A stretch of 44,322 nucleotides of DNA from a virus. Numbering within the stretch: position 1 is the stretch's first letter; the number at the start of each line of letters is the position of its first letter. The notes under the pieces were generated by a model, which was given only the letters and a program-made list of their open reading frames with translations, was not told the DNA's origin and made no database searches. The stretch spans positions 1-44,322 of IMG/VR virus record IMGVR_UViG_3300044712_002096, one strand, 5' to 3'. Below are positions 1 to 44,322 of this stretch, one piece after another. A program made the translations under genes and the position numbers.

Positions 1-127
1 TACCGGCTGTCAGTGTTGTGTTGTTCATCTTGTTTCCTTTTTCGTGTGTGGAAAGTTGTCGTTCGTATCACTACTACGATCTTAGGTCATGTTTGTGGGT
101 TTGTAAAGCCCTGTTGCAACTTTTTTT
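1..127. repeat. Terminal direct repeat, left copy
   Basis: Bases 1-127 are identical to 44196-44322, including the run of seven T at the end of each copy. The overlap shows that the genome is circular or circularly permuted, with 44,195 unique bases. The copy contains the start region of the leftward gene at 43759-44223 (its start codon also falls at 28 on this side). A length of exactly 127 is a usual assembler k-mer, so a physical terminal repeat is not implied. Confidence 0.95.
79..107 (-). promoter_or_regulatory. Sigma70-like promoter, leftward
   Basis: On the minus strand a -35 box TTTACA (107-102, 5/6 matches) and a -10 box TAAGAT (84-79, 4/6) are separated by exactly 17 nt. They point to the leftward gene whose start codon is at 28 (the same as 44223). 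The same site appears in the right terminal repeat at 44274-44302. It is divergent from the late-type promoter of the small terminase gene at 137. This is an inference from consensus matching only. Confidence 0.55.
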
Positions 128-136
128 CCGAAAAAA

Positions 137-150
137 TCTAGATAAGGCTA
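137..150 (+). promoter_or_regulatory. T4-late-like promoter, leaderless (TCTAGATA-N5-ATG)
   Basis: TCTAGATA occupies 137-144, followed by exactly five bases and then the ATG of the small terminase gene at 150. The same octamer and spacing recur as TCTAAATA before genes at 11909, 16399 and 23153. T4 late promoters use TATAAATA centred near -10 without a -35 box, and the phage encodes a gp55-like sigma factor at 35436-35801. The predicted transcription start is the A of the ATG. Confidence 0.6.
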
Positions 151-671
151 TGGACGAATCGACTTCTCATAAAAGATCCGTACCCCCCAAAAAGACGGGT
201 GCGCTGGCTAAACGAACTGGTGAGCGTAAGAAACAGGTTGATACGCGCGTTGGTGCGGCTCGTCGTGCGGCGCAATCTGATGAGTATAAAAAACATAGAT
301 CGACGTACAATCCAAAAAATATTCAAGAGGAAGATGTGTATCGTTTGGCGAGTCAGGGTTGCACGATGGAAGAATCGGCGGCGATTTTGGGTTGTTCGTT
401 GAGTACGATTGACCGTAATTTTTCTGAGGCGCATCGGGCGGGTAGGAATAATATGTTGCATGCGTTGCGTGCGAAGCAGATTGAGTTGGCGTTGAAGGGT
501 AATGTGACTATGTTGATCTTTTTGGGTAAGGCGTATTTGGGTCAGTATGATTATCAGCGCATTGAGAGTAAGGTTGAGACGACGCAGAAACTTGAGTCGG
601 TTGATGAGTTGCGTGGTAGGTTGGCGGGGTTGATTCGGGATCGTGTTAAGTCGTATAATGGTGTTGCTTAA
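150..671 (+). CDS. terS: Terminase small subunit
   Basis: A 173-residue protein with a basic N-terminus (about 1-50), a helix-turn-helix (about 65-90, containing EESAAILGCSLSTIDRNF) and the segment GNVTMLIFLGKAYLGQYD, which is typical of phage small terminase subunits. It should recognise the packaging site and load the large subunit (2903-4429) onto phage DNA. The start at 150 is chosen over upstream in-frame codons because the protein then begins with MDEST and sits 5 nt after the late promoter octamer. Glycosyltransferase and methyltransferase genes separate it from the large subunit, which is unusual. Confidence 0.85.
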   Translation: MDESTSHKRSVPPKKTGALAKRTGERKKQVDTRVGAARRAAQSDEYKKHRSTYNPKNIQEEDVYRLASQGCTMEESAAILGCSLSTIDRNFSEAHRAGRNNMLHALRAKQIELALKGNVTMLIFLGKAYLGQYDYQRIESKVETTQKLESVDELRGRLAGLIRDRVKSYNGVA

Positions 672-708
672 ATAATTTTTTAATTGTTTTTTTAATTGTG
701 GGGTGGTT

Positions 709-945
709 ATGAGTTTGTTGGGTGATCGTGTGCAGTGTGTGGCGGATTATGATCGTGTTGAGTTGGTGGAGTTTTTGCGTGGTAAGTGTGATGGGGTGTT
801 GGTGGATGCGTTGTTGGATGGTGGGAATTATACGAAGGATGGTCGGTTGAATCGTTCGGCTTTGAGTCGTGCGTTGGGTTGGTCTGCGTGTAAGGTGAAT
901 ACGGAGTTGGGTTTGTTGCGGGATTTGGTTGTTGGTTTGTTGTGA
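709..945 (+). CDS. Small putative helix-turn-helix protein
   Basis: A 78-residue protein with no family I can name. Its second half (LNRSALSRALGWSACKVNTE, then a Leu-rich helix) looks like a helix-turn-helix, which suggests DNA binding. A start at ATG 709 is favoured over the in-frame GTG at 703 because GTGGGG lies just upstream as a weak ribosome site. It follows the small terminase gene by 37 nt and is followed by a clear terminator, so it is probably the last gene of that unit. Confidence 0.6.
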   Translation: MSLLGDRVQCVADYDRVELVEFLRGKCDGVLVDALLDGGNYTKDGRLNRSALSRALGWSACKVNTELGLLRDLVVGLL

Positions 946-976
946 TTTTGGATCGCTTGTTGCGGTTTTTAAATAG

Positions 977-1017
977 CCCACGGTATTTTATTGTTAAGCC
1001 ATACTGTGGGTTTTTTT
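977..1017 (+). terminator. Rho-independent terminator
   Basis: A stem of 977-986 with 1001-1010 (10 bp, one G-T wobble) and a 14-nt loop is followed by seven T (1011-1017). It ends the unit carrying the small terminase gene and the 78-residue gene. Confidence 0.8.
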
Positions 1018-1027
1018 GTGGGGTTTT

Positions 1028-1216
1028 ATGCATATTAATCAGATTAAAGATATTGCGAAGGATCAAGAGTTTTTAAAATTGTTAGATGATGTGAGGCGTA
1101 ATTGGGTTGTGAGTCATACTGGGTGTGGGTGTAATAATGTTAAGGTGGCTAATTTTGTTTTGACGGTGTGTAAGGTTGAGTTTGATGTGTATTGTAAAAG
1201 CAAGGGGTTGTCATGA
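1028..1216 (+). CDS. Hypothetical protein, 62 aa
   Basis: A small protein of 62 residues with the motif TGCGCNN in the middle and a third Cys further on; I do not recognise it. The start at ATG 1028 follows a GTGGGG ribosome site. Its stop overlaps the start of the glycosyltransferase gene at 1213 by 4 nt (ATGA), so the two are translationally coupled. It may be an accessory subunit, but nothing in the sequence shows this. Confidence 0.6.
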   Translation: MHINQIKDIAKDQEFLKLLDDVRRNWVVSHTGCGCNNVKVANFVLTVCKVEFDVYCKSKGLS

Positions 1217-1914
1217 TTTTTAAGCATGGTGGTGATTTGGGGGATACGGTGTTGTTTTTGCCGAATTTGGCGTTTCGGCCTGGGTCTAGTTTGTTGTTGA
1301 ATTTTGATGGGCGGGTGAGGTGTCCGTATTCGGTTGAGCATGCGAATTTAATTATTCCGTTGGTGTGTGCGCAGGATTATGTGCGGGAGTGTCGGTTGTG
1401 GTGTGATGGTGATGAGTTGGTTGATGTGGTTGATGGGAATTCGTGGCGTGGTTCGTATAATGGTTTTGCGCAGTTGTGTCATTCGCAAGTGTTTCCGTAT
1501 GGTACGCCGTTGTGGGTTACGGAGCGTCCTTGGTTGTGGGTGGAGCCGAAGCGGGTGGCTAGGGTGGTTGTGAATCGTTCGTTGCGGTATGCGGGGAATT
1601 TGGATTATTCGATTTTTAAAAATTGTGATTGTGTGTTTGTGGGGTTGTGGGAGGAGTATGTGATGTTTTGTTCGCAGTGGTTTGAGTTGCCGTGGTATGA
1701 AACAAAAGATTTGTTAAGTGTTGCGGAGGTGATTCAAGGTGCTGAGTTGTTTGTGGGGAATCAGTCGTGTTGTTATGCGATTGCCGAGGGGTTGAAAAAG
1801 AATTTGGTGCAGGATACGTGTGTGGCTTGTCCGAATAATATTGTGGTTAGGGCGGGTGCTAAGTATTCGTTGTATGATTCGGTTGAGAATATCAAGAGTT
1901 TTGCGGGGGTGTAG
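1213..1914 (+). CDS. Putative glycosyltransferase, GT9/heptosyltransferase-like
   Basis: A 233-residue protein starting MIFKHGGDLGDTVLFLPNL, which matches the N-terminal G-D-x-x-D/V loop of ADP-heptose-type (GT-B fold) transferases. Near residues 185-205 the segment ELFVGNQSCCYAIAEGL matches the sugar-nucleotide-binding region of GT9-like proteins, in which a Gly-Asn/Pro-containing turn precedes an alpha helix. It is shorter than cellular GT9 enzymes (about 320-350). It is coupled to the upstream 62-residue gene and to the methyltransferase at 1916, so a small glycan or modification cassette sits between the terminase subunits. The acceptor is unknown. Confidence 0.6.
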   Translation: MIFKHGGDLGDTVLFLPNLAFRPGSSLLLNFDGRVRCPYSVEHANLIIPLVCAQDYVRECRLWCDGDELVDVVDGNSWRGSYNGFAQLCHSQVFPYGTPLWVTERPWLWVEPKRVARVVVNRSLRYAGNLDYSIFKNCDCVFVGLWEEYVMFCSQWFELPWYETKDLLSVAEVIQGAELFVGNQSCCYAIAEGLKKNLVQDTCVACPNNIVVRAGAKYSLYDSVENIKSFAGV

Positions 1915-1915
1915 G

Positions 1916-2482
1916 GTGCGTTTTACTGAGAATTATTTTGGGTTTATTCAATCGCGTGATGTGTTGGTTGAGACGGGTGCTTTTCAGGGGCAGTCGGTTA
2001 AGTTTGCGTTGAAGGGTGGTTGGGGTCATGTGCATACGATTGATTGTTGTAAAGAGAATTTTGAGTTTGTGCGGGATCGGTTTAAAGATGATTTAAGGGT
2101 GAGTGTGCATTTTGGGTCGTCGCCTGATGTATTGCGGGGGTTGTGTGAGAAATTGTGTGGTGTGGATAAGCAGGTGACGTTTTGGTTGGATGCGCATTTT
2201 CAGGGGGTTTCTGAGGGGGAGCAGGATTTGTTGGTGGGGCAGTGTCCTTTATTGTTGGAATTAAATGTTATTTTTAATTTTGAGTGGTTGCGTGCTCCTG
2301 TGGTGTTGATTGATGATGCGCATTGTTTTCGGGATGTGGTTTGGCCGTTTCGGTGTGCTCCTGATTCGTTGGGGTTTCGGCGGGATGAGTGGCCGTTGTT
2401 GGATGATATTATTAAGTGTTTTCCGAAAAGTTATGATGTGTGTGAGTTGGATGATGTGTTGATTTGTCGGTGTGTTGGATAG
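1916..2482 (+). CDS. SAM-dependent methyltransferase-like protein
   Basis: A 188-residue protein. VETGAFQGQS (residues 18-27) is the Gly-rich SAM-binding motif I, HTIDCCKENFE follows as motif II, WLDAHFQG and VVLIDDAHCF provide later acidic motifs. This layout matches class I methyltransferases that often accompany glycan-modification genes. The start is GTG 1916, placed one base after the stop of the upstream glycosyltransferase and preceded by a GGGGG-rich ribosome site. The substrate is unknown; a sugar or protein is more likely than DNA because no DPPY-type motif is present. Confidence 0.65.
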   Translation: MRFTENYFGFIQSRDVLVETGAFQGQSVKFALKGGWGHVHTIDCCKENFEFVRDRFKDDLRVSVHFGSSPDVLRGLCEKLCGVDKQVTFWLDAHFQGVSEGEQDLLVGQCPLLLELNVIFNFEWLRAPVVLIDDAHCFRDVVWPFRCAPDSLGFRRDEWPLLDDIIKCFPKSYDVCELDDVLICRCVG

Positions 2483-2520
2483 ATAGGGTAGACATTTTTT
2501 CTCCAAAGAATTGTTTCATT

Positions 2521-2553
2521 CGCCTTTTAGCTTATTGTTAAGAGGCGTTTTTT
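2521..2553 (+). terminator. Rho-independent terminator
   Basis: A 9-bp stem (2521-2529 with 2539-2547, one wobble) is followed by six T. It lies downstream of the methyltransferase gene. Confidence 0.75.
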
Positions 2554-2613
2554 ATTGGTGGTTGCTATTTTAATTATTATTTTGTTAGCGTGGCTACTTG
2601 TGGTGGTCATGTA

Positions 2614-2644
2614 GGTCAGACACTTGTGGTGTTTGGCCTTTTTT
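2614..2644 (+). terminator. Second Rho-independent terminator
   Basis: A 10-bp stem (2614-2623 with 2629-2638, two wobbles) and a 5-nt loop are followed by six T. Together with the hairpin at 2521 it isolates the large-terminase unit from upstream transcription, so a promoter is expected between here and 2683. TATAAT at 2674-2679 is a candidate. Confidence 0.7.
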
Positions 2645-2682
2645 ATTGGGTTTATTGTTTGTTTTGTTGCTTTTATAATTGT

Positions 2683-2916
2683 ATGGATTTGGAATTGGCT
2701 ACGATGCAGGATATTGTGTTGGAGTTGAATAAGCGGGTTAATTGTCCGTTTATTTTAATTTTTCATGATATTGAGTTGGGGGTGCAGTCGGTGGCGTGGT
2801 CGGAGTCGGTGATGCCTAGTGCGTTGGATGTGATGCAGGAGTTGACGTTGGTGCAGGCGCAGTTTTTGCGGTTTTTGCAGTTTAAGTTGGGGGAGGGTTC
2901 TGATGGGGGTGAGTGA
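2683..2916 (+). CDS. Hypothetical protein, 77 aa, upstream of large terminase
   Basis: A small protein of unknown function with a mixed helical sequence (MQDIVLELNKRV, later ALDVMQELTLVQAQFLRFLQ). The upstream in-frame codon at 2590 is rejected because the terminator at 2614-2644 would lie inside the gene. ATG 2683 has no clear ribosome site; ATG 2704 with GGAATTGG upstream is a good alternative start and would place the TATAAT box (2674-2679) correctly for transcription. It overlaps the terminase gene by 14 nt. Confidence 0.5.
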   Translation: MDLELATMQDIVLELNKRVNCPFILIFHDIELGVQSVAWSESVMPSALDVMQELTLVQAQFLRFLQFKLGEGSDGGE

Positions 2917-4429
2917 TTTCGGTGATGTGTTTGATTTGTTGGTGGATGCTGGGGTGCAGGTGAGTGAGTTGGAAGGTTTGGGTTCGGCTGAGTTGGATGC
3001 GTTGTTGGGGTTTGTGTTGGCGGATGGGGAGGTGGTTAAGTTGTTGCGGGATTTGGGGAGGCCGATTTATTCGTTTCAACCGCGTCCTGATGATCCGGCG
3101 AATTTAGATGAACAGTCGAAATTTGTGAATGATGATTTTAAAGGTGTTAAGATTTGTCTTGCCGGAAACGCAGCGGGGAAAACAGAGGCGGCGGCGTTTA
3201 TGGTGTGCCGTTTTTTGTTGAACAATCCTGCCCCGCGAGATTTAGTTCCGTTTGTGATTGCGAGTCAGTCTTATGATATGTGTGGGGCGATTTATGTTGA
3301 GAAGATTAAAAAGTATTTAGAAGGGTCTATTGAGAGTGTTAGGTGGCGGAATGTGAATCGGCAGTTTCCGGCTGAGGTGATTTTAAAACCAAATAATGTG
3401 AATGGGAATCGTTATGTGTTACAATTTGCTTCTTATGAACAGGGTCGGCAAGCGTTTCAAGCGATTAGCGCTGTGGGTTGGTGGTGTGACGAGCAAACTC
3501 CGGGGCTTGAGATCATTACAGAGTTGTTTTGCCGGGTGCGTGATTTTCCAGCGGAACAGACTTTACAGATTCATACATTAACGCCGTTAGAACCTTCTTC
3601 TTATGATCTTGAAGAATTATACAAGAATCGTTTTGAAGATTCGGTTAAAAATTCGTTTCGTTTTTATCGTTTGAATACGATGAAAAATGATAAGTTGAGT
3701 GAGTCGTGGAAAAAAGCGTTTTTTGATGTTGTGCCTGAGGATATGCAGGCTACAAGACAGTTGGGTGCGTTTGCTCGGTTTGAGGGTTTGATTTATAAGG
3801 AGTTTCGTGAGGAGGTTCATGTTATACCGCAAAAGAAGATACCGATTGATGGTGTGCATTTTCGGGCTATTGACTTTGGGTATCGGAATATGGCGTGCGT
3901 GTGGGGTGCGTTGGTGAAAGGCGCGTGGCTAATATACGATTGCGTGCTACTTCATGATGAATTATGTGAGGACTTTGCTTCGGTAATTGCGGAGCGTTCG
4001 AAAGAGTATGGGTGGCAACCACATGATGTGAGGTTTGGTGCTACGTATGCGGATTGGGAAGATCCTGCTGGGATGGTTCGAATGCGTGATGCGGGTGTGT
4101 ATTGTTTGCCTGCTCGTAAAGAGGTGGGTGCGGGGATTAATTGTGTGCGGTCTAAATTTCTTGGTTTGGGTGGGGTGCCGCAATTGTATATTATGGATAA
4201 TTGTAAAGAGTTGATTCGGGAAATTCGTGAGTACGCTTGGGCTCGGGGGCCTAAGAACCCGATTAATAGAGCGGATGATCCTGATAAGCCTGTTAAGTTT
4301 CACGATCATTGTGTGGATGCGCTGCGGTATTTAATTTATTCGCGGGAGTTGAGTACGGTTGAGGCTTGGGATAATGCGAAGCCTGTGAAGAATCAACGGG
4401 CGATGTTTGGTTCGACTAAGAGGAGTTGA
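2903..4429 (+). CDS. terL: Terminase large subunit
   Basis: A 508-residue packaging motor. The ATPase has Walker A GNAAGKT (88-94) and a Walker B-like VGWWCDEQ (191-198, with D196 and the catalytic-type E197). The C-terminal RNase H-like nuclease has acidic motifs in FRAIDFGY, ATYADWED and FHDHCVDALRYLIY. The length is normal for the family. The start at 2903 has GGGAGGG upstream. It should translocate DNA into the prohead and cut concatemers, working with the small subunit at 150-671. An N-terminal stretch of about 60 acidic and hydrophobic residues precedes the ATPase. Confidence 0.92.
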   Translation: MGVSDFGDVFDLLVDAGVQVSELEGLGSAELDALLGFVLADGEVVKLLRDLGRPIYSFQPRPDDPANLDEQSKFVNDDFKGVKICLAGNAAGKTEAAAFMVCRFLLNNPAPRDLVPFVIASQSYDMCGAIYVEKIKKYLEGSIESVRWRNVNRQFPAEVILKPNNVNGNRYVLQFASYEQGRQAFQAISAVGWWCDEQTPGLEIITELFCRVRDFPAEQTLQIHTLTPLEPSSYDLEELYKNRFEDSVKNSFRFYRLNTMKNDKLSESWKKAFFDVVPEDMQATRQLGAFARFEGLIYKEFREEVHVIPQKKIPIDGVHFRAIDFGYRNMACVWGALVKGAWLIYDCVLLHDELCEDFASVIAERSKEYGWQPHDVRFGATYADWEDPAGMVRMRDAGVYCLPARKEVGAGINCVRSKFLGLGGVPQLYIMDNCKELIREIREYAWARGPKNPINRADDPDKPVKFHDHCVDALRYLIYSRELSTVEAWDNAKPVKNQRAMFGSTKRS

Positions 4430-4455
4430 TTTGGTTTTGTTAATGTATTAAAAAT

Positions 4456-4474
4456 GGGCTTTACGCCCTTTTTT
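4456..4474 (+). terminator. Short terminator
   Basis: GGGC (4456-4459) pairs with GCCC (4465-4468) around a 5-nt loop, followed by TTTTTT. The upstream A-run could extend pairing with the T-run. It sits between the large terminase and the DNA methyltransferase genes. Confidence 0.6.
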
Positions 4475-4490
4475 AATTTTTGAGGTTGTG

Positions 4491-5228
4491 GTGATTAAGT
4501 TAATTAATGCGGATTTTCGGAAGGTGTTGGGGGAGTTGGGGCCGGTGCGGATGGTGTTTGCTGATCCGCCTGATGGGTTGGGGTTGGCGTATAATGGGTT
4601 TAAGGATGTGTTGCCTGCGGATGAGTATCGAGATTTGTTGCGGGATGTGGTGTGGGCGGCTGAGTGTTGTGATGTGTTGTGGTTGAGTTTTAATTCTAGG
4701 CACACGTTGTTGGTGGGGGAGTTGGTGAGTGATTTTTTAAAAAATCATTCTAATTGGGAGTTTAAGCCGTGTGTGCAGACGTTTACGTTTTTTCAGTCGA
4801 ATCAGTATGATTTGGGGGATGCGTATCGGCCTTTGTATCGGTTGGTGCGGGATGGAACGCAGTTATATCCTGATGCGATTCGGGTGGCTTCGTGGCGGCA
4901 ACTGAACGGGGATAAGCGGGCTGATCCAAGAGGGTGTGTGCCGGGGAGCGTGTTTGATTTCCCTCGTGTGACTGGCAATAGTAAGCAGCGCCGGACGTTT
5001 TCACCGACTCAACTACATGAGGGACTGTATGAACGGTGTATTAAACTCTCATGTAAGCCTGGGGATACGGTAGTGGATTTGTTTGGTGGTAGTGGCACCC
5101 TTGGTAGAACGGTGGGGAGGTGTGGGGTGGATGCGGTGATGATTGAGGTGTCGCGCGAGGTGTGTGAAGCGATTGCGTTGGATCAAGGGTTGGATCATAT
5201 AGGTTCGAATTGTTGGGGGTTGAGATGA
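4491..5228 (+). CDS. DNA N4-cytosine/N6-adenine methyltransferase
   Basis: A 245-residue protein of the DNA amino-methyltransferase type (Pfam N6_N4_Mtase class). Motif IV is ADPPDGLGL (residues 24-32), a DPPD variant of DPPY. The SAM-binding motif VVDLFGGSGTLG lies near residues 191-203, so motif order is beta type (IV before I). It probably methylates phage DNA to avoid host restriction; the target site cannot be read from the sequence. GTG 4491 is preferred to GTG 4488 because GAGG at 4482-4485 gives 5-nt spacing. It overlaps the next small gene by 4 nt. Confidence 0.82.
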   Translation: MIKLINADFRKVLGELGPVRMVFADPPDGLGLAYNGFKDVLPADEYRDLLRDVVWAAECCDVLWLSFNSRHTLLVGELVSDFLKNHSNWEFKPCVQTFTFFQSNQYDLGDAYRPLYRLVRDGTQLYPDAIRVASWRQLNGDKRADPRGCVPGSVFDFPRVTGNSKQRRTFSPTQLHEGLYERCIKLSCKPGDTVVDLFGGSGTLGRTVGRCGVDAVMIEVSREVCEAIALDQGLDHIGSNCWGLR

Positions 5229-5380
5229 GTTATTTGTACCCGTTTTTTGATGTGGATGAGTTGAATAGGGTGTGGGCGCGTGAGAAGATTGATGAGTTGA
5301 TGGAGCGGGTGAATGAAAAAGCCCCTAGCGATGCTGAGGGGATTGATGAGCGGGTGGTGATTGTGGTTACTCCTGTTTGA
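5225..5380 (+). CDS. Small hypothetical protein, 51 aa
   Basis: A 51-codon gene starting MSYLYPFFDVDELNRVW and ending VVIVVTPV. It begins inside the stop of the DNA methyltransferase gene (ATGA overlap), so it is likely translated by coupling. It has an acidic amphipathic middle (EKIDELMERVNEKAP). No function is recognised. A GC-rich hairpin (CCCCT with AGGGG, around 5322-5341) lies within it. Confidence 0.5.
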   Translation: MSYLYPFFDVDELNRVWAREKIDELMERVNEKAPSDAEGIDERVVIVVTPV

Positions 5381-5394
5381 CTACGGTATAGTTT

Positions 5395-6414
5395 TTAGGA
5401 ATTTGATGGGCGAGATGCTTGCCTTTTTTTATGGTTAGTTTTCTGGTTGGTTGGGGGTCTCTCGATTGCGGTTTGAGGGTTTGGCACAAGTTGGGTCATG
5501 GGGGTTTGTTCTCGGCTGTCTTGGATGGTTAGGTCGAGCGCGAGCATCTTCTGGAAATTATTATTGAGCAGGCGTAACTCATAATTTGGCTTGGTGATGG
5601 AATTTTCAATATGAAATCCATACTGAATACGCTTGCATAATACTTGGTAGTCTACTACACATCGAGCGTCTCTTGCCCATTCTGCAATAGATTTCTTCTC
5701 ATTAAACGCAGTAATCGGCTTAATATCCAAGAGGGGTTGTGATATGGCCATTTCGGGGTTGTTGCGATATATTGTTCGGTTGTTCCGACTTCCCTTGCAG
5801 AATCGAGTTTTGAGTGTTTCATAATTCACGGCGCAACGCGGGTCTTCTGACCATTGTTTAACCGTTTTTTGTTCTCCCCAGGCGATGATTAATCTGGGTT
5901 TTATTGGCGGCTCAGTGCGTCGGCGTGGAATGAGAACGGCTTTACTGATGGCATCTTCGGGGGTGATGCCTGCTTTTAATCGTTCAGATAATTTAGTAGA
6001 ACTAACGACACATCGTTCATCGCGTGACCATTCTGTGATGGTCATAGTATCCCCGAAGGCCGTAATTTGAGTTCTGGGTTTTCGTTTCGGACGTGGTGTG
6101 AGTTTTTTCTTGGCGATAGCATCTTCGGGGGTAATACCTGCTTTTAATCGTGCATATAATGCGCTAGCCTTAATAGGGCATCGTTTGTCCTGTGCCCATT
6201 CTGAGATGGTTTTGGTGAGACCAAAGGCTGTGATCCTGACAAGTCGTTTGTCGTTTTGTTGAAAGGGTAGGTTGATTTTAGAAATGGCGTCTTCTGGCGA
6301 AATGTCCATTCGATTTAATCGTGCGTATAACGCGCCAGCATTGACAACACATCGTTTATCGCGTGACCATTCTGCGATGGTTTTAGTTTGACCGAAGGCA
6401 GTGATTTGACTCAT
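5395..6414 (-). CDS. Five-repeat putative DNA-binding protein
   Basis: A 339-residue protein made of five tandem copies of a module of about 42-50 residues at about 4-46, 61-102, 117-158, 176-226 and 234-275. The consensus is ITAFGxTKTIxEWxxDxRCxV, then a Leu-Arg-rich helix and a PEDAISK-like end. Similar single modules accompany phage homing endonucleases and look like small helix-turn-helix units; here no nuclease domain (no HNH or GIY-YIG) is visible. Linkers are rich in Lys, Arg and Pro. ATG 6414 is chosen because GGGGAG lies 8-13 nt upstream; the ATG at 6441 falls inside a perfect palindrome. Function is not known; sequence-specific DNA binding is an inference. Confidence 0.65.
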   Translation of the reverse strand: MSQITAFGQTKTIAEWSRDKRCVVNAGALYARLNRMDISPEDAISKINLPFQQNDKRLVRITAFGLTKTISEWAQDKRCPIKASALYARLKAGITPEDAIAKKKLTPRPKRKPRTQITAFGDTMTITEWSRDERCVVSSTKLSERLKAGITPEDAISKAVLIPRRRTEPPIKPRLIIAWGEQKTVKQWSEDPRCAVNYETLKTRFCKGSRNNRTIYRNNPEMAISQPLLDIKPITAFNEKKSIAEWARDARCVVDYQVLCKRIQYGFHIENSITKPNYELRLLNNNFQKMLALDLTIQDSREQTPMTQLVPNPQTAIERPPTNQKTNHKKRQASRPSNS

Positions 6415-6426
6415 GGTGATTTCTCC

Positions 6427-6455
6427 CCAAGCAGGGGTCATTGACCCCTGCTTGG
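6427..6455. promoter_or_regulatory. 29-bp near-perfect palindrome before the repeat-protein gene
   Basis: Arms 6427-6440 and 6442-6455 are perfect 14-bp inverted repeats around one base. On the minus strand the hairpin ends directly at the Shine-Dalgarno of the gene at 6414. It has no T-run, so it is more likely an operator or an mRNA structure that controls translation than a terminator. Confidence 0.6.
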
Positions 6456-6467
6456 TGTGTTAGGATG

Positions 6468-7190
6468 TTACGCGACTTTAGAAGCCCACTCACTACGAAG
6501 GGTCAGAATGTCATTGATAAATGCTTCCAATTCGTGATTGGCGCGTAATGTTGTCATGATGTCAACCAATTGGCAATAGGCGATTTTCTGGCCTACGTCA
6601 AATACTAAGGTGCGGTCGCTATAATGTGAGCAACTAATAGTCACTTTTCCTTGTGGTTTGTCCCGATCCCAAGGTTTTTGTTCGTCGGGCGGTAAAATGC
6701 GTCCACCTTTGGGTCCAAGGAGTTGGTTCTTCTGTCCGGCGCACATTTCTCCCCATTCCTTAAAGTAGGTGTCTTTCTTGTTCTTGTGTCGGAGTGCAAA
6801 CTTTTCATGGCTCAGCAAACGGAGTTGATCTTCATGGCTGAGGTTGAGAATCTTGCTGGATGCGACTCCCATGAAGAAGAGTCTCGCATCAAGTTTTTCT
6901 TCGGCTACTAATACAGCGACTTTGAGGTCAGATTCGGTAAGTCCGCGATTCAATAGAAATTGCCTGAATCGAGTCACATCATCTCCCAGCAGTTCTTTGC
7001 CTGAGCGGATTAACATTTCTCCGATGTGTTTGATGGATTGTCCAATATCTTGAAGGCACTCTTCGACTTCGATGCGATACTCTTCAAATGTCTTGGTGGT
7101 TTGAACCACTTTTGTGATTTTGCCTCCTGTCCACTCTTTCGTCATTTTTCGCTCATTGATCTTCGTGTGTTGCAATTTACTTTTCACCAT
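6468..7190 (-). CDS. Hypothetical protein, 240 aa
   Basis: I do not recognise this protein. The N-terminal third (EEYRIEVEECLQDIGQSIKH and following helices) is strongly helical and charged, and DARLFFMGVASSKILNLSHEDQLRLL could be a helix-turn-helix region. The C-terminal third is mixed alpha/beta. ATG 7190 is preceded by AAGGAAAAGGAA, a good ribosome site. It is the first gene after the promoter and operator at 7227-7281 and is followed by the five-repeat protein gene, so the two are probably co-transcribed. Confidence 0.6.
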   Translation of the reverse strand: MVKSKLQHTKINERKMTKEWTGGKITKVVQTTKTFEEYRIEVEECLQDIGQSIKHIGEMLIRSGKELLGDDVTRFRQFLLNRGLTESDLKVAVLVAEEKLDARLFFMGVASSKILNLSHEDQLRLLSHEKFALRHKNKKDTYFKEWGEMCAGQKNQLLGPKGGRILPPDEQKPWDRDKPQGKVTISCSHYSDRTLVFDVGQKIAYCQLVDIMTTLRANHELEAFINDILTLRSEWASKVA

Positions 7191-7226
7191 TTCCTTTTCC
7201 TTTACATCAGATGTTTGTTGCTTGCT

Positions 7227-7240
7227 AGATCACATGATCT
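7227..7240. promoter_or_regulatory. Operator-like inverted repeat
   Basis: AGATCA and TGATCT flank a central CA (7227-7240). The site lies just downstream of the predicted start of the leftward promoter at 7254-7281, a usual place for a repressor to block transcription. Confidence 0.4.
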
Positions 7241-7253
7241 GAGCATTAGGGTT

Positions 7254-7281
7254 ATTATGATGATGTGTGCTTCAATGTCAA
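7254..7281 (-). promoter_or_regulatory. Sigma70-like promoter, leftward
   Basis: On the minus strand a perfect -35 TTGACA (7281-7276) and -10 CATAAT (7259-7254, 5/6) are 16 nt apart. It should drive the 240-residue gene at 7190 and the five-repeat gene beyond it. Confidence 0.6.
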
Positions 7282-7298
7282 TGGGTTTGGTAGATTTT

Positions 7299-7529
7299 CT
7301 AGGAATTTTTTACGGTGTCCCAGCCTTTCCAGTCGTAGTAGTAGCAGCCTTGTGCTGTGCGGTCACGTAAGTTGCGGATGCTGTATACACCTGTATAGTA
7401 TTCGCTTTTTTTAATTTGGGTTAGCGCGACGGGGTGGGCTTTGGGCATGACGATTTGAACAGTGTGCCATTGAACGGTCATGAGTTTGCCGTCCCAAGGG
7501 CCTCCAATGAATTCGGCGGGGAGTTGCAT
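7299..7529 (-). CDS. Small conserved phage protein (FIGGPWDG family)
   Basis: A 76-residue protein with N-terminal MQLPAEFIGGPWDGK and a Tyr-rich C-terminus (CYYYDWKGW). Short proteins with a Y/F-x-GGP-x-DG start are widespread in phages; their role is unknown. The start codon has no obvious ribosome site, but TATAAA lies about 15 nt upstream. It is separated from the next leftward gene upstream by a strong terminator at 7561-7597. Confidence 0.6.
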   Translation of the reverse strand: MQLPAEFIGGPWDGKLMTVQWHTVQIVMPKAHPVALTQIKKSEYYTGVYSIRNLRDRTAQGCYYYDWKGWDTVKNS

Positions 7530-7560
7530 TTTGATTTAATTTTTATAAAAGCTGAAACGA

Positions 7561-7597
7561 AAACACCCAAGGCAACTACGGGTTGCCTTGGGTGTTT
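7561..7597 (-). terminator. Strong hairpin terminator
   Basis: A perfect 15-bp stem (7561-7575 with 7583-7597) with a 7-nt loop ends in T-rich sequence on the minus strand. It terminates the leftward unit that ends with the 215-residue gene at 7651. Confidence 0.75.
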
Positions 7598-7650
7598 CGT
7601 ACTACATTTACTGGAAGAACGCTTGAATTATACGTGTTTTTAAAGGCGAG

Positions 7651-8298
7651 TCAAGGTTGTTTTTTGTCTGCCATTTCTTTTACGTGTTGTTCCATTTCTT
7701 GTAAGCCGATGATTTCTTGGGCTTGGTTGATGAGGGCGCGTAATCGTTCTTGGGAGTCGTATTCGTATTGGGGTGCGAGCAAATATAGGTAGGCTTGGGA
7801 TTGCGTGGCGCTGAGATTGTGTTTGGCGATGCGGTCACGGGCTTGGGCGGTGAGCCAGTTCGCGCAGATGGCTTGTTGGATGTGTTCGAGGGTGTGTTCT
7901 GCGTATTGGGGTTTCATGATCCATTCGTGAACACGGTAAATGTTGGTGAGGTCGGTGGTGTATTCTTCTTCTTTTGTCCATTCACATTCGATGCCTAGCT
8001 CGTTGGTGACGATGTTGATTTGTTCCCAGAATTCGAGGTCGTTCATGATTTCGTTGACGTATTGGGCGATGATGCGGTTGGCTTGTTCGTCGTAGGCGGT
8101 GTCGTTTTCGAGGTAGGGGATGTGGATGTTGTTGACGCTGACGATGTCGTGGGGGTGGGGTTCGTGGTCGTCGGAGTCGTCGCAGGTGATTTCGAAGTGT
8201 TCAGTTTGGTGGAGTCGGAGGCTGTAGGTGTGGGGTTCGTTGGTGGCTTCGAGGATGAGGGCTTCAAGTTCAGTTTGGATGCGGTCGCGGGTGAGCAT
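7651..8298 (-). CDS. Hypothetical protein, 215 aa
   Basis: An acidic, helical protein without a recognised family. Features include an Asp/His-rich patch (CDDSDDHEPHPHD, near residue 40) that might bind metal and a long helical C-terminus. It is preceded by the small helix-turn-helix regulator at 8311-8517 with a 12-nt gap, so both form one leftward unit from the promoter at 8551-8579. The + strand here is strongly G+T-rich although the gene runs leftward. Confidence 0.55.
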   Translation of the reverse strand: MLTRDRIQTELEALILEATNEPHTYSLRLHQTEHFEITCDDSDDHEPHPHDIVSVNNIHIPYLENDTAYDEQANRIIAQYVNEIMNDLEFWEQINIVTNELGIECEWTKEEEYTTDLTNIYRVHEWIMKPQYAEHTLEHIQQAICANWLTAQARDRIAKHNLSATQSQAYLYLLAPQYEYDSQERLRALINQAQEIIGLQEMEQHVKEMADKKQP

Positions 8299-8310
8299 GA
8301 TTTAGTTTCC

Positions 8311-8517
8311 TTAGGATACTTTGTCTGCTTCTTGACGGGTTTTGCGGAGTTGGTTGGCATAGGTGTGGCTGACGGTGCTGAGGAGTTTGTAGCCTCCGTT
8401 GGTGCGGCGGGTGCGTTGGATGACGGTGGTTTCGCGCTTGGCTTTGCGGAGGAGGCTGGAACGATCAATGCCTAGTTCGTCAGCTAGGTCAACGAGAAAG
8501 ATGTAAGGTTTTTTCAT
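8311..8517 (-). CDS. Small helix-turn-helix regulator
   Basis: A 68-residue protein. VDLADELGIDRSSLLRKAKR (residues 9-28) is a clear helix-turn-helix of the MerR/excisionase-like winged type, followed by a basic stretch and a predicted beta turn (NGGYKLLS). Three 10-bp direct repeats lie just upstream over its own promoter, so autoregulation is likely. It could be a repressor of the leftward unit or a global early regulator; a related decamer recurs in the non-coding region at 36046. Confidence 0.7.
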   Translation of the reverse strand: MKKPYIFLVDLADELGIDRSSLLRKAKRETTVIQRTRRTNGGYKLLSTVSHTYANQLRKTRQEADKVS

Positions 8518-8540
8518 GGTAAGTTCCTGTGAGTGTTCGT

Positions 8541-8570
8541 GACTTACCGTAACTTACCTTGACTTACCGT
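8541..8570. promoter_or_regulatory. Three tandem 10-bp operator repeats
   Basis: The units GACTTACCGT, AACTTACCTT and GACTTACCGT follow one another without gaps at 8541-8570, so each lies about one helical turn from the next. They overlap the -10 region of the promoter for the helix-turn-helix gene at 8517. CTTACCGTAA at 8543-8552 is repeated exactly at 36046-36055. Confidence 0.65.
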
Positions 8571-8579
8571 GATTGTCAA
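8551..8579 (-). promoter_or_regulatory. Sigma70-like promoter, leftward
   Basis: On the minus strand a perfect TTGACA (8579-8574) is 17 nt from a weak -10 TAAGTT (8556-8551, 3/6) that lies inside the tandem operator repeats. It would drive the genes at 8517 and 8298. Confidence 0.45.
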
Positions 8580-8586
8580 GCCCTTT

Positions 8587-8901
8587 TTAATAATTGTGGA
8601 TAGCGTTGACGAGGGCTCCACCGTCTAGTTCTTCATAAGGCCATGTGTAGAGGTGGGAGTGTATCCAGCGTCCTTTGGATTCGGCGCTGTTCATGCTGGC
8701 GAATTGATACATGGTAGTATCGGGGTAAAAGATGAGTGTGTAGGGCAAGAATACGACGAGGAGTCCTGTGCGGTCGTCAGAGAGTTTGACGTAGCCGTAT
8801 TGTCGTACCCAGGTGGATTTGGTGCGGCCTCGGCGGTGTTTGGCGTCGATGCCGGTTTTGGGGGTGTGGAGGGGGGTGAGTAATTCTGTGACTGTTAGCA
8901 T
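8587..8901 (-). CDS. Hypothetical protein, 104 aa
   Basis: A protein of unknown function with a basic N-terminal half (KHRRGRTKSTWVRQYG) and a beta-rich hydrophobic middle (TGLLVVFLPYTLIFYP). The basic part might bind nucleic acid, which is only an inference. It lies 7 nt downstream of the 138-residue gene and probably shares the promoter at 9394-9422. Confidence 0.55.
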   Translation of the reverse strand: MLTVTELLTPLHTPKTGIDAKHRRGRTKSTWVRQYGYVKLSDDRTGLLVVFLPYTLIFYPDTTMYQFASMNSAESKGRWIHSHLYTWPYEELDGGALVNAIHNY

Positions 8902-8908
8902 GCCCTAT

Positions 8909-9325
8909 CTAATGGGCAAGTGTCTTCTTTTTTAGACGATATGCTTTGGCTCGTGCTCGTTCTTTGAGGATGTGTTGGCGGTATGCTTCGGCTTGGGCGT
9001 GTAAGGTAATGCTGATTTTTACGGGTAATGTTGTGAACCAAGCGGGGTGGGGGTTGAAGGTTAGTCGTTTTTTTTGTTTGAGTTTGTAGCCTTGGTAGCG
9101 TGAGCCGGTGTGGGTGGGGGGTTGGTTGCCCCAGGCGCGGGCTTCTTCGGGTCGCAATACCCAGCAGTGGGTGTGATCCCAGATGACGACGGCTTGGCGT
9201 TCGGCGTGGTATCCGCAGCCTAGTTTGATTTGTTTGGGGGTGGGTGGGGTTTGTTCAGCGCGGTGGAGGATGCCTTGGGCTTCTCCGTGGCTGAATTTGG
9301 TACTGTGGGTAACGTAGATGAGCAT
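8909..9325 (-). CDS. Hypothetical protein, 138 aa
   Basis: A protein with a Cys/His-containing N-terminal half (LGCGYHAERQAVVIWDHTHCWVL) and a strongly basic helical C-terminus (KERARAKAYRLKKK). No family is recognised. It is the first gene of a leftward unit, and a TTGACA box lies about 90 nt upstream. Confidence 0.55.
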   Translation of the reverse strand: MLIYVTHSTKFSHGEAQGILHRAEQTPPTPKQIKLGCGYHAERQAVVIWDHTHCWVLRPEEARAWGNQPPTHTGSRYQGYKLKQKKRLTFNPHPAWFTTLPVKISITLHAQAEAYRQHILKERARAKAYRLKKKTLAH

Positions 9326-9393
9326 GGGTTTGCCCGCTCAGTAATTTTTAAAGATGGCGTCCATGCCTCTCTACCGGAATCGTCTTGTTAATT

Positions 9394-9422
9394 CCGATAG
9401 TGGTTAATGTAATGTGTGTCAA
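9394..9422 (-). promoter_or_regulatory. Possible leftward promoter
   Basis: A perfect TTGACA on the minus strand (9422-9417) is 17 nt from TATCGG (9399-9394, 3/6). It lies in the gap between the glycosyltransferase gene ending at 9434 and the gene starting at 9325. A small imperfect hairpin (9375-9396) overlaps it. The -10 match is weak. Confidence 0.35.
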
Positions 9423-9433
9423 GGGAAAGTCAA

Positions 9434-10834
9434 CTAATTTCCCCAAATAATTGGGAGTCGTAATTTGGCGTGGTTGCGTAATTGGAAATAGGGGGTTTTT
9501 CGCAGGTTTTCGGGTAGCCACATGGCGATGAGTCCTGTTTTCCAGAGTGCGTAAGATACGCTGAGTTGGTCTCGGTGTGATCCTCGCATGAGTTCGGCGG
9601 CCCAGAGTTCTTCAAAGGCTTGGACGGCGGGGGTGTGTCGTCGGAGGATTACGCCTGTTTCGGGTAAGCCAAATGCGACTGGCATACCTTCCTTGGTATA
9701 CCGTCCCATTTGTTCATTCACGCATTCATTCTCATCCAATTTCATTGCTTTCACTGCTCTTGCTTCTTGGTAGACACATACTCGGCTGGGGTGGGGAAAG
9801 AAAGCGATATCTACGCCGTTTAAAAATCGTTGTAAAAGCGGCGCAGGATTTCCAATCGGTGTGATATTGCCATCACACCATATGCTGTATTCGTAATCAT
9901 ATTTGAATTGTGAACAGGCTTGAATTTTCATGAGTCGTTGTTTTTTGACTGTATCTACATGGTAATAGTGTGGGGTGATTTGTGGGTAATCGGGGAGTGG
10001 TTCGGGGGTATCGTAATTGTCGGTGGTGACGCAAGTATAGTAGGCGATTTTGGCTTGTTGGAATTCGGATCGATACATGCCTGTGAGTAGGTTGGGGTTG
10101 ATGGTGTTTAGATCACGAGAGAGTGATCGGTAATGAAAAATAAAACTGTCGAGACAAGTGGCGATTGTGCCACCGTTTGCCAGTAGTCTTGTTTGGTATT
10201 CGTCTTCATTGCCTACGAGTTTGAATGAGGGGTCAAAAAAGTGATTGTAATTGTAGGCGTGTTTACACCATTTGTCCCAACGTGCGAAGAGGAAGTAGCC
10301 TCCGATGCGTCCTTCAACTGTTTGTCCTGCAAATTGTTCGCTGACTGTTTTAGCGGTGGCGTGCGTGTCTTGGTCACGATCACTGAGGACGTAGTCGGGG
10401 AGGTAGGTGGTGACACGTTGTTGATCGTAGGAACCGCTGGCGTTGGTGATGGGGGCTACGAGATCGTATTGTTGGGCAGCTTTGATAAGGGGGATGTACC
10501 AATTGGGGGTGAATAGTATGTCGCTGTTGACAATGGCTACGTAGGCGTCGGGGTTTTCGCCATCTTCGAATTCACAGTCGATGAATTCTTGGCTTTGGGC
10601 TAACCCGTAGTTCCATAGCATGGTGAGGTCGCCTGTGTGGTTGAATGTTTCATATTGGATATTGTTGGGGGCGAGACTAATGATTTCGTCAATAAATTCT
10701 TCGGTGAGGTCGGGTGAACCGTCGTCTAGCCATGTGACAAAGAATTGGTCGGCGGGGGTGGTGTCGAGGAGGCTGTAAATGCATGCGCGGAAGGTGTCGA
10801 GTTGTCCGTAAGTGGGGATGATGATGTGGATCAT
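9434..10834 (-). CDS. Two-domain glycosyltransferase (GT2 plus DUF616-like)
   Basis: A 466-residue protein. The N-terminal domain (about 1-250) is a GT2 enzyme with IIIPTYGQLDTFRACIYSLL, WLDDGSPD and the metal-binding-type VNSDILF. The C-terminal domain (about 295-430) has SIWCDGN, then PHPSRVCVYQEARAVK, which matches the DUF616/TOD1-type glycosyltransferase-like family. ATG 10834 follows AAGGAAA and lies 11 nt after the GT4 gene; a longer upstream extension lacks a ribosome site. The enzyme could add two sugars in sequence, probably to a virion glycan; the acceptor is unknown. Confidence 0.8.
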   Translation of the reverse strand: MIHIIIPTYGQLDTFRACIYSLLDTTPADQFFVTWLDDGSPDLTEEFIDEIISLAPNNIQYETFNHTGDLTMLWNYGLAQSQEFIDCEFEDGENPDAYVAIVNSDILFTPNWYIPLIKAAQQYDLVAPITNASGSYDQQRVTTYLPDYVLSDRDQDTHATAKTVSEQFAGQTVEGRIGGYFLFARWDKWCKHAYNYNHFFDPSFKLVGNEDEYQTRLLANGGTIATCLDSFIFHYRSLSRDLNTINPNLLTGMYRSEFQQAKIAYYTCVTTDNYDTPEPLPDYPQITPHYYHVDTVKKQRLMKIQACSQFKYDYEYSIWCDGNITPIGNPAPLLQRFLNGVDIAFFPHPSRVCVYQEARAVKAMKLDENECVNEQMGRYTKEGMPVAFGLPETGVILRRHTPAVQAFEELWAAELMRGSHRDQLSVSYALWKTGLIAMWLPENLRKTPYFQLRNHAKLRLPIIWGN

Positions 10835-10844
10835 TTGGGTTTCC

Positions 10845-11840
10845 TTATGCGAGTTTGCTAATGAGGGTGAAGAATTCGAGCCAGATGTTTTTGGCGGGGC
10901 TTGACCATGACCATTTAGTTTTGATTTCGTGGTAAGCGTTAATGCCGACTTGTGGATCAATGTTATTAATTGTTTCTGTCCATGCTTCGGGGGTGTTTTC
11001 TATTAAGTATCCTGTGACTCCATGTTGGATGCTTTCTTTGTAGGGGGTTACGTTGCTGGCAAGGGTGGGAATGCCAAGGCAACTGTATTCGAGCCATTTT
11101 AAATTACTTTTGCAGGCATTAAAAAATGTGGCTTGGAGGGGTGCAAGTCCAGCGGTGAGGGCTAATTGGGGTACGAATAATTGGTAATGTTCTAGGGGTT
11201 GGGTGGGGAGGTAGCCAACATTTTTTAGGGTGGGGGCAATGTTTATGTGGTTGCTTCCTGGGTTCCTGTGATAGGTGGTTAGAGTTTCAGGGAGGCAACT
11301 GAAAAATAAAAATTCTTTATCGGGGTATTGGGCGGGGAGGTGTTGGATGATGGTGGCGTCGTCGTAATGGCTGTTTCCTGCGAGCCAACCGTATCTGGGT
11401 TTGGTGGGGATGGTGGGTGGTTCGTCGGGGGTGGTGACGAGGTTGGGTGCGATGAACGTTTTTTGAATGTGTCCGTAGGCGTATCCTAGGTGTGTGGTGG
11501 TGGCGAGAATGGCGGTGCTTAGTTCTAGACATTGTCGCATGACTTCGATTTCAGTGCGTCCGATGTGGTGATAATTGGGGTTGGTGGTCGGAAGGTCGAG
11601 CATGTAGTCGTCTACTGCCCAAATGATGGGCATGTGTTTGGCAAGTTGTTCTATGTTGCGGTAGTAATAGGGGTCAAGCATGCCGTGGAGGATTTGGATG
11701 TTGGCATGAGGATTGATGGTTTCTCCTGTGGTGATGTGGATATGGGGAAGTTCTTTGGAACAATGGGCAATGGGGTCGAGGATGCGGTATTTGTTGTAGG
11801 TGGGGTTATTGGCGGGGAGTTGGATGTGGATGTGTGTCAT
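10845..11840 (-). CDS. Glycosyltransferase family 4-like protein
   Basis: A 331-residue GT-B-type transferase. The C-terminal half has the family signature FNACKSNLKWLEYSCLGIPT, then ASNVTPYKESIQHGVTGYL, which form the nucleotide-sugar site with its conserved Glu. The N-terminal half is less typical but has WAVDDYMLDLP. It is followed by the GT2/DUF616-like gene, so the pair likely builds one glycan. Its start lies 68 nt from the divergent portal gene. Confidence 0.8.
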   Translation of the reverse strand: MTHIHIQLPANNPTYNKYRILDPIAHCSKELPHIHITTGETINPHANIQILHGMLDPYYYRNIEQLAKHMPIIWAVDDYMLDLPTTNPNYHHIGRTEIEVMRQCLELSTAILATTTHLGYAYGHIQKTFIAPNLVTTPDEPPTIPTKPRYGWLAGNSHYDDATIIQHLPAQYPDKEFLFFSCLPETLTTYHRNPGSNHINIAPTLKNVGYLPTQPLEHYQLFVPQLALTAGLAPLQATFFNACKSNLKWLEYSCLGIPTLASNVTPYKESIQHGVTGYLIENTPEAWTETINNIDPQVGINAYHEIKTKWSWSSPAKNIWLEFFTLISKLA

Positions 11841-11895
11841 GTTTTTAACTTAGTGTGTTGTTTGACCATAATTGTGGTGTTTATTGTGGTGGTGA

Positions 11896-11909
11896 TCTAA
11901 ATAGGGTTA
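11896..11909 (+). promoter_or_regulatory. T4-late-like promoter, leaderless (TCTAAATA-N5-ATG)
   Basis: TCTAAATA at 11896-11903 is followed by GGGTT and the ATG of the portal gene at 11909. This is the first rightward gene after a long leftward block, so a promoter is needed here. No -35 match lies at the usual distance. It is the same arrangement as at 137, 16386 and 23140. Confidence 0.68.
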
Positions 11910-13357
11910 TGGCTACACGTAAAGAAATTGCTGCTTCTCGTGCTCGTGGTGCGCGGGGAAGGTTTGTTAAATCAAGTGATAATCCTGTGGCGAAGTTTAA
12001 TCTTCCGTCAAATATTTTGCCTGACCCGGTTTTTTCACATCTGGCAACTTTCCAGGCGTTACCCCTCATCCCGACGAGGGTGTACAAAAATACAGATGAG
12101 GCATTACGCGCAGATCCAATTAACGCCAGAGCAATGCGTAGAGATACTTTTATTCTACGTCTTTTATTTTCTCGTCAAATGGCTGTGGCACAGTTGCCGT
12201 GGGATGTTGTGCCGGAAGACCCTCGTGATCCATTTCAAGTGTATGCGGCCAATTTTATAACGCGGATCATTGAGGATATTCCTCGGTTTGTGGAATATAA
12301 GCGAAATTTGTTGGAAGCCATTTGGACGGGACGTTCCATGATGGTGAATAATTTTGGATTTGATTGGGTGAATGGTTTGCGACGGATGGTGGTGAAGGAT
12401 TGGACGCCTGTGATGGGGGATAAGATTCAGTTTCGAATTGATTCGGATGAGGTTGGATATCTTGTTAATCCAGCGAAGCTATCGGGGGTGCGTCCGATGG
12501 AGATTTCTTATGATGGCCCGATTGAGATGTTTTCGGGTACGGATCGTAAGTGTGTCGTAGTGCATAAACATTTTATCATGGATGCGCATTATGCAGAAGG
12601 TGAATTTGCGGGTGGAATTCATGGTGTGGGATTACGGTCTTTTATTTATTGGGCGTGGTTGCATAAGCAGGAATTGCTCGCATGGGTGTTTAATGCGTTG
12701 GAGATGTTTAGTGCCGGTGGTTTAAAAGTCTATTACTTTGAGGCGGGTAATCCTGAATCTTATAATGCAGTGAAGGCGGTTGCTGAACAACAAACGCAAT
12801 CAAGCGTGCTGCTGTTTCCTCGTCCGATTGGGGTGGAGAAGCAGGGTCCGGGGTTGGAAATCATGGAGCCGAAGGGTGCTGGATTTGATATTTTTATGCA
12901 GTTGATTGATGAGTATTTTGACAAGCAAATCAGACAATTGATTATTGGGGAGTCGTCTGAGGATCATGGAAAGTCGGGTTTGGGTGGTATGGGCGAGGCG
13001 ACGGTGCGGAATGAGCAAACGTCGTTTCAACGGATTGTGCAGTATGATGCGGATAATTTGGCTGAGACGTTGAATCGGGATTTAGTGAGCGTGTTGCAAG
13101 CATATAATTTTCCCGGTTCTAAGTTTAGGTTGAAGTTGAAGTATAACTTGTTGAAGCCCGATCCGCAGAAGATGTTGGAAGCTGCTCAGCGCTTCTTTGA
13201 AATCGGAGGCTCTGTTAAGGAACGTGAGTTGCGTTCGTATATTGGTTTGTCTGAGCCTGAGCCGGGTGATGTGATTTTGAAGAAGGATATGTCGGCGGAT
13301 CAGACAATTAAACAGCCGCGTAAAAACATTGGTTCACTTGGGGAGCAATTATCATGA
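11909..13357 (+). CDS. Portal protein, Mu gp29-like (DUF935)
   Basis: A 482-residue protein of the Mu gp29/DUF935 portal type. Supporting segments are ADPINARAMRRDTFILRLLFSR near residue 65, DWVNGLRRMVVKDWTP in the stem region, and a C-terminal EQTSFQRIVQYDADNLAETL helix. It forms the dodecameric ring through which DNA enters the head. The start ATG 11909 (MATRKE) is preceded by the late octamer and AGGG. Its stop overlaps the protease gene start by 4 nt, as in other head operons. Confidence 0.85.
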   Translation: MATRKEIAASRARGARGRFVKSSDNPVAKFNLPSNILPDPVFSHLATFQALPLIPTRVYKNTDEALRADPINARAMRRDTFILRLLFSRQMAVAQLPWDVVPEDPRDPFQVYAANFITRIIEDIPRFVEYKRNLLEAIWTGRSMMVNNFGFDWVNGLRRMVVKDWTPVMGDKIQFRIDSDEVGYLVNPAKLSGVRPMEISYDGPIEMFSGTDRKCVVVHKHFIMDAHYAEGEFAGGIHGVGLRSFIYWAWLHKQELLAWVFNALEMFSAGGLKVYYFEAGNPESYNAVKAVAEQQTQSSVLLFPRPIGVEKQGPGLEIMEPKGAGFDIFMQLIDEYFDKQIRQLIIGESSEDHGKSGLGGMGEATVRNEQTSFQRIVQYDADNLAETLNRDLVSVLQAYNFPGSKFRLKLKYNLLKPDPQKMLEAAQRFFEIGGSVKERELRSYIGLSEPEPGDVILKKDMSADQTIKQPRKNIGSLGEQLS

Positions 13358-14781
13358 GTAACGATTTAGTGACGATTGGGGATTTCCCCATTTTTGATGA
13401 GGATGAGAAGTATGGGGTGGAGGAGTTGGAGGAGATTGTTCGTGTGAATAATGCGCGGATTGCGGATACTGGGGATTGTATTCCAGTCGTGTTGGGGCAT
13501 ACGCGGGATGATGCGGATGAGGTGGAACAGCCTCCGATTGTGGGGTGGGCGGATTCGTTGCGGTTGAGTTTGATTGGGGAAGTACATCCTCGTTATGCGA
13601 TTACGGCAACGTTTCGTATTTTGAAAGAGTGTGTAGATTTGGTGAAAAAATTTCCTCGTCGTAGTGTGGAACTGTGGACGCAGGATAAGGTAATTGATCC
13701 GATTGCCTTATTGAGTACGAGTAGGCCCGCGAAGAATTTAGGGTTGATGACGTTCAGTCAATCACGGTCGGGCAGTAAAATGATTAAATTTTTTGAACAA
13801 GGAGCTAATATGCAAGATCAAGTGATTGCTGATAAAGATACGTTGGTGAAGTTGATTGTGACTACGTTGGAACAGTCGGAGATTGGGCAGTATGTGAAGG
13901 CTCAAATGGCTCAACCGGAACCTGTGGTTAGCGCCGAGGAAACGGTACAGGAGGAGGGTAAGGAAGAGGCTGCTTTGGATGAGCAGTTGGAGTCGGAGAA
14001 GCGGGATGAATTGCTTACTGAGGATACTCCGCAGGATCAAGTGGAGGGCGAAGAAGATCCACAAGAGGATGTTAAAGATGAAACCAAGGATGAGGTTAAA
14101 GATGAAGAAAAGCCCGTGAAGCATGAGATGGTAGAAGTGATGGAGGACGAGGACGAGGACGAGGACGAGGAAGAGGAAGAGGACGAGGAAGATGATCCTC
14201 GTTTGAAGGGTTTGAAGATAGAGGGTGAGGAACATCCTGAGTTTACTACGGAGCAGTTATTGCAGTTGGTGGACGATCATTTGGCGGAAGATCCTGAATA
14301 CTACGTGAAGAAGTGTGAGGAAGTTAGTCCTGGTGGTTCAAATACGTTTATTCCTGATGATAAGATTTCTTATTCCGCGAGTGGGATGTCTTTGGGTCAG
14401 TTGGAGGATGTGGTTGAGCGGTATAAGCGGGAACAGGTTGAGTTGCATAGTGAGTTGGGTGCTTTACGTTCTCAGTTGCGTATGTTGAGTCGGGAGAAGG
14501 AATTGTTCAAGTTGAATGCGCAATTTGCGTTTGATTTGGCTGAGGAATTGGAATTAGTGCGGGATTTTAATGATTCTCAGTTTGTTAAGCATTGTGAGGT
14601 AATTAAGTCTCGTTATGCGGAGTATCCTGTTAATCGCGGGGTGGGGGTGGTTCCTGTGCAGACGGAGGAGGGTGTGAAGCCGCCGATGACTGCGGAGAAG
14701 ATGAATCGGGCGATTGATTTGGCGACTCGGACGAAGTGTTCATTTGAGGAAGCGTTGAAGCAGGTGTGTGCGGGGGCATAA
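13354..14781 (+). CDS. Prohead protease-scaffold fusion
   Basis: A 475-residue protein. The N-terminal part (1-140) resembles Mu gpI-type head protease: FPIFDEDEKYGVEELEEIV, PVVLGH (candidate catalytic His49) and FPRRSVEL (candidate catalytic Ser104), then ALLSTSRPAKNLG. Residues about 190-290 are extremely acidic, and about 345-400 form a coiled coil as expected for a scaffold. An internal start at M153 could give the scaffold alone. Residues 326-334, PGGSNTFIP, are identical to residues 6-14 of the major capsid protein. Confidence 0.82.
   Translation: MSNDLVTIGDFPIFDEDEKYGVEELEEIVRVNNARIADTGDCIPVVLGHTRDDADEVEQPPIVGWADSLRLSLIGEVHPRYAITATFRILKECVDLVKKFPRRSVELWTQDKVIDPIALLSTSRPAKNLGLMTFSQSRSGSKMIKFFEQGANMQDQVIADKDTLVKLIVTTLEQSEIGQYVKAQMAQPEPVVSAEETVQEEGKEEAALDEQLESEKRDELLTEDTPQDQVEGEEDPQEDVKDETKDEVKDEEKPVKHEMVEVMEDEDEDEDEEEEEDEEDDPRLKGLKIEGEEHPEFTTEQLLQLVDDHLAEDPEYYVKKCEEVSPGGSNTFIPDDKISYSASGMSLGQLEDVVERYKREQVELHSELGALRSQLRMLSREKELFKLNAQFAFDLAEELELVRDFNDSQFVKHCEVIKSRYAEYPVNRGVGVVPVQTEEGVKPPMTAEKMNRAIDLATRTKCSFEEALKQVCAGA
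13810..14781 (+). CDS. Nested scaffold protein (internal start)
   Basis: The in-frame ATG at 13810 (M153 of the protease-scaffold) has an ideal ribosome site AAGGAG with 5-nt spacing, inside a coding region where no start is needed. It lies where the protease domain ends and the scaffold begins, giving a 323-residue protein. Mu (I/Z) and lambda (C/Nu3) make their scaffolds from such nested genes. The product would hold the capsid shell during assembly and be degraded by the protease. Confidence 0.65.
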   Translation: MQDQVIADKDTLVKLIVTTLEQSEIGQYVKAQMAQPEPVVSAEETVQEEGKEEAALDEQLESEKRDELLTEDTPQDQVEGEEDPQEDVKDETKDEVKDEEKPVKHEMVEVMEDEDEDEDEEEEEDEEDDPRLKGLKIEGEEHPEFTTEQLLQLVDDHLAEDPEYYVKKCEEVSPGGSNTFIPDDKISYSASGMSLGQLEDVVERYKREQVELHSELGALRSQLRMLSREKELFKLNAQFAFDLAEELELVRDFNDSQFVKHCEVIKSRYAEYPVNRGVGVVPVQTEEGVKPPMTAEKMNRAIDLATRTKCSFEEALKQVCAGA

Positions 14782-14810
14782 AGCTCGATTAAATGGTGAG
14801 CTTGTGCGTG

Positions 14811-14843
14811 CAGCCAAGGCGAATAACCGCCTTGGCTGTTTTT
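14811..14843 (+). terminator. Rho-independent terminator
   Basis: A stem of 14811-14821 with 14828-14838 (11 bp, perfect) and a 6-nt loop is followed by five T. It ends the portal/protease unit. A late-type octamer starts 28 bp later. Confidence 0.85.
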
Positions 14844-14871
14844 ATTGGTTCTTAAAAAAAGAAGTTAGATA

Positions 14872-14885
14872 GCTAAATAATTTCG
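14872..14885 (+). promoter_or_regulatory. T4-late-like promoter with leader (GCTAAATA)
   Basis: GCTAAATA (14872-14879, 7/8 to TCTAAATA) lies just after a terminator and upstream of the capsid genes. With N5 spacing the start would be 14885, which gives a 32-nt leader carrying the strong ribosome site AAGGAG before ATG 14917. Confidence 0.5.
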
Positions 14886-14916
14886 TAATTCTCTTTTTTA
14901 AGGAGCACAAGATCCT

Positions 14917-15309
14917 ATGAGCAACGCGCCTGCATTGTCGTTGTTTGCCACTGGAACTATCGAGCCTTCAAGGTTTGTGACGCTCTCTGCTGCCAGTGAT
15001 TTTTACTGTGCGCAAAGCGGTTCTGGTGATAAACCTCTTGGTGTTAGCCAAGAGTATTCTCGTCTTACCCCGCTCCCCGGTGCAGCCACGTATGCTGCAA
15101 CGAGTGGTCAAGAAGTTGGGGTTTATACCGTGGGTCAAGTCTGTTATTTGACCTGTGGCACTGCCATCACTCACGGTGATTTCTTGAAGCCTGATGCGAA
15201 CGGTAAAGCTCTGAATGCCGGTTCCACTGATAAGTACGGGGCGGTAGCTCTGGAAAGTGGTTCGGATGGTAGCTTGATCCGTGTCCAAGTGAGAGAGGGG
15301 GCTGTCTAA
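14917..15309 (+). CDS. Head decoration/stabilisation protein
   Basis: A 130-residue beta-rich protein directly before the major capsid gene, overlapping it by one base (TAATG). Position, size and the Gly/Ala/Ser-rich sequence (ATYAATSGQEVGVYTVGQVCYLTCGTAI is part of it, in shorter pieces) match DUF2190-like capsid decoration proteins. It probably sits on the outside of the head shell. The ribosome site AAGGAG lies 12 nt upstream of ATG 14917. High expression is expected. Confidence 0.7.
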   Translation: MSNAPALSLFATGTIEPSRFVTLSAASDFYCAQSGSGDKPLGVSQEYSRLTPLPGAATYAATSGQEVGVYTVGQVCYLTCGTAITHGDFLKPDANGKALNAGSTDKYGAVALESGSDGSLIRVQVREGAV

Positions 15310-16316
15310 TGACTATGACTTATCCCGGTGGGAGTAACACCTTTATTCCGTCGTTCGAAGCTAGTGGCAAGCTCGTAACTGACTTTTCTCGTAATCCTGC
15401 CACGTTTAACATCAACAAGTATGCTGCATTGATTAAGGTCAACAAGCGCGTTGGTTATTTCCAAAAGCGTGAGATTGATGAATCTGTGCGGACTAGTGCT
15501 GATGGTGCTGAATGGTTGTGGGCTGATGGTATGGCGGCTGGCGATAATTATATCGAACAAGGTTTCGAGTGGTCGCCTTATGCTTGCCGTCGTTACCAAT
15601 TCCCGTTTAGTCTGGGCGAACAAGCTATTGAGCAAGCTGAATGGAACATTGTTGCAAGCTATGCGGCTACCGCTGCGAGCATTGCAATGACTCTTCGCAC
15701 GAAGCTCGCTTTGGCAAAGTTGGTTAATCCTGCTTTGATGACTCAGACTGCTACGGCTACTGCTTTGGGTGGCGGCAAGTGGGATGTTGGTACTGTGGCT
15801 GCACCTTATATTAAAGCTGGTTTGATGGCTGCTGTGTCGGCTATTCATAAGGCTACGAATGGTGTGGTTCAGCCGTCGAATTTGGCGTTGCTCGTCAATC
15901 CGAATACGGCGGTCAAGATGGCCAAGTCACAGGAAATCCACAATTACATGAGTGGGTCTCCGTTCAGCTTGCCGTTGTTGACCAATAACCTCGTTCAGTG
16001 GGGTCTTCCCGATAGTTTGTATGGTGTGCCAGTAATCGTTGAGGATGCTGTTCGGGTTACTTCGAAGAAGAAGGAAACTCGGGTGGATGAATACTGTTTG
16101 CCGGATCAGACTGCGGTTCTTGTGGCTCGTCCTGGTGAAATTGTGCAGGTTGATGGAACGTTTAGCACGATTGGTTTGTTCATGGCAGAAGAGATGTCGG
16201 TCGAGTCGCGCGTGGAAATCGACAACCGCAGAACAGTTGGGCGAGTTGTTGAAGATTTCGACATTCAGGTTGTCAGTCCCATTTCGGGTTACCTGATTAC
16301 CGCTGTTACGGCGTAG
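15309..16316 (+). CDS. Major capsid protein
   Basis: A 335-residue protein in the expected place between decoration protein and connector. The N-terminus MTMTYPGGSNTFIPSFEASG is followed by FSRNPATFNINKYAA. Later segments (NLALLVNPNTAVKMAKSQEI; LPDSLYGVPVIVEDAVRV; DGTFSTIGLFMAEEMSVES) fit an HK97-fold capsid with its P and A domains. Nine residues near the N-terminus are identical to a segment of the scaffold. Codon and base use are more balanced here than in surrounding genes, as is common for highly expressed genes. Confidence 0.85.
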   Translation: MTMTYPGGSNTFIPSFEASGKLVTDFSRNPATFNINKYAALIKVNKRVGYFQKREIDESVRTSADGAEWLWADGMAAGDNYIEQGFEWSPYACRRYQFPFSLGEQAIEQAEWNIVASYAATAASIAMTLRTKLALAKLVNPALMTQTATATALGGGKWDVGTVAAPYIKAGLMAAVSAIHKATNGVVQPSNLALLVNPNTAVKMAKSQEIHNYMSGSPFSLPLLTNNLVQWGLPDSLYGVPVIVEDAVRVTSKKKETRVDEYCLPDQTAVLVARPGEIVQVDGTFSTIGLFMAEEMSVESRVEIDNRRTVGRVVEDFDIQVVSPISGYLITAVTA

Positions 16317-16344
16317 TGATTTGTTTTTTAATTCCTTGCTTAGA

Positions 16345-16375
16345 AGGGGAGACCATTCGTGGTTTCCCCTTTTTT
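16345..16375 (+). terminator. Rho-independent terminator
   Basis: A 10-bp stem (16345-16354 with 16361-16370, one wobble) and a 6-nt loop are followed by T-rich sequence to 16375. It ends the capsid unit, and the late octamer for the next gene begins 11 bp later. Confidence 0.85.
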
Positions 16376-16385
16376 GTTTAATTCG

Positions 16386-16399
16386 TCTAAATAGAAGTA
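16386..16399 (+). promoter_or_regulatory. T4-late-like promoter, leaderless (TCTAAATA-N5-ATG)
   Basis: TCTAAATA at 16386-16393 is followed by GAAGT and ATG 16399. Because the capsid-unit terminator ends at 16375, transcription of the next gene needs a new start here, which supports promoter function. No room exists for a -35 box other than the terminator itself. Confidence 0.7.
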
Positions 16400-16893
16400 T
16401 GGCATATGCAACTGGTTCAGATATCGCTTCTCGTTATGACGTGAGGTTATTAGGTGACTTGTGTACGGATGGAGGCGACCGTATTAGTGACCTAGCTACG
16501 TTAATCGTGCATCCTAATGTGGTTCAAGCATTGGAGGATGCGAGTGGAATGATTAATTCTGCCGCGCTAGTCGGGCATCGTTATAATGCTACGGATTTAC
16601 AAGATATGACTGGCGAAGGTGCGGCATTTTTGAAACGTATTACCTGTGATTTAGCGTTTGCGTTTCTTCGTCAAAGGCGTGGTTATGATCTTGACCAGTA
16701 TCCAACTGTGCAAGAATCTTTTCGATTTTTAGATCGATTACGGTTAGGAGAACGGGTGTTTGATATTGAAGCCAATGAAACAGCGGGCAATCCTGGCGTC
16801 TATGAAATTCCTACTTACGTGGTGTTTCAACAACCGTTATTAACAAACAATTCCCGCTATTGGCCTACTAAACGCTTTCCTTGGGCGGGATAA
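16399..16893 (+). CDS. Head-tail connector, Mu gp36-like (DUF1320)
   Basis: A 164-residue protein starting MAYATGSDIASRYDVRLLGD, the typical start of the DUF1320/Mu gp36 family, with a helical middle (FLKRITCDLAFAFLRQRRGY). These proteins close the portal channel or join head and tail. ATG 16399 is chosen because it begins the family N-terminus and follows the late octamer; an upstream in-frame ATG at 16321 would run through the terminator. Confidence 0.78.
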   Translation: MAYATGSDIASRYDVRLLGDLCTDGGDRISDLATLIVHPNVVQALEDASGMINSAALVGHRYNATDLQDMTGEGAAFLKRITCDLAFAFLRQRRGYDLDQYPTVQESFRFLDRLRLGERVFDIEANETAGNPGVYEIPTYVVFQQPLLTNNSRYWPTKRFPWAG

Positions 16894-16894
16894 C

Positions 16895-17155
16895 ATGACA
16901 CCTGTAACAAAAGAATATTGTGCGATGAGAATGCGCACCATTAACTTTCTACTAACCACCATTGCTGTAATTGTCGTCACTTTTCTAGGCATGGCTTCCT
17001 GGTCAGTAGGAATTGCGAACGATACAAGCAGCCGGATGCAAGAAATCGAGGCCACAGTGAATCACCAATTAGGTGAAAACGAGCAATTTCGAGAACGGGT
17101 TTTAGCCGATTTAGCAGAGATTAAAACTCAATTAAAACATTTAGGGGAAAAATAA
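16895..17155 (+). CDS. Small membrane protein with coiled coil, holin-like
   Basis: An 86-residue protein. Residues 15-38 (TINFLLTTIAVIVVTFLGMASW) form one hydrophobic membrane segment; residues 45-84 form a charged coiled coil (QEIEATVNHQLGENEQFRER and on). A single membrane span with a coiled-coil tail occurs in some holins, spanins and phage membrane proteins, but nothing here proves lysis. It begins 1 nt after the connector gene and its stop overlaps the next start (TAATG). It is the only lysis candidate I see. Confidence 0.55.
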   Translation: MTPVTKEYCAMRMRTINFLLTTIAVIVVTFLGMASWSVGIANDTSSRMQEIEATVNHQLGENEQFRERVLADLAEIKTQLKHLGEK

Positions 17156-17733
17156 TGAGTTTTAGCATACCTGCTGGCATTACAAATTGGTCTGAAAAAT
17201 TGGCATATTGTGTTACCGCGCAAGAAAAATTGCGACTAGACCATAATCAACATGGCGAAAAATATCGTAATGGTGAAATAACTCCTACTGAATGGGAAAC
17301 GTATAAGACGACTGTTTTCGAACCGCTGAGTGTGGAAATTGGGGTAGCTCAATGTCAATTAATTGATGCAAAACAGGATTATCCAACGGTGGATTTAGCC
17401 TGGATTACTGCGGAGGGAGTAATTCTTCCGACCAATTTAACTTGGGCTGAGGAGTTGGGATATTGTTACGCTTTGCTGGGACAGGATATTACTTTGGAGC
17501 AAAGATCGATTGTGGGCTCTCATCCCAGTATGGTGAGCATTCCTCAGGATGCATTAGATGCGGTCACATTGTTTACAACTCAAGCCTTATCCCAGCAAGC
17601 ATTCCTCGTGTTGAAGGACGGGTCACGGGTGCCAATCACGATGGAAGTGGAGTCGACGAATTACAGTGATGGGAGAGTTGATAAGAAAATCATTGTGCCT
17701 ACTCTAAATACTGGCGTAGCTACAAATAATTAA
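17155..17733 (+). CDS. Hypothetical structural-region protein, 192 aa
   Basis: A protein of unknown function within the head-to-tail region. The N-terminal half is helical (WSEKLAYCVTAQEKLRLDHN; NGEITPTEWETYKT); the C-terminal half is mixed and ends with beta-rich sequence. Position suggests a neck or head-completion protein or a virion accessory. Its stop codon is followed by the ribosome site of the next gene. A late-type octamer (17703) lies in its last codons. Confidence 0.5.
   Translation: MSFSIPAGITNWSEKLAYCVTAQEKLRLDHNQHGEKYRNGEITPTEWETYKTTVFEPLSVEIGVAQCQLIDAKQDYPTVDLAWITAEGVILPTNLTWAEELGYCYALLGQDITLEQRSIVGSHPSMVSIPQDALDAVTLFTTQALSQQAFLVLKDGSRVPITMEVESTNYSDGRVDKKIIVPTLNTGVATNN
17703..17716 (+). 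promoter_or_regulatory. T4-late-like promoter with leader (TCTAAATA)
   Basis: An exact TCTAAATA at 17703-17710 inside the end of the upstream gene. A start at 17716 would give a 29-nt leader with AGAGG before ATG 17745. It suggests extra expression of the 134-residue gene that follows. Confidence 0.5.
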
Positions 17734-17744
17734 GAGGTAAAAAT

Positions 17745-18149
17745 ATGGCTTCTGGAACTTACAATGCTTGGCGCACTGAAATCATGAAGAAAACCATCGA
17801 TATGGTTAACGATACGATTAAATGCGCGTTGTATAACAATTCATTTTCGTTCGATACGACTTTGGCGGCTTATTCCACTACGAATGAGTTGGCCACATCT
17901 GGCGGGTATACGCAGGGTGGTGCGACTTTGGCGAATAAGTCGGTGACTTCTGCTACGGCTGCGAAATTCGATGCAGACGACGTAAGTTGGACCTCGGCAA
18001 CATTTAGTGCTTATTTCGCCTTACTGTACGACGACACGACTGCTACGAAGTATCCGATTGCGTGTATTGATTTTGGCGGGGTGCAGACGGTGACTGGTGG
18101 TACGTTTACTATCCAATGGAGCGCGAACGGCATTATCACGATTTCTTAG
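17745..18149 (+). CDS. Putative virion protein, 134 aa
   Basis: A compact beta-rich protein (segments SFDTTLAAYSTTNELATSG and GGYTQGGATLANKSVTSA). Proteins with this EL-x-SGGYTxGGxTL pattern recur among phage structural genes, probably as small decoration or fibre-base subunits. It has its own upstream octamer, a good ribosome site (AAGAGG) and a strong terminator afterwards, which suggests high and independent late expression. The exact virion location is not known. Confidence 0.6.
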   Translation: MASGTYNAWRTEIMKKTIDMVNDTIKCALYNNSFSFDTTLAAYSTTNELATSGGYTQGGATLANKSVTSATAAKFDADDVSWTSATFSAYFALLYDDTTATKYPIACIDFGGVQTVTGGTFTIQWSANGIITIS

Positions 18150-18187
18150 AGTTAGAACTGAAAGTTTCAGGTTTGCCATTAATTGAG

Positions 18188-18217
18188 GCTGCCACTAAAT
18201 AGAGTGGCAGCTTTTTT
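18188..18217 (+). terminator. Terminator hairpin enclosing a late-type octamer
   Basis: A perfect 9-bp stem (18188-18196 with 18203-18211), a 6-nt loop and six T. The loop and flanks contain ACTAAATA (18194-18201, 7/8 to TCTAAATA). A start at 18207 would give a 23-nt leader with GGGGTG before ATG 18230. The site could end one late transcript and start the next. Confidence 0.75.
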
Positions 18218-18229
18218 ATTGGGGTGCGT

Positions 18230-19102
18230 ATGGCGAGCATTGATTTGACCACGGCGACTATTGAAACAGATTTAACTACATCGTTAAGCGTTTCTTCGAG
18301 TAGTGTTGAATATGATGGGTCGGAAGCATCGGGGTATGCGACGGTGAATGTGCCTTTGCCTGAGTTGGGGGATGATTGGGTGATTGATTTTGATGTGACT
18401 TACGCGAATCCTCCTGCTGATTTGTATACTACGATTGCTTTTTTCTTGTCTGATTCTGCTTTTGATGTGAATGCGGGTTGGGTGACGAATCCGTATTGGT
18501 GGAATAATGGTTTGACGATTGCATCAAGTGGCGGAGTGCCATTTGGTGGTGCTAGTTTTACGCAAGATGTGAATCCTGCTTGGGGGAGTTCGTGTGAGGA
18601 GGGAACGCCAACTACTTTTACGGTGAATGGTAATCAAGATTTGATTAATTTGGGGGAGGCTCCTACGTTGCCTGAATCTGGCACGGTGTATTGTCGTTTG
18701 TCGCGGGTGAGTACGGATAATCCTGCGTGGTCAAGTGATGCGTATAAGGGGAATGATTGTGGTGGGACGGAGACTGATTTGCCAAGTACGTTTCAAGCGT
18801 TGCGGTGTATGTTTTATGCGGATGCGGGGCGGACGGAGCCTTTGCCTTGGAATGGGAATGTGAGTGATCCGTTGAGTATTTATGCGGGGGCACCGGCTGG
18901 GGAGGTTTTGCCGAGTGGGTATTTGCAGTTTTCGCAGTTTCCGGGGGCAGGTAATAGCGCATGGGCTTTGTCGAATGTGAGTGTGACGACGAGTGGTGGT
19001 TCGCCGGATGTGACGGTGGAACCTAGTGTGGAAGACGCTGTGGCAGAGGTTGTAGCACCGAGTGTAGGGCTGACGTTTCGGTTGACGTACTCTAACGCTT
19101 AG
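18230..19102 (+). CDS. Putative tail fibre/adhesin-type protein, 290 aa
   Basis: A secreted-looking beta-rich protein with few Lys residues and many Gly, Ser, Thr and aromatic residues; the start MASIDLTTATIETDL is followed by a sandwich-like domain. The C-terminus VTVEPSVEDAVAEVVAPSVG resembles the VTPDxLxxxxxVxxPxV repeats of the next gene, so both probably belong to one appendage. ATG 18230 has GGGGTG upstream; an in-frame GTG at 18224 is less likely. It could bind a surface glycan, which I infer from composition only. Confidence 0.5.
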   Translation: MASIDLTTATIETDLTTSLSVSSSSVEYDGSEASGYATVNVPLPELGDDWVIDFDVTYANPPADLYTTIAFFLSDSAFDVNAGWVTNPYWWNNGLTIASSGGVPFGGASFTQDVNPAWGSSCEEGTPTTFTVNGNQDLINLGEAPTLPESGTVYCRLSRVSTDNPAWSSDAYKGNDCGGTETDLPSTFQALRCMFYADAGRTEPLPWNGNVSDPLSIYAGAPAGEVLPSGYLQFSQFPGAGNSAWALSNVSVTTSGGSPDVTVEPSVEDAVAEVVAPSVGLTFRLTYSNA

Positions 19103-19112
19103 AGGTTTTTTA

Positions 19113-22100
19113 ATGGCTTATAATTATACAAGTTTTACCGAAGTTGATCCGAATGGTCATGCTTCAGTTTCTAGTACCGAGATTGAGTTTGAGTATGCTA
19201 ATAATGAGTCGGCTTATGTGTACTTGGATTTGACCAGTATCAATAATTTTCATTTTCGGTTTGCGGCGCATTGTGATGATGTGGCTTCTGGTTCGAATGC
19301 TTATTTGTTAACCGTGAGTGATGATTTAGGAGATCATAATACGCTTTGGTCGGGAGCAAATGATGCAATTAGTGTGGGGTATGGTTACACGAGCACATCT
19401 GGTAAGGCTTATATTCATTTCGCAGCATTACAAAACACCGCTTCGTATTTGGATGAGGTGGATTTAGGTACTGAATATTATTTCGATGTGAAGCGGGTCG
19501 ATGATAATTGTGTGTTGCGTGTGTATTCGGATTCGTCTTACACGACGGAAGTATTCAATCGCACGATTACTGGTTGTTCGGGTAAATCATATCGGTATTT
19601 GATTGTAGCATCTTCGAACGGATCAACTGGGACGGCGGTGACGCATGGGCATATGGCGGCGTTGACAGGTTACAAGGAAGTGTTCCCAACAGTAGTGACG
19701 GCCTCGTGTGCTTATCCCCAGTGGCAATTTCTGAATTTACCCACGTTTACGGAGAATGATCCTTCGAATGTAATGACGGTGGGGACTTTTGATGCGCTAG
19801 TGTCGTTCACAAATAGCACGGCGAAGCATCGTTTGTATAAAGATTATGGGGCGGGAGCATTAGAGAATTGGTCGTATAATTTTACGGCGAATGTTATCAG
19901 TATGGGAGGGAACTATAAGTATGTTTTAGTTTGGTCAGTGAGTAATGATTCTGATCCTGGGTCGGGTGGTTATCCAACTCAACCATGCGGAGCGTTCCCG
20001 TATCAACAATCAGCGTCTTCACATGGTTGGTATTTGTCTTGTGGTGGAGGCGATTATTTGAATTCGGGGGGTCGTTCGCATGGAACTCCTGAATATTTTA
20101 CCATTGCTAAGTCTGGCACTACGGTTACTTTGAAACGGTATGCCGATGAGGCCCGTACCAATTTAACATTTACCATCACGGGCGCGGATACAGCAGGACG
20201 TAAACATCGTTACCTATTTGTTAATCGTGATTACAACTACGATTATTCAGGTTCATATACAGCCACGGTGAGCAAGGTTGATGATGGGCGGACATTAATC
20301 ACTTTTACTGATGTAGTGTCGGTTAATCCAACTGTGTTGAGCGTGTCGGCTAGTGTGCAAACTCCTACTATCAACATTACGAATACAGTGGTAGTGACTC
20401 CAGATGTATTGAATTGTAGTGTTGCTTTGCCTCGTTATTCTTACTTTGATTATACGAGTTTTACCGAGTATGATTTGGCAAATCGTTTAACTGTTACAAG
20501 CAATGGTTTCACTTTAACGGAGGGACACTTAAACGAAAGATGGAGGATTTATAAAGATTATAATTCCAACGTTATAGGTAATTTTCATTATTTATTTGAT
20601 TGGAAAAGAACGGCTCAGTCAGGAACTTTTGCATATTGGATGCCGTTTGGTTTATTTGATTTTGCCGACCCAAATACTAGTACGTTCACCTCGTATCGTA
20701 TCAACTTAATGCATGGTGATCGATTATACACTTATGTTAACGGCGACTTGCTTTGGACGAATACGCCTGCCAATAATGAGTCCACTTATTGGACAGTTAT
20801 CAAGTCAAGTAATACCGTAACATGGTATTGGTATACTGATGCAGCGCGGACTAATCTTAAAGAAACTCGGACACAAACGGATGTTAGCGGTCAAAAATAC
20901 TCACAATTATTTCCTTGCATAGAAGTTTATGATGCGGCTCATCCCACTTGGTATGTCAGCGGTCAAGGTGGAAATTTAAGTTATATTGATAGTGACTATG
21001 TAATTGTCAATAATCCCGCGACTCTCGCCCCTTCTGCCACACTTCATGCTCCTACTGTCGTTATCAATAACCCAGGCGTAACTTATGAAGCTAGTGTCAT
21101 TAATGCAACAGCAGCCATTGTAACCCCAATCCCCAAAGTCATAATTAATACTACCGTCATTGGGCTCAATGGTAATGATCTTACATTAATTGGCACATTC
21201 ACAGGCACAAGTAAGACCAGCACTGGGGTTAGTTTCACGGATGCTGCGGCAACTCCTCGTGGCTATTATTATGCCTCCCAATATTCCAGTCGCTACACGC
21301 CTAATGATGCGGTCAAATTTCGGGGTCATTTAGATTTCACCGCGAACGGAACAGGTGATTACAACTTTGTATTCTGGGCGCTAAAAAACAATGCTACTAA
21401 TGCTTACATTCAATTCTTTGCTGGATTAGATGATACGACTCCCGCAATCATGGTGAATGCGGCGAACCCTACGGTGACCGACCACGTCATTGTCAGTAAT
21501 CCGTCCCAAGAAATTTGGTATGAGATAATTATTGAGGCGAGTGGTTATACTTTTAATGTTTACTCAGATGCAATTAGAAACACCCTGTTAGGTACGTATT
21601 ACACAGATTACCCCCATACGAATCCAACTTGGGTCTTAGCTGATAATCAAAATTACGGTACGAGAACATTCACAGGTGTTCACGATGAAATTGAAATCGT
21701 GCAGTATGCTCTTGTCAATGCCAAAGCGTTGCAACCGACAAACTCTTTATTGGTAACAACTGATGTTACGACATTAGATGTCATTGCTGAAACATTAGCT
21801 TCATCCCCCACAGTCATTACAAGTCCTGACACATTACCAGTGAATACGGAACTGTGTCGCGCCTGTTTCCCCGACACGATCAATGTTACCTGTAATGTGC
21901 ATGCTCCCACGATTAACACAAGCGGGAGTATTACTGTAACGCCCAATGTCGTTAATGTTTCAACAACTAATGAGACATCAACACCATTGGTGATTGCCCC
22001 GGCCATTTATCAGCCCACTTACCTCCCTGATTACACTTTAAATGATGCCGGATCAAACCTTACCGTAACCGATTATGGTGTAAGTGGCACAGCTATACGC

Positions 22101-23144
22101 AACGCTGTAAGTCAACTCTATCACGACTTTGGAGCGAACGGGGTAAGAGACTTTACACTCACGTTTAAATGTTCTGTTAGTGGTAATCCTAATGACGGCG
22201 GCATTGCTCCCATGCTTTTCGCCAACAATACAAATAACTCTTACAATCAATCCCAAGGCTTGCACTGTATTCGCCCCAGTCTAATGCGAACCAACAGTGG
22301 CCAATGGTATGTGCATCTTGTTGCCCCCAATGTTGGAACCGCTGTGAGTCAAGTCATTAGCGCCAATACGAATTATTGGGTAAAGGTGAATCGAACTGGA
22401 ACCACATTAACTTTGGATGTTTACAGCGACCAAGGAATGCAAACCCAAGTCGGAACGCAAAAAACAACTACTTGCCAAACTGAAAACTTCCGTTACTTCT
22501 TCCCCTTTAATTCCTACCAAGATAATGTTGCGAATGTAGATTTCGCTTTTAATTTTGATGATGTGCGATTGATTACCCCCGTGTATGTGACTGCCACGGT
22601 AGAAACATCGGTAACAAGCGTAACAGTTACCCCCGACACGTTAACTGCCACAGCCACGGTACATGCCCCCAGTGTGGGCCAAAACATCGTTGTCACCCCC
22701 GACACACTCACTGCCACAGCCACCGTAGCCTCCCCAATCATCCAGATTAGCGTCAGTGGACATGTGAACGCAAATACGAGTGTAATGTCGCCTACCCCAC
22801 ACGTAGCGATCCAGCCTGATCCTGTGAGTGTTACCGTAGTCGTAGAAACTCCCCAAGCCCGCCTGATCTATCAACCGGGGTCACTCACAATACAGACTCT
22901 CGTGGAAACCCCCACTCCACATGTGATTTACCCGCCCGATCCGATAGACGTGCGAGCGGATTTGCAGCGGGCTGTGTATCCCCAAGTATTGCCTGTTGTA
23001 GCGGAATTACAGCCTCCAATACCCCAAGTAATTTGGAATACGACTACGTTGTCCGCTTTAACGGCAGTCCTTGCGCCCGTCGTGGATATCAAGGAGGGGA
23101 AGGCTGATTGGTATTACCGCATGATTAATACGGGAGGTTTCTAA
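19113..23144 (+). CDS. Giant repetitive tail adhesin, 1343 aa
   Basis: A large protein of about four to five LamG-like beta-sandwich domains (opening YNYTSFTEVDPNG at residue 3 and again DYTSFTEYDLANR near 450, with related copies near 700 and 960). The domains are separated by short repeats of the type VTPDTLTATATVHAPSV, which dominate the C-terminus (about 1150-1330). Such modules bind carbohydrate or protein in other families; here host-surface binding is an inference. The first half of the gene is T/G-rich and the second half (after about 21000) is A/C-rich, an abrupt change within one gene. Confidence 0.6.
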   Translation: MAYNYTSFTEVDPNGHASVSSTEIEFEYANNESAYVYLDLTSINNFHFRFAAHCDDVASGSNAYLLTVSDDLGDHNTLWSGANDAISVGYGYTSTSGKAYIHFAALQNTASYLDEVDLGTEYYFDVKRVDDNCVLRVYSDSSYTTEVFNRTITGCSGKSYRYLIVASSNGSTGTAVTHGHMAALTGYKEVFPTVVTASCAYPQWQFLNLPTFTENDPSNVMTVGTFDALVSFTNSTAKHRLYKDYGAGALENWSYNFTANVISMGGNYKYVLVWSVSNDSDPGSGGYPTQPCGAFPYQQSASSHGWYLSCGGGDYLNSGGRSHGTPEYFTIAKSGTTVTLKRYADEARTNLTFTITGADTAGRKHRYLFVNRDYNYDYSGSYTATVSKVDDGRTLITFTDVVSVNPTVLSVSASVQTPTINITNTVVVTPDVLNCSVALPRYSYFDYTSFTEYDLANRLTVTSNGFTLTEGHLNERWRIYKDYNSNVIGNFHYLFDWKRTAQSGTFAYWMPFGLFDFADPNTSTFTSYRINLMHGDRLYTYVNGDLLWTNTPANNESTYWTVIKSSNTVTWYWYTDAARTNLKETRTQTDVSGQKYSQLFPCIEVYDAAHPTWYVSGQGGNLSYIDSDYVIVNNPATLAPSATLHAPTVVINNPGVTYEASVINATAAIVTPIPKVIINTTVIGLNGNDLTLIGTFTGTSKTSTGVSFTDAAATPRGYYYASQYSSRYTPNDAVKFRGHLDFTANGTGDYNFVFWALKNNATNAYIQFFAGLDDTTPAIMVNAANPTVTDHVIVSNPSQEIWYEIIIEASGYTFNVYSDAIRNTLLGTYYTDYPHTNPTWVLADNQNYGTRTFTGVHDEIEIVQYALVNAKALQPTNSLLVTTDVTTLDVIAETLASSPTVITSPDTLPVNTELCRACFPDTINVTCNVHAPTINTSGSITVTPNVVNVSTTNETSTPLVIAPAIYQPTYLPDYTLNDAGSNLTVTDYGVSGTAIRNAVSQLYHDFGANGVRDFTLTFKCSVSGNPNDGGIAPMLFANNTNNSYNQSQGLHCIRPSLMRTNSGQWYVHLVAPNVGTAVSQVISANTNYWVKVNRTGTTLTLDVYSDQGMQTQVGTQKTTTCQTENFRYFFPFNSYQDNVANVDFAFNFDDVRLITPVYVTATVETSVTSVTVTPDTLTATATVHAPSVGQNIVVTPDTLTATATVASPIIQISVSGHVNANTSVMSPTPHVAIQPDPVSVTVVVETPQARLIYQPGSLTIQTLVETPTPHVIYPPDPIDVRADLQRAVYPQVLPVVAELQPPIPQVIWNTTTLSALTAVLAPVVDIKEGKADWYYRMINTGGF

Positions 23145-23153
23145 ATACAAGTA
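23140..23153 (+). promoter_or_regulatory. T4-late-like promoter, leaderless (TCTAAATA-N5-ATG)
   Basis: TCTAAATA at 23140-23147 overlaps the stop codon of the giant adhesin gene and is followed by CAAGT and ATG 23153. It is the fourth case of the octamer at exactly 5 nt from an ATG. There is no ribosome site better than AAG. Confidence 0.66.
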
Positions 23154-23968
23154 TGCTCAAACCTATTAATAATACGATCACCGTGGTACTTGGCCCAATT
23201 ATTAACGATACGGATTTTAAAACTCGTGTCACGAACTTAGCGTGGGATGCGCCAGGACTAACGCTTAATTTAATTCGAGAGAATAGCGACGATCAAAGCA
23301 TTACCCAAGTGAGTCTTACCCCCACCGTCACGACTTGGGCTCATGTTGCTAATGGGTATTATGAACTCACCATCCCCGACACGGTTAACGATGCGGGTGG
23401 CATTATCCATGCTGTTGGGTATGCCACGGGTGTCCTTCCGTTTCGCAGTGTGGTTTATAGTATCGTGCCTGAAAATGTTTACGCAGACATTATGGACACG
23501 GGGGTCTTATCATGGCTGCGAAATATGATTCAAGCCATTGGGTTGAATTATCAATTTACGGCAACGGCGTTAGCACAGGCTGCTGCTAGTGGTGTGCAAG
23601 TCTTGCCGTTAAGCGTGACGGTGGGGGTGGGGCAGGTATCCAGTTTTGAATGGGTGGCGTGGCAATATGCAGGATTTGCATTTGGCCCGATGGTGATTAC
23701 GGATGCGCTAGGTTCGCCCATTGATTTACAAGGAAAAACTCTCACGTTTATCGCTTATAAACAAGATAATACGACGGTTGATTTTTCGTTGAGTGGGGCG
23801 AATATCACGATCAGTGGGGCTTCTCATAATCAGGTAACGATTACTTCGGACGATACATATACAGGGACGGCAAGGGATCTGAAATGGGCTTTACGAAATG
23901 ACACGGATGACACGGTGTTAGCACGCGGGACACTATCGATTAAACCTGTGCCGGATACGCCCACGTAA
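23153..23968 (+). CDS. Putative tail/baseplate protein, 271 aa
   Basis: A two-part beta-rich protein. The first 130 residues include TWAHVANGYYELTIPD, and the second part (about 160-270) begins SSFEWVAWQYAGFAFGPMVITD and continues with a domain containing DLQGKTLTFIAYKQDNTTVDF, similar to immunoglobulin-like or BppU-like domains of phage appendages. The position between adhesin and tail tube genes suggests a virion appendage. It has the leaderless promoter arrangement. Confidence 0.5.
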   Translation: MLKPINNTITVVLGPIINDTDFKTRVTNLAWDAPGLTLNLIRENSDDQSITQVSLTPTVTTWAHVANGYYELTIPDTVNDAGGIIHAVGYATGVLPFRSVVYSIVPENVYADIMDTGVLSWLRNMIQAIGLNYQFTATALAQAAASGVQVLPLSVTVGVGQVSSFEWVAWQYAGFAFGPMVITDALGSPIDLQGKTLTFIAYKQDNTTVDFSLSGANITISGASHNQVTITSDDTYTGTARDLKWALRNDTDDTVLARGTLSIKPVPDTPT

Positions 23969-24009
23969 GAGGGTAAATACTTTTTAGATTTTTTTAATTA
24001 GGAGCAACT

Positions 24010-24588
24010 ATGCCAAGTTTTCTTCACGTCAATGGTTACGCAACGGTTGGAGTGGCTGCCGCAAACACTCACACACAAAATGGTTTCAATGAATTGGGTT
24101 GGACGGTGGATGGTGTCGAGATCGCTGAGACCCATTATGCCGAGGATGTTTATACAGATCGATTGGGCGGGCATATTCCTGAGGATGTGCAGAACTTTGG
24201 GATGGAAGCACGAATCACCCTCGACCTGATTAAGTATGATTTAGACGTATTACGAGATGTTATTACTCGTGAATATCAAGGTACGGTTGGAGTGACTCCG
24301 AATGAGTCGTCTTTAGCTGGCGATTTGATGATCGCTTGCAATAAAATGTTTAGCGTTTACATCAAGCGACAATATGGTGGCACAACGGGAGATTGTAAGA
24401 ATCCAGGCTCCTTGGCCACAGTGAACAATTATTCCAGCGGTACTCCTGAGGGTAATTGGGCTTTCCCGCAGTGTTATGTGGTGGATGAACGCTCTTATAA
24501 GGTGGGTACAAAGGTTACTCGTCATCGTTTGGTGCTCCGCGCATTACCGAATGCTTCTGGAATACTTTACTACGAGAACATTACCTAA
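24010..24588 (+). CDS. Major tail tube protein
   Basis: A 192-residue protein located before the G/GT chaperone genes and the tape measure, the standard place for the tail tube. ELGWTVDGVEI, DVYTDRLGGHIPEDVQNFGM and the C-terminal beta strands (HRLVLRALPNASGILYYENI) fit a tail tube fold. The ribosome site AGGAG lies 6 nt upstream of ATG 24010. No sheath gene is present, which supports a siphovirus tail. Confidence 0.72.
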   Translation: MPSFLHVNGYATVGVAAANTHTQNGFNELGWTVDGVEIAETHYAEDVYTDRLGGHIPEDVQNFGMEARITLDLIKYDLDVLRDVITREYQGTVGVTPNESSLAGDLMIACNKMFSVYIKRQYGGTTGDCKNPGSLATVNNYSSGTPEGNWAFPQCYVVDERSYKVGTKVTRHRLVLRALPNASGILYYENIT

Positions 24589-24617
24589 TTAACCATCTTA
24601 TAAAGAAAGTGAATTGT

Positions 24618-25067
24618 ATGAGCGAGCAAGCGTTGTTCTTTGACCCGAATGAAGTGAAGATTTTTGAGTATTATAATGGGGAACAATTGGTCGCAGTTGA
24701 TCCTTATGACGTGATGCTCAAAATCGCGTCGTTTGATGATTTTGATTGGGAAGCGGCTTTCGGGACATTCCTGAAACATGAAATGGATTTGGAAGCGGGG
24801 GTGGAGAATATCAAGGAAGCGGGGGAAGCCGCCCGTATGACGATGGGTTTGATCGATAAGTTGCGTGGCGTGTTTAATATTGAGCCGTTACATCGCACAG
24901 GAGAGGGAACTTACGTGGGGTTGGGTGGTTCGCAGGTTTTAAAGGTGTTGATGGATTGGCATGAGTTTTTGAGCACGCTAAAAAAAACGGAAGAAGATAC
25001 GCCGACTTCAGCGCCGAATACGGAACCGGCTGGGTGGGTCGAAAACTCACTTACGCCGAATGGTTAG
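24618..25067 (+). CDS. Tail assembly chaperone G
   Basis: A 149-residue, acidic, mostly helical protein (DVMLKIASFDDFDWEAAFGTF; EAARMTMGLIDKLRG) between tail tube and tape measure genes, as lambda G. A slippery A8 run near its 3' end (24980-24987) can shift part of the ribosomes into the -1 frame to make a longer G-T product. ATG 24618 is chosen; a GTG at 24609 in the same frame is possible. It should coat the tape measure during tail assembly. Confidence 0.75.
   Translation: MSEQALFFDPNEVKIFEYYNGEQLVAVDPYDVMLKIASFDDFDWEAAFGTFLKHEMDLEAGVENIKEAGEAARMTMGLIDKLRGVFNIEPLHRTGEGTYVGLGGSQVLKVLMDWHEFLSTLKKTEEDTPTSAPNTEPAGWVENSLTPNG
24980..24986 (+). other. Programmed -1 frameshift site
   Basis: In the reading frame of the G gene the sequence reads CTA AAA AAA ACG, which contains the ideal -1 slippery heptamer A AAA AAA. 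After the slip the -1 frame is open to 25267 with no stop codon. This matches the conserved G/GT frameshift of long-tailed phages. Confidence 0.8.
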
Positions 25068-25267
25068 GATTACAATTGAATTTGCAGCGTACTCAGCAGC
25101 GTAAATCATTTCCCGTGATGGTGGCGATTGGGTCTGCGTTGGGTTCGGAGTATTCCGAGCAATGGATTGAGAGTATGACGGAAACTCCTATGCAGCGTGA
25201 GATGCTGAAGATGGCGACTGAGAAGGCGAAATCGAACGTGCAATCTCGCATGAATCAGTTTGAATAG
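24986..25267 (+). CDS. Tail assembly chaperone T extension (made as G-T fusion)
   Basis: The -1 frame from the slippery site encodes about 93 residues, including KLTYAEWLGLQLNLQRTQQR and KMATEKAKSNVQSRMNQF. It lacks a convincing start codon of its own (only a GTG at 25034 inside the G gene). T domains recruit the tail tube protein to the tape measure in lambda. It ends 7 nt before the tape measure start at 25275. Confidence 0.75.
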   Translation, partial: NGRRYADFSAEYGTGWVGRKLTYAEWLGLQLNLQRTQQRKSFPVMVAIGSALGSEYSEQWIESMTETPMQREMLKMATEKAKSNVQSRMNQFE

Positions 25268-25274
25268 AGGTAAC

Positions 25275-26975
25275 ATGGCGAATCTAGAAGATATTAAAGC
25301 AATCCTCATCGAATCTAGGCAGGCTTTTATTGTTGCGCATAAGGAAATGTTGGCCGCAGTGAAAGGAAGTTCTGCCTCAGGTACAAAGGCCACTCGACAA
25401 GGCGGACGAAGTGGCGGGGGTGGTGATTTTCGTATGCCGGATATGAGTGGCATTATGCCCGATGATATGCGGCAAATCTTCGCCAGTTTTCAGAATACGT
25501 TACGTCAAATCTTCGGGGGCACGTCGTTATCCAAATTTGAAACCACGCTCAAAAATACGATTGGTCGCGCCGTAGGTGGCCAGGGTCATGGTTTTGTCAA
25601 GCAATTGTTGGCTACAAGCAGCGGTTTAGCGGCTAGGGATGCATTAAAAAGTCGAAGTGTTCCAGCAGATTCAATTCTACACGCGGTTGCACCTCAACGT
25701 TTTCATTGGAAGTCGTTTTTTAAATTAGGACAAACTCGTGCTGCATATCCCTCAGTTTTTTGGCAGGGTTTTGTTCCATCTATTTCTAAACCCGTATTAA
25801 AAAAACAGTTAAAAGGGGAAACAGATTATCAGTTTATCGAACGATTAAGAGCATTGGGGGCAGACCCTTATAAGGGCCAATTTGCTAGATACATGCCTTG
25901 GCGAAGTGGGCTAAGTAGTGCGATGAATATGGCTGGTGTACCGTGGTATAGTCCTGGCAGACCCCCAGATCGAATAAAGCTCAAAGAAAGATGGTCGATA
26001 AATCCAGCAACCATTAACCCAGCAGCAGAAGCGTGGAGATTTATAACAGACTCGCTGAGTGCTAAAAAAGCAGAAAAAGAACAACAAACAATTTCAACCA
26101 CTCCCTTACCACCTGCAAAATTTACCAAACTTGGCAGACTTGGTCGCTGGATGGATGCTGTTCCAGCAATTGGTAATCTAGTCGACAGATTCAAAAAATG
26201 GGGATCAATGTTTACTGACATTGTAGGCCCATTAGCCAGAGTTCCCGTGGGAAAAGGTTGGGCTGGATCAAGCGCAAGACTCTTAGCCGCAGGACGCATA
26301 GGTTTAGGGGCTTTTCCCGCAGCATTAACAGCCGGAAAAGCTGCTTGGTCAGCCGCACGACTTGGGGGTGCTGGTATTTTACGAGCAGGGTTAACGGCTG
26401 GTTCTGCTATGAAAACAGCCGCGACCACAGGACTTGCTGTTGCGGGGGTTACAGCAGGACTCACTAATCCCATCGGTTGGGCCATTGCTCTCACTCTTGC
26501 TACTTCCGCTGTTGCCGGATTCACAGAGATTATGTGGAAATCTCAAGACCGACTCAAAAACTTCAATGGAGATATCGCACGAGTCTTCGCCCGATCCGAA
26601 GTCAACAAAATACAACGCAACATCCGCAGTGGTGAAAACAGAGCCGCCGTCACAGGTTGGCTCCAATACCAATCGGATGCGCTCAAAGAAAACCTCCGAC
26701 CCATGTGGGACACTCTCTTCAATATCCTCGGCGGTATCCTCGCAGGAATCATGGCTATTATCAATCTGCTCGCTGTCCTCTTCAAACTTGCTGAATACGC
26801 CCGTAATCCAGTGAAAGGCATAAAGGATACAATCCATGAAGTGTGGGAATGGGCTAAGGGTATCTGGGGTACTAAGTCCGATTTTGGCCCACTTGGCAAC
26901 ACTTTACGTGAATTTGGTGAGGGTCGCGCCAGTAAATACTTAGACCCCAATATCTTCAAATGGGAAGGAGCATAA
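25275..26975 (+). CDS. Tail tape measure protein (short)
   Basis: A 566-residue protein directly after the G/T pair. It has a helical N-terminus (DIKAILIESRQAFIVAHKEM), an Ala/Gly-rich hydrophobic region with likely membrane segments (about 338-420 and 485-510, the latter ILGGILAGIMAIINLLAVLF), and a C-terminal amphipathic end. At about 1.5 angstrom per residue it predicts a tail of roughly 85 nm or less. ATG 25275 follows AGAGG. Composition shifts toward A+C during this gene, near the proposed replication terminus. Confidence 0.8.
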   Translation: MANLEDIKAILIESRQAFIVAHKEMLAAVKGSSASGTKATRQGGRSGGGGDFRMPDMSGIMPDDMRQIFASFQNTLRQIFGGTSLSKFETTLKNTIGRAVGGQGHGFVKQLLATSSGLAARDALKSRSVPADSILHAVAPQRFHWKSFFKLGQTRAAYPSVFWQGFVPSISKPVLKKQLKGETDYQFIERLRALGADPYKGQFARYMPWRSGLSSAMNMAGVPWYSPGRPPDRIKLKERWSINPATINPAAEAWRFITDSLSAKKAEKEQQTISTTPLPPAKFTKLGRLGRWMDAVPAIGNLVDRFKKWGSMFTDIVGPLARVPVGKGWAGSSARLLAAGRIGLGAFPAALTAGKAAWSAARLGGAGILRAGLTAGSAMKTAATTGLAVAGVTAGLTNPIGWAIALTLATSAVAGFTEIMWKSQDRLKNFNGDIARVFARSEVNKIQRNIRSGENRAAVTGWLQYQSDALKENLRPMWDTLFNILGGILAGIMAIINLLAVLFKLAEYARNPVKGIKDTIHEVWEWAKGIWGTKSDFGPLGNTLREFGEGRASKYLDPNIFKWEGA

Positions 26976-28753
26976 TGGCAGCTAGTACCCTCACCTATCA
27001 AGGCGTTCAAATTGGTTACATCAAAACCAACAGCTTCCGCCAAGAGCCAATCTACGATCCGAGCCACACTGACCTCCTCTACCAAAAGATTACCATCAAC
27101 GTCAGCGGTGTCATTAACCTCTGTGCGCAAGAAAAAGGCAAACTCCCCATCCCCAGCCAAATCATCAATGGAGGCACAAACACTTACGGTTGCAAAGCTC
27201 CCTCCGAAGTCGTCGCCATCCGCCAACGATTACTCACCCCCCGAGGCACACTTGTTTACACAGTTGATGGGGTCGAAATGATCCGCTCCCCACTCCCAGG
27301 ACAAGGACGCGACGAAGCAAACGGCCCCAAACCAATTCACTTCAACGTAATCAAAATCGATGGCGGCCAAAGCCTCTTCGTTGAATACGAAATCGAAACC
27401 TACATTAACGAATGCAACGAAGGCATGTGCTCACAAAACACCACCTACAAACAAATGGGTGGCTTCACCGTCCTCAGTAATCGTTTCGGAGTAAATGATA
27501 GTCTAGACGGTAACTACTTACACACACGCAACATCCAAGGCGTGCTCATCCTCAGTGGTAAAAATGCCCCGCTCGATGCTGCGGCTGCCGCTAAAATTGT
27601 TGCCACCACTATCCTCCCCAGCATCCCCCAAGGATGGAAACGTGAAAATATTACTATCAGTGTAGAACCCGATACCCTCACCTATCGTTACACCATTGTC
27701 GATAAAGAAATGCATTTAGCATTACCTGGGGAAGCTGTTAACATCGATGCTCAATACACCCAAACGTTCGGCATCCTTGGAGCAGGACAAGTAGAAAACG
27801 AAGTCAGTGTCACCATCACTGGCGCACCCAGCACCCCCGAAAAGCCCGAAACCAAATACGACGATCTCCTCAAAACAGCCGCTCGTATCATTTTCTCCCG
27901 CATCAACCTTACAGATAAAAACAGGATGGAGACAGAGGGTGCAGAATGGATTGTGGGCGGCAGTATTACCGAAGACATTTATAATAAAAAGATCACTATT
28001 CGAATTAAAACGAATAAATCCCCACCCAAAAAATTCACCGCAGATGGTTTCAATGCTCTCACCCACCGCATTGGACAAGAAATCCCACTTGATGACATTA
28101 AATTAAACAAAGCTCGTCAACCCGCTAATTATAATGCGTACTTAATTGGCTGTGCTCTCGGCGCACCCTGCGTTGGTAAGTCAATCACACTCCCTAAAAC
28201 ACCTACTGCGGAAAAGCCAAAACAAGAACAGCCACAGGTTAAAGTCGTAAAGCCAGTCCAAAAGAATTACGACCAAAACACGCAGTATTCAGATCAACAG
28301 ACCCAAGCGGCCTATTCTGACAATACCTGCATGGCTGAAAACACATTCACCAACTATAACACGTTCCAAATGAGCGTAGCGGCCCCCAAATCCTACTCTC
28401 AATTTGTTACCGTTGGTGCCCCCATGAGTATCAAAAAAATCCGCTGGATCATTGAACGCACTGGCAAACAACCTGAATTGCCACACCCTGCAACTAATGA
28501 TGTGCTACTTAAAGCCTGGATCTATCCCGATACTCCCGTCCTCCAAGAAGACGGTAAAACATGGTTCTACCGCATTCGAGGTGAATATTGGTACGGACAA
28601 TATGACCCCTACGAATATAACGAACCATTACAATTGCCGCGTAACCCCATGTATAAAGGCGCATTCGGACAGGGGCCAAACTTTATCCCCGCGACTAATT
28701 TCAAAACGGATATCCTCACCCCCTACAATACACAAAATAGGAGCCCACAATAA
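26975..28753 (+). CDS. Tail-tip protein, 592 aa
   Basis: A large protein directly downstream of the tape measure, where distal-tail and hub proteins occur. I do not recognise a family. It is beta-rich with scattered Cys residues (for example NECNEGMCSQNTTYKQMGG), a Lys/Pro/Gln-rich linker near residue 410-450, and a C-terminal domain with Tyr-rich segments. The ribosome site AAGGAG precedes ATG 26975, whose A is shared with the previous stop. It is a likely hub or receptor-proximal component. Confidence 0.6.
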   Translation: MAASTLTYQGVQIGYIKTNSFRQEPIYDPSHTDLLYQKITINVSGVINLCAQEKGKLPIPSQIINGGTNTYGCKAPSEVVAIRQRLLTPRGTLVYTVDGVEMIRSPLPGQGRDEANGPKPIHFNVIKIDGGQSLFVEYEIETYINECNEGMCSQNTTYKQMGGFTVLSNRFGVNDSLDGNYLHTRNIQGVLILSGKNAPLDAAAAAKIVATTILPSIPQGWKRENITISVEPDTLTYRYTIVDKEMHLALPGEAVNIDAQYTQTFGILGAGQVENEVSVTITGAPSTPEKPETKYDDLLKTAARIIFSRINLTDKNRMETEGAEWIVGGSITEDIYNKKITIRIKTNKSPPKKFTADGFNALTHRIGQEIPLDDIKLNKARQPANYNAYLIGCALGAPCVGKSITLPKTPTAEKPKQEQPQVKVVKPVQKNYDQNTQYSDQQTQAAYSDNTCMAENTFTNYNTFQMSVAAPKSYSQFVTVGAPMSIKKIRWIIERTGKQPELPHPATNDVLLKAWIYPDTPVLQEDGKTWFYRIRGEYWYGQYDPYEYNEPLQLPRNPMYKGAFGQGPNFIPATNFKTDILTPYNTQNRSPQ

Positions 28754-30033
28754 TGGCGATTGACATACAAGACCTCTTCACCAATCTCGGCAAAGTCTTC
28801 TACACACATGAAATCAGCGAAAACCATGTGAAGGCGATCCCCACCCAATTCACCGCCATTCAAACCGCCTACGAAAGCACTGGGGATCAAGACCTCATTA
28901 CCGAAATACCCAACATCGAAAACACCTACATTGGCAACAGTCAAACACTAGGTAGCAGTCTAGCCACCATCGCCAACAACACCATCATCACTGTTGTCAA
29001 TGCGGATAATCCCCAACCTAATACCGACTTTTATACCGCCTACGATGAACTTGTCCGACAAATGATGGTTGCAGGAGACACCGTAAAAAAGAACACCATC
29101 ACCGCCAGTATCACCGCCAACACGAACAACGGCGATGGTGTTTTTACCTACTCCATTAAAAACATCAATGGTAAAATCAATGAAAACATTTTCGCAGAAC
29201 ATGTCGTCATCGATTGTACCGCCGATGCGCAAACAGGCGGCATGACCCTCGGCAACGAAAATTTTCTCGCCCAAGGGGAATACTCCATTAGCGATCCCCT
29301 TTCCGCACTCTGGCCCAACAAAGGTTCAGGTTACCAAGCCAGCCTCACTTGCATCAGCGCCACCGGGGACAACAGTTATGGAAATATTCTCACCAACAGC
29401 ACCTTCCTAGCCGATAGCACAGGCTGGACACTCACCTCCTGCTCTATTGATAACAGCATCACCCCTTACTACGGCATCAATACTTTATATGCCACAGGAA
29501 ACGGTAATGCCACACAAACCTTCGACAGCAGCACAGGCACCAGCGGCACACTGTATCCCAACACGCAATACAGTTGTGCCTACTGGGCCAAAGGAACCGG
29601 CACCGTCACCATCAGCCTCACCGATGGCACCAATGCTCTCACTGATGACGCAGGCACAACCAACAGCACCGCCACCGCAATTGCCAGCGATACTACTTGG
29701 GTTTGTACCACCACCAGCTTCATAACCCCCAACATCCTGCCGCCCATTACCCAACTGAAAGTAGCCTTCACAAGTGTCACAGGGAGTATCGCTATCGATT
29801 ACCTGAGTTTAGGACAGATGACCGAACTTTACACTTACGGGCCAAGCCTCGCTATTCATAGTGGAGCCAGTCAGTTTTACCTTGGTGATGGCGCAATCCT
29901 CACCACCACCAACGATTCCGCAGGCAAATTCCAAACCTACTGCAATCGTTATTTCAACCTTCGTGACCAAGCCCGTCAACTTCCTAGTGCTGACAGCGGC
30001 TCAGAAACTATCAGTGACACTTTAATAGGTTAA
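28753..30033 (+). CDS. Tail protein with carbohydrate-binding-like domain
   Basis: A 426-residue protein. Residues about 210-350 (from NILTNSTFLADSTGWTL to AIDYLSL) have the features of a CBM4/9-type jelly-roll: an N-terminal 'NxxF...GW' opening, and a late Ile-Asp-Tyr-Leu strand. The first 150 residues are helical and may be a baseplate-attachment part. It overlaps the preceding stop (TAATG). Binding of a cell-surface glycan is an inference from the domain. Confidence 0.6.
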   Translation: MAIDIQDLFTNLGKVFYTHEISENHVKAIPTQFTAIQTAYESTGDQDLITEIPNIENTYIGNSQTLGSSLATIANNTIITVVNADNPQPNTDFYTAYDELVRQMMVAGDTVKKNTITASITANTNNGDGVFTYSIKNINGKINENIFAEHVVIDCTADAQTGGMTLGNENFLAQGEYSISDPLSALWPNKGSGYQASLTCISATGDNSYGNILTNSTFLADSTGWTLTSCSIDNSITPYYGINTLYATGNGNATQTFDSSTGTSGTLYPNTQYSCAYWAKGTGTVTISLTDGTNALTDDAGTTNSTATAIASDTTWVCTTTSFITPNILPPITQLKVAFTSVTGSIAIDYLSLGQMTELYTYGPSLAIHSGASQFYLGDGAILTTTNDSAGKFQTYCNRYFNLRDQARQLPSADSGSETISDTLIG

Positions 30034-30043
30034 TAGGAGCTAC

Positions 30044-30529
30044 ATGGGCTACGCAATCAACAATGTTCTTAACGCCATTCAACAACACCTCGTCAGTGAT
30101 GAAATCTTCACTGAGGCAGAATGTTTCCTCAGTATCGAACCCACCAAAATCGATACAATGGGTGGCATTTATTGTTGCATAAGCCCAGGCAGTATCAGCA
30201 TCGATCAAGGCTTCGTCGAATCAGCAGGGGCTTACGGCGGACTACTCACCATGCGACTCCACATTCGCCTATGGTCACAAAATGCACTGGACGATACCAG
30301 CCGCGATGGATTAGCCCTCACCCAAACAGCATTAGGTATTTACAGTCGGCTCGCCACCATGATTAACAGCCTGCAAATGTTCCACCATTGCCAAACTGAT
30401 AGTATTGGGAACTTCGCGGAACCCATGCGACTCCTCGAAATTGACAAGCCAGCACGGGATCTCACCCGCCCCGAATGGTTATACATTGATTCTTCCTGGG
30501 AAGTGAGGTTCATGAATAATGTCTTATAG
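30044..30529 (+). CDS. Hypothetical tail-region protein, 161 aa
   Basis: A protein of unknown function. Size and alpha/beta layout (LTMRLHIRLWSQNALD in the middle and a C-terminal LYIDSSWEVRF strand) resemble tail terminator or completion proteins, but the position after the tape measure is not the usual one for them. It has AGGAG before ATG 30044 and overlaps the next gene by 11 nt. Confidence 0.5.
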   Translation: MGYAINNVLNAIQQHLVSDEIFTEAECFLSIEPTKIDTMGGIYCCISPGSISIDQGFVESAGAYGGLLTMRLHIRLWSQNALDDTSRDGLALTQTALGIYSRLATMINSLQMFHHCQTDSIGNFAEPMRLLEIDKPARDLTRPEWLYIDSSWEVRFMNNVL

Positions 30530-33299
30530 TCTTTCGTATGCCGGTGAACCACTCGCTATCCCCCAAGTCGACCTCCTCCAATGGATTCACGACAATATCG
30601 CCATTGAAGACGGACGCAAACTCGTCGGTCCCACCACCCACAACGGAAGACGCCCCGGACTCACCACCCTCCGCTCACCCGAACGCCGCAAAATACAACT
30701 CTACCAATACTTCCACCCCGCTGGCGCAAGTCGCTGGGACGAATTTTGGTTTCTCGCCACCCGCACCCAACTCAACAAAATGGAACTCGCTGCTTACGGC
30801 ACACACAGTAGCAGCAGTGGAATTGGTTACGCCCACAAGAAAAACCTACTCCTCCAACAAGGCACAACCACCCTCACCACCCCGCTCTACCTTCTGCCAC
30901 CCCGACCCCTCGCAGAACTCGGCGCTAAAACATACACCCAAGATTTATACCTAGCCTGTCTCGTAGACGAACGCTACTACTGGCAAAACTACCAACACAC
31001 CAGCAACCCCATCCTCACCGACTGGAATGCCCTACTCAATAACATCGCCAGCAACATCGGCATCACACTCACCATTGACGCCATCGATTCCGCCTATGGC
31101 AAACCCAGCTACAATAGTTTCCTCACTGACCCCTACGCTCCCGCCAGCGCAATCCTAGACGCCATCTGCTACAACATCGGACACGTCTTCATCCGCAACC
31201 TCAACGACACCTACCGCACACTCTCCTACGCCAACTGCAAACTAGCCTGGAATCAAAACATCGCCCTCTTCGGCACACTCGACACTCACGCAGGCGGCGA
31301 TGCATACAGCACTAAATACATCCAAAACGCCGCCCGAGCCGCCGCCCAACTACCCGAAAAATTTGTTTTTAATTTCCCCATTTGGTGCGACAACACACAA
31401 GCCTGGGAAGAACCCAAACCCAACCACCTCCCCTTCCCACTCGCCGCAGGCACCTACCACGATATCACCATCAATACCGCCGATCTCGGAATGTCCTGTG
31501 GCAACCTAGGCTGCGGTTACGTACCCGGAACAGTCAAATCATTCCGCGACACCGCCAAAGCCCAATACTGTGATTGCGAAACAAAAACTAGCCAAGACGA
31601 CCCCGCCAACCAAGCCCAACTCGCCAGCCTCGCCAGCCAAGCCGCCAAAGACTATTGTCACTACAAAACACTCACCGGCGCTGACGTAGTCTATAACGGC
31701 ACCAAAGCCTGGATACCCACCGCCGAAGACGTATGCTGGACTTACGGGCCACAAGGCGTCAGCACCCGCATCCTCAACAATCCATTCAATCTGGATTACG
31801 ATGACCTACACCACGAAGTCACTACCAGTTGCAGCCCCAGTAGCAGCGAACCCAGCCAAAGCAGCGGCAGCCCACCTAGCAGCAGTGTGCCGCCCAGTTC
31901 CAGTGTCCCACCTAGTTCCAGCGTGCCGCCCAGCAGCCAACGTTGCACAGGCACAGAAATAGTCAGAGTAGGACAAGGCCGACTCTACCGAGACGGCGAC
32001 TACGTCTGCCAAGATACCCTAAACCTCGTCTTCCAAGACGGATATTTCTGTTACAGCCAAGCCAACCAACCCAGTTGTGTCTACATCTGCTGCTCATCCA
32101 GTTCCACCAGTGGCAGCAGCAACCCCTGCGGACAATACCAATGCGAATGGTGGTGGGACGCCCAAACAGGCGCATGGAACCTCATCATCGGTTGCACACT
32201 TCCCGGCTGTGGTTGCGAATGTCCTTCCTGCGTCGGTAGTAGCCACCAACAAATCACCAAAACCGCATGCAGCACAGGCAGCACCAGCGTCAGTCGTTGC
32301 TACCCCAGTTGCAGCCCCAGTTGCCTCTCCGAATGCTCATCCCAAATTTGCCAATGGACTTGGACAGAAGCATTCCGATCATGGGATCTCACCATCCCCT
32401 GTGACTACGGAACATGCATTTGCCCCACACCACCCGAATTTGGCGAATACGACGGACAAACCTACGAACCCTGTTGCAGCCCCAGCAGTTACCCCAGCGT
32501 CAGCAGTTGCTCGCCCTGCATGGAAAATTGCACCTGGGAATGGGCCAAGATATTCAGCGACGAATGGACACTCGTGGCTGATTGCACACCACCCTGCATT
32601 TGCCCATCACCCCCTGGCCCCGGCACCACCCCACACGAACTCTACCAACCCTGTTGCAGTTCCATTGGCAGTTGCGGCACAGCCTGCGAAGGACATCAAT
32701 GCGTATACACTTGGGACGAATTGGGTGACGTGTGGTATTTGACCACTCCCTGCGGTGGCGGATGTCTCTGCGTATCCACTCCTGTTACCCCCGGAACATC
32801 ACATGGACAAACCGCCTCTGTCTGCTGTTCCCCTGCCAGTAGCACTTGCGATACCAGCGAATGCAGCGGACAACGTTGCAACTGGGTCTGGGACGCACTA
32901 TCCGATAGTTGGCATCTTGAAGAGCCCTATTGCCCCGATGGTTGCCTCTGCACTGACCCACCAACTCAATCTGGCGCATCACATGGACAATCCTTCATGC
33001 CCTGCTGCGGATGGGAAAGCCCGCCCAGTAGTCCAAGTGCTAGCCCCAGTCCGAGCGAAAGCCCGAGCCCAAGCGAAAGTCCGAGCCCAAGTGCTAGCCC
33101 CAGTTGTAGCGGCTACTGCTCATGGGTCTGGGATACAGTTAGCTGGACACTCATTAGTAACACCTGCCTCAGTGGTTGTAATTGCGACGAACCGCCCCCA
33201 GGTGGAACCAGCAGTCAAACAGGACAAACCAATTGTTACGGCAGCCCCAGTCCTAGCAGCAGCCACCCGGCTAGCAGCACTGCCCCACCCCCACCGTAA
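30519..33299 (+). CDS. Tail fibre with Ser/Pro stalks and six Cys-rich repeats
   Basis: A 926-residue protein. Residues 1-330 form a folded N-terminal part (GPTTHNGRRPGLTTLRSPER and neighbours) that may attach to the tail. A PPSSSVPPSSSV stalk lies near 447-472 and a SPSPSESPSPSE stalk near 837-862. Between about 535 and 905 are six repeats with the pattern C-x2/4-C-x-W-x-W, then W-x-L, then C-x-C-x2-P-P and a GQ-x-x-x-PCC end. So many cysteines suggest disulfides outside the cell or bound metal. Long open frames overlapping it are composition artefacts. Confidence 0.65.
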   Translation: MSYSLSYAGEPLAIPQVDLLQWIHDNIAIEDGRKLVGPTTHNGRRPGLTTLRSPERRKIQLYQYFHPAGASRWDEFWFLATRTQLNKMELAAYGTHSSSSGIGYAHKKNLLLQQGTTTLTTPLYLLPPRPLAELGAKTYTQDLYLACLVDERYYWQNYQHTSNPILTDWNALLNNIASNIGITLTIDAIDSAYGKPSYNSFLTDPYAPASAILDAICYNIGHVFIRNLNDTYRTLSYANCKLAWNQNIALFGTLDTHAGGDAYSTKYIQNAARAAAQLPEKFVFNFPIWCDNTQAWEEPKPNHLPFPLAAGTYHDITINTADLGMSCGNLGCGYVPGTVKSFRDTAKAQYCDCETKTSQDDPANQAQLASLASQAAKDYCHYKTLTGADVVYNGTKAWIPTAEDVCWTYGPQGVSTRILNNPFNLDYDDLHHEVTTSCSPSSSEPSQSSGSPPSSSVPPSSSVPPSSSVPPSSQRCTGTEIVRVGQGRLYRDGDYVCQDTLNLVFQDGYFCYSQANQPSCVYICCSSSSTSGSSNPCGQYQCEWWWDAQTGAWNLIIGCTLPGCGCECPSCVGSSHQQITKTACSTGSTSVSRCYPSCSPSCLSECSSQICQWTWTEAFRSWDLTIPCDYGTCICPTPPEFGEYDGQTYEPCCSPSSYPSVSSCSPCMENCTWEWAKIFSDEWTLVADCTPPCICPSPPGPGTTPHELYQPCCSSIGSCGTACEGHQCVYTWDELGDVWYLTTPCGGGCLCVSTPVTPGTSHGQTASVCCSPASSTCDTSECSGQRCNWVWDALSDSWHLEEPYCPDGCLCTDPPTQSGASHGQSFMPCCGWESPPSSPSASPSPSESPSPSESPSPSASPSCSGYCSWVWDTVSWTLISNTCLSGCNCDEPPPGGTSSQTGQTNCYGSPSPSSSHPASSTAPPPP

Positions 33300-33301
33300 A
33301 C

Positions 33302-34258
33302 TCACGCAATAAAACCATTGAGAATCCGCTCAATGGTCAAACACACTTCCTGTGCTGTAATAAGCGACATGCACTTCGCCACGGGGTAAGGGTGATTCAC
33401 AAATACAGGATTACGACACAACTCGTTATCCTTTTTATCCCCATCATTCAACGGCACTGCCCTCGATAACCAGCAGCCATGACCATGCATACACCGCATT
33501 GGGCCAGCGTGCAACAAATGAGTCGTGTGATAATTATTCATCCACATGGCGGGCTCTCTGCCTCCCCCAATACACACGTAAGCCCGATCAAACGCCGCGC
33601 ACAAATGATTCAATCCCGTGATCGGCCCCAACCCACCCTCACAATGCGACACCAACCGAATCAACTGTCGCACATCCGTCTGGTCAATCAAATTAATTGC
33701 ACCCTTTAAAGGCACATGCATATCCTTGCTTTGACCAATCTGCACAAACTGCACACGCCCCGCAAAATGATCCACCACCTGCTGATAATACGGCCACTGT
33801 TTTATCGTATAATCATTCTTCGATCCTGCCGATATCAACCAATACCGAGTCTTACACTTCGTGAAATGTTGCTCGATCATGCTGACCCACGATTTCTCTT
33901 CCTCACTCAAATAAATGTAAGGACGATTCACTTGCATCTCTAACGGAATATTCAACGTCTTCGCCAAATGGTCACAATAACCATTCAAAAATGTCACATT
34001 ACGCTGATTCGATTGATTCACCGTAGGATAATGACATTCAACAAGTCTCACCCCATCTGGCAAAACCGTATCCTCTGATTTCGATTGATAAGGAACAATA
34101 CTGGCTATATGAGGATTATGTTGCCAAATTGAATCGCAAGTTGTAGAAATATGCGTTTCATACTTACCTGGAAATTGACGATGAAGACTCTCAACTGTAG
34201 CCGTAAGCACAGTGATATCCCCCAATGAGAGCCCTGATCGTAAACAAATCTTTTCCAC
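33302..34258 (-). CDS. Glycosyltransferase, GT9/heptosyltransferase-like
   Basis: A 318-residue GT-B-type protein. The start VEKICLRSGLSLGDITVLTA has the typical GT9 N-terminal loop; LISAGSKNDYTIKQWPYYQQ and the later CEGGLGPITGLNHLCAAF match the donor-binding half with its Gly-rich turn. GTG 34258 is chosen because GGAGGTGG precedes it and its G is shared with the stop of the upstream GT71 gene; ATG 34288 would add ten residues without family similarity. It is the terminal gene of a two-gene leftward unit. Confidence 0.75.
   Translation of the reverse strand: MEKICLRSGLSLGDITVLTATVESLHRQFPGKYETHISTTCDSIWQHNPHIASIVPYQSKSEDTVLPDGVRLVECHYPTVNQSNQRNVTFLNGYCDHLAKTLNIPLEMQVNRPYIYLSEEEKSWVSMIEQHFTKCKTRYWLISAGSKNDYTIKQWPYYQQVVDHFAGRVQFVQIGQSKDMHVPLKGAINLIDQTDVRQLIRLVSHCEGGLGPITGLNHLCAAFDRAYVCIGGGREPAMWMNNYHTTHLLHAGPMRCMHGHGCWLSRAVPLNDGDKKDNELCRNPVFVNHPYPVAKCMSLITAQEVCLTIERILNGFIA
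33308..33337 (-). terminator. Leftward terminator overlapping a gene end
   Basis: A perfect 9-bp stem (33314-33322 with 33329-33337) with a 6-nt loop is followed on the minus strand by TTTTATT. It lies in the last codons of the leftward glycosyltransferase gene and would also separate it from the rightward fibre gene. Confidence 0.6.
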
Positions 34259-35406
34259 TAAACCACCTCCACCAACACAATAGGACACTTCTCATAATTC
34301 AACCAACGCCCCACCCATATCCTCGACTCATTCACCGTCCGCACACACACAAAAGATAACGCCCCATCATCCCCCACGACATACAACGCCTCCCCCGACT
34401 TATACCAAAACCGCTCCCGACCCGCAGGATTCTCACTAATCACCCCTCGCGCCCCCAACGTCAACGGTCTCGAATCCAACCCCAACCGATAATACATAAA
34501 CCGCTTCCCCACCCACTCATCCCCCGGCTCACTCGATCCCAACCACGCACCCCGCAAATCCTCCACAAACCGCAACAAAACATCCTCATGCGTAAACCCA
34601 GGCAACCTCGGATTATCCCCATACAACTGAAACTTAGCCAAATTGCGATGCAACCACAAACGCTCCCCCTGCAAATCATACTGCACCAAACACGCAATCC
34701 CGCACCCCTCCAAATGATGCACAGGGGTACTCGTCATCGCAAACTTCCGCCCCGTCACATGAAACGCCGCATTCCAGCTATCCTTATCCCCATGCATCCC
34801 CGCTTCCCGCCAATAAAACGCAATCCCATGCTCATTAATGTAATCCGCAATACACACTTCCCGCCAACACCGCGACTTATCAATAAAAATCGCGCCTGAC
34901 TCAAACTCGTCTTCCTCCACATACGGAATTTGAAACAACCCCCAAAACTTATGCGTGCTCGGCATCTTTCGCACGTCAGGCATAAAAATTGCGCCATGCT
35001 CCTTAAACGCCTCCTCCTCAAAAATCGGCTCAGGATTCCTAATAGCGAAACAATCCGCATCGATAAACAACACTTCCTGAAACGGACACCACTTAATCGC
35101 ATACGACTTCAACTCCCAACCATTCAAATGGGAGTGAGGATGTTCCTTCAATACATCCTCCGCATTCACACACGTCACATTAAACTGTTGTACCAACTCA
35201 TTAAACACGTCATCATGCTCATGCGGCAAATACCATAATTGAATCGGTAACGTACACCCTAATTTTCGTAACAACCGAATATTCGCGTAAGCATTCGTAT
35301 TGTACTTCACCCCGCCAGCGCAAATCACAATTCCACGACCACTCATCACCGGCAGCGGAACATTTAAATCATCTAGAACTTTTCTGGCATTCTCTCGTGA
35401 TAGCAT
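34258..35406 (-). CDS. GT71/MNN1-like mannosyltransferase
   Basis: A 382-residue protein. GIVICAGGVKYNTNAYANIR (residues 25-44), LPIQLWYLPHEHD, GWELKSYAIK and LFIDADCF (D116-x-D118) are the main motifs of the alpha-mannosyltransferase family that includes yeast Mnn1. D-A-D should bind the metal and nucleotide sugar. About 120 C-terminal residues extend beyond the catalytic core. ATG 35406 has AGAGG upstream. It overlaps the GT9-like gene by one base and is divergent from the sigma factor gene, with only 29 bp between the starts. Confidence 0.78.
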   Translation of the reverse strand: MLSRENARKVLDDLNVPLPVMSGRGIVICAGGVKYNTNAYANIRLLRKLGCTLPIQLWYLPHEHDDVFNELVQQFNVTCVNAEDVLKEHPHSHLNGWELKSYAIKWCPFQEVLFIDADCFAIRNPEPIFEEEAFKEHGAIFMPDVRKMPSTHKFWGLFQIPYVEEDEFESGAIFIDKSRCWREVCIADYINEHGIAFYWREAGMHGDKDSWNAAFHVTGRKFAMTSTPVHHLEGCGIACLVQYDLQGERLWLHRNLAKFQLYGDNPRLPGFTHEDVLLRFVEDLRGAWLGSSEPGDEWVGKRFMYYRLGLDSRPLTLGARGVISENPAGRERFWYKSGEALYVVGDDGALSFVCVRTVNESRIWVGRWLNYEKCPIVLVEVV

Positions 35407-35435
35407 AAATTCACCTCTTTACTTAATTAACGTAA

Positions 35436-35801
35436 ATGAGTAACGGACATTATGTAACCACAGAACAATTACGCACCGCCCTCCAAGATTACAAAAACAC
35501 GGGCACCATCAGCCCCCGTTTAACCCAATACTTACAAGCCATCGCCCAAGGAGTCGCCAGCAAATACGGCCACGACAACTCCGACGACGCCATCCAAGAA
35601 ACCTGGATACTCTTTTTAAGACACCTAGACAAAGTTAAAATTGACAAACACCCCTTCAATTATTTAACTACCATCGCCCACAACGCTTGCCGCCATGCTC
35701 ACCGCAAACACGCCAACACCACCCGCATGATGTACGACTACTTCACCACCCGCGCCACCCAAGGAGACTGCCCCCAAACCGACCAACGCAGCTTCGACTA
35801 A
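35436..35801 (+). CDS. T4 gp55-like late sigma factor
   Basis: A 121-residue protein whose N-terminal layout follows T4 gp55: a YVTTEQLRTALQDYKNTGTI start, IAQGVASKYG, then NSDDAIQETWILFLRHLD and HPFNYLTTIAHNACRHAHRK (residues 48-91), which is sigma region 2. It is shorter than T4 gp55 (185 residues), with only about 30 residues after region 2 and no evident region 4. Such sigma factors direct RNA polymerase to an AT-rich -10 octamer without a -35 box, which fits the TCTAAATA sites before the structural genes. It has no Shine-Dalgarno, so it might itself be leaderless. I saw no sliding-clamp gene to activate it. Confidence 0.75.
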   Translation: MSNGHYVTTEQLRTALQDYKNTGTISPRLTQYLQAIAQGVASKYGHDNSDDAIQETWILFLRHLDKVKIDKHPFNYLTTIAHNACRHAHRKHANTTRMMYDYFTTRATQGDCPQTDQRSFD

Positions 35802-35802
35802 C

Positions 35803-35833
35803 AAAAAAGCCGGGGCCATCCTAAGACCCCGGC
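35803..35833 (-). terminator. Leftward terminator
   Basis: A 7-bp GC stem (35809-35815 with 35827-35833) with an 11-nt loop is followed on the minus strand by six T. It would end leftward transcripts from the gene at 37024 after they cross about 520 nt of non-coding DNA. For the rightward sigma gene it lacks a T-run. Confidence 0.7.
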
Positions 35834-36352
35834 ACTCACTATTACGCAACAGTAAATAAATATACCAACACAATAGATTAACCCATATTACCCCACCTCA
35901 CCATAAGCTCACTCCATTTCACTCATGCTTAACATAAGCTCACTCCACTTTACACATACAAGACGCAACTTCATTCCACCTTACTCCTAACTAAAATTTA
36001 CCATACTGCTTACATCAGGCTGCCTTACTGCTTACATCAGGCTGCCTTACCGTAAATGACTATACTTATTACACTACAACACCCGACTTAAAATCACTTA
36101 ACTTTACAAACACGGCAATGTAATTCACGGTACTTCACACATACAGTACACTCCCTCTTTCTATACTTTACTAACACCTTAACGTGAAAACACCTTACTG
36201 TGGCATGACAAGAATACACAGCACTATACGCACACCCTAGTAGACCCAACTTTACACACACAGTACATCAAATCACCATCACCCTAAAGTAACGTACTCT
36301 ACCCTCACCCTAGCTTAACATACTTTACCATTAACTGGGCACAACCTCTTAA
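35834..36352. other. Repeat-rich non-coding region, 519 bp
   Basis: No gene is credible here. Seen: a perfect 22-bp tandem duplication (36004-36047); a 15-bp direct repeat CATAAGCTCACTCCA at 35902 and 35933; ACTTTAC five times (35947, 36101, 36165, 36249, 36322); the decamer CTTACCGTAA at 36046, identical to one in the operators at 8543. If transcribed leftward it would form a long 3' RNA ended by the terminator at 35803. It may be a cluster of protein-binding sites, a ncRNA or a packaging/replication site. Confidence 0.6.
36004..36047. repeat. Perfect 22-bp tandem duplication
   Basis: Two adjacent identical units beginning TACTGCTTACATCAGG occupy 36004-36025 and 36026-36047. The 22-bp period is close to two helical turns, as expected for a doubled protein site. 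CTTACCGTAA follows at once. Confidence 0.9.
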
Positions 36353-37024
36353 TCACACCCACTCCACTTGACGCAACTTATACGTCATGCGCCCATACGA
36401 ACCATTCCGCCACTGCCCAAACGCCCGATACACCCCATAATCCAACCACTCCCGCAACAACTCCTCACACGGATCAGCCCCCAACACATCCAACCGAAAC
36501 GAAAACCGCGTCCCCTCAGGCACCACATCCGCCCGTGTCACCGTCACCCGCTCCCCCTGCGCCGTCTGACAACGCAACGGGCGCTCCAACACCGGCAACT
36601 TCAACCCATCCACCCCCGCAGGCAACACCAACGGCAACCGTCTCGGAAACACAAAACAATTCCCATCAATCACCTTAATAAACGCAAAAATCGACCCCGT
36701 ATACGAACCCTTCACCCGATTCATACACCGCGCCGCCTCCTTAAAAAACCCCTTCACCACATAATCATAAATAAACGGCTGCCCCTTCAACTCCCCCTCC
36801 TCAAACCGATGAAACCCCGTCCACCCCCGCTGCTCCCGATCCTCCACCGTCCCCACCTCCTCCTCCACCAACCCCAACTCCGCAGCCTTCGTCGCCACAA
36901 ACGACGCATACACCTCCTTATTATACGGCACCGTCCCCAACATCGGCGTCGTCAACTCCACATCCACCTCATACCGCGACCGCACCAACTCACCCACCTC
37001 AGCCTTTTTCTTCGCCATCATCAA
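36353..37024 (-). CDS. Conserved phage protein of unknown function, RAMP-like ending
   Basis: A 223-residue protein. Features are YEVDVELTTPMLGTVPYNKE near the start, GFFKEAARCMNRV in the middle, VLERPLRCQTAQGERVTVTR, and a C-terminal FGQWRNGSYGRM. The order (beta strand ending in a 'T/L-L-G' turn, 'KGFFKEA' helix, 'ERPLR' strand, Gly-rich end) recalls ferredoxin-like RAMP proteins, but no CRISPR components are present and I do not claim a function. Three ATG codons occur in a row; 37024 has AAAGGG upstream. It is the only leftward gene in the replication half. Confidence 0.6.
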   Translation of the reverse strand: MMMAKKKAEVGELVRSRYEVDVELTTPMLGTVPYNKEVYASFVATKAAELGLVEEEVGTVEDREQRGWTGFHRFEEGELKGQPFIYDYVVKGFFKEAARCMNRVKGSYTGSIFAFIKVIDGNCFVFPRRLPLVLPAGVDGLKLPVLERPLRCQTAQGERVTVTRADVVPEGTRFSFRLDVLGADPCEELLREWLDYGVYRAFGQWRNGSYGRMTYKLRQVEWV

Positions 37025-37121
37025 ACCCTTTTTCCAAAAAAATCAACAAAATAAAAAACTCACAACACCCACAACATGACAATTACCCAAAATAAAAACA
37101 ACCCCAATTAAAAAAAAAATC

Positions 37122-37155
37122 AAAAAAAAACCCCAACGCACACAATGCGCTGGGG
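37122..37155 (-). terminator. Leftward terminator in a 350-bp gap
   Basis: A 10-bp stem (37131-37140 with 37146-37155, one mismatch) is followed on the minus strand by nine T. It lies in the 37025-37376 gap, which is A-rich and otherwise holds no gene. It would stop antisense transcription from the replication genes before the gene at 37024. Confidence 0.65.
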
Positions 37156-37376
37156 CCACCAAGAGAATCAAACCAGAACAAAAAACCCAATCAAACTAAC
37201 AAAGTAAAGAAACCCCCAAAACCAACCGATATACATGTAAAAGAAAAAAAATTCCAAACTGACCTTGCAATGGGTCACACAAAAACACTAACCTCAAAAA
37301 CAACATTAACCACGGCAACTAAGACAACTACAAAAACCAATCTTACTTGCCACAACTATGAAAGGGTCACAAGACC

Positions 37377-38249
37377 ATGTTCGAATCTCTCAAAAAGGCA
37401 AAAGCCCAACACGAAACCCCCAACTTCTTGGAGAATTTCGTCACCTTCCCCAAAGAAGGCGCAATCATCATCCGCATCCTCCCCAGCACACAAGGGCAGG
37501 ACTTCTTCTCCGCAACCCGCACCCACAAAATCAACGGCAAAAACATCCACTGTCCCAAGACACACGATGAAACCACCAACAAATGGGTCGGCAAATGCCC
37601 CGTCTGCGACTACATCGCACCCCTCTGGCGACAATCCGAAAAAGCCAGCAGCGACGAAGAACGCGAACGACTCCAAACCGAATACCGCAACCTAAAATGC
37701 CACCCACGCTTCTACGCCAACTGCATCATCCGCAGCGAAACCGACCTCAAAACAGGCGAAACACGCACCAACGTCGGACCCAAAATCATCAGCATGAGCA
37801 AACAACTATTCGACCTCATCTGCGATGCAATATTAGCCGACCCCCTCAACCCCGATGACGTAACCGACCTCAAAACCGGCAAAGACTTCGTCATCACCGT
37901 CAACCGAAAAGGCGAATGGCCCGATTTCACCAAATCCAAATTCGCACCCAAATCCACCCCCGCAGGAACCAAAGACGAAGTCACCACCTGGATGAACAAC
38001 CTCCACGACATCCACGGGTTACGAAAAGTCATGACCACCGAAGAGTTGGAAAAAGAAATCCGCATTATGCTCGGGGAAGAAAAGGAAACGGAAACGCCCA
38101 TTCGCTTGGCCGACCCGAATCCTCCCATTCCCCCCGTCAATCATGGCGCAATGCAAGTCGGTAGCAGCAGCATCACCAGCAACGGCACGGAAGGACTAGC
38201 CGACGACGACTTCCTTGCCGAACTCAACAAGGCTGGATTTAACAATTAA
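37377..38249 (+). CDS. T4 gp32-like single-stranded DNA-binding protein
   Basis: A 290-residue protein. The N-terminal OB-fold region contains IIIRILPSTQGQDFF and a zinc site H50, C59, C74, C77 (KCPVCDY), the same His-Cys-Cys-Cys order and final Cys-x2-Cys as T4 gp32 (His64, Cys77, Cys87, Cys90). The C-terminus GLADDDFLAELNKAGF is the acidic tail that usually contacts replication partners. It should coat ssDNA during replication and probably works with the PrimPol-helicase encoded next. Confidence 0.82.
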   Translation: MFESLKKAKAQHETPNFLENFVTFPKEGAIIIRILPSTQGQDFFSATRTHKINGKNIHCPKTHDETTNKWVGKCPVCDYIAPLWRQSEKASSDEERERLQTEYRNLKCHPRFYANCIIRSETDLKTGETRTNVGPKIISMSKQLFDLICDAILADPLNPDDVTDLKTGKDFVITVNRKGEWPDFTKSKFAPKSTPAGTKDEVTTWMNNLHDIHGLRKVMTTEELEKEIRIMLGEEKETETPIRLADPNPPIPPVNHGAMQVGSSSITSNGTEGLADDDFLAELNKAGFNN

Positions 38250-38289
38250 CCGTAAGATAGATAGCATCGGTTCTTTCTGATGTTTGGTG

Positions 38290-38322
38290 AACCCAGTCTA
38301 GTCGTCCTAGACTGGGTTTTTT
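38290..38322 (+). terminator. Rho-independent terminator
   Basis: A perfect 12-bp stem (38290-38301 with 38307-38318) with a 5-nt loop runs into a T-run ending at 38322. It follows the ssDNA-binding gene, allowing that protein to be expressed more than the downstream helicase. Confidence 0.9.
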
Positions 38323-38399
38323 ATTACCCATTATTATTCAAAATTAAGAACAAACCCATCGCTAACATAAACACATCAAAATAAATTAAAGGAAAAAAC

Positions 38400-40691
38400 A
38401 TGAACCCAGAAACAAAAACCCCCCAACAAATCACCACCATCCTCAACAACTTCAACAACCTACCCCCCAGCCTCAAAGCCAAACGACGCTGGGTACACTG
38501 GCGAAAAGAAACCATCGAAACAAAAGAAGGACAACCCGCCAAACCCCAAAAAAGATTTTATCAAGCCCACTTTAACGAAGGACAATTCGCCTCCTACGCC
38601 AAAAGCACCGACGCCACTACTTGGACGACCTTCCAAGAAGCCTTAGCCACACTCGATTTCAACGTCATGGACGGACTAGCCTACGCGCTCGACGAAGAAA
38701 ACGGCGAATTCTTATACGACGACGACAACGCCGACGTTTACGACAACACAGGCAACCTCAGCCTACGAATCAAACACAACATCAGCACCCTCAAAACCTA
38801 CACCGAATACTCCCAAAGCAAAAAAATCCACTGCATGGGCATCAGCCATGACATGCGCCCCGCCATGAAAAACCCCATTGAAATCTACTACCACTCCCGC
38901 TTCGTCTGCATGACCGGCGACCTCTACGACCCACCCAACCACCCCTACCACGAACTCGAAGAACGCACCCAAGAAATCAACGCCCTCTACAACACTTATC
39001 GACCCCAACCCACCATAAACGACCATAACACCATAAACCCCGCACCACAAAACAAACCCACCCCCAACTACACTACCGAACGTATCATCGAACTGGGCAT
39101 GCAAGACCCCAAATTTGCAGGACTCTTCACCTGCGACCTCGACTGGCTCAATAATAACGTCACCCAAAAACCCAACGGCGGCCCCGATTGGAGCGAAGTC
39201 GACAGCGCCCTCATGGCCAAAGTCCGCTTCTACACAGGCGATGATTACGACATGACCATTAAAGTCATGAAATCTAGCAAACTCTACACCTATCCCCCAG
39301 GACGCCCCAAAAAATGGGAACGCCGCGACTACCTCCCCAAAATGTTCGACCACCTCACCAGCGCCGGAATCCCCAACGAATACTACAGTTGGCCCACCCC
39401 CGACCCCCTCAACCAAAAAATCACCCAACTCCAATCCCTACGCAAAACCACTTACGAAGAATACGAAAACGAACCCCCAACAGACAAACCCATCCCCACC
39501 GACGACGAAGGCTACGCACTCACCACCTACACACCACCCATTGAAACCACCCCACCCAAACCACCCCTCTTCCTACGCTGGTCAGACATATGCATCGAAA
39601 TGAAAAAAGCCACCAAATGGTGCGTCGAAGGTCTGATTGAATCAGGATCATTCTGCCTCGTCAACGGCGATTCCTACGCAGGCAAAAGCCTCGCCATCGC
39701 CCCCATCGTCAAAGCCGTCTTACTAGGACAATCTATCGGAGAATTTCAAGCACACAAAATGCCCGTCGCCATCGTCGACTTCGAAAACAGCATTCGACAC
39801 TTCGGCAAAACCCTCGGCGTCCTCCTCGAAACCCCCGAAGAACGAGAAGAAATTCAAAAATACCTCTATCGCTACAACCGCATTGGACGACAAGCCGAAG
39901 GTTGCGACATGGGAGCAACTCCCGAACAAAAACTCGCCATCATCGTCGACCTCATCGAAAACATCAACCAAGAACATGGCACAACCGAAGGCATGATGAT
40001 TATCGACACCATGCGCGGCGTCTTCGGACTAGACTCCCGCGACGAAGAAAAAGCCATCAACACCATGTACCCCCTACGCGGCATCGCAGACCGCTACGGC
40101 TGGACACTCATGGCACTCCACCACAATCAAAAACACAAACAACAATACTCAGGCAGCATGGCCATGATCGGCGCAACCACCCACCAATTCGGAGTCGAAA
40201 AAGACACCACCAAAAGAGAAACCTACTTCAACCTCGAAGAATCCAGAGACGGATCACATGAATCCTTAATCTTCCAATACGAAGACAACATTCCCCTCTC
40301 TGACTATTTCCCGCCCGAAGAATACCCAGCCATCCAAAACGATAAATGGCATCGGCTCGTTTACAAAAGCACCACCACCCAAGCCTCCATCAACGCTGCC
40401 GCCAACCAAGCCCAACAAGATTGTATCCATATCTGCAAGTATCTACAAAGAGTTACCAGCGCCAACAAAAAAGAAATCCAAGACGAAATGAAAGACATCC
40501 AATCCGCATCCCTCAACAAGAAGAGCAACAAAATTAATAAAACTCGCTCCCAAAATGCGTTAATCTGGGGAGTCGAAAACGGCTGGCTACAACAAGACCT
40601 AGCAGACAAAAACAACGCTTTCGTCTACACCATTACCAAACTTGGCGCGACCCAAACAACCGCCGCAGGCATCCAAAAACTACGATTTTAA
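38400..40691 (+). CDS. PrimPol-helicase replication protein
   Basis: A 763-residue protein. Residues about 25-190 look like a PrimPol/archaeo-eukaryotic primase domain: an acidic FLYDDDNADVYD, then TYTEYSQSKKIHCMGI and NPIEIYYHSRFVCMTGD. A helical accessory region (about 225-335; SEVDSALMAKVRFYTG, KKWERRDYLPKMF) matches those beside NrS-1-type primases. Residues about 400-640 are a RepA-type hexameric ATPase with Walker A GDSYAGKS (near 423-430) and Walker B MMIIDT (near 531-536). The C-terminus looks like a winged helix. It should prime and unwind at the origin directly downstream. Confidence 0.82.
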   Translation: MNPETKTPQQITTILNNFNNLPPSLKAKRRWVHWRKETIETKEGQPAKPQKRFYQAHFNEGQFASYAKSTDATTWTTFQEALATLDFNVMDGLAYALDEENGEFLYDDDNADVYDNTGNLSLRIKHNISTLKTYTEYSQSKKIHCMGISHDMRPAMKNPIEIYYHSRFVCMTGDLYDPPNHPYHELEERTQEINALYNTYRPQPTINDHNTINPAPQNKPTPNYTTERIIELGMQDPKFAGLFTCDLDWLNNNVTQKPNGGPDWSEVDSALMAKVRFYTGDDYDMTIKVMKSSKLYTYPPGRPKKWERRDYLPKMFDHLTSAGIPNEYYSWPTPDPLNQKITQLQSLRKTTYEEYENEPPTDKPIPTDDEGYALTTYTPPIETTPPKPPLFLRWSDICIEMKKATKWCVEGLIESGSFCLVNGDSYAGKSLAIAPIVKAVLLGQSIGEFQAHKMPVAIVDFENSIRHFGKTLGVLLETPEEREEIQKYLYRYNRIGRQAEGCDMGATPEQKLAIIVDLIENINQEHGTTEGMMIIDTMRGVFGLDSRDEEKAINTMYPLRGIADRYGWTLMALHHNQKHKQQYSGSMAMIGATTHQFGVEKDTTKRETYFNLEESRDGSHESLIFQYEDNIPLSDYFPPEEYPAIQNDKWHRLVYKSTTTQASINAAANQAQQDCIHICKYLQRVTSANKKEIQDEMKDIQSASLNKKSNKINKTRSQNALIWGVENGWLQQDLADKNNAFVYTITKLGATQTTAAGIQKLRF

Positions 40692-41110
40692 TAACGAAAA
40701 ATGCGATTTTTTGAAAAAGTTATTAAAACATCAAAAACCCCGAGAAAATGAAGTTTTAATAACTTTTCCGGTTAGCCGACTAACCGCCCATTTTTAGCCC
40801 CGGTTATCCGTGTGGTTATCCGGTTGTCCAAATGAACGATTTTGACAACCGGATAACCGCCCAAAAAACGACATAAACCCCTTAGTTACAAGGACTTACG
40901 TAAATTAATAAAACACGGCAAACCACCCCGCTTATCCGTCCGACCTTGTGCGGTTAGTCAGGTTGTCCGCCGTCTTAGGAAGACGGCGGACCACCCTAGC
41001 ACAACAACTAACCGGACAAGCAGGAGGACAAATGACGGCAAACCACCCTCATTCAAACCCAGCATCTGTACCCAAAAATACCACCCCAAAATTCACTTGA
41101 TATAATTATT
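40692..41110. other. Candidate replication origin
   Basis: A 470-bp gap after the helicase gene holds dense repeats. Perfect inverted repeats: 15 bp (40715-40729 with 40753-40767), 15 bp (40814-40828 with 40844-40858) and 12 bp (40965-40976 with 40980-40991, 3-nt loop). GGTTATCCG occurs at 40802 and 40814 and inverted at 40850; TTTTAATAAC occurs at 40687 and 40754; ACGGCAAACCACCC is repeated at 40915 and 41035. An AT-rich stretch starts at 41098. The + strand changes from A+C-rich to G+T-rich just after it. Confidence 0.65.
41098..41106 (+). promoter_or_regulatory. Extended -10 promoter
   Basis: TGATATAAT (41098-41106) is a perfect extended -10 (TGn then TATAAT). No good -35 is present, as is allowed for this class. 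It lies about 60 bp before the nuclease gene at 41168 and could also serve as the origin unwinding element. Confidence 0.55.
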
Positions 41111-41167
41111 AATTTTTCTTACATTCAACACATCACCGTGACAACCATCCACCCCAAGGAACAACCC

Positions 41168-42301
41168 ATGCTATACGCTCGACATCCCCAAACCAACGTC
41201 AAGATTCTAGCCACCCCAGATGCCCTAGGACGCTGCCTAGCTTGTAACCAACCTCTGACATCAAAAACTGGAACGGAACGCAGGTGGCACTGGTCACACG
41301 CCCCAGGATGGAAGTGTGAGGGGGACTGGCGCTACGACGAAACACCGTGGCACTTAGGTTGGAAGGAATTCATTGAACCCGACTTTGTAGAAGTGCTTGT
41401 AGGAAAACGCATCTACGATGTGCAATGTGAGGACGGAAGTGCTTTGGAATTACAAAACCGCATAGATGAGAAAATTATTCAAGAGCGGGAAGCCAAGACA
41501 CCCAACATGGTGTGGCTGTTTAATTTTACTGAGTCGAAGGATAGGGTGCAATTTATGGATAAGAAGGCAGAACGGTTTTGGATACGGAGGTTGCCACCCG
41601 CTTTGCGTTGTTGTGAATCGCCTGTATATTTGGATTTGGGGGAGTATACTCGTCCCGCTGTGGAAGTAGTGGAAGATTATTTGGCGTTGCGTCCGCAACA
41701 GCGCAGGATTTTGCGGGTGGATGCCATGCCTGAAAAGATTGCCAACGACCAATTCAATTATTGGGAGTCGAAGGAAACGAATGATTGGTCGCAGTTTCGG
41801 TCAATGATCGCGGACAATGCGGGGTATTGCGTGGTGATGACGATTCCCCAGTTTTTTCAAGAGGTGGGGTTGATGAGTCGGGTGCGACCTATCCCTGATT
41901 TTTCGGGGAAGCGAAATACGAGTGATTGGAAGGTGTGGCCCTGTAATTTACCTGCAACTTGGGAACGAAAGCATATTTGTTCTGTGGATCATTTGTCCGC
42001 TTATTTGCGTGCGGATTATCAATTGCATTTTTTGCCAAAGGATGCGCAGGGGGAGTATGAGGTGTCGTCTGAGTTTAAGGATTTGCAATTGGCCAACATT
42101 TATGCAGATAGGGGGGCAGGTTTTATTAAGATGCCCGTGTTTAAACAGGGGCAACAGACAGGGGAATGGGTAGTTGGTTTTTGGAATTCATCGTTGGGGG
42201 CAAATTGTCCTTCCAATCAAGTGAAGTGGGTTAATGAGTATCTGACTTTGTCGGAAGCAGATGCTAAGATTTTGGCGTTTTGTAAATCGGGAGGAGAATG
42301 A
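41168..42301 (+). CDS. CoiA-like nuclease
   Basis: A 377-residue protein. The N-terminus has a zinc-finger-like C23-x2-C26 with H41/H44 (RWHWSH), followed by PD-(D/E)xK-type motifs: E70, YDV (D84) and LELQNR (E94, Q96), then REAKTPNMVWLF. This order matches competence protein CoiA-like nucleases, in which the ExQ motif replaces ExK. ATG 41168 follows AAGGA. The C-terminal 200 residues are not recognised. In phage the protein may process recombination or replication intermediates. It is the first gene beyond the origin. Confidence 0.7.
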   Translation: MLYARHPQTNVKILATPDALGRCLACNQPLTSKTGTERRWHWSHAPGWKCEGDWRYDETPWHLGWKEFIEPDFVEVLVGKRIYDVQCEDGSALELQNRIDEKIIQEREAKTPNMVWLFNFTESKDRVQFMDKKAERFWIRRLPPALRCCESPVYLDLGEYTRPAVEVVEDYLALRPQQRRILRVDAMPEKIANDQFNYWESKETNDWSQFRSMIADNAGYCVVMTIPQFFQEVGLMSRVRPIPDFSGKRNTSDWKVWPCNLPATWERKHICSVDHLSAYLRADYQLHFLPKDAQGEYEVSSEFKDLQLANIYADRGAGFIKMPVFKQGQQTGEWVVGFWNSSLGANCPSNQVKWVNEYLTLSEADAKILAFCKSGGE

Positions 42302-42498
42302 AGATGAGTCATTGGTCTGAATGTGTGTGGTTGTCGAGTAAAGATCAGCGTAGGCCCACGACGTTTGCGGAGGCCGAATTGTTGCGGTCGCGGCAATTAA
42401 TGTTGGGGGAGAATGCGCGGGTGACAGATGAGGAGGCAGCAGCGTTTGAGGCGGCTGCGAAGGAAGCCGGTTTGGAAATTTTTAATTGGGGGGAATGA
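42298..42498 (+). CDS. Small hypothetical protein, 66 aa
   Basis: A protein starting MKMSHWSECVWLSSKDQRR with an Ala/Glu-rich helix (EEAAAFEAAAKEAG) at the C-terminus. No family is recognised. It overlaps the nuclease gene by 4 nt (ATGA) and shares its last base with the next start, so it belongs to a coupled four-gene run. A second start at 42304 is possible. Confidence 0.6.
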   Translation: MKMSHWSECVWLSSKDQRRPTTFAEAELLRSRQLMLGENARVTDEEAAAFEAAAKEAGLEIFNWGE

Positions 42499-42653
42499 TG
42501 GAAGAATTATTAGTTCGTTTTGATAAAATTTTAAGTTCTATGCAGGAACGCGCGGATAACGGGGTAGTGGCTGCGATTCTGACGTTGGCCGCAGAGGTTC
42601 GGGCGCTGCGGGAAACGATTCGACAGTGGCCGGGGGAAGATCGGGGTGATTAA
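42498..42653 (+). CDS. Small hypothetical protein, 51 aa
   Basis: A 51-codon gene (MEELLVRFDKILSSMQERAD and on) that is entirely helical with heptad-like Leu/Ile spacing, so a small coiled coil is likely. Its A of ATG is the last base of the previous stop and its stop shares an A with the next start, which strongly suggests translation. The upstream GGGGGGAA acts as ribosome site. Function unknown. Confidence 0.6.
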   Translation: MEELLVRFDKILSSMQERADNGVVAAILTLAAEVRALRETIRQWPGEDRGD

Positions 42654-42871
42654 TGCGTGCTAAATGGTTTCCAAGTGTGAGTGATTTAGAATGGTGTGAG
42701 GCGTTTGTTAAGCGTATGAAACATGGGGATCGTTGGGGTACATGGTCGGGGGAATTGTATCGGGTGGATCATGTGCATAAGCGTTTGGTGTGGATAGGCG
42801 GTAAACAAACGGAGTTGCACGCGCGGAATAAGGTGGCGTTTGGCTTGATAGGATATGAGGTGACGGATTAA
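42653..42871 (+). CDS. Small hypothetical protein, 72 aa
   Basis: A protein with a basic, Trp-rich sequence (RAKWFPSVSDLEWCEAFVKR; GDRWGTWSGELYRVDHVHKR). No family is recognised; the charge pattern allows nucleic-acid binding. Last gene of the rightward run that starts with the nuclease; it is followed by four tandem 14-bp repeats and a convergent gene. Confidence 0.55.
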   Translation: MRAKWFPSVSDLEWCEAFVKRMKHGDRWGTWSGELYRVDHVHKRLVWIGGKQTELHARNKVAFGLIGYEVTD

Positions 42872-42873
42872 TT

Positions 42874-42929
42874 CGTCCCTGGATTTCCGTCCCTGAATTT
42901 CCGTCCCTGAATTTTCGTCCCTGAATTTT
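42874..42929. repeat. Four tandem 14-bp repeats
   Basis: Units starting CGTCCCTGAATTT lie at 42874, 42888, 42902 and 42916 with 14-bp period; the first has one change (GGATTT for GAATTT) and the last base alternates C and T. They fill the gap between convergent genes ending at 42871 and 42935. The period is not a multiple of three, so this is not coding. Confidence 0.92.
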
Positions 42930-42934
42930 TAAAT

Positions 42935-43264
42935 TTATGGTTTGGTGATCCAGGCGTGCCATTTGGGGTGGTGGTAGGTGCGGCCTGTTTTGATTAGTCC
43001 TTTACGTGAGAGGCTAATTTTGGCTGCGCGTAGGTGTTTTTTCCATGTGGCGTGGTCGGTTTCGCTCCATGTGGGGGAGTATTTTTTGGTGAGGAGTGTT
43101 TCGAGTTGGTCTTGGGTGATGCGGGGGTGTTTGGTGAGGGTGTTGAGTATGTCGGTGGCGTAGATTTCTTTGGGGTAGTATTCGTGGGGGTCGTTGGGGG
43201 TGGTGGGGGTATAAGTCCAGTACCCTTTGGTGGTGGGGGTGGGTTTAGAGGTTTTGGTTTTCAT
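42935..43264 (-). CDS. Putative winged-helix DNA-binding protein
   Basis: A 109-residue protein. After a Thr/Pro-rich basic start, residues 35-105 (IYATDILNTLTKHPRITQDQ, then WKKHLRAAKISLSRKGLIKT) fit a winged helix similar to the N-terminal domain of Mrr-type proteins, ending with a beta wing (TYHHPKWHAWI). A regulatory role is likely but not shown. A stable hairpin (43290-43318) lies upstream of its start. Confidence 0.6.
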   Translation of the reverse strand: MKTKTSKPTPTTKGYWTYTPTTPNDPHEYYPKEIYATDILNTLTKHPRITQDQLETLLTKKYSPTWSETDHATWKKHLRAAKISLSRKGLIKTGRTYHHPKWHAWITKP

Positions 43265-43289
43265 GGTAATTGCTCGTTTAAGGCCCCTG

Positions 43290-43318
43290 GCAGCCCCTAG
43301 GAAGCGTTTAGGGGCTGC
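43290..43318. promoter_or_regulatory. GC-rich hairpin upstream of the winged-helix gene
   Basis: Perfect 10-bp arms 43290-43299 and 43309-43318 with a 9-nt loop, in the 108-bp gap between genes at 43373 and 43264. There is no T-run on the minus strand, so it may act as an mRNA structure or operator. Additional CCCCT repeats lie next to it. Confidence 0.5.
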
Positions 43319-43372
43319 GGGTGGTGTGACGGGTCGTTTTTCCTGTTGCGTGCGCCCTAGGGCTTGCTAGGG

Positions 43373-43693
43373 TTAGGGGTTGCAGATATGGCATTGGGGG
43401 TCGTAAGTGAGAAACCCACCGTGTCCGTGATCGTGATTGTATTGTTGACATTCTTGTTCGATGGCATCATCCTGTGCCTGTTGGATTTCCGCAATAATGG
43501 TTTTTACTTTTGCGGTTTCGTCGTAGGCATCCATGATGGCATCGTATTGTTGTTGTGTGAGTCGGTAGCGGTTTTGTTCGCCACAGATATTCGATGTTTC
43601 GAGCGTGCGGTTGTCGTATAGTTCCCAAATAAAATCGCCGCTTAGGTGGTGTGGTCTGAGTGATGTAATTCCGCTTGTTACTTTGGTTTTCAT
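43373..43693 (-). CDS. Hypothetical protein, 106 aa
   Basis: A protein with a long central helix (QQYDAIMDAYDETAKVKTII) and a His/Cys-rich end (HDHGHGGFLTYDPQCHICNP) that may bind a metal ion. A single earlier Cys (NICGEQ) could contribute. No family is recognised. ATG 43693 follows AAGGA. It is in a leftward series of small, probably early genes. Confidence 0.55.
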   Translation of the reverse strand: MKTKVTSGITSLRPHHLSGDFIWELYDNRTLETSNICGEQNRYRLTQQQYDAIMDAYDETAKVKTIIAEIQQAQDDAIEQECQQYNHDHGHGGFLTYDPQCHICNP

Positions 43694-43715
43694 GGTCTGT
43701 TGTCCTTGTTGTGAG

Positions 43716-43741
43716 AGGGCGGGTTTTACTGTACCCGCCCT
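43716..43741. terminator. Hairpin between two leftward genes
   Basis: A perfect 9-bp stem (43716-43724 with 43733-43741) with an 8-nt loop follows the stop of the gene at 43759. The minus strand has no clear T-run after it, so it may be a partial terminator or an RNA-stabilising structure. Confidence 0.5.
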
Positions 43742-43758
43742 ATTTGGTTTCTTGGGTG

Positions 43759-44223
43759 TTAGGCGTAGTCGTAGCGTTGGACATAGTGGCTATTAAGGTA
43801 GGCCACCACGCTTTCGTGATGTTCCAGCGTGCCTACTGTCAATTGTTCGTTCATGGCGTTGTCTAGTGCTAACGAATACAGTACCCGTTCCGCGAATCGT
43901 TTTTCGGTGTAGATGGTGGTGTCTGGCAAGCGTTCGTCGTAGCAATCCGTGATGACGTATTCGGGGGCGGTTTCATTCACGGGTTCGTTTTCTGCGATTT
44001 TGAGAATACGGTAGCCGGGGATTGTTCGCCCATTTTCTGTTCCTACGGGTGCGGTGGCTAGACAGTTGCGGCTGCGCTTGAGTGGGCCGTAGGTGTTGGT
44101 GTCGTTGTCGGGGCGTAATTCTAAGCCGCTACGCCACTTTGCGTTTACGATTGTGCCGTATCCGAATTGCTTGTTGCGGCTGTAAAAAACTCGTGTACCG
44201 GCTGTCAGTGTTGTGTTGTTCAT
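43759..44223 (-). CDS. Hypothetical protein, 154 aa
   Basis: A protein whose N-terminal 50 residues (TLTAGTRVFYSRNKQFGYGT then IVNAKWRSGLELRPDN) look like a small beta barrel of the SH3/Tudor-like kind, with a more helical C-terminus. No family is recognised. ATG 44223 follows AAGGAA. The start lies in the terminal repeat, and the sigma70-like promoter at 79-107 (also 44274-44302) reads into it. It is divergent from the small terminase gene. Confidence 0.6.
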   Translation of the reverse strand: MNNTTLTAGTRVFYSRNKQFGYGTIVNAKWRSGLELRPDNDTNTYGPLKRSRNCLATAPVGTENGRTIPGYRILKIAENEPVNETAPEYVITDCYDERLPDTTIYTEKRFAERVLYSLALDNAMNEQLTVGTLEHHESVVAYLNSHYVQRYDYA

Positions 44224-44322
44224 CTTGTTTCCTTTTTCGTGTGTGGAAAGTTGTCGTTCGTATCACTACTACGATCTTAGGTCATGTTTGTGGGTTTGTA
44301 AAGCCCTGTTGCAACTTTTTTT
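44196..44322. repeat. Terminal direct repeat, right copy
   Basis: Identical over 127 bases to positions 1-127. It shows that the sequence closes into a circle of 44,195 bp and carries a second copy of the promoter region of the gene at 43759-44223. Confidence 0.95.

Follow-up and report, generated by a model that had tools for sequence, protein, structure and literature searches.

The late transcription system of bacteriophage T4, which comprises the sigma factor gp55, gp33 and the gp45 clamp and uses the promoter TATAAATA, has hitherto been regarded as a speciality of the T4 family, a restriction described as puzzling in a 2010 review (PMC2988020). Proteins of the gp55 type carry segment 1, a conserved N-terminal stretch with two aromatic residues 13 apart (Tyr10 and Trp23 in T4) that is not found in sigma70 (PMC2988020). 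In Aeromonas phage Aeh1 the late promoter is CTAAATA, beginning at –12 (PMC1524935; PMC2988020), and the geometry published for T4 and Aeh1 leaves five bases between the promoter word and the transcription start, a placement called N5 below (PMC1524935). The late promoter of phiKZ is TATG (PMC5312081), and its mRNAs therefore also begin at or next to an AUG. In a study of pelagimyophages, late-promoter prediction failed (PMC7029224).

Here, we describe a locus in an uncultured virus of bacteria in which a short gp55-like protein is found together with late-promoter words standing directly before start codons. The window, that is the whole 44,322-nt stretch analysed, is a complete-looking viral genome of circular type, with a 127-bp exact terminal repeat that leaves 44,195 unique bp, and a GC content of 47.6%. 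T4-like phages (Straboviridae/Kyanoviridae) are recognised by the T4 core genome and a size above about 100 kb; this phage is not one of them, because it has 44,195 bp, a circular-type record and a Mu-type portal, and no gp45 or gp33 was found by profile search in the window. The term siphovirus, used in the earlier note, is an inference. No close relatives were found: tblastn with the sigma against 50,697 phage records and megablast of 14 kb of late genes returned none, and IMG/VR peptide scans with the sigma, portal, primase and capsid candidate recovered no relative of the phage, while the scan with TerL gave one weak relative. Other features of the window are an HNH-like protein with three internal repeats of roughly 57 residues each (5395-6441, – strand), two – strand blocks (9434-11840 and 33302-35406) holding four predicted glycosyltransferase genes, none preceded by a late-type octamer, and a 14-bp tandem repeat, CGTCCCTGAATTTC, at 42874-42928.

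The sigma factor of the 44-kb phage

The gene at 35436-35801 (+ strand) encodes a protein of 121 residues, P0001, which combines gp55 segment 1 (residues 5-21) with sigma domain 2 (about 27-95) and which, judged from its sequence, is a reduced gp55-family sigma factor. The sigma domain is recognised by Pfam Sigma70_r2 with an E value of 6.7e-9, above Pfam's cut-off, and the match to the late sigma family phrog_234 is weak (E 0.014, or 0.0011 when this genome is searched alone). Alignment by hhalign to 13 gp55 proteins, drawn from T4, Aeh1, cyanophages, HTVC008M, Cr30, phiM12 and IMG/VR contigs, is colinear over residues 3-87, with a probability of 94.6% and an E value of 6.8e-8, and the gp55 profile score of P0001 is 19 bits, the best of 5000 shuffles reaching 10.2. 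Its N-terminal HYVTTEQLRTALQDYKN, which belongs to the part of gp55 that has no counterpart in sigma70, aligns to HYVNNKELLAALIDYRA in P-SSM2 and scores 20 bits on the segment-1 profile; the only one of 1629 other ORFs to equal or exceed this value is a gp55, and none of 20000 shuffles did so. The two aromatic residues of the segment (HYV..DYK) are Tyr6 and Tyr19, 13 apart, and the closest homologue is an environmental gp55, L285, at 32.6 bits.

A search of PDB sequences by phmmer gave nothing meaningful, and a single-sequence AlphaFold model (pLDDT 72), compared with the PDB by Foldseek, had as its best hit by probability sigmaE region 2 bound to –10 DNA (0.99, with an E value of only 0.13); against a viral structure library the model matched phage sigma factors (best E 6.6e-4). 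The earlier description of this ORF as a gp55-like N-terminus joined to sigma region 2 is thus upheld by the domain match, the hhalign comparison and the segment-1 score, and a profile comparison with gp55, of the kind that the earlier note had proposed, came out in its favour.

The protein stops after domain 2 and has no segment 3 (about residues 141-156 in T4), and it is therefore classed with the gp55 family as a reduced or derived form rather than as a full gp55; the gp55 subfamily of the environmental contig G019 likewise diverges at segment 3. No clear hydrophobic/acidic sliding-clamp epitope is seen in its C-terminal tail (...QTDQRSFD). Profile searches of the window with the T4-type clamp (PF02916, gp45) and gp33 (PF16805) found no match; the same profiles recover the genes of T4 and HTVC008M, the HTVC008M clamp only weakly. 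Classification as an ECF sigma factor, which would have domains 2 and 4, was rejected, as the 121 residues hold no region 4 and the N-terminus is of the gp55 type.

Just 3' of the sigma gene lies about 480 bp of AT-rich non-coding DNA (35860-36340) with short imperfect repeats (CATAAGCTCACTCCA, CTTACATCAGGCTGCCTTAC), a candidate replication origin. A second T4-type gene nearby (37377-38249, + strand) encodes a gp32-like single-stranded DNA binding protein (Pfam gp32, E 1.6e-15); it adjoins a primase-helicase gene, and its nearest phage relative, at 31% identity, is in LR756511, an uncultured phage of 595 kb that also encodes gp55-like proteins. Since this gene adjoins the sigma and has its best relative in a phage with gp55-like proteins and [AC]TAAATA-N5-ATG genes, the T4-type genes may have been acquired together, which we offer as a lead.

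Placement of the octamers and their target genes

The octamer TCTARATA stands exactly five bases before an ATG at four places on the + strand, as the earlier note had reported, and at no other place in the window. The copy at 137-144 (TCTAGATA) precedes the ATG at 150, and copies of TCTAAATA at 11896-11903, 16386-16393 and 23140-23147 precede those at 11909, 16399 and 23153; each is a predicted late promoter with a predicted leaderless product. The first target (150-671) is an HTH protein, probably the small terminase subunit (phrog_309, E 0.0011), which also matches a DNA invertase family (phrog_125, E 6e-5). The portal protein (11909-13357; Pfam Portal_Mu, E 4.4e-33) and a Mu Gp36-like head-tail connector (16399-16893; phrog_195, E 5.9e-9; PF07030, E 1e-4) are clear, and the connector profile aligns from residue 3, which supports the ATG at 16399. 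The fourth protein (23153-23968), in the tail-gene region, matched nothing in the databases, and no in-frame start precedes its ATG; we infer from position only that it is structural. All four had been called packaging or structural genes, which is clear for two, plausible for the terminase candidate and positional for the last.

Two further sites that the earlier note does not list, and perhaps a third, have the same word at a distance, with predicted leaders of 17-32 nt. The octamer TCTAAATA at 17703-17710 lies 42 bp 5' of the ATG at 17745 with the Shine-Dalgarno AAGAGG between them (predicted leader 29 nt), a promoter-like arrangement, and is followed by a phrog_644 protein without assigned function (17745-18149, E 7.5e-24). 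The predicted promoter GCTAAATA at 14872-14879 comes after a terminator at 14810-14839 and would give a 32-nt leader with the Shine-Dalgarno AAGGAG before the ATG at 14917, where a head protein is encoded (14917-15309; phrog_673, 'head scaffolding', E 8.1e-20). A possible promoter, ACTAAATA at 18194-18201, precedes a gene starting at 18224 or 18230; it is uncertain because the word lies within the loop of a predicted intrinsic terminator (18185-18214). All three are on the + strand, with their heptamers at 14873, 17704 and 18195.

That these words are mere coincidence might be argued from the small number of sites and from the choice of the word after the fact, for which reason a de novo test was adopted. 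The earlier estimate of 0.002 chance occurrences has the correct order of magnitude for a word chosen beforehand; in the de novo test, for which sets of 47 upstream regions were simulated, any identical octamer at an identical offset before three genes appeared in one set of 2000, a count that takes in three of the sites and does not include the fourth, the G variant. The window holds six octamers, five of them on the + strand, against 1.4 expected, and six were reached in one of 100 shuffles. The core CTARATA is present in ten copies, of which nine are on the + strand, and seven of the nine fall in the 60 bp ahead of a + strand gene start, positions that make up 4.3% of the total (binomial 9.5e-9, about 1e-8); other permutations of CTAAATA fell upstream of + strand genes in only 42 of 325 cases. 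With two mismatches allowed, the motif shows no excess (12 found, 17.6 expected), and the signal therefore resides in the exact words. A chance origin is, on these figures, scarcely credible.

A constant distance to the ATG at four genes could also be expected of a translation-initiation signal, or of some other start-associated DNA motif that is not a promoter. Against this, at 17704 and 14873 the word and the ATG are 41-44 bp apart and a Shine-Dalgarno lies in the interval, and most other genes of the phage have a normal Shine-Dalgarno. A predicted terminator directly precedes the heptamers at 14873 and 16387 (the latter terminator at 16342-16373), and a strand switch precedes those at 11897 and, across the circular join, 138; where two of the four N5 genes had been said to follow a terminator or a strand switch, three do so (11909, 16399 and 150). 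With such positions, and with Shine-Dalgarno leaders at some sites, the words behave like promoters rather than translation signals; moreover, the word is that of an established late promoter and accompanies gp55 genes in other phages. We consider a translation signal very improbable indeed.

The form of the sites is, as had been suggested, that of a T4-type late promoter, (T)(A/C)TAAATA from –13 to –6 with no –35 element, here in the Aeh1 version CTAAATA. At 150, 11909, 16399 and 23153, CTARATA starts exactly 12 bases ahead of the A in the start codon and, since the Aeh1 word begins at –12, the predicted +1 at these genes is that A. No Shine-Dalgarno is found at a usable distance for 150, 11909 and 16399.

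Some bacterial phyla have many leaderless genes with a –10 element just 5' of the ATG, and the sites might thus be read by a host sigma factor in a host of this kind, the phage sigma having another role. Every site, however, has T and not A at position –11, which speaks against a sigma70 –10 element, no shared –35 box is seen among the sites on inspection, most genes here have a Shine-Dalgarno, and the word tracks gp55 across phages; this reading is accordingly very improbable. A scan for sigma70 promoters in the first 20 kb of the window gave no excess over shuffles.

Late words and gp55 genes in environmental phages

The link between word and sigma was approached from both sides. An IMG/VR scan for TCTAAATANNNNTATGGC had among the matches listed three related T4-type contigs (G002, G032 and G033) with CTAAATA before ATG ORFs. 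In G002, 20 of 25 CTARATA words stand before ATG ORFs, six of them at N5; G002 and G032 encode a clear gp55 (E about 1e-61), and downstream genes in the group include tail-fibre-like proteins. A further contig sharing one motif word, G034, was taken as a chance match, having no gp55 match and few other sites.

In the reverse test, the degenerate sigma peptide PF-x-Y-[LF]-TTIA selected 119 contigs by sigma sequence alone, most of which encode the gp55 subfamily that includes the closest homologues of P0001 (L285, whose gene has T4-like neighbours). With no motif presupposed, the strongest start-aligned heptamer in these partly redundant contigs was ATAAATA at –12 (35 against 1.5 expected), and CTAAATA at –12 was also among the top words (15 against 0.37). 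Across 23 whole records MTAAATA-N5-ATG occurs 166 times, compared with 16 for the reversed control, and a single 236-kb record accounts for 46 against 2. The motif search in other phages recommended in the earlier note thus finds the late word at the same distance from the ATG in contigs chosen by the sigma. Structural annotation was obtained for only one of ten tested downstream leaderless proteins of the 119-contig set, most such genes being unannotated. Predicted leaderless products of L264, L268, L274, L276, L309 and other contigs of this subfamily often begin MKFxxxxxxxYxLLEQ, which may be a shared N-terminal signal.

Two further genomes have the same arrangement. In the pelagimyophage HTVC008M (KC465899; L205-L213), ATAAATA or CTAAATA stands exactly five bases before late structural ATGs, for example at 18943, 19456 and 31132, and the spacings between word and ATG peak sharply at N5 (12 of 28), where the genes that follow encode head-completion, baseplate and DNA-end-protector proteins. 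The 595-kb LR756511 encodes two gp55-like proteins (192 and 126 aa) and has [AC]TAAATA-N5-ATG genes (L185-L195); these are small, and their products start with MxTFxEW/F-like sequences (MLTFTEWLE, MHTFNEFML, MKTFKDWMQ) reminiscent of T4 capsid-targeting signals.

It could be that this sigma uses the octamers as late promoters with +1 a few bases off, or that translation of the four genes also proceeds on read-through mRNAs with an upstream Shine-Dalgarno, truly leaderless mRNAs being minor. A late promoter can initiate at more than one position, and in the gp55-subfamily contigs ATAAATA stands also at N6 (30 against 66 at N5); the published T4/Aeh1 geometry, however, puts +1 at N5, and N5 is found in four of four genes here and as a sharp peak in unrelated phages. 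At 23153, a GGGAGG is found 16-21 bases before the ATG, and the octamer overlaps the stop codon of the preceding gene (19113-23144), so that coupled translation from a read-through mRNA is possible there, but 16399 and 11909 have no usable Shine-Dalgarno. We regard this reading, in either form, as rather unlikely.

The best explanation, and one we hold to be quite probable from the sequences compared, is that a minimal gp55-type sigma reads the octamers and serves four leaderless and two or three leadered genes. Composed of domain 2 and the gp55 N-terminal segment, it would bind the host core RNA polymerase and recognise the single element TCTARATA (–13 to –6, no –35) before transcription units presumably expressed late. 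At 150, 11909, 16399 and 23153, +1 would be the A of the start codon, and the mRNAs, beginning 5'-AUG, would have to be translated in the leaderless manner; the copies of the element at 14873, 17704 and perhaps 18195 would give rise to mRNAs with an ordinary Shine-Dalgarno leader. The proposal that late mRNAs of this phage are leaderless is therefore narrowed to the four genes at which the geometry places +1 on the ATG. We are evenly divided on a wider claim, namely that a clamp-independent, gp33-free gp55 of 121 aa is enough to govern the late regulon of a small phage that is not related to T4, that promoter placement alone makes part of this regulon leaderless, and that the same placement is widespread and overlooked in environmental T4-related phages, including pelagimyophages.

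Comparison with known late transcription systems

No description of leaderless gp55-type late promoters was found in the open-access literature. Such promoters had been thought new in a small siphovirus; the placement itself recurs in T4-related contigs and in HTVC008M, and what sets this case apart is that the gp55-type system belongs to a small phage outside the T4 group, in which the sigma is truncated and no clamp could be identified. A tblastn search with environmental gp55 matched 1829 phage records, and all 60 records sampled evenly down the ranking were of at least 100 kb; the occurrence of a gp55 in a phage of 44 kb outside the T4 group therefore seems to be new. Such a reduced gp55 would provide a natural test of what the protein achieves by itself. 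Were the late mRNAs leaderless, the late sigma would also set the mode of translation initiation, and the phage mRNAs could avoid competition for Shine-Dalgarno-dependent initiation. The rule [AC]TAAATA-N5-ATG could serve the annotation of late genes and start codons in many uncultured phages, including the pelagimyophages, for which leaderless placement may be part of the reason that late-promoter prediction failed.

The multisubunit non-virion polymerases encoded by phiKZ and AR9 work with no gp55-type sigma, and AR9 leaders of 26-491 nt are unlike the leaderless sites predicted here. With T4, the 44-kb phage has in common the sigma family, a single –13 to –6 element without a –35 box, and head, tail and packaging targets. 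It differs in its small genome and Mu-like head genes, in a sigma of 121 aa (185 aa in T4) without segment 3 or clamp-binding tail, and in the gp45 and gp33 that T4 has and that were not found here; T4, moreover, has no TATAAATA at N5, and all its late sites have leaders. In Aeh1, the heptamer CTAAATA and the predicted distance to +1 match those of the 44-kb phage, whereas its sites carry leaders, mostly with 18-28 bases from word to ATG, and one N5 site has a long ORF; no N5 peak is seen in T4, Aeh1, Syn9 or S-PM2, whose sites have leaders. The nearest parallels are HTVC008M and the environmental T4-related phages (G002/G032 and G019/L285), which have a gp55, include the closest homologues of P0001 and place the word at N5 before the ATG, but which have T4-related genomes, mostly ATAAATA rather than CTAAATA, and a gp55 with the full domain-2 insert.
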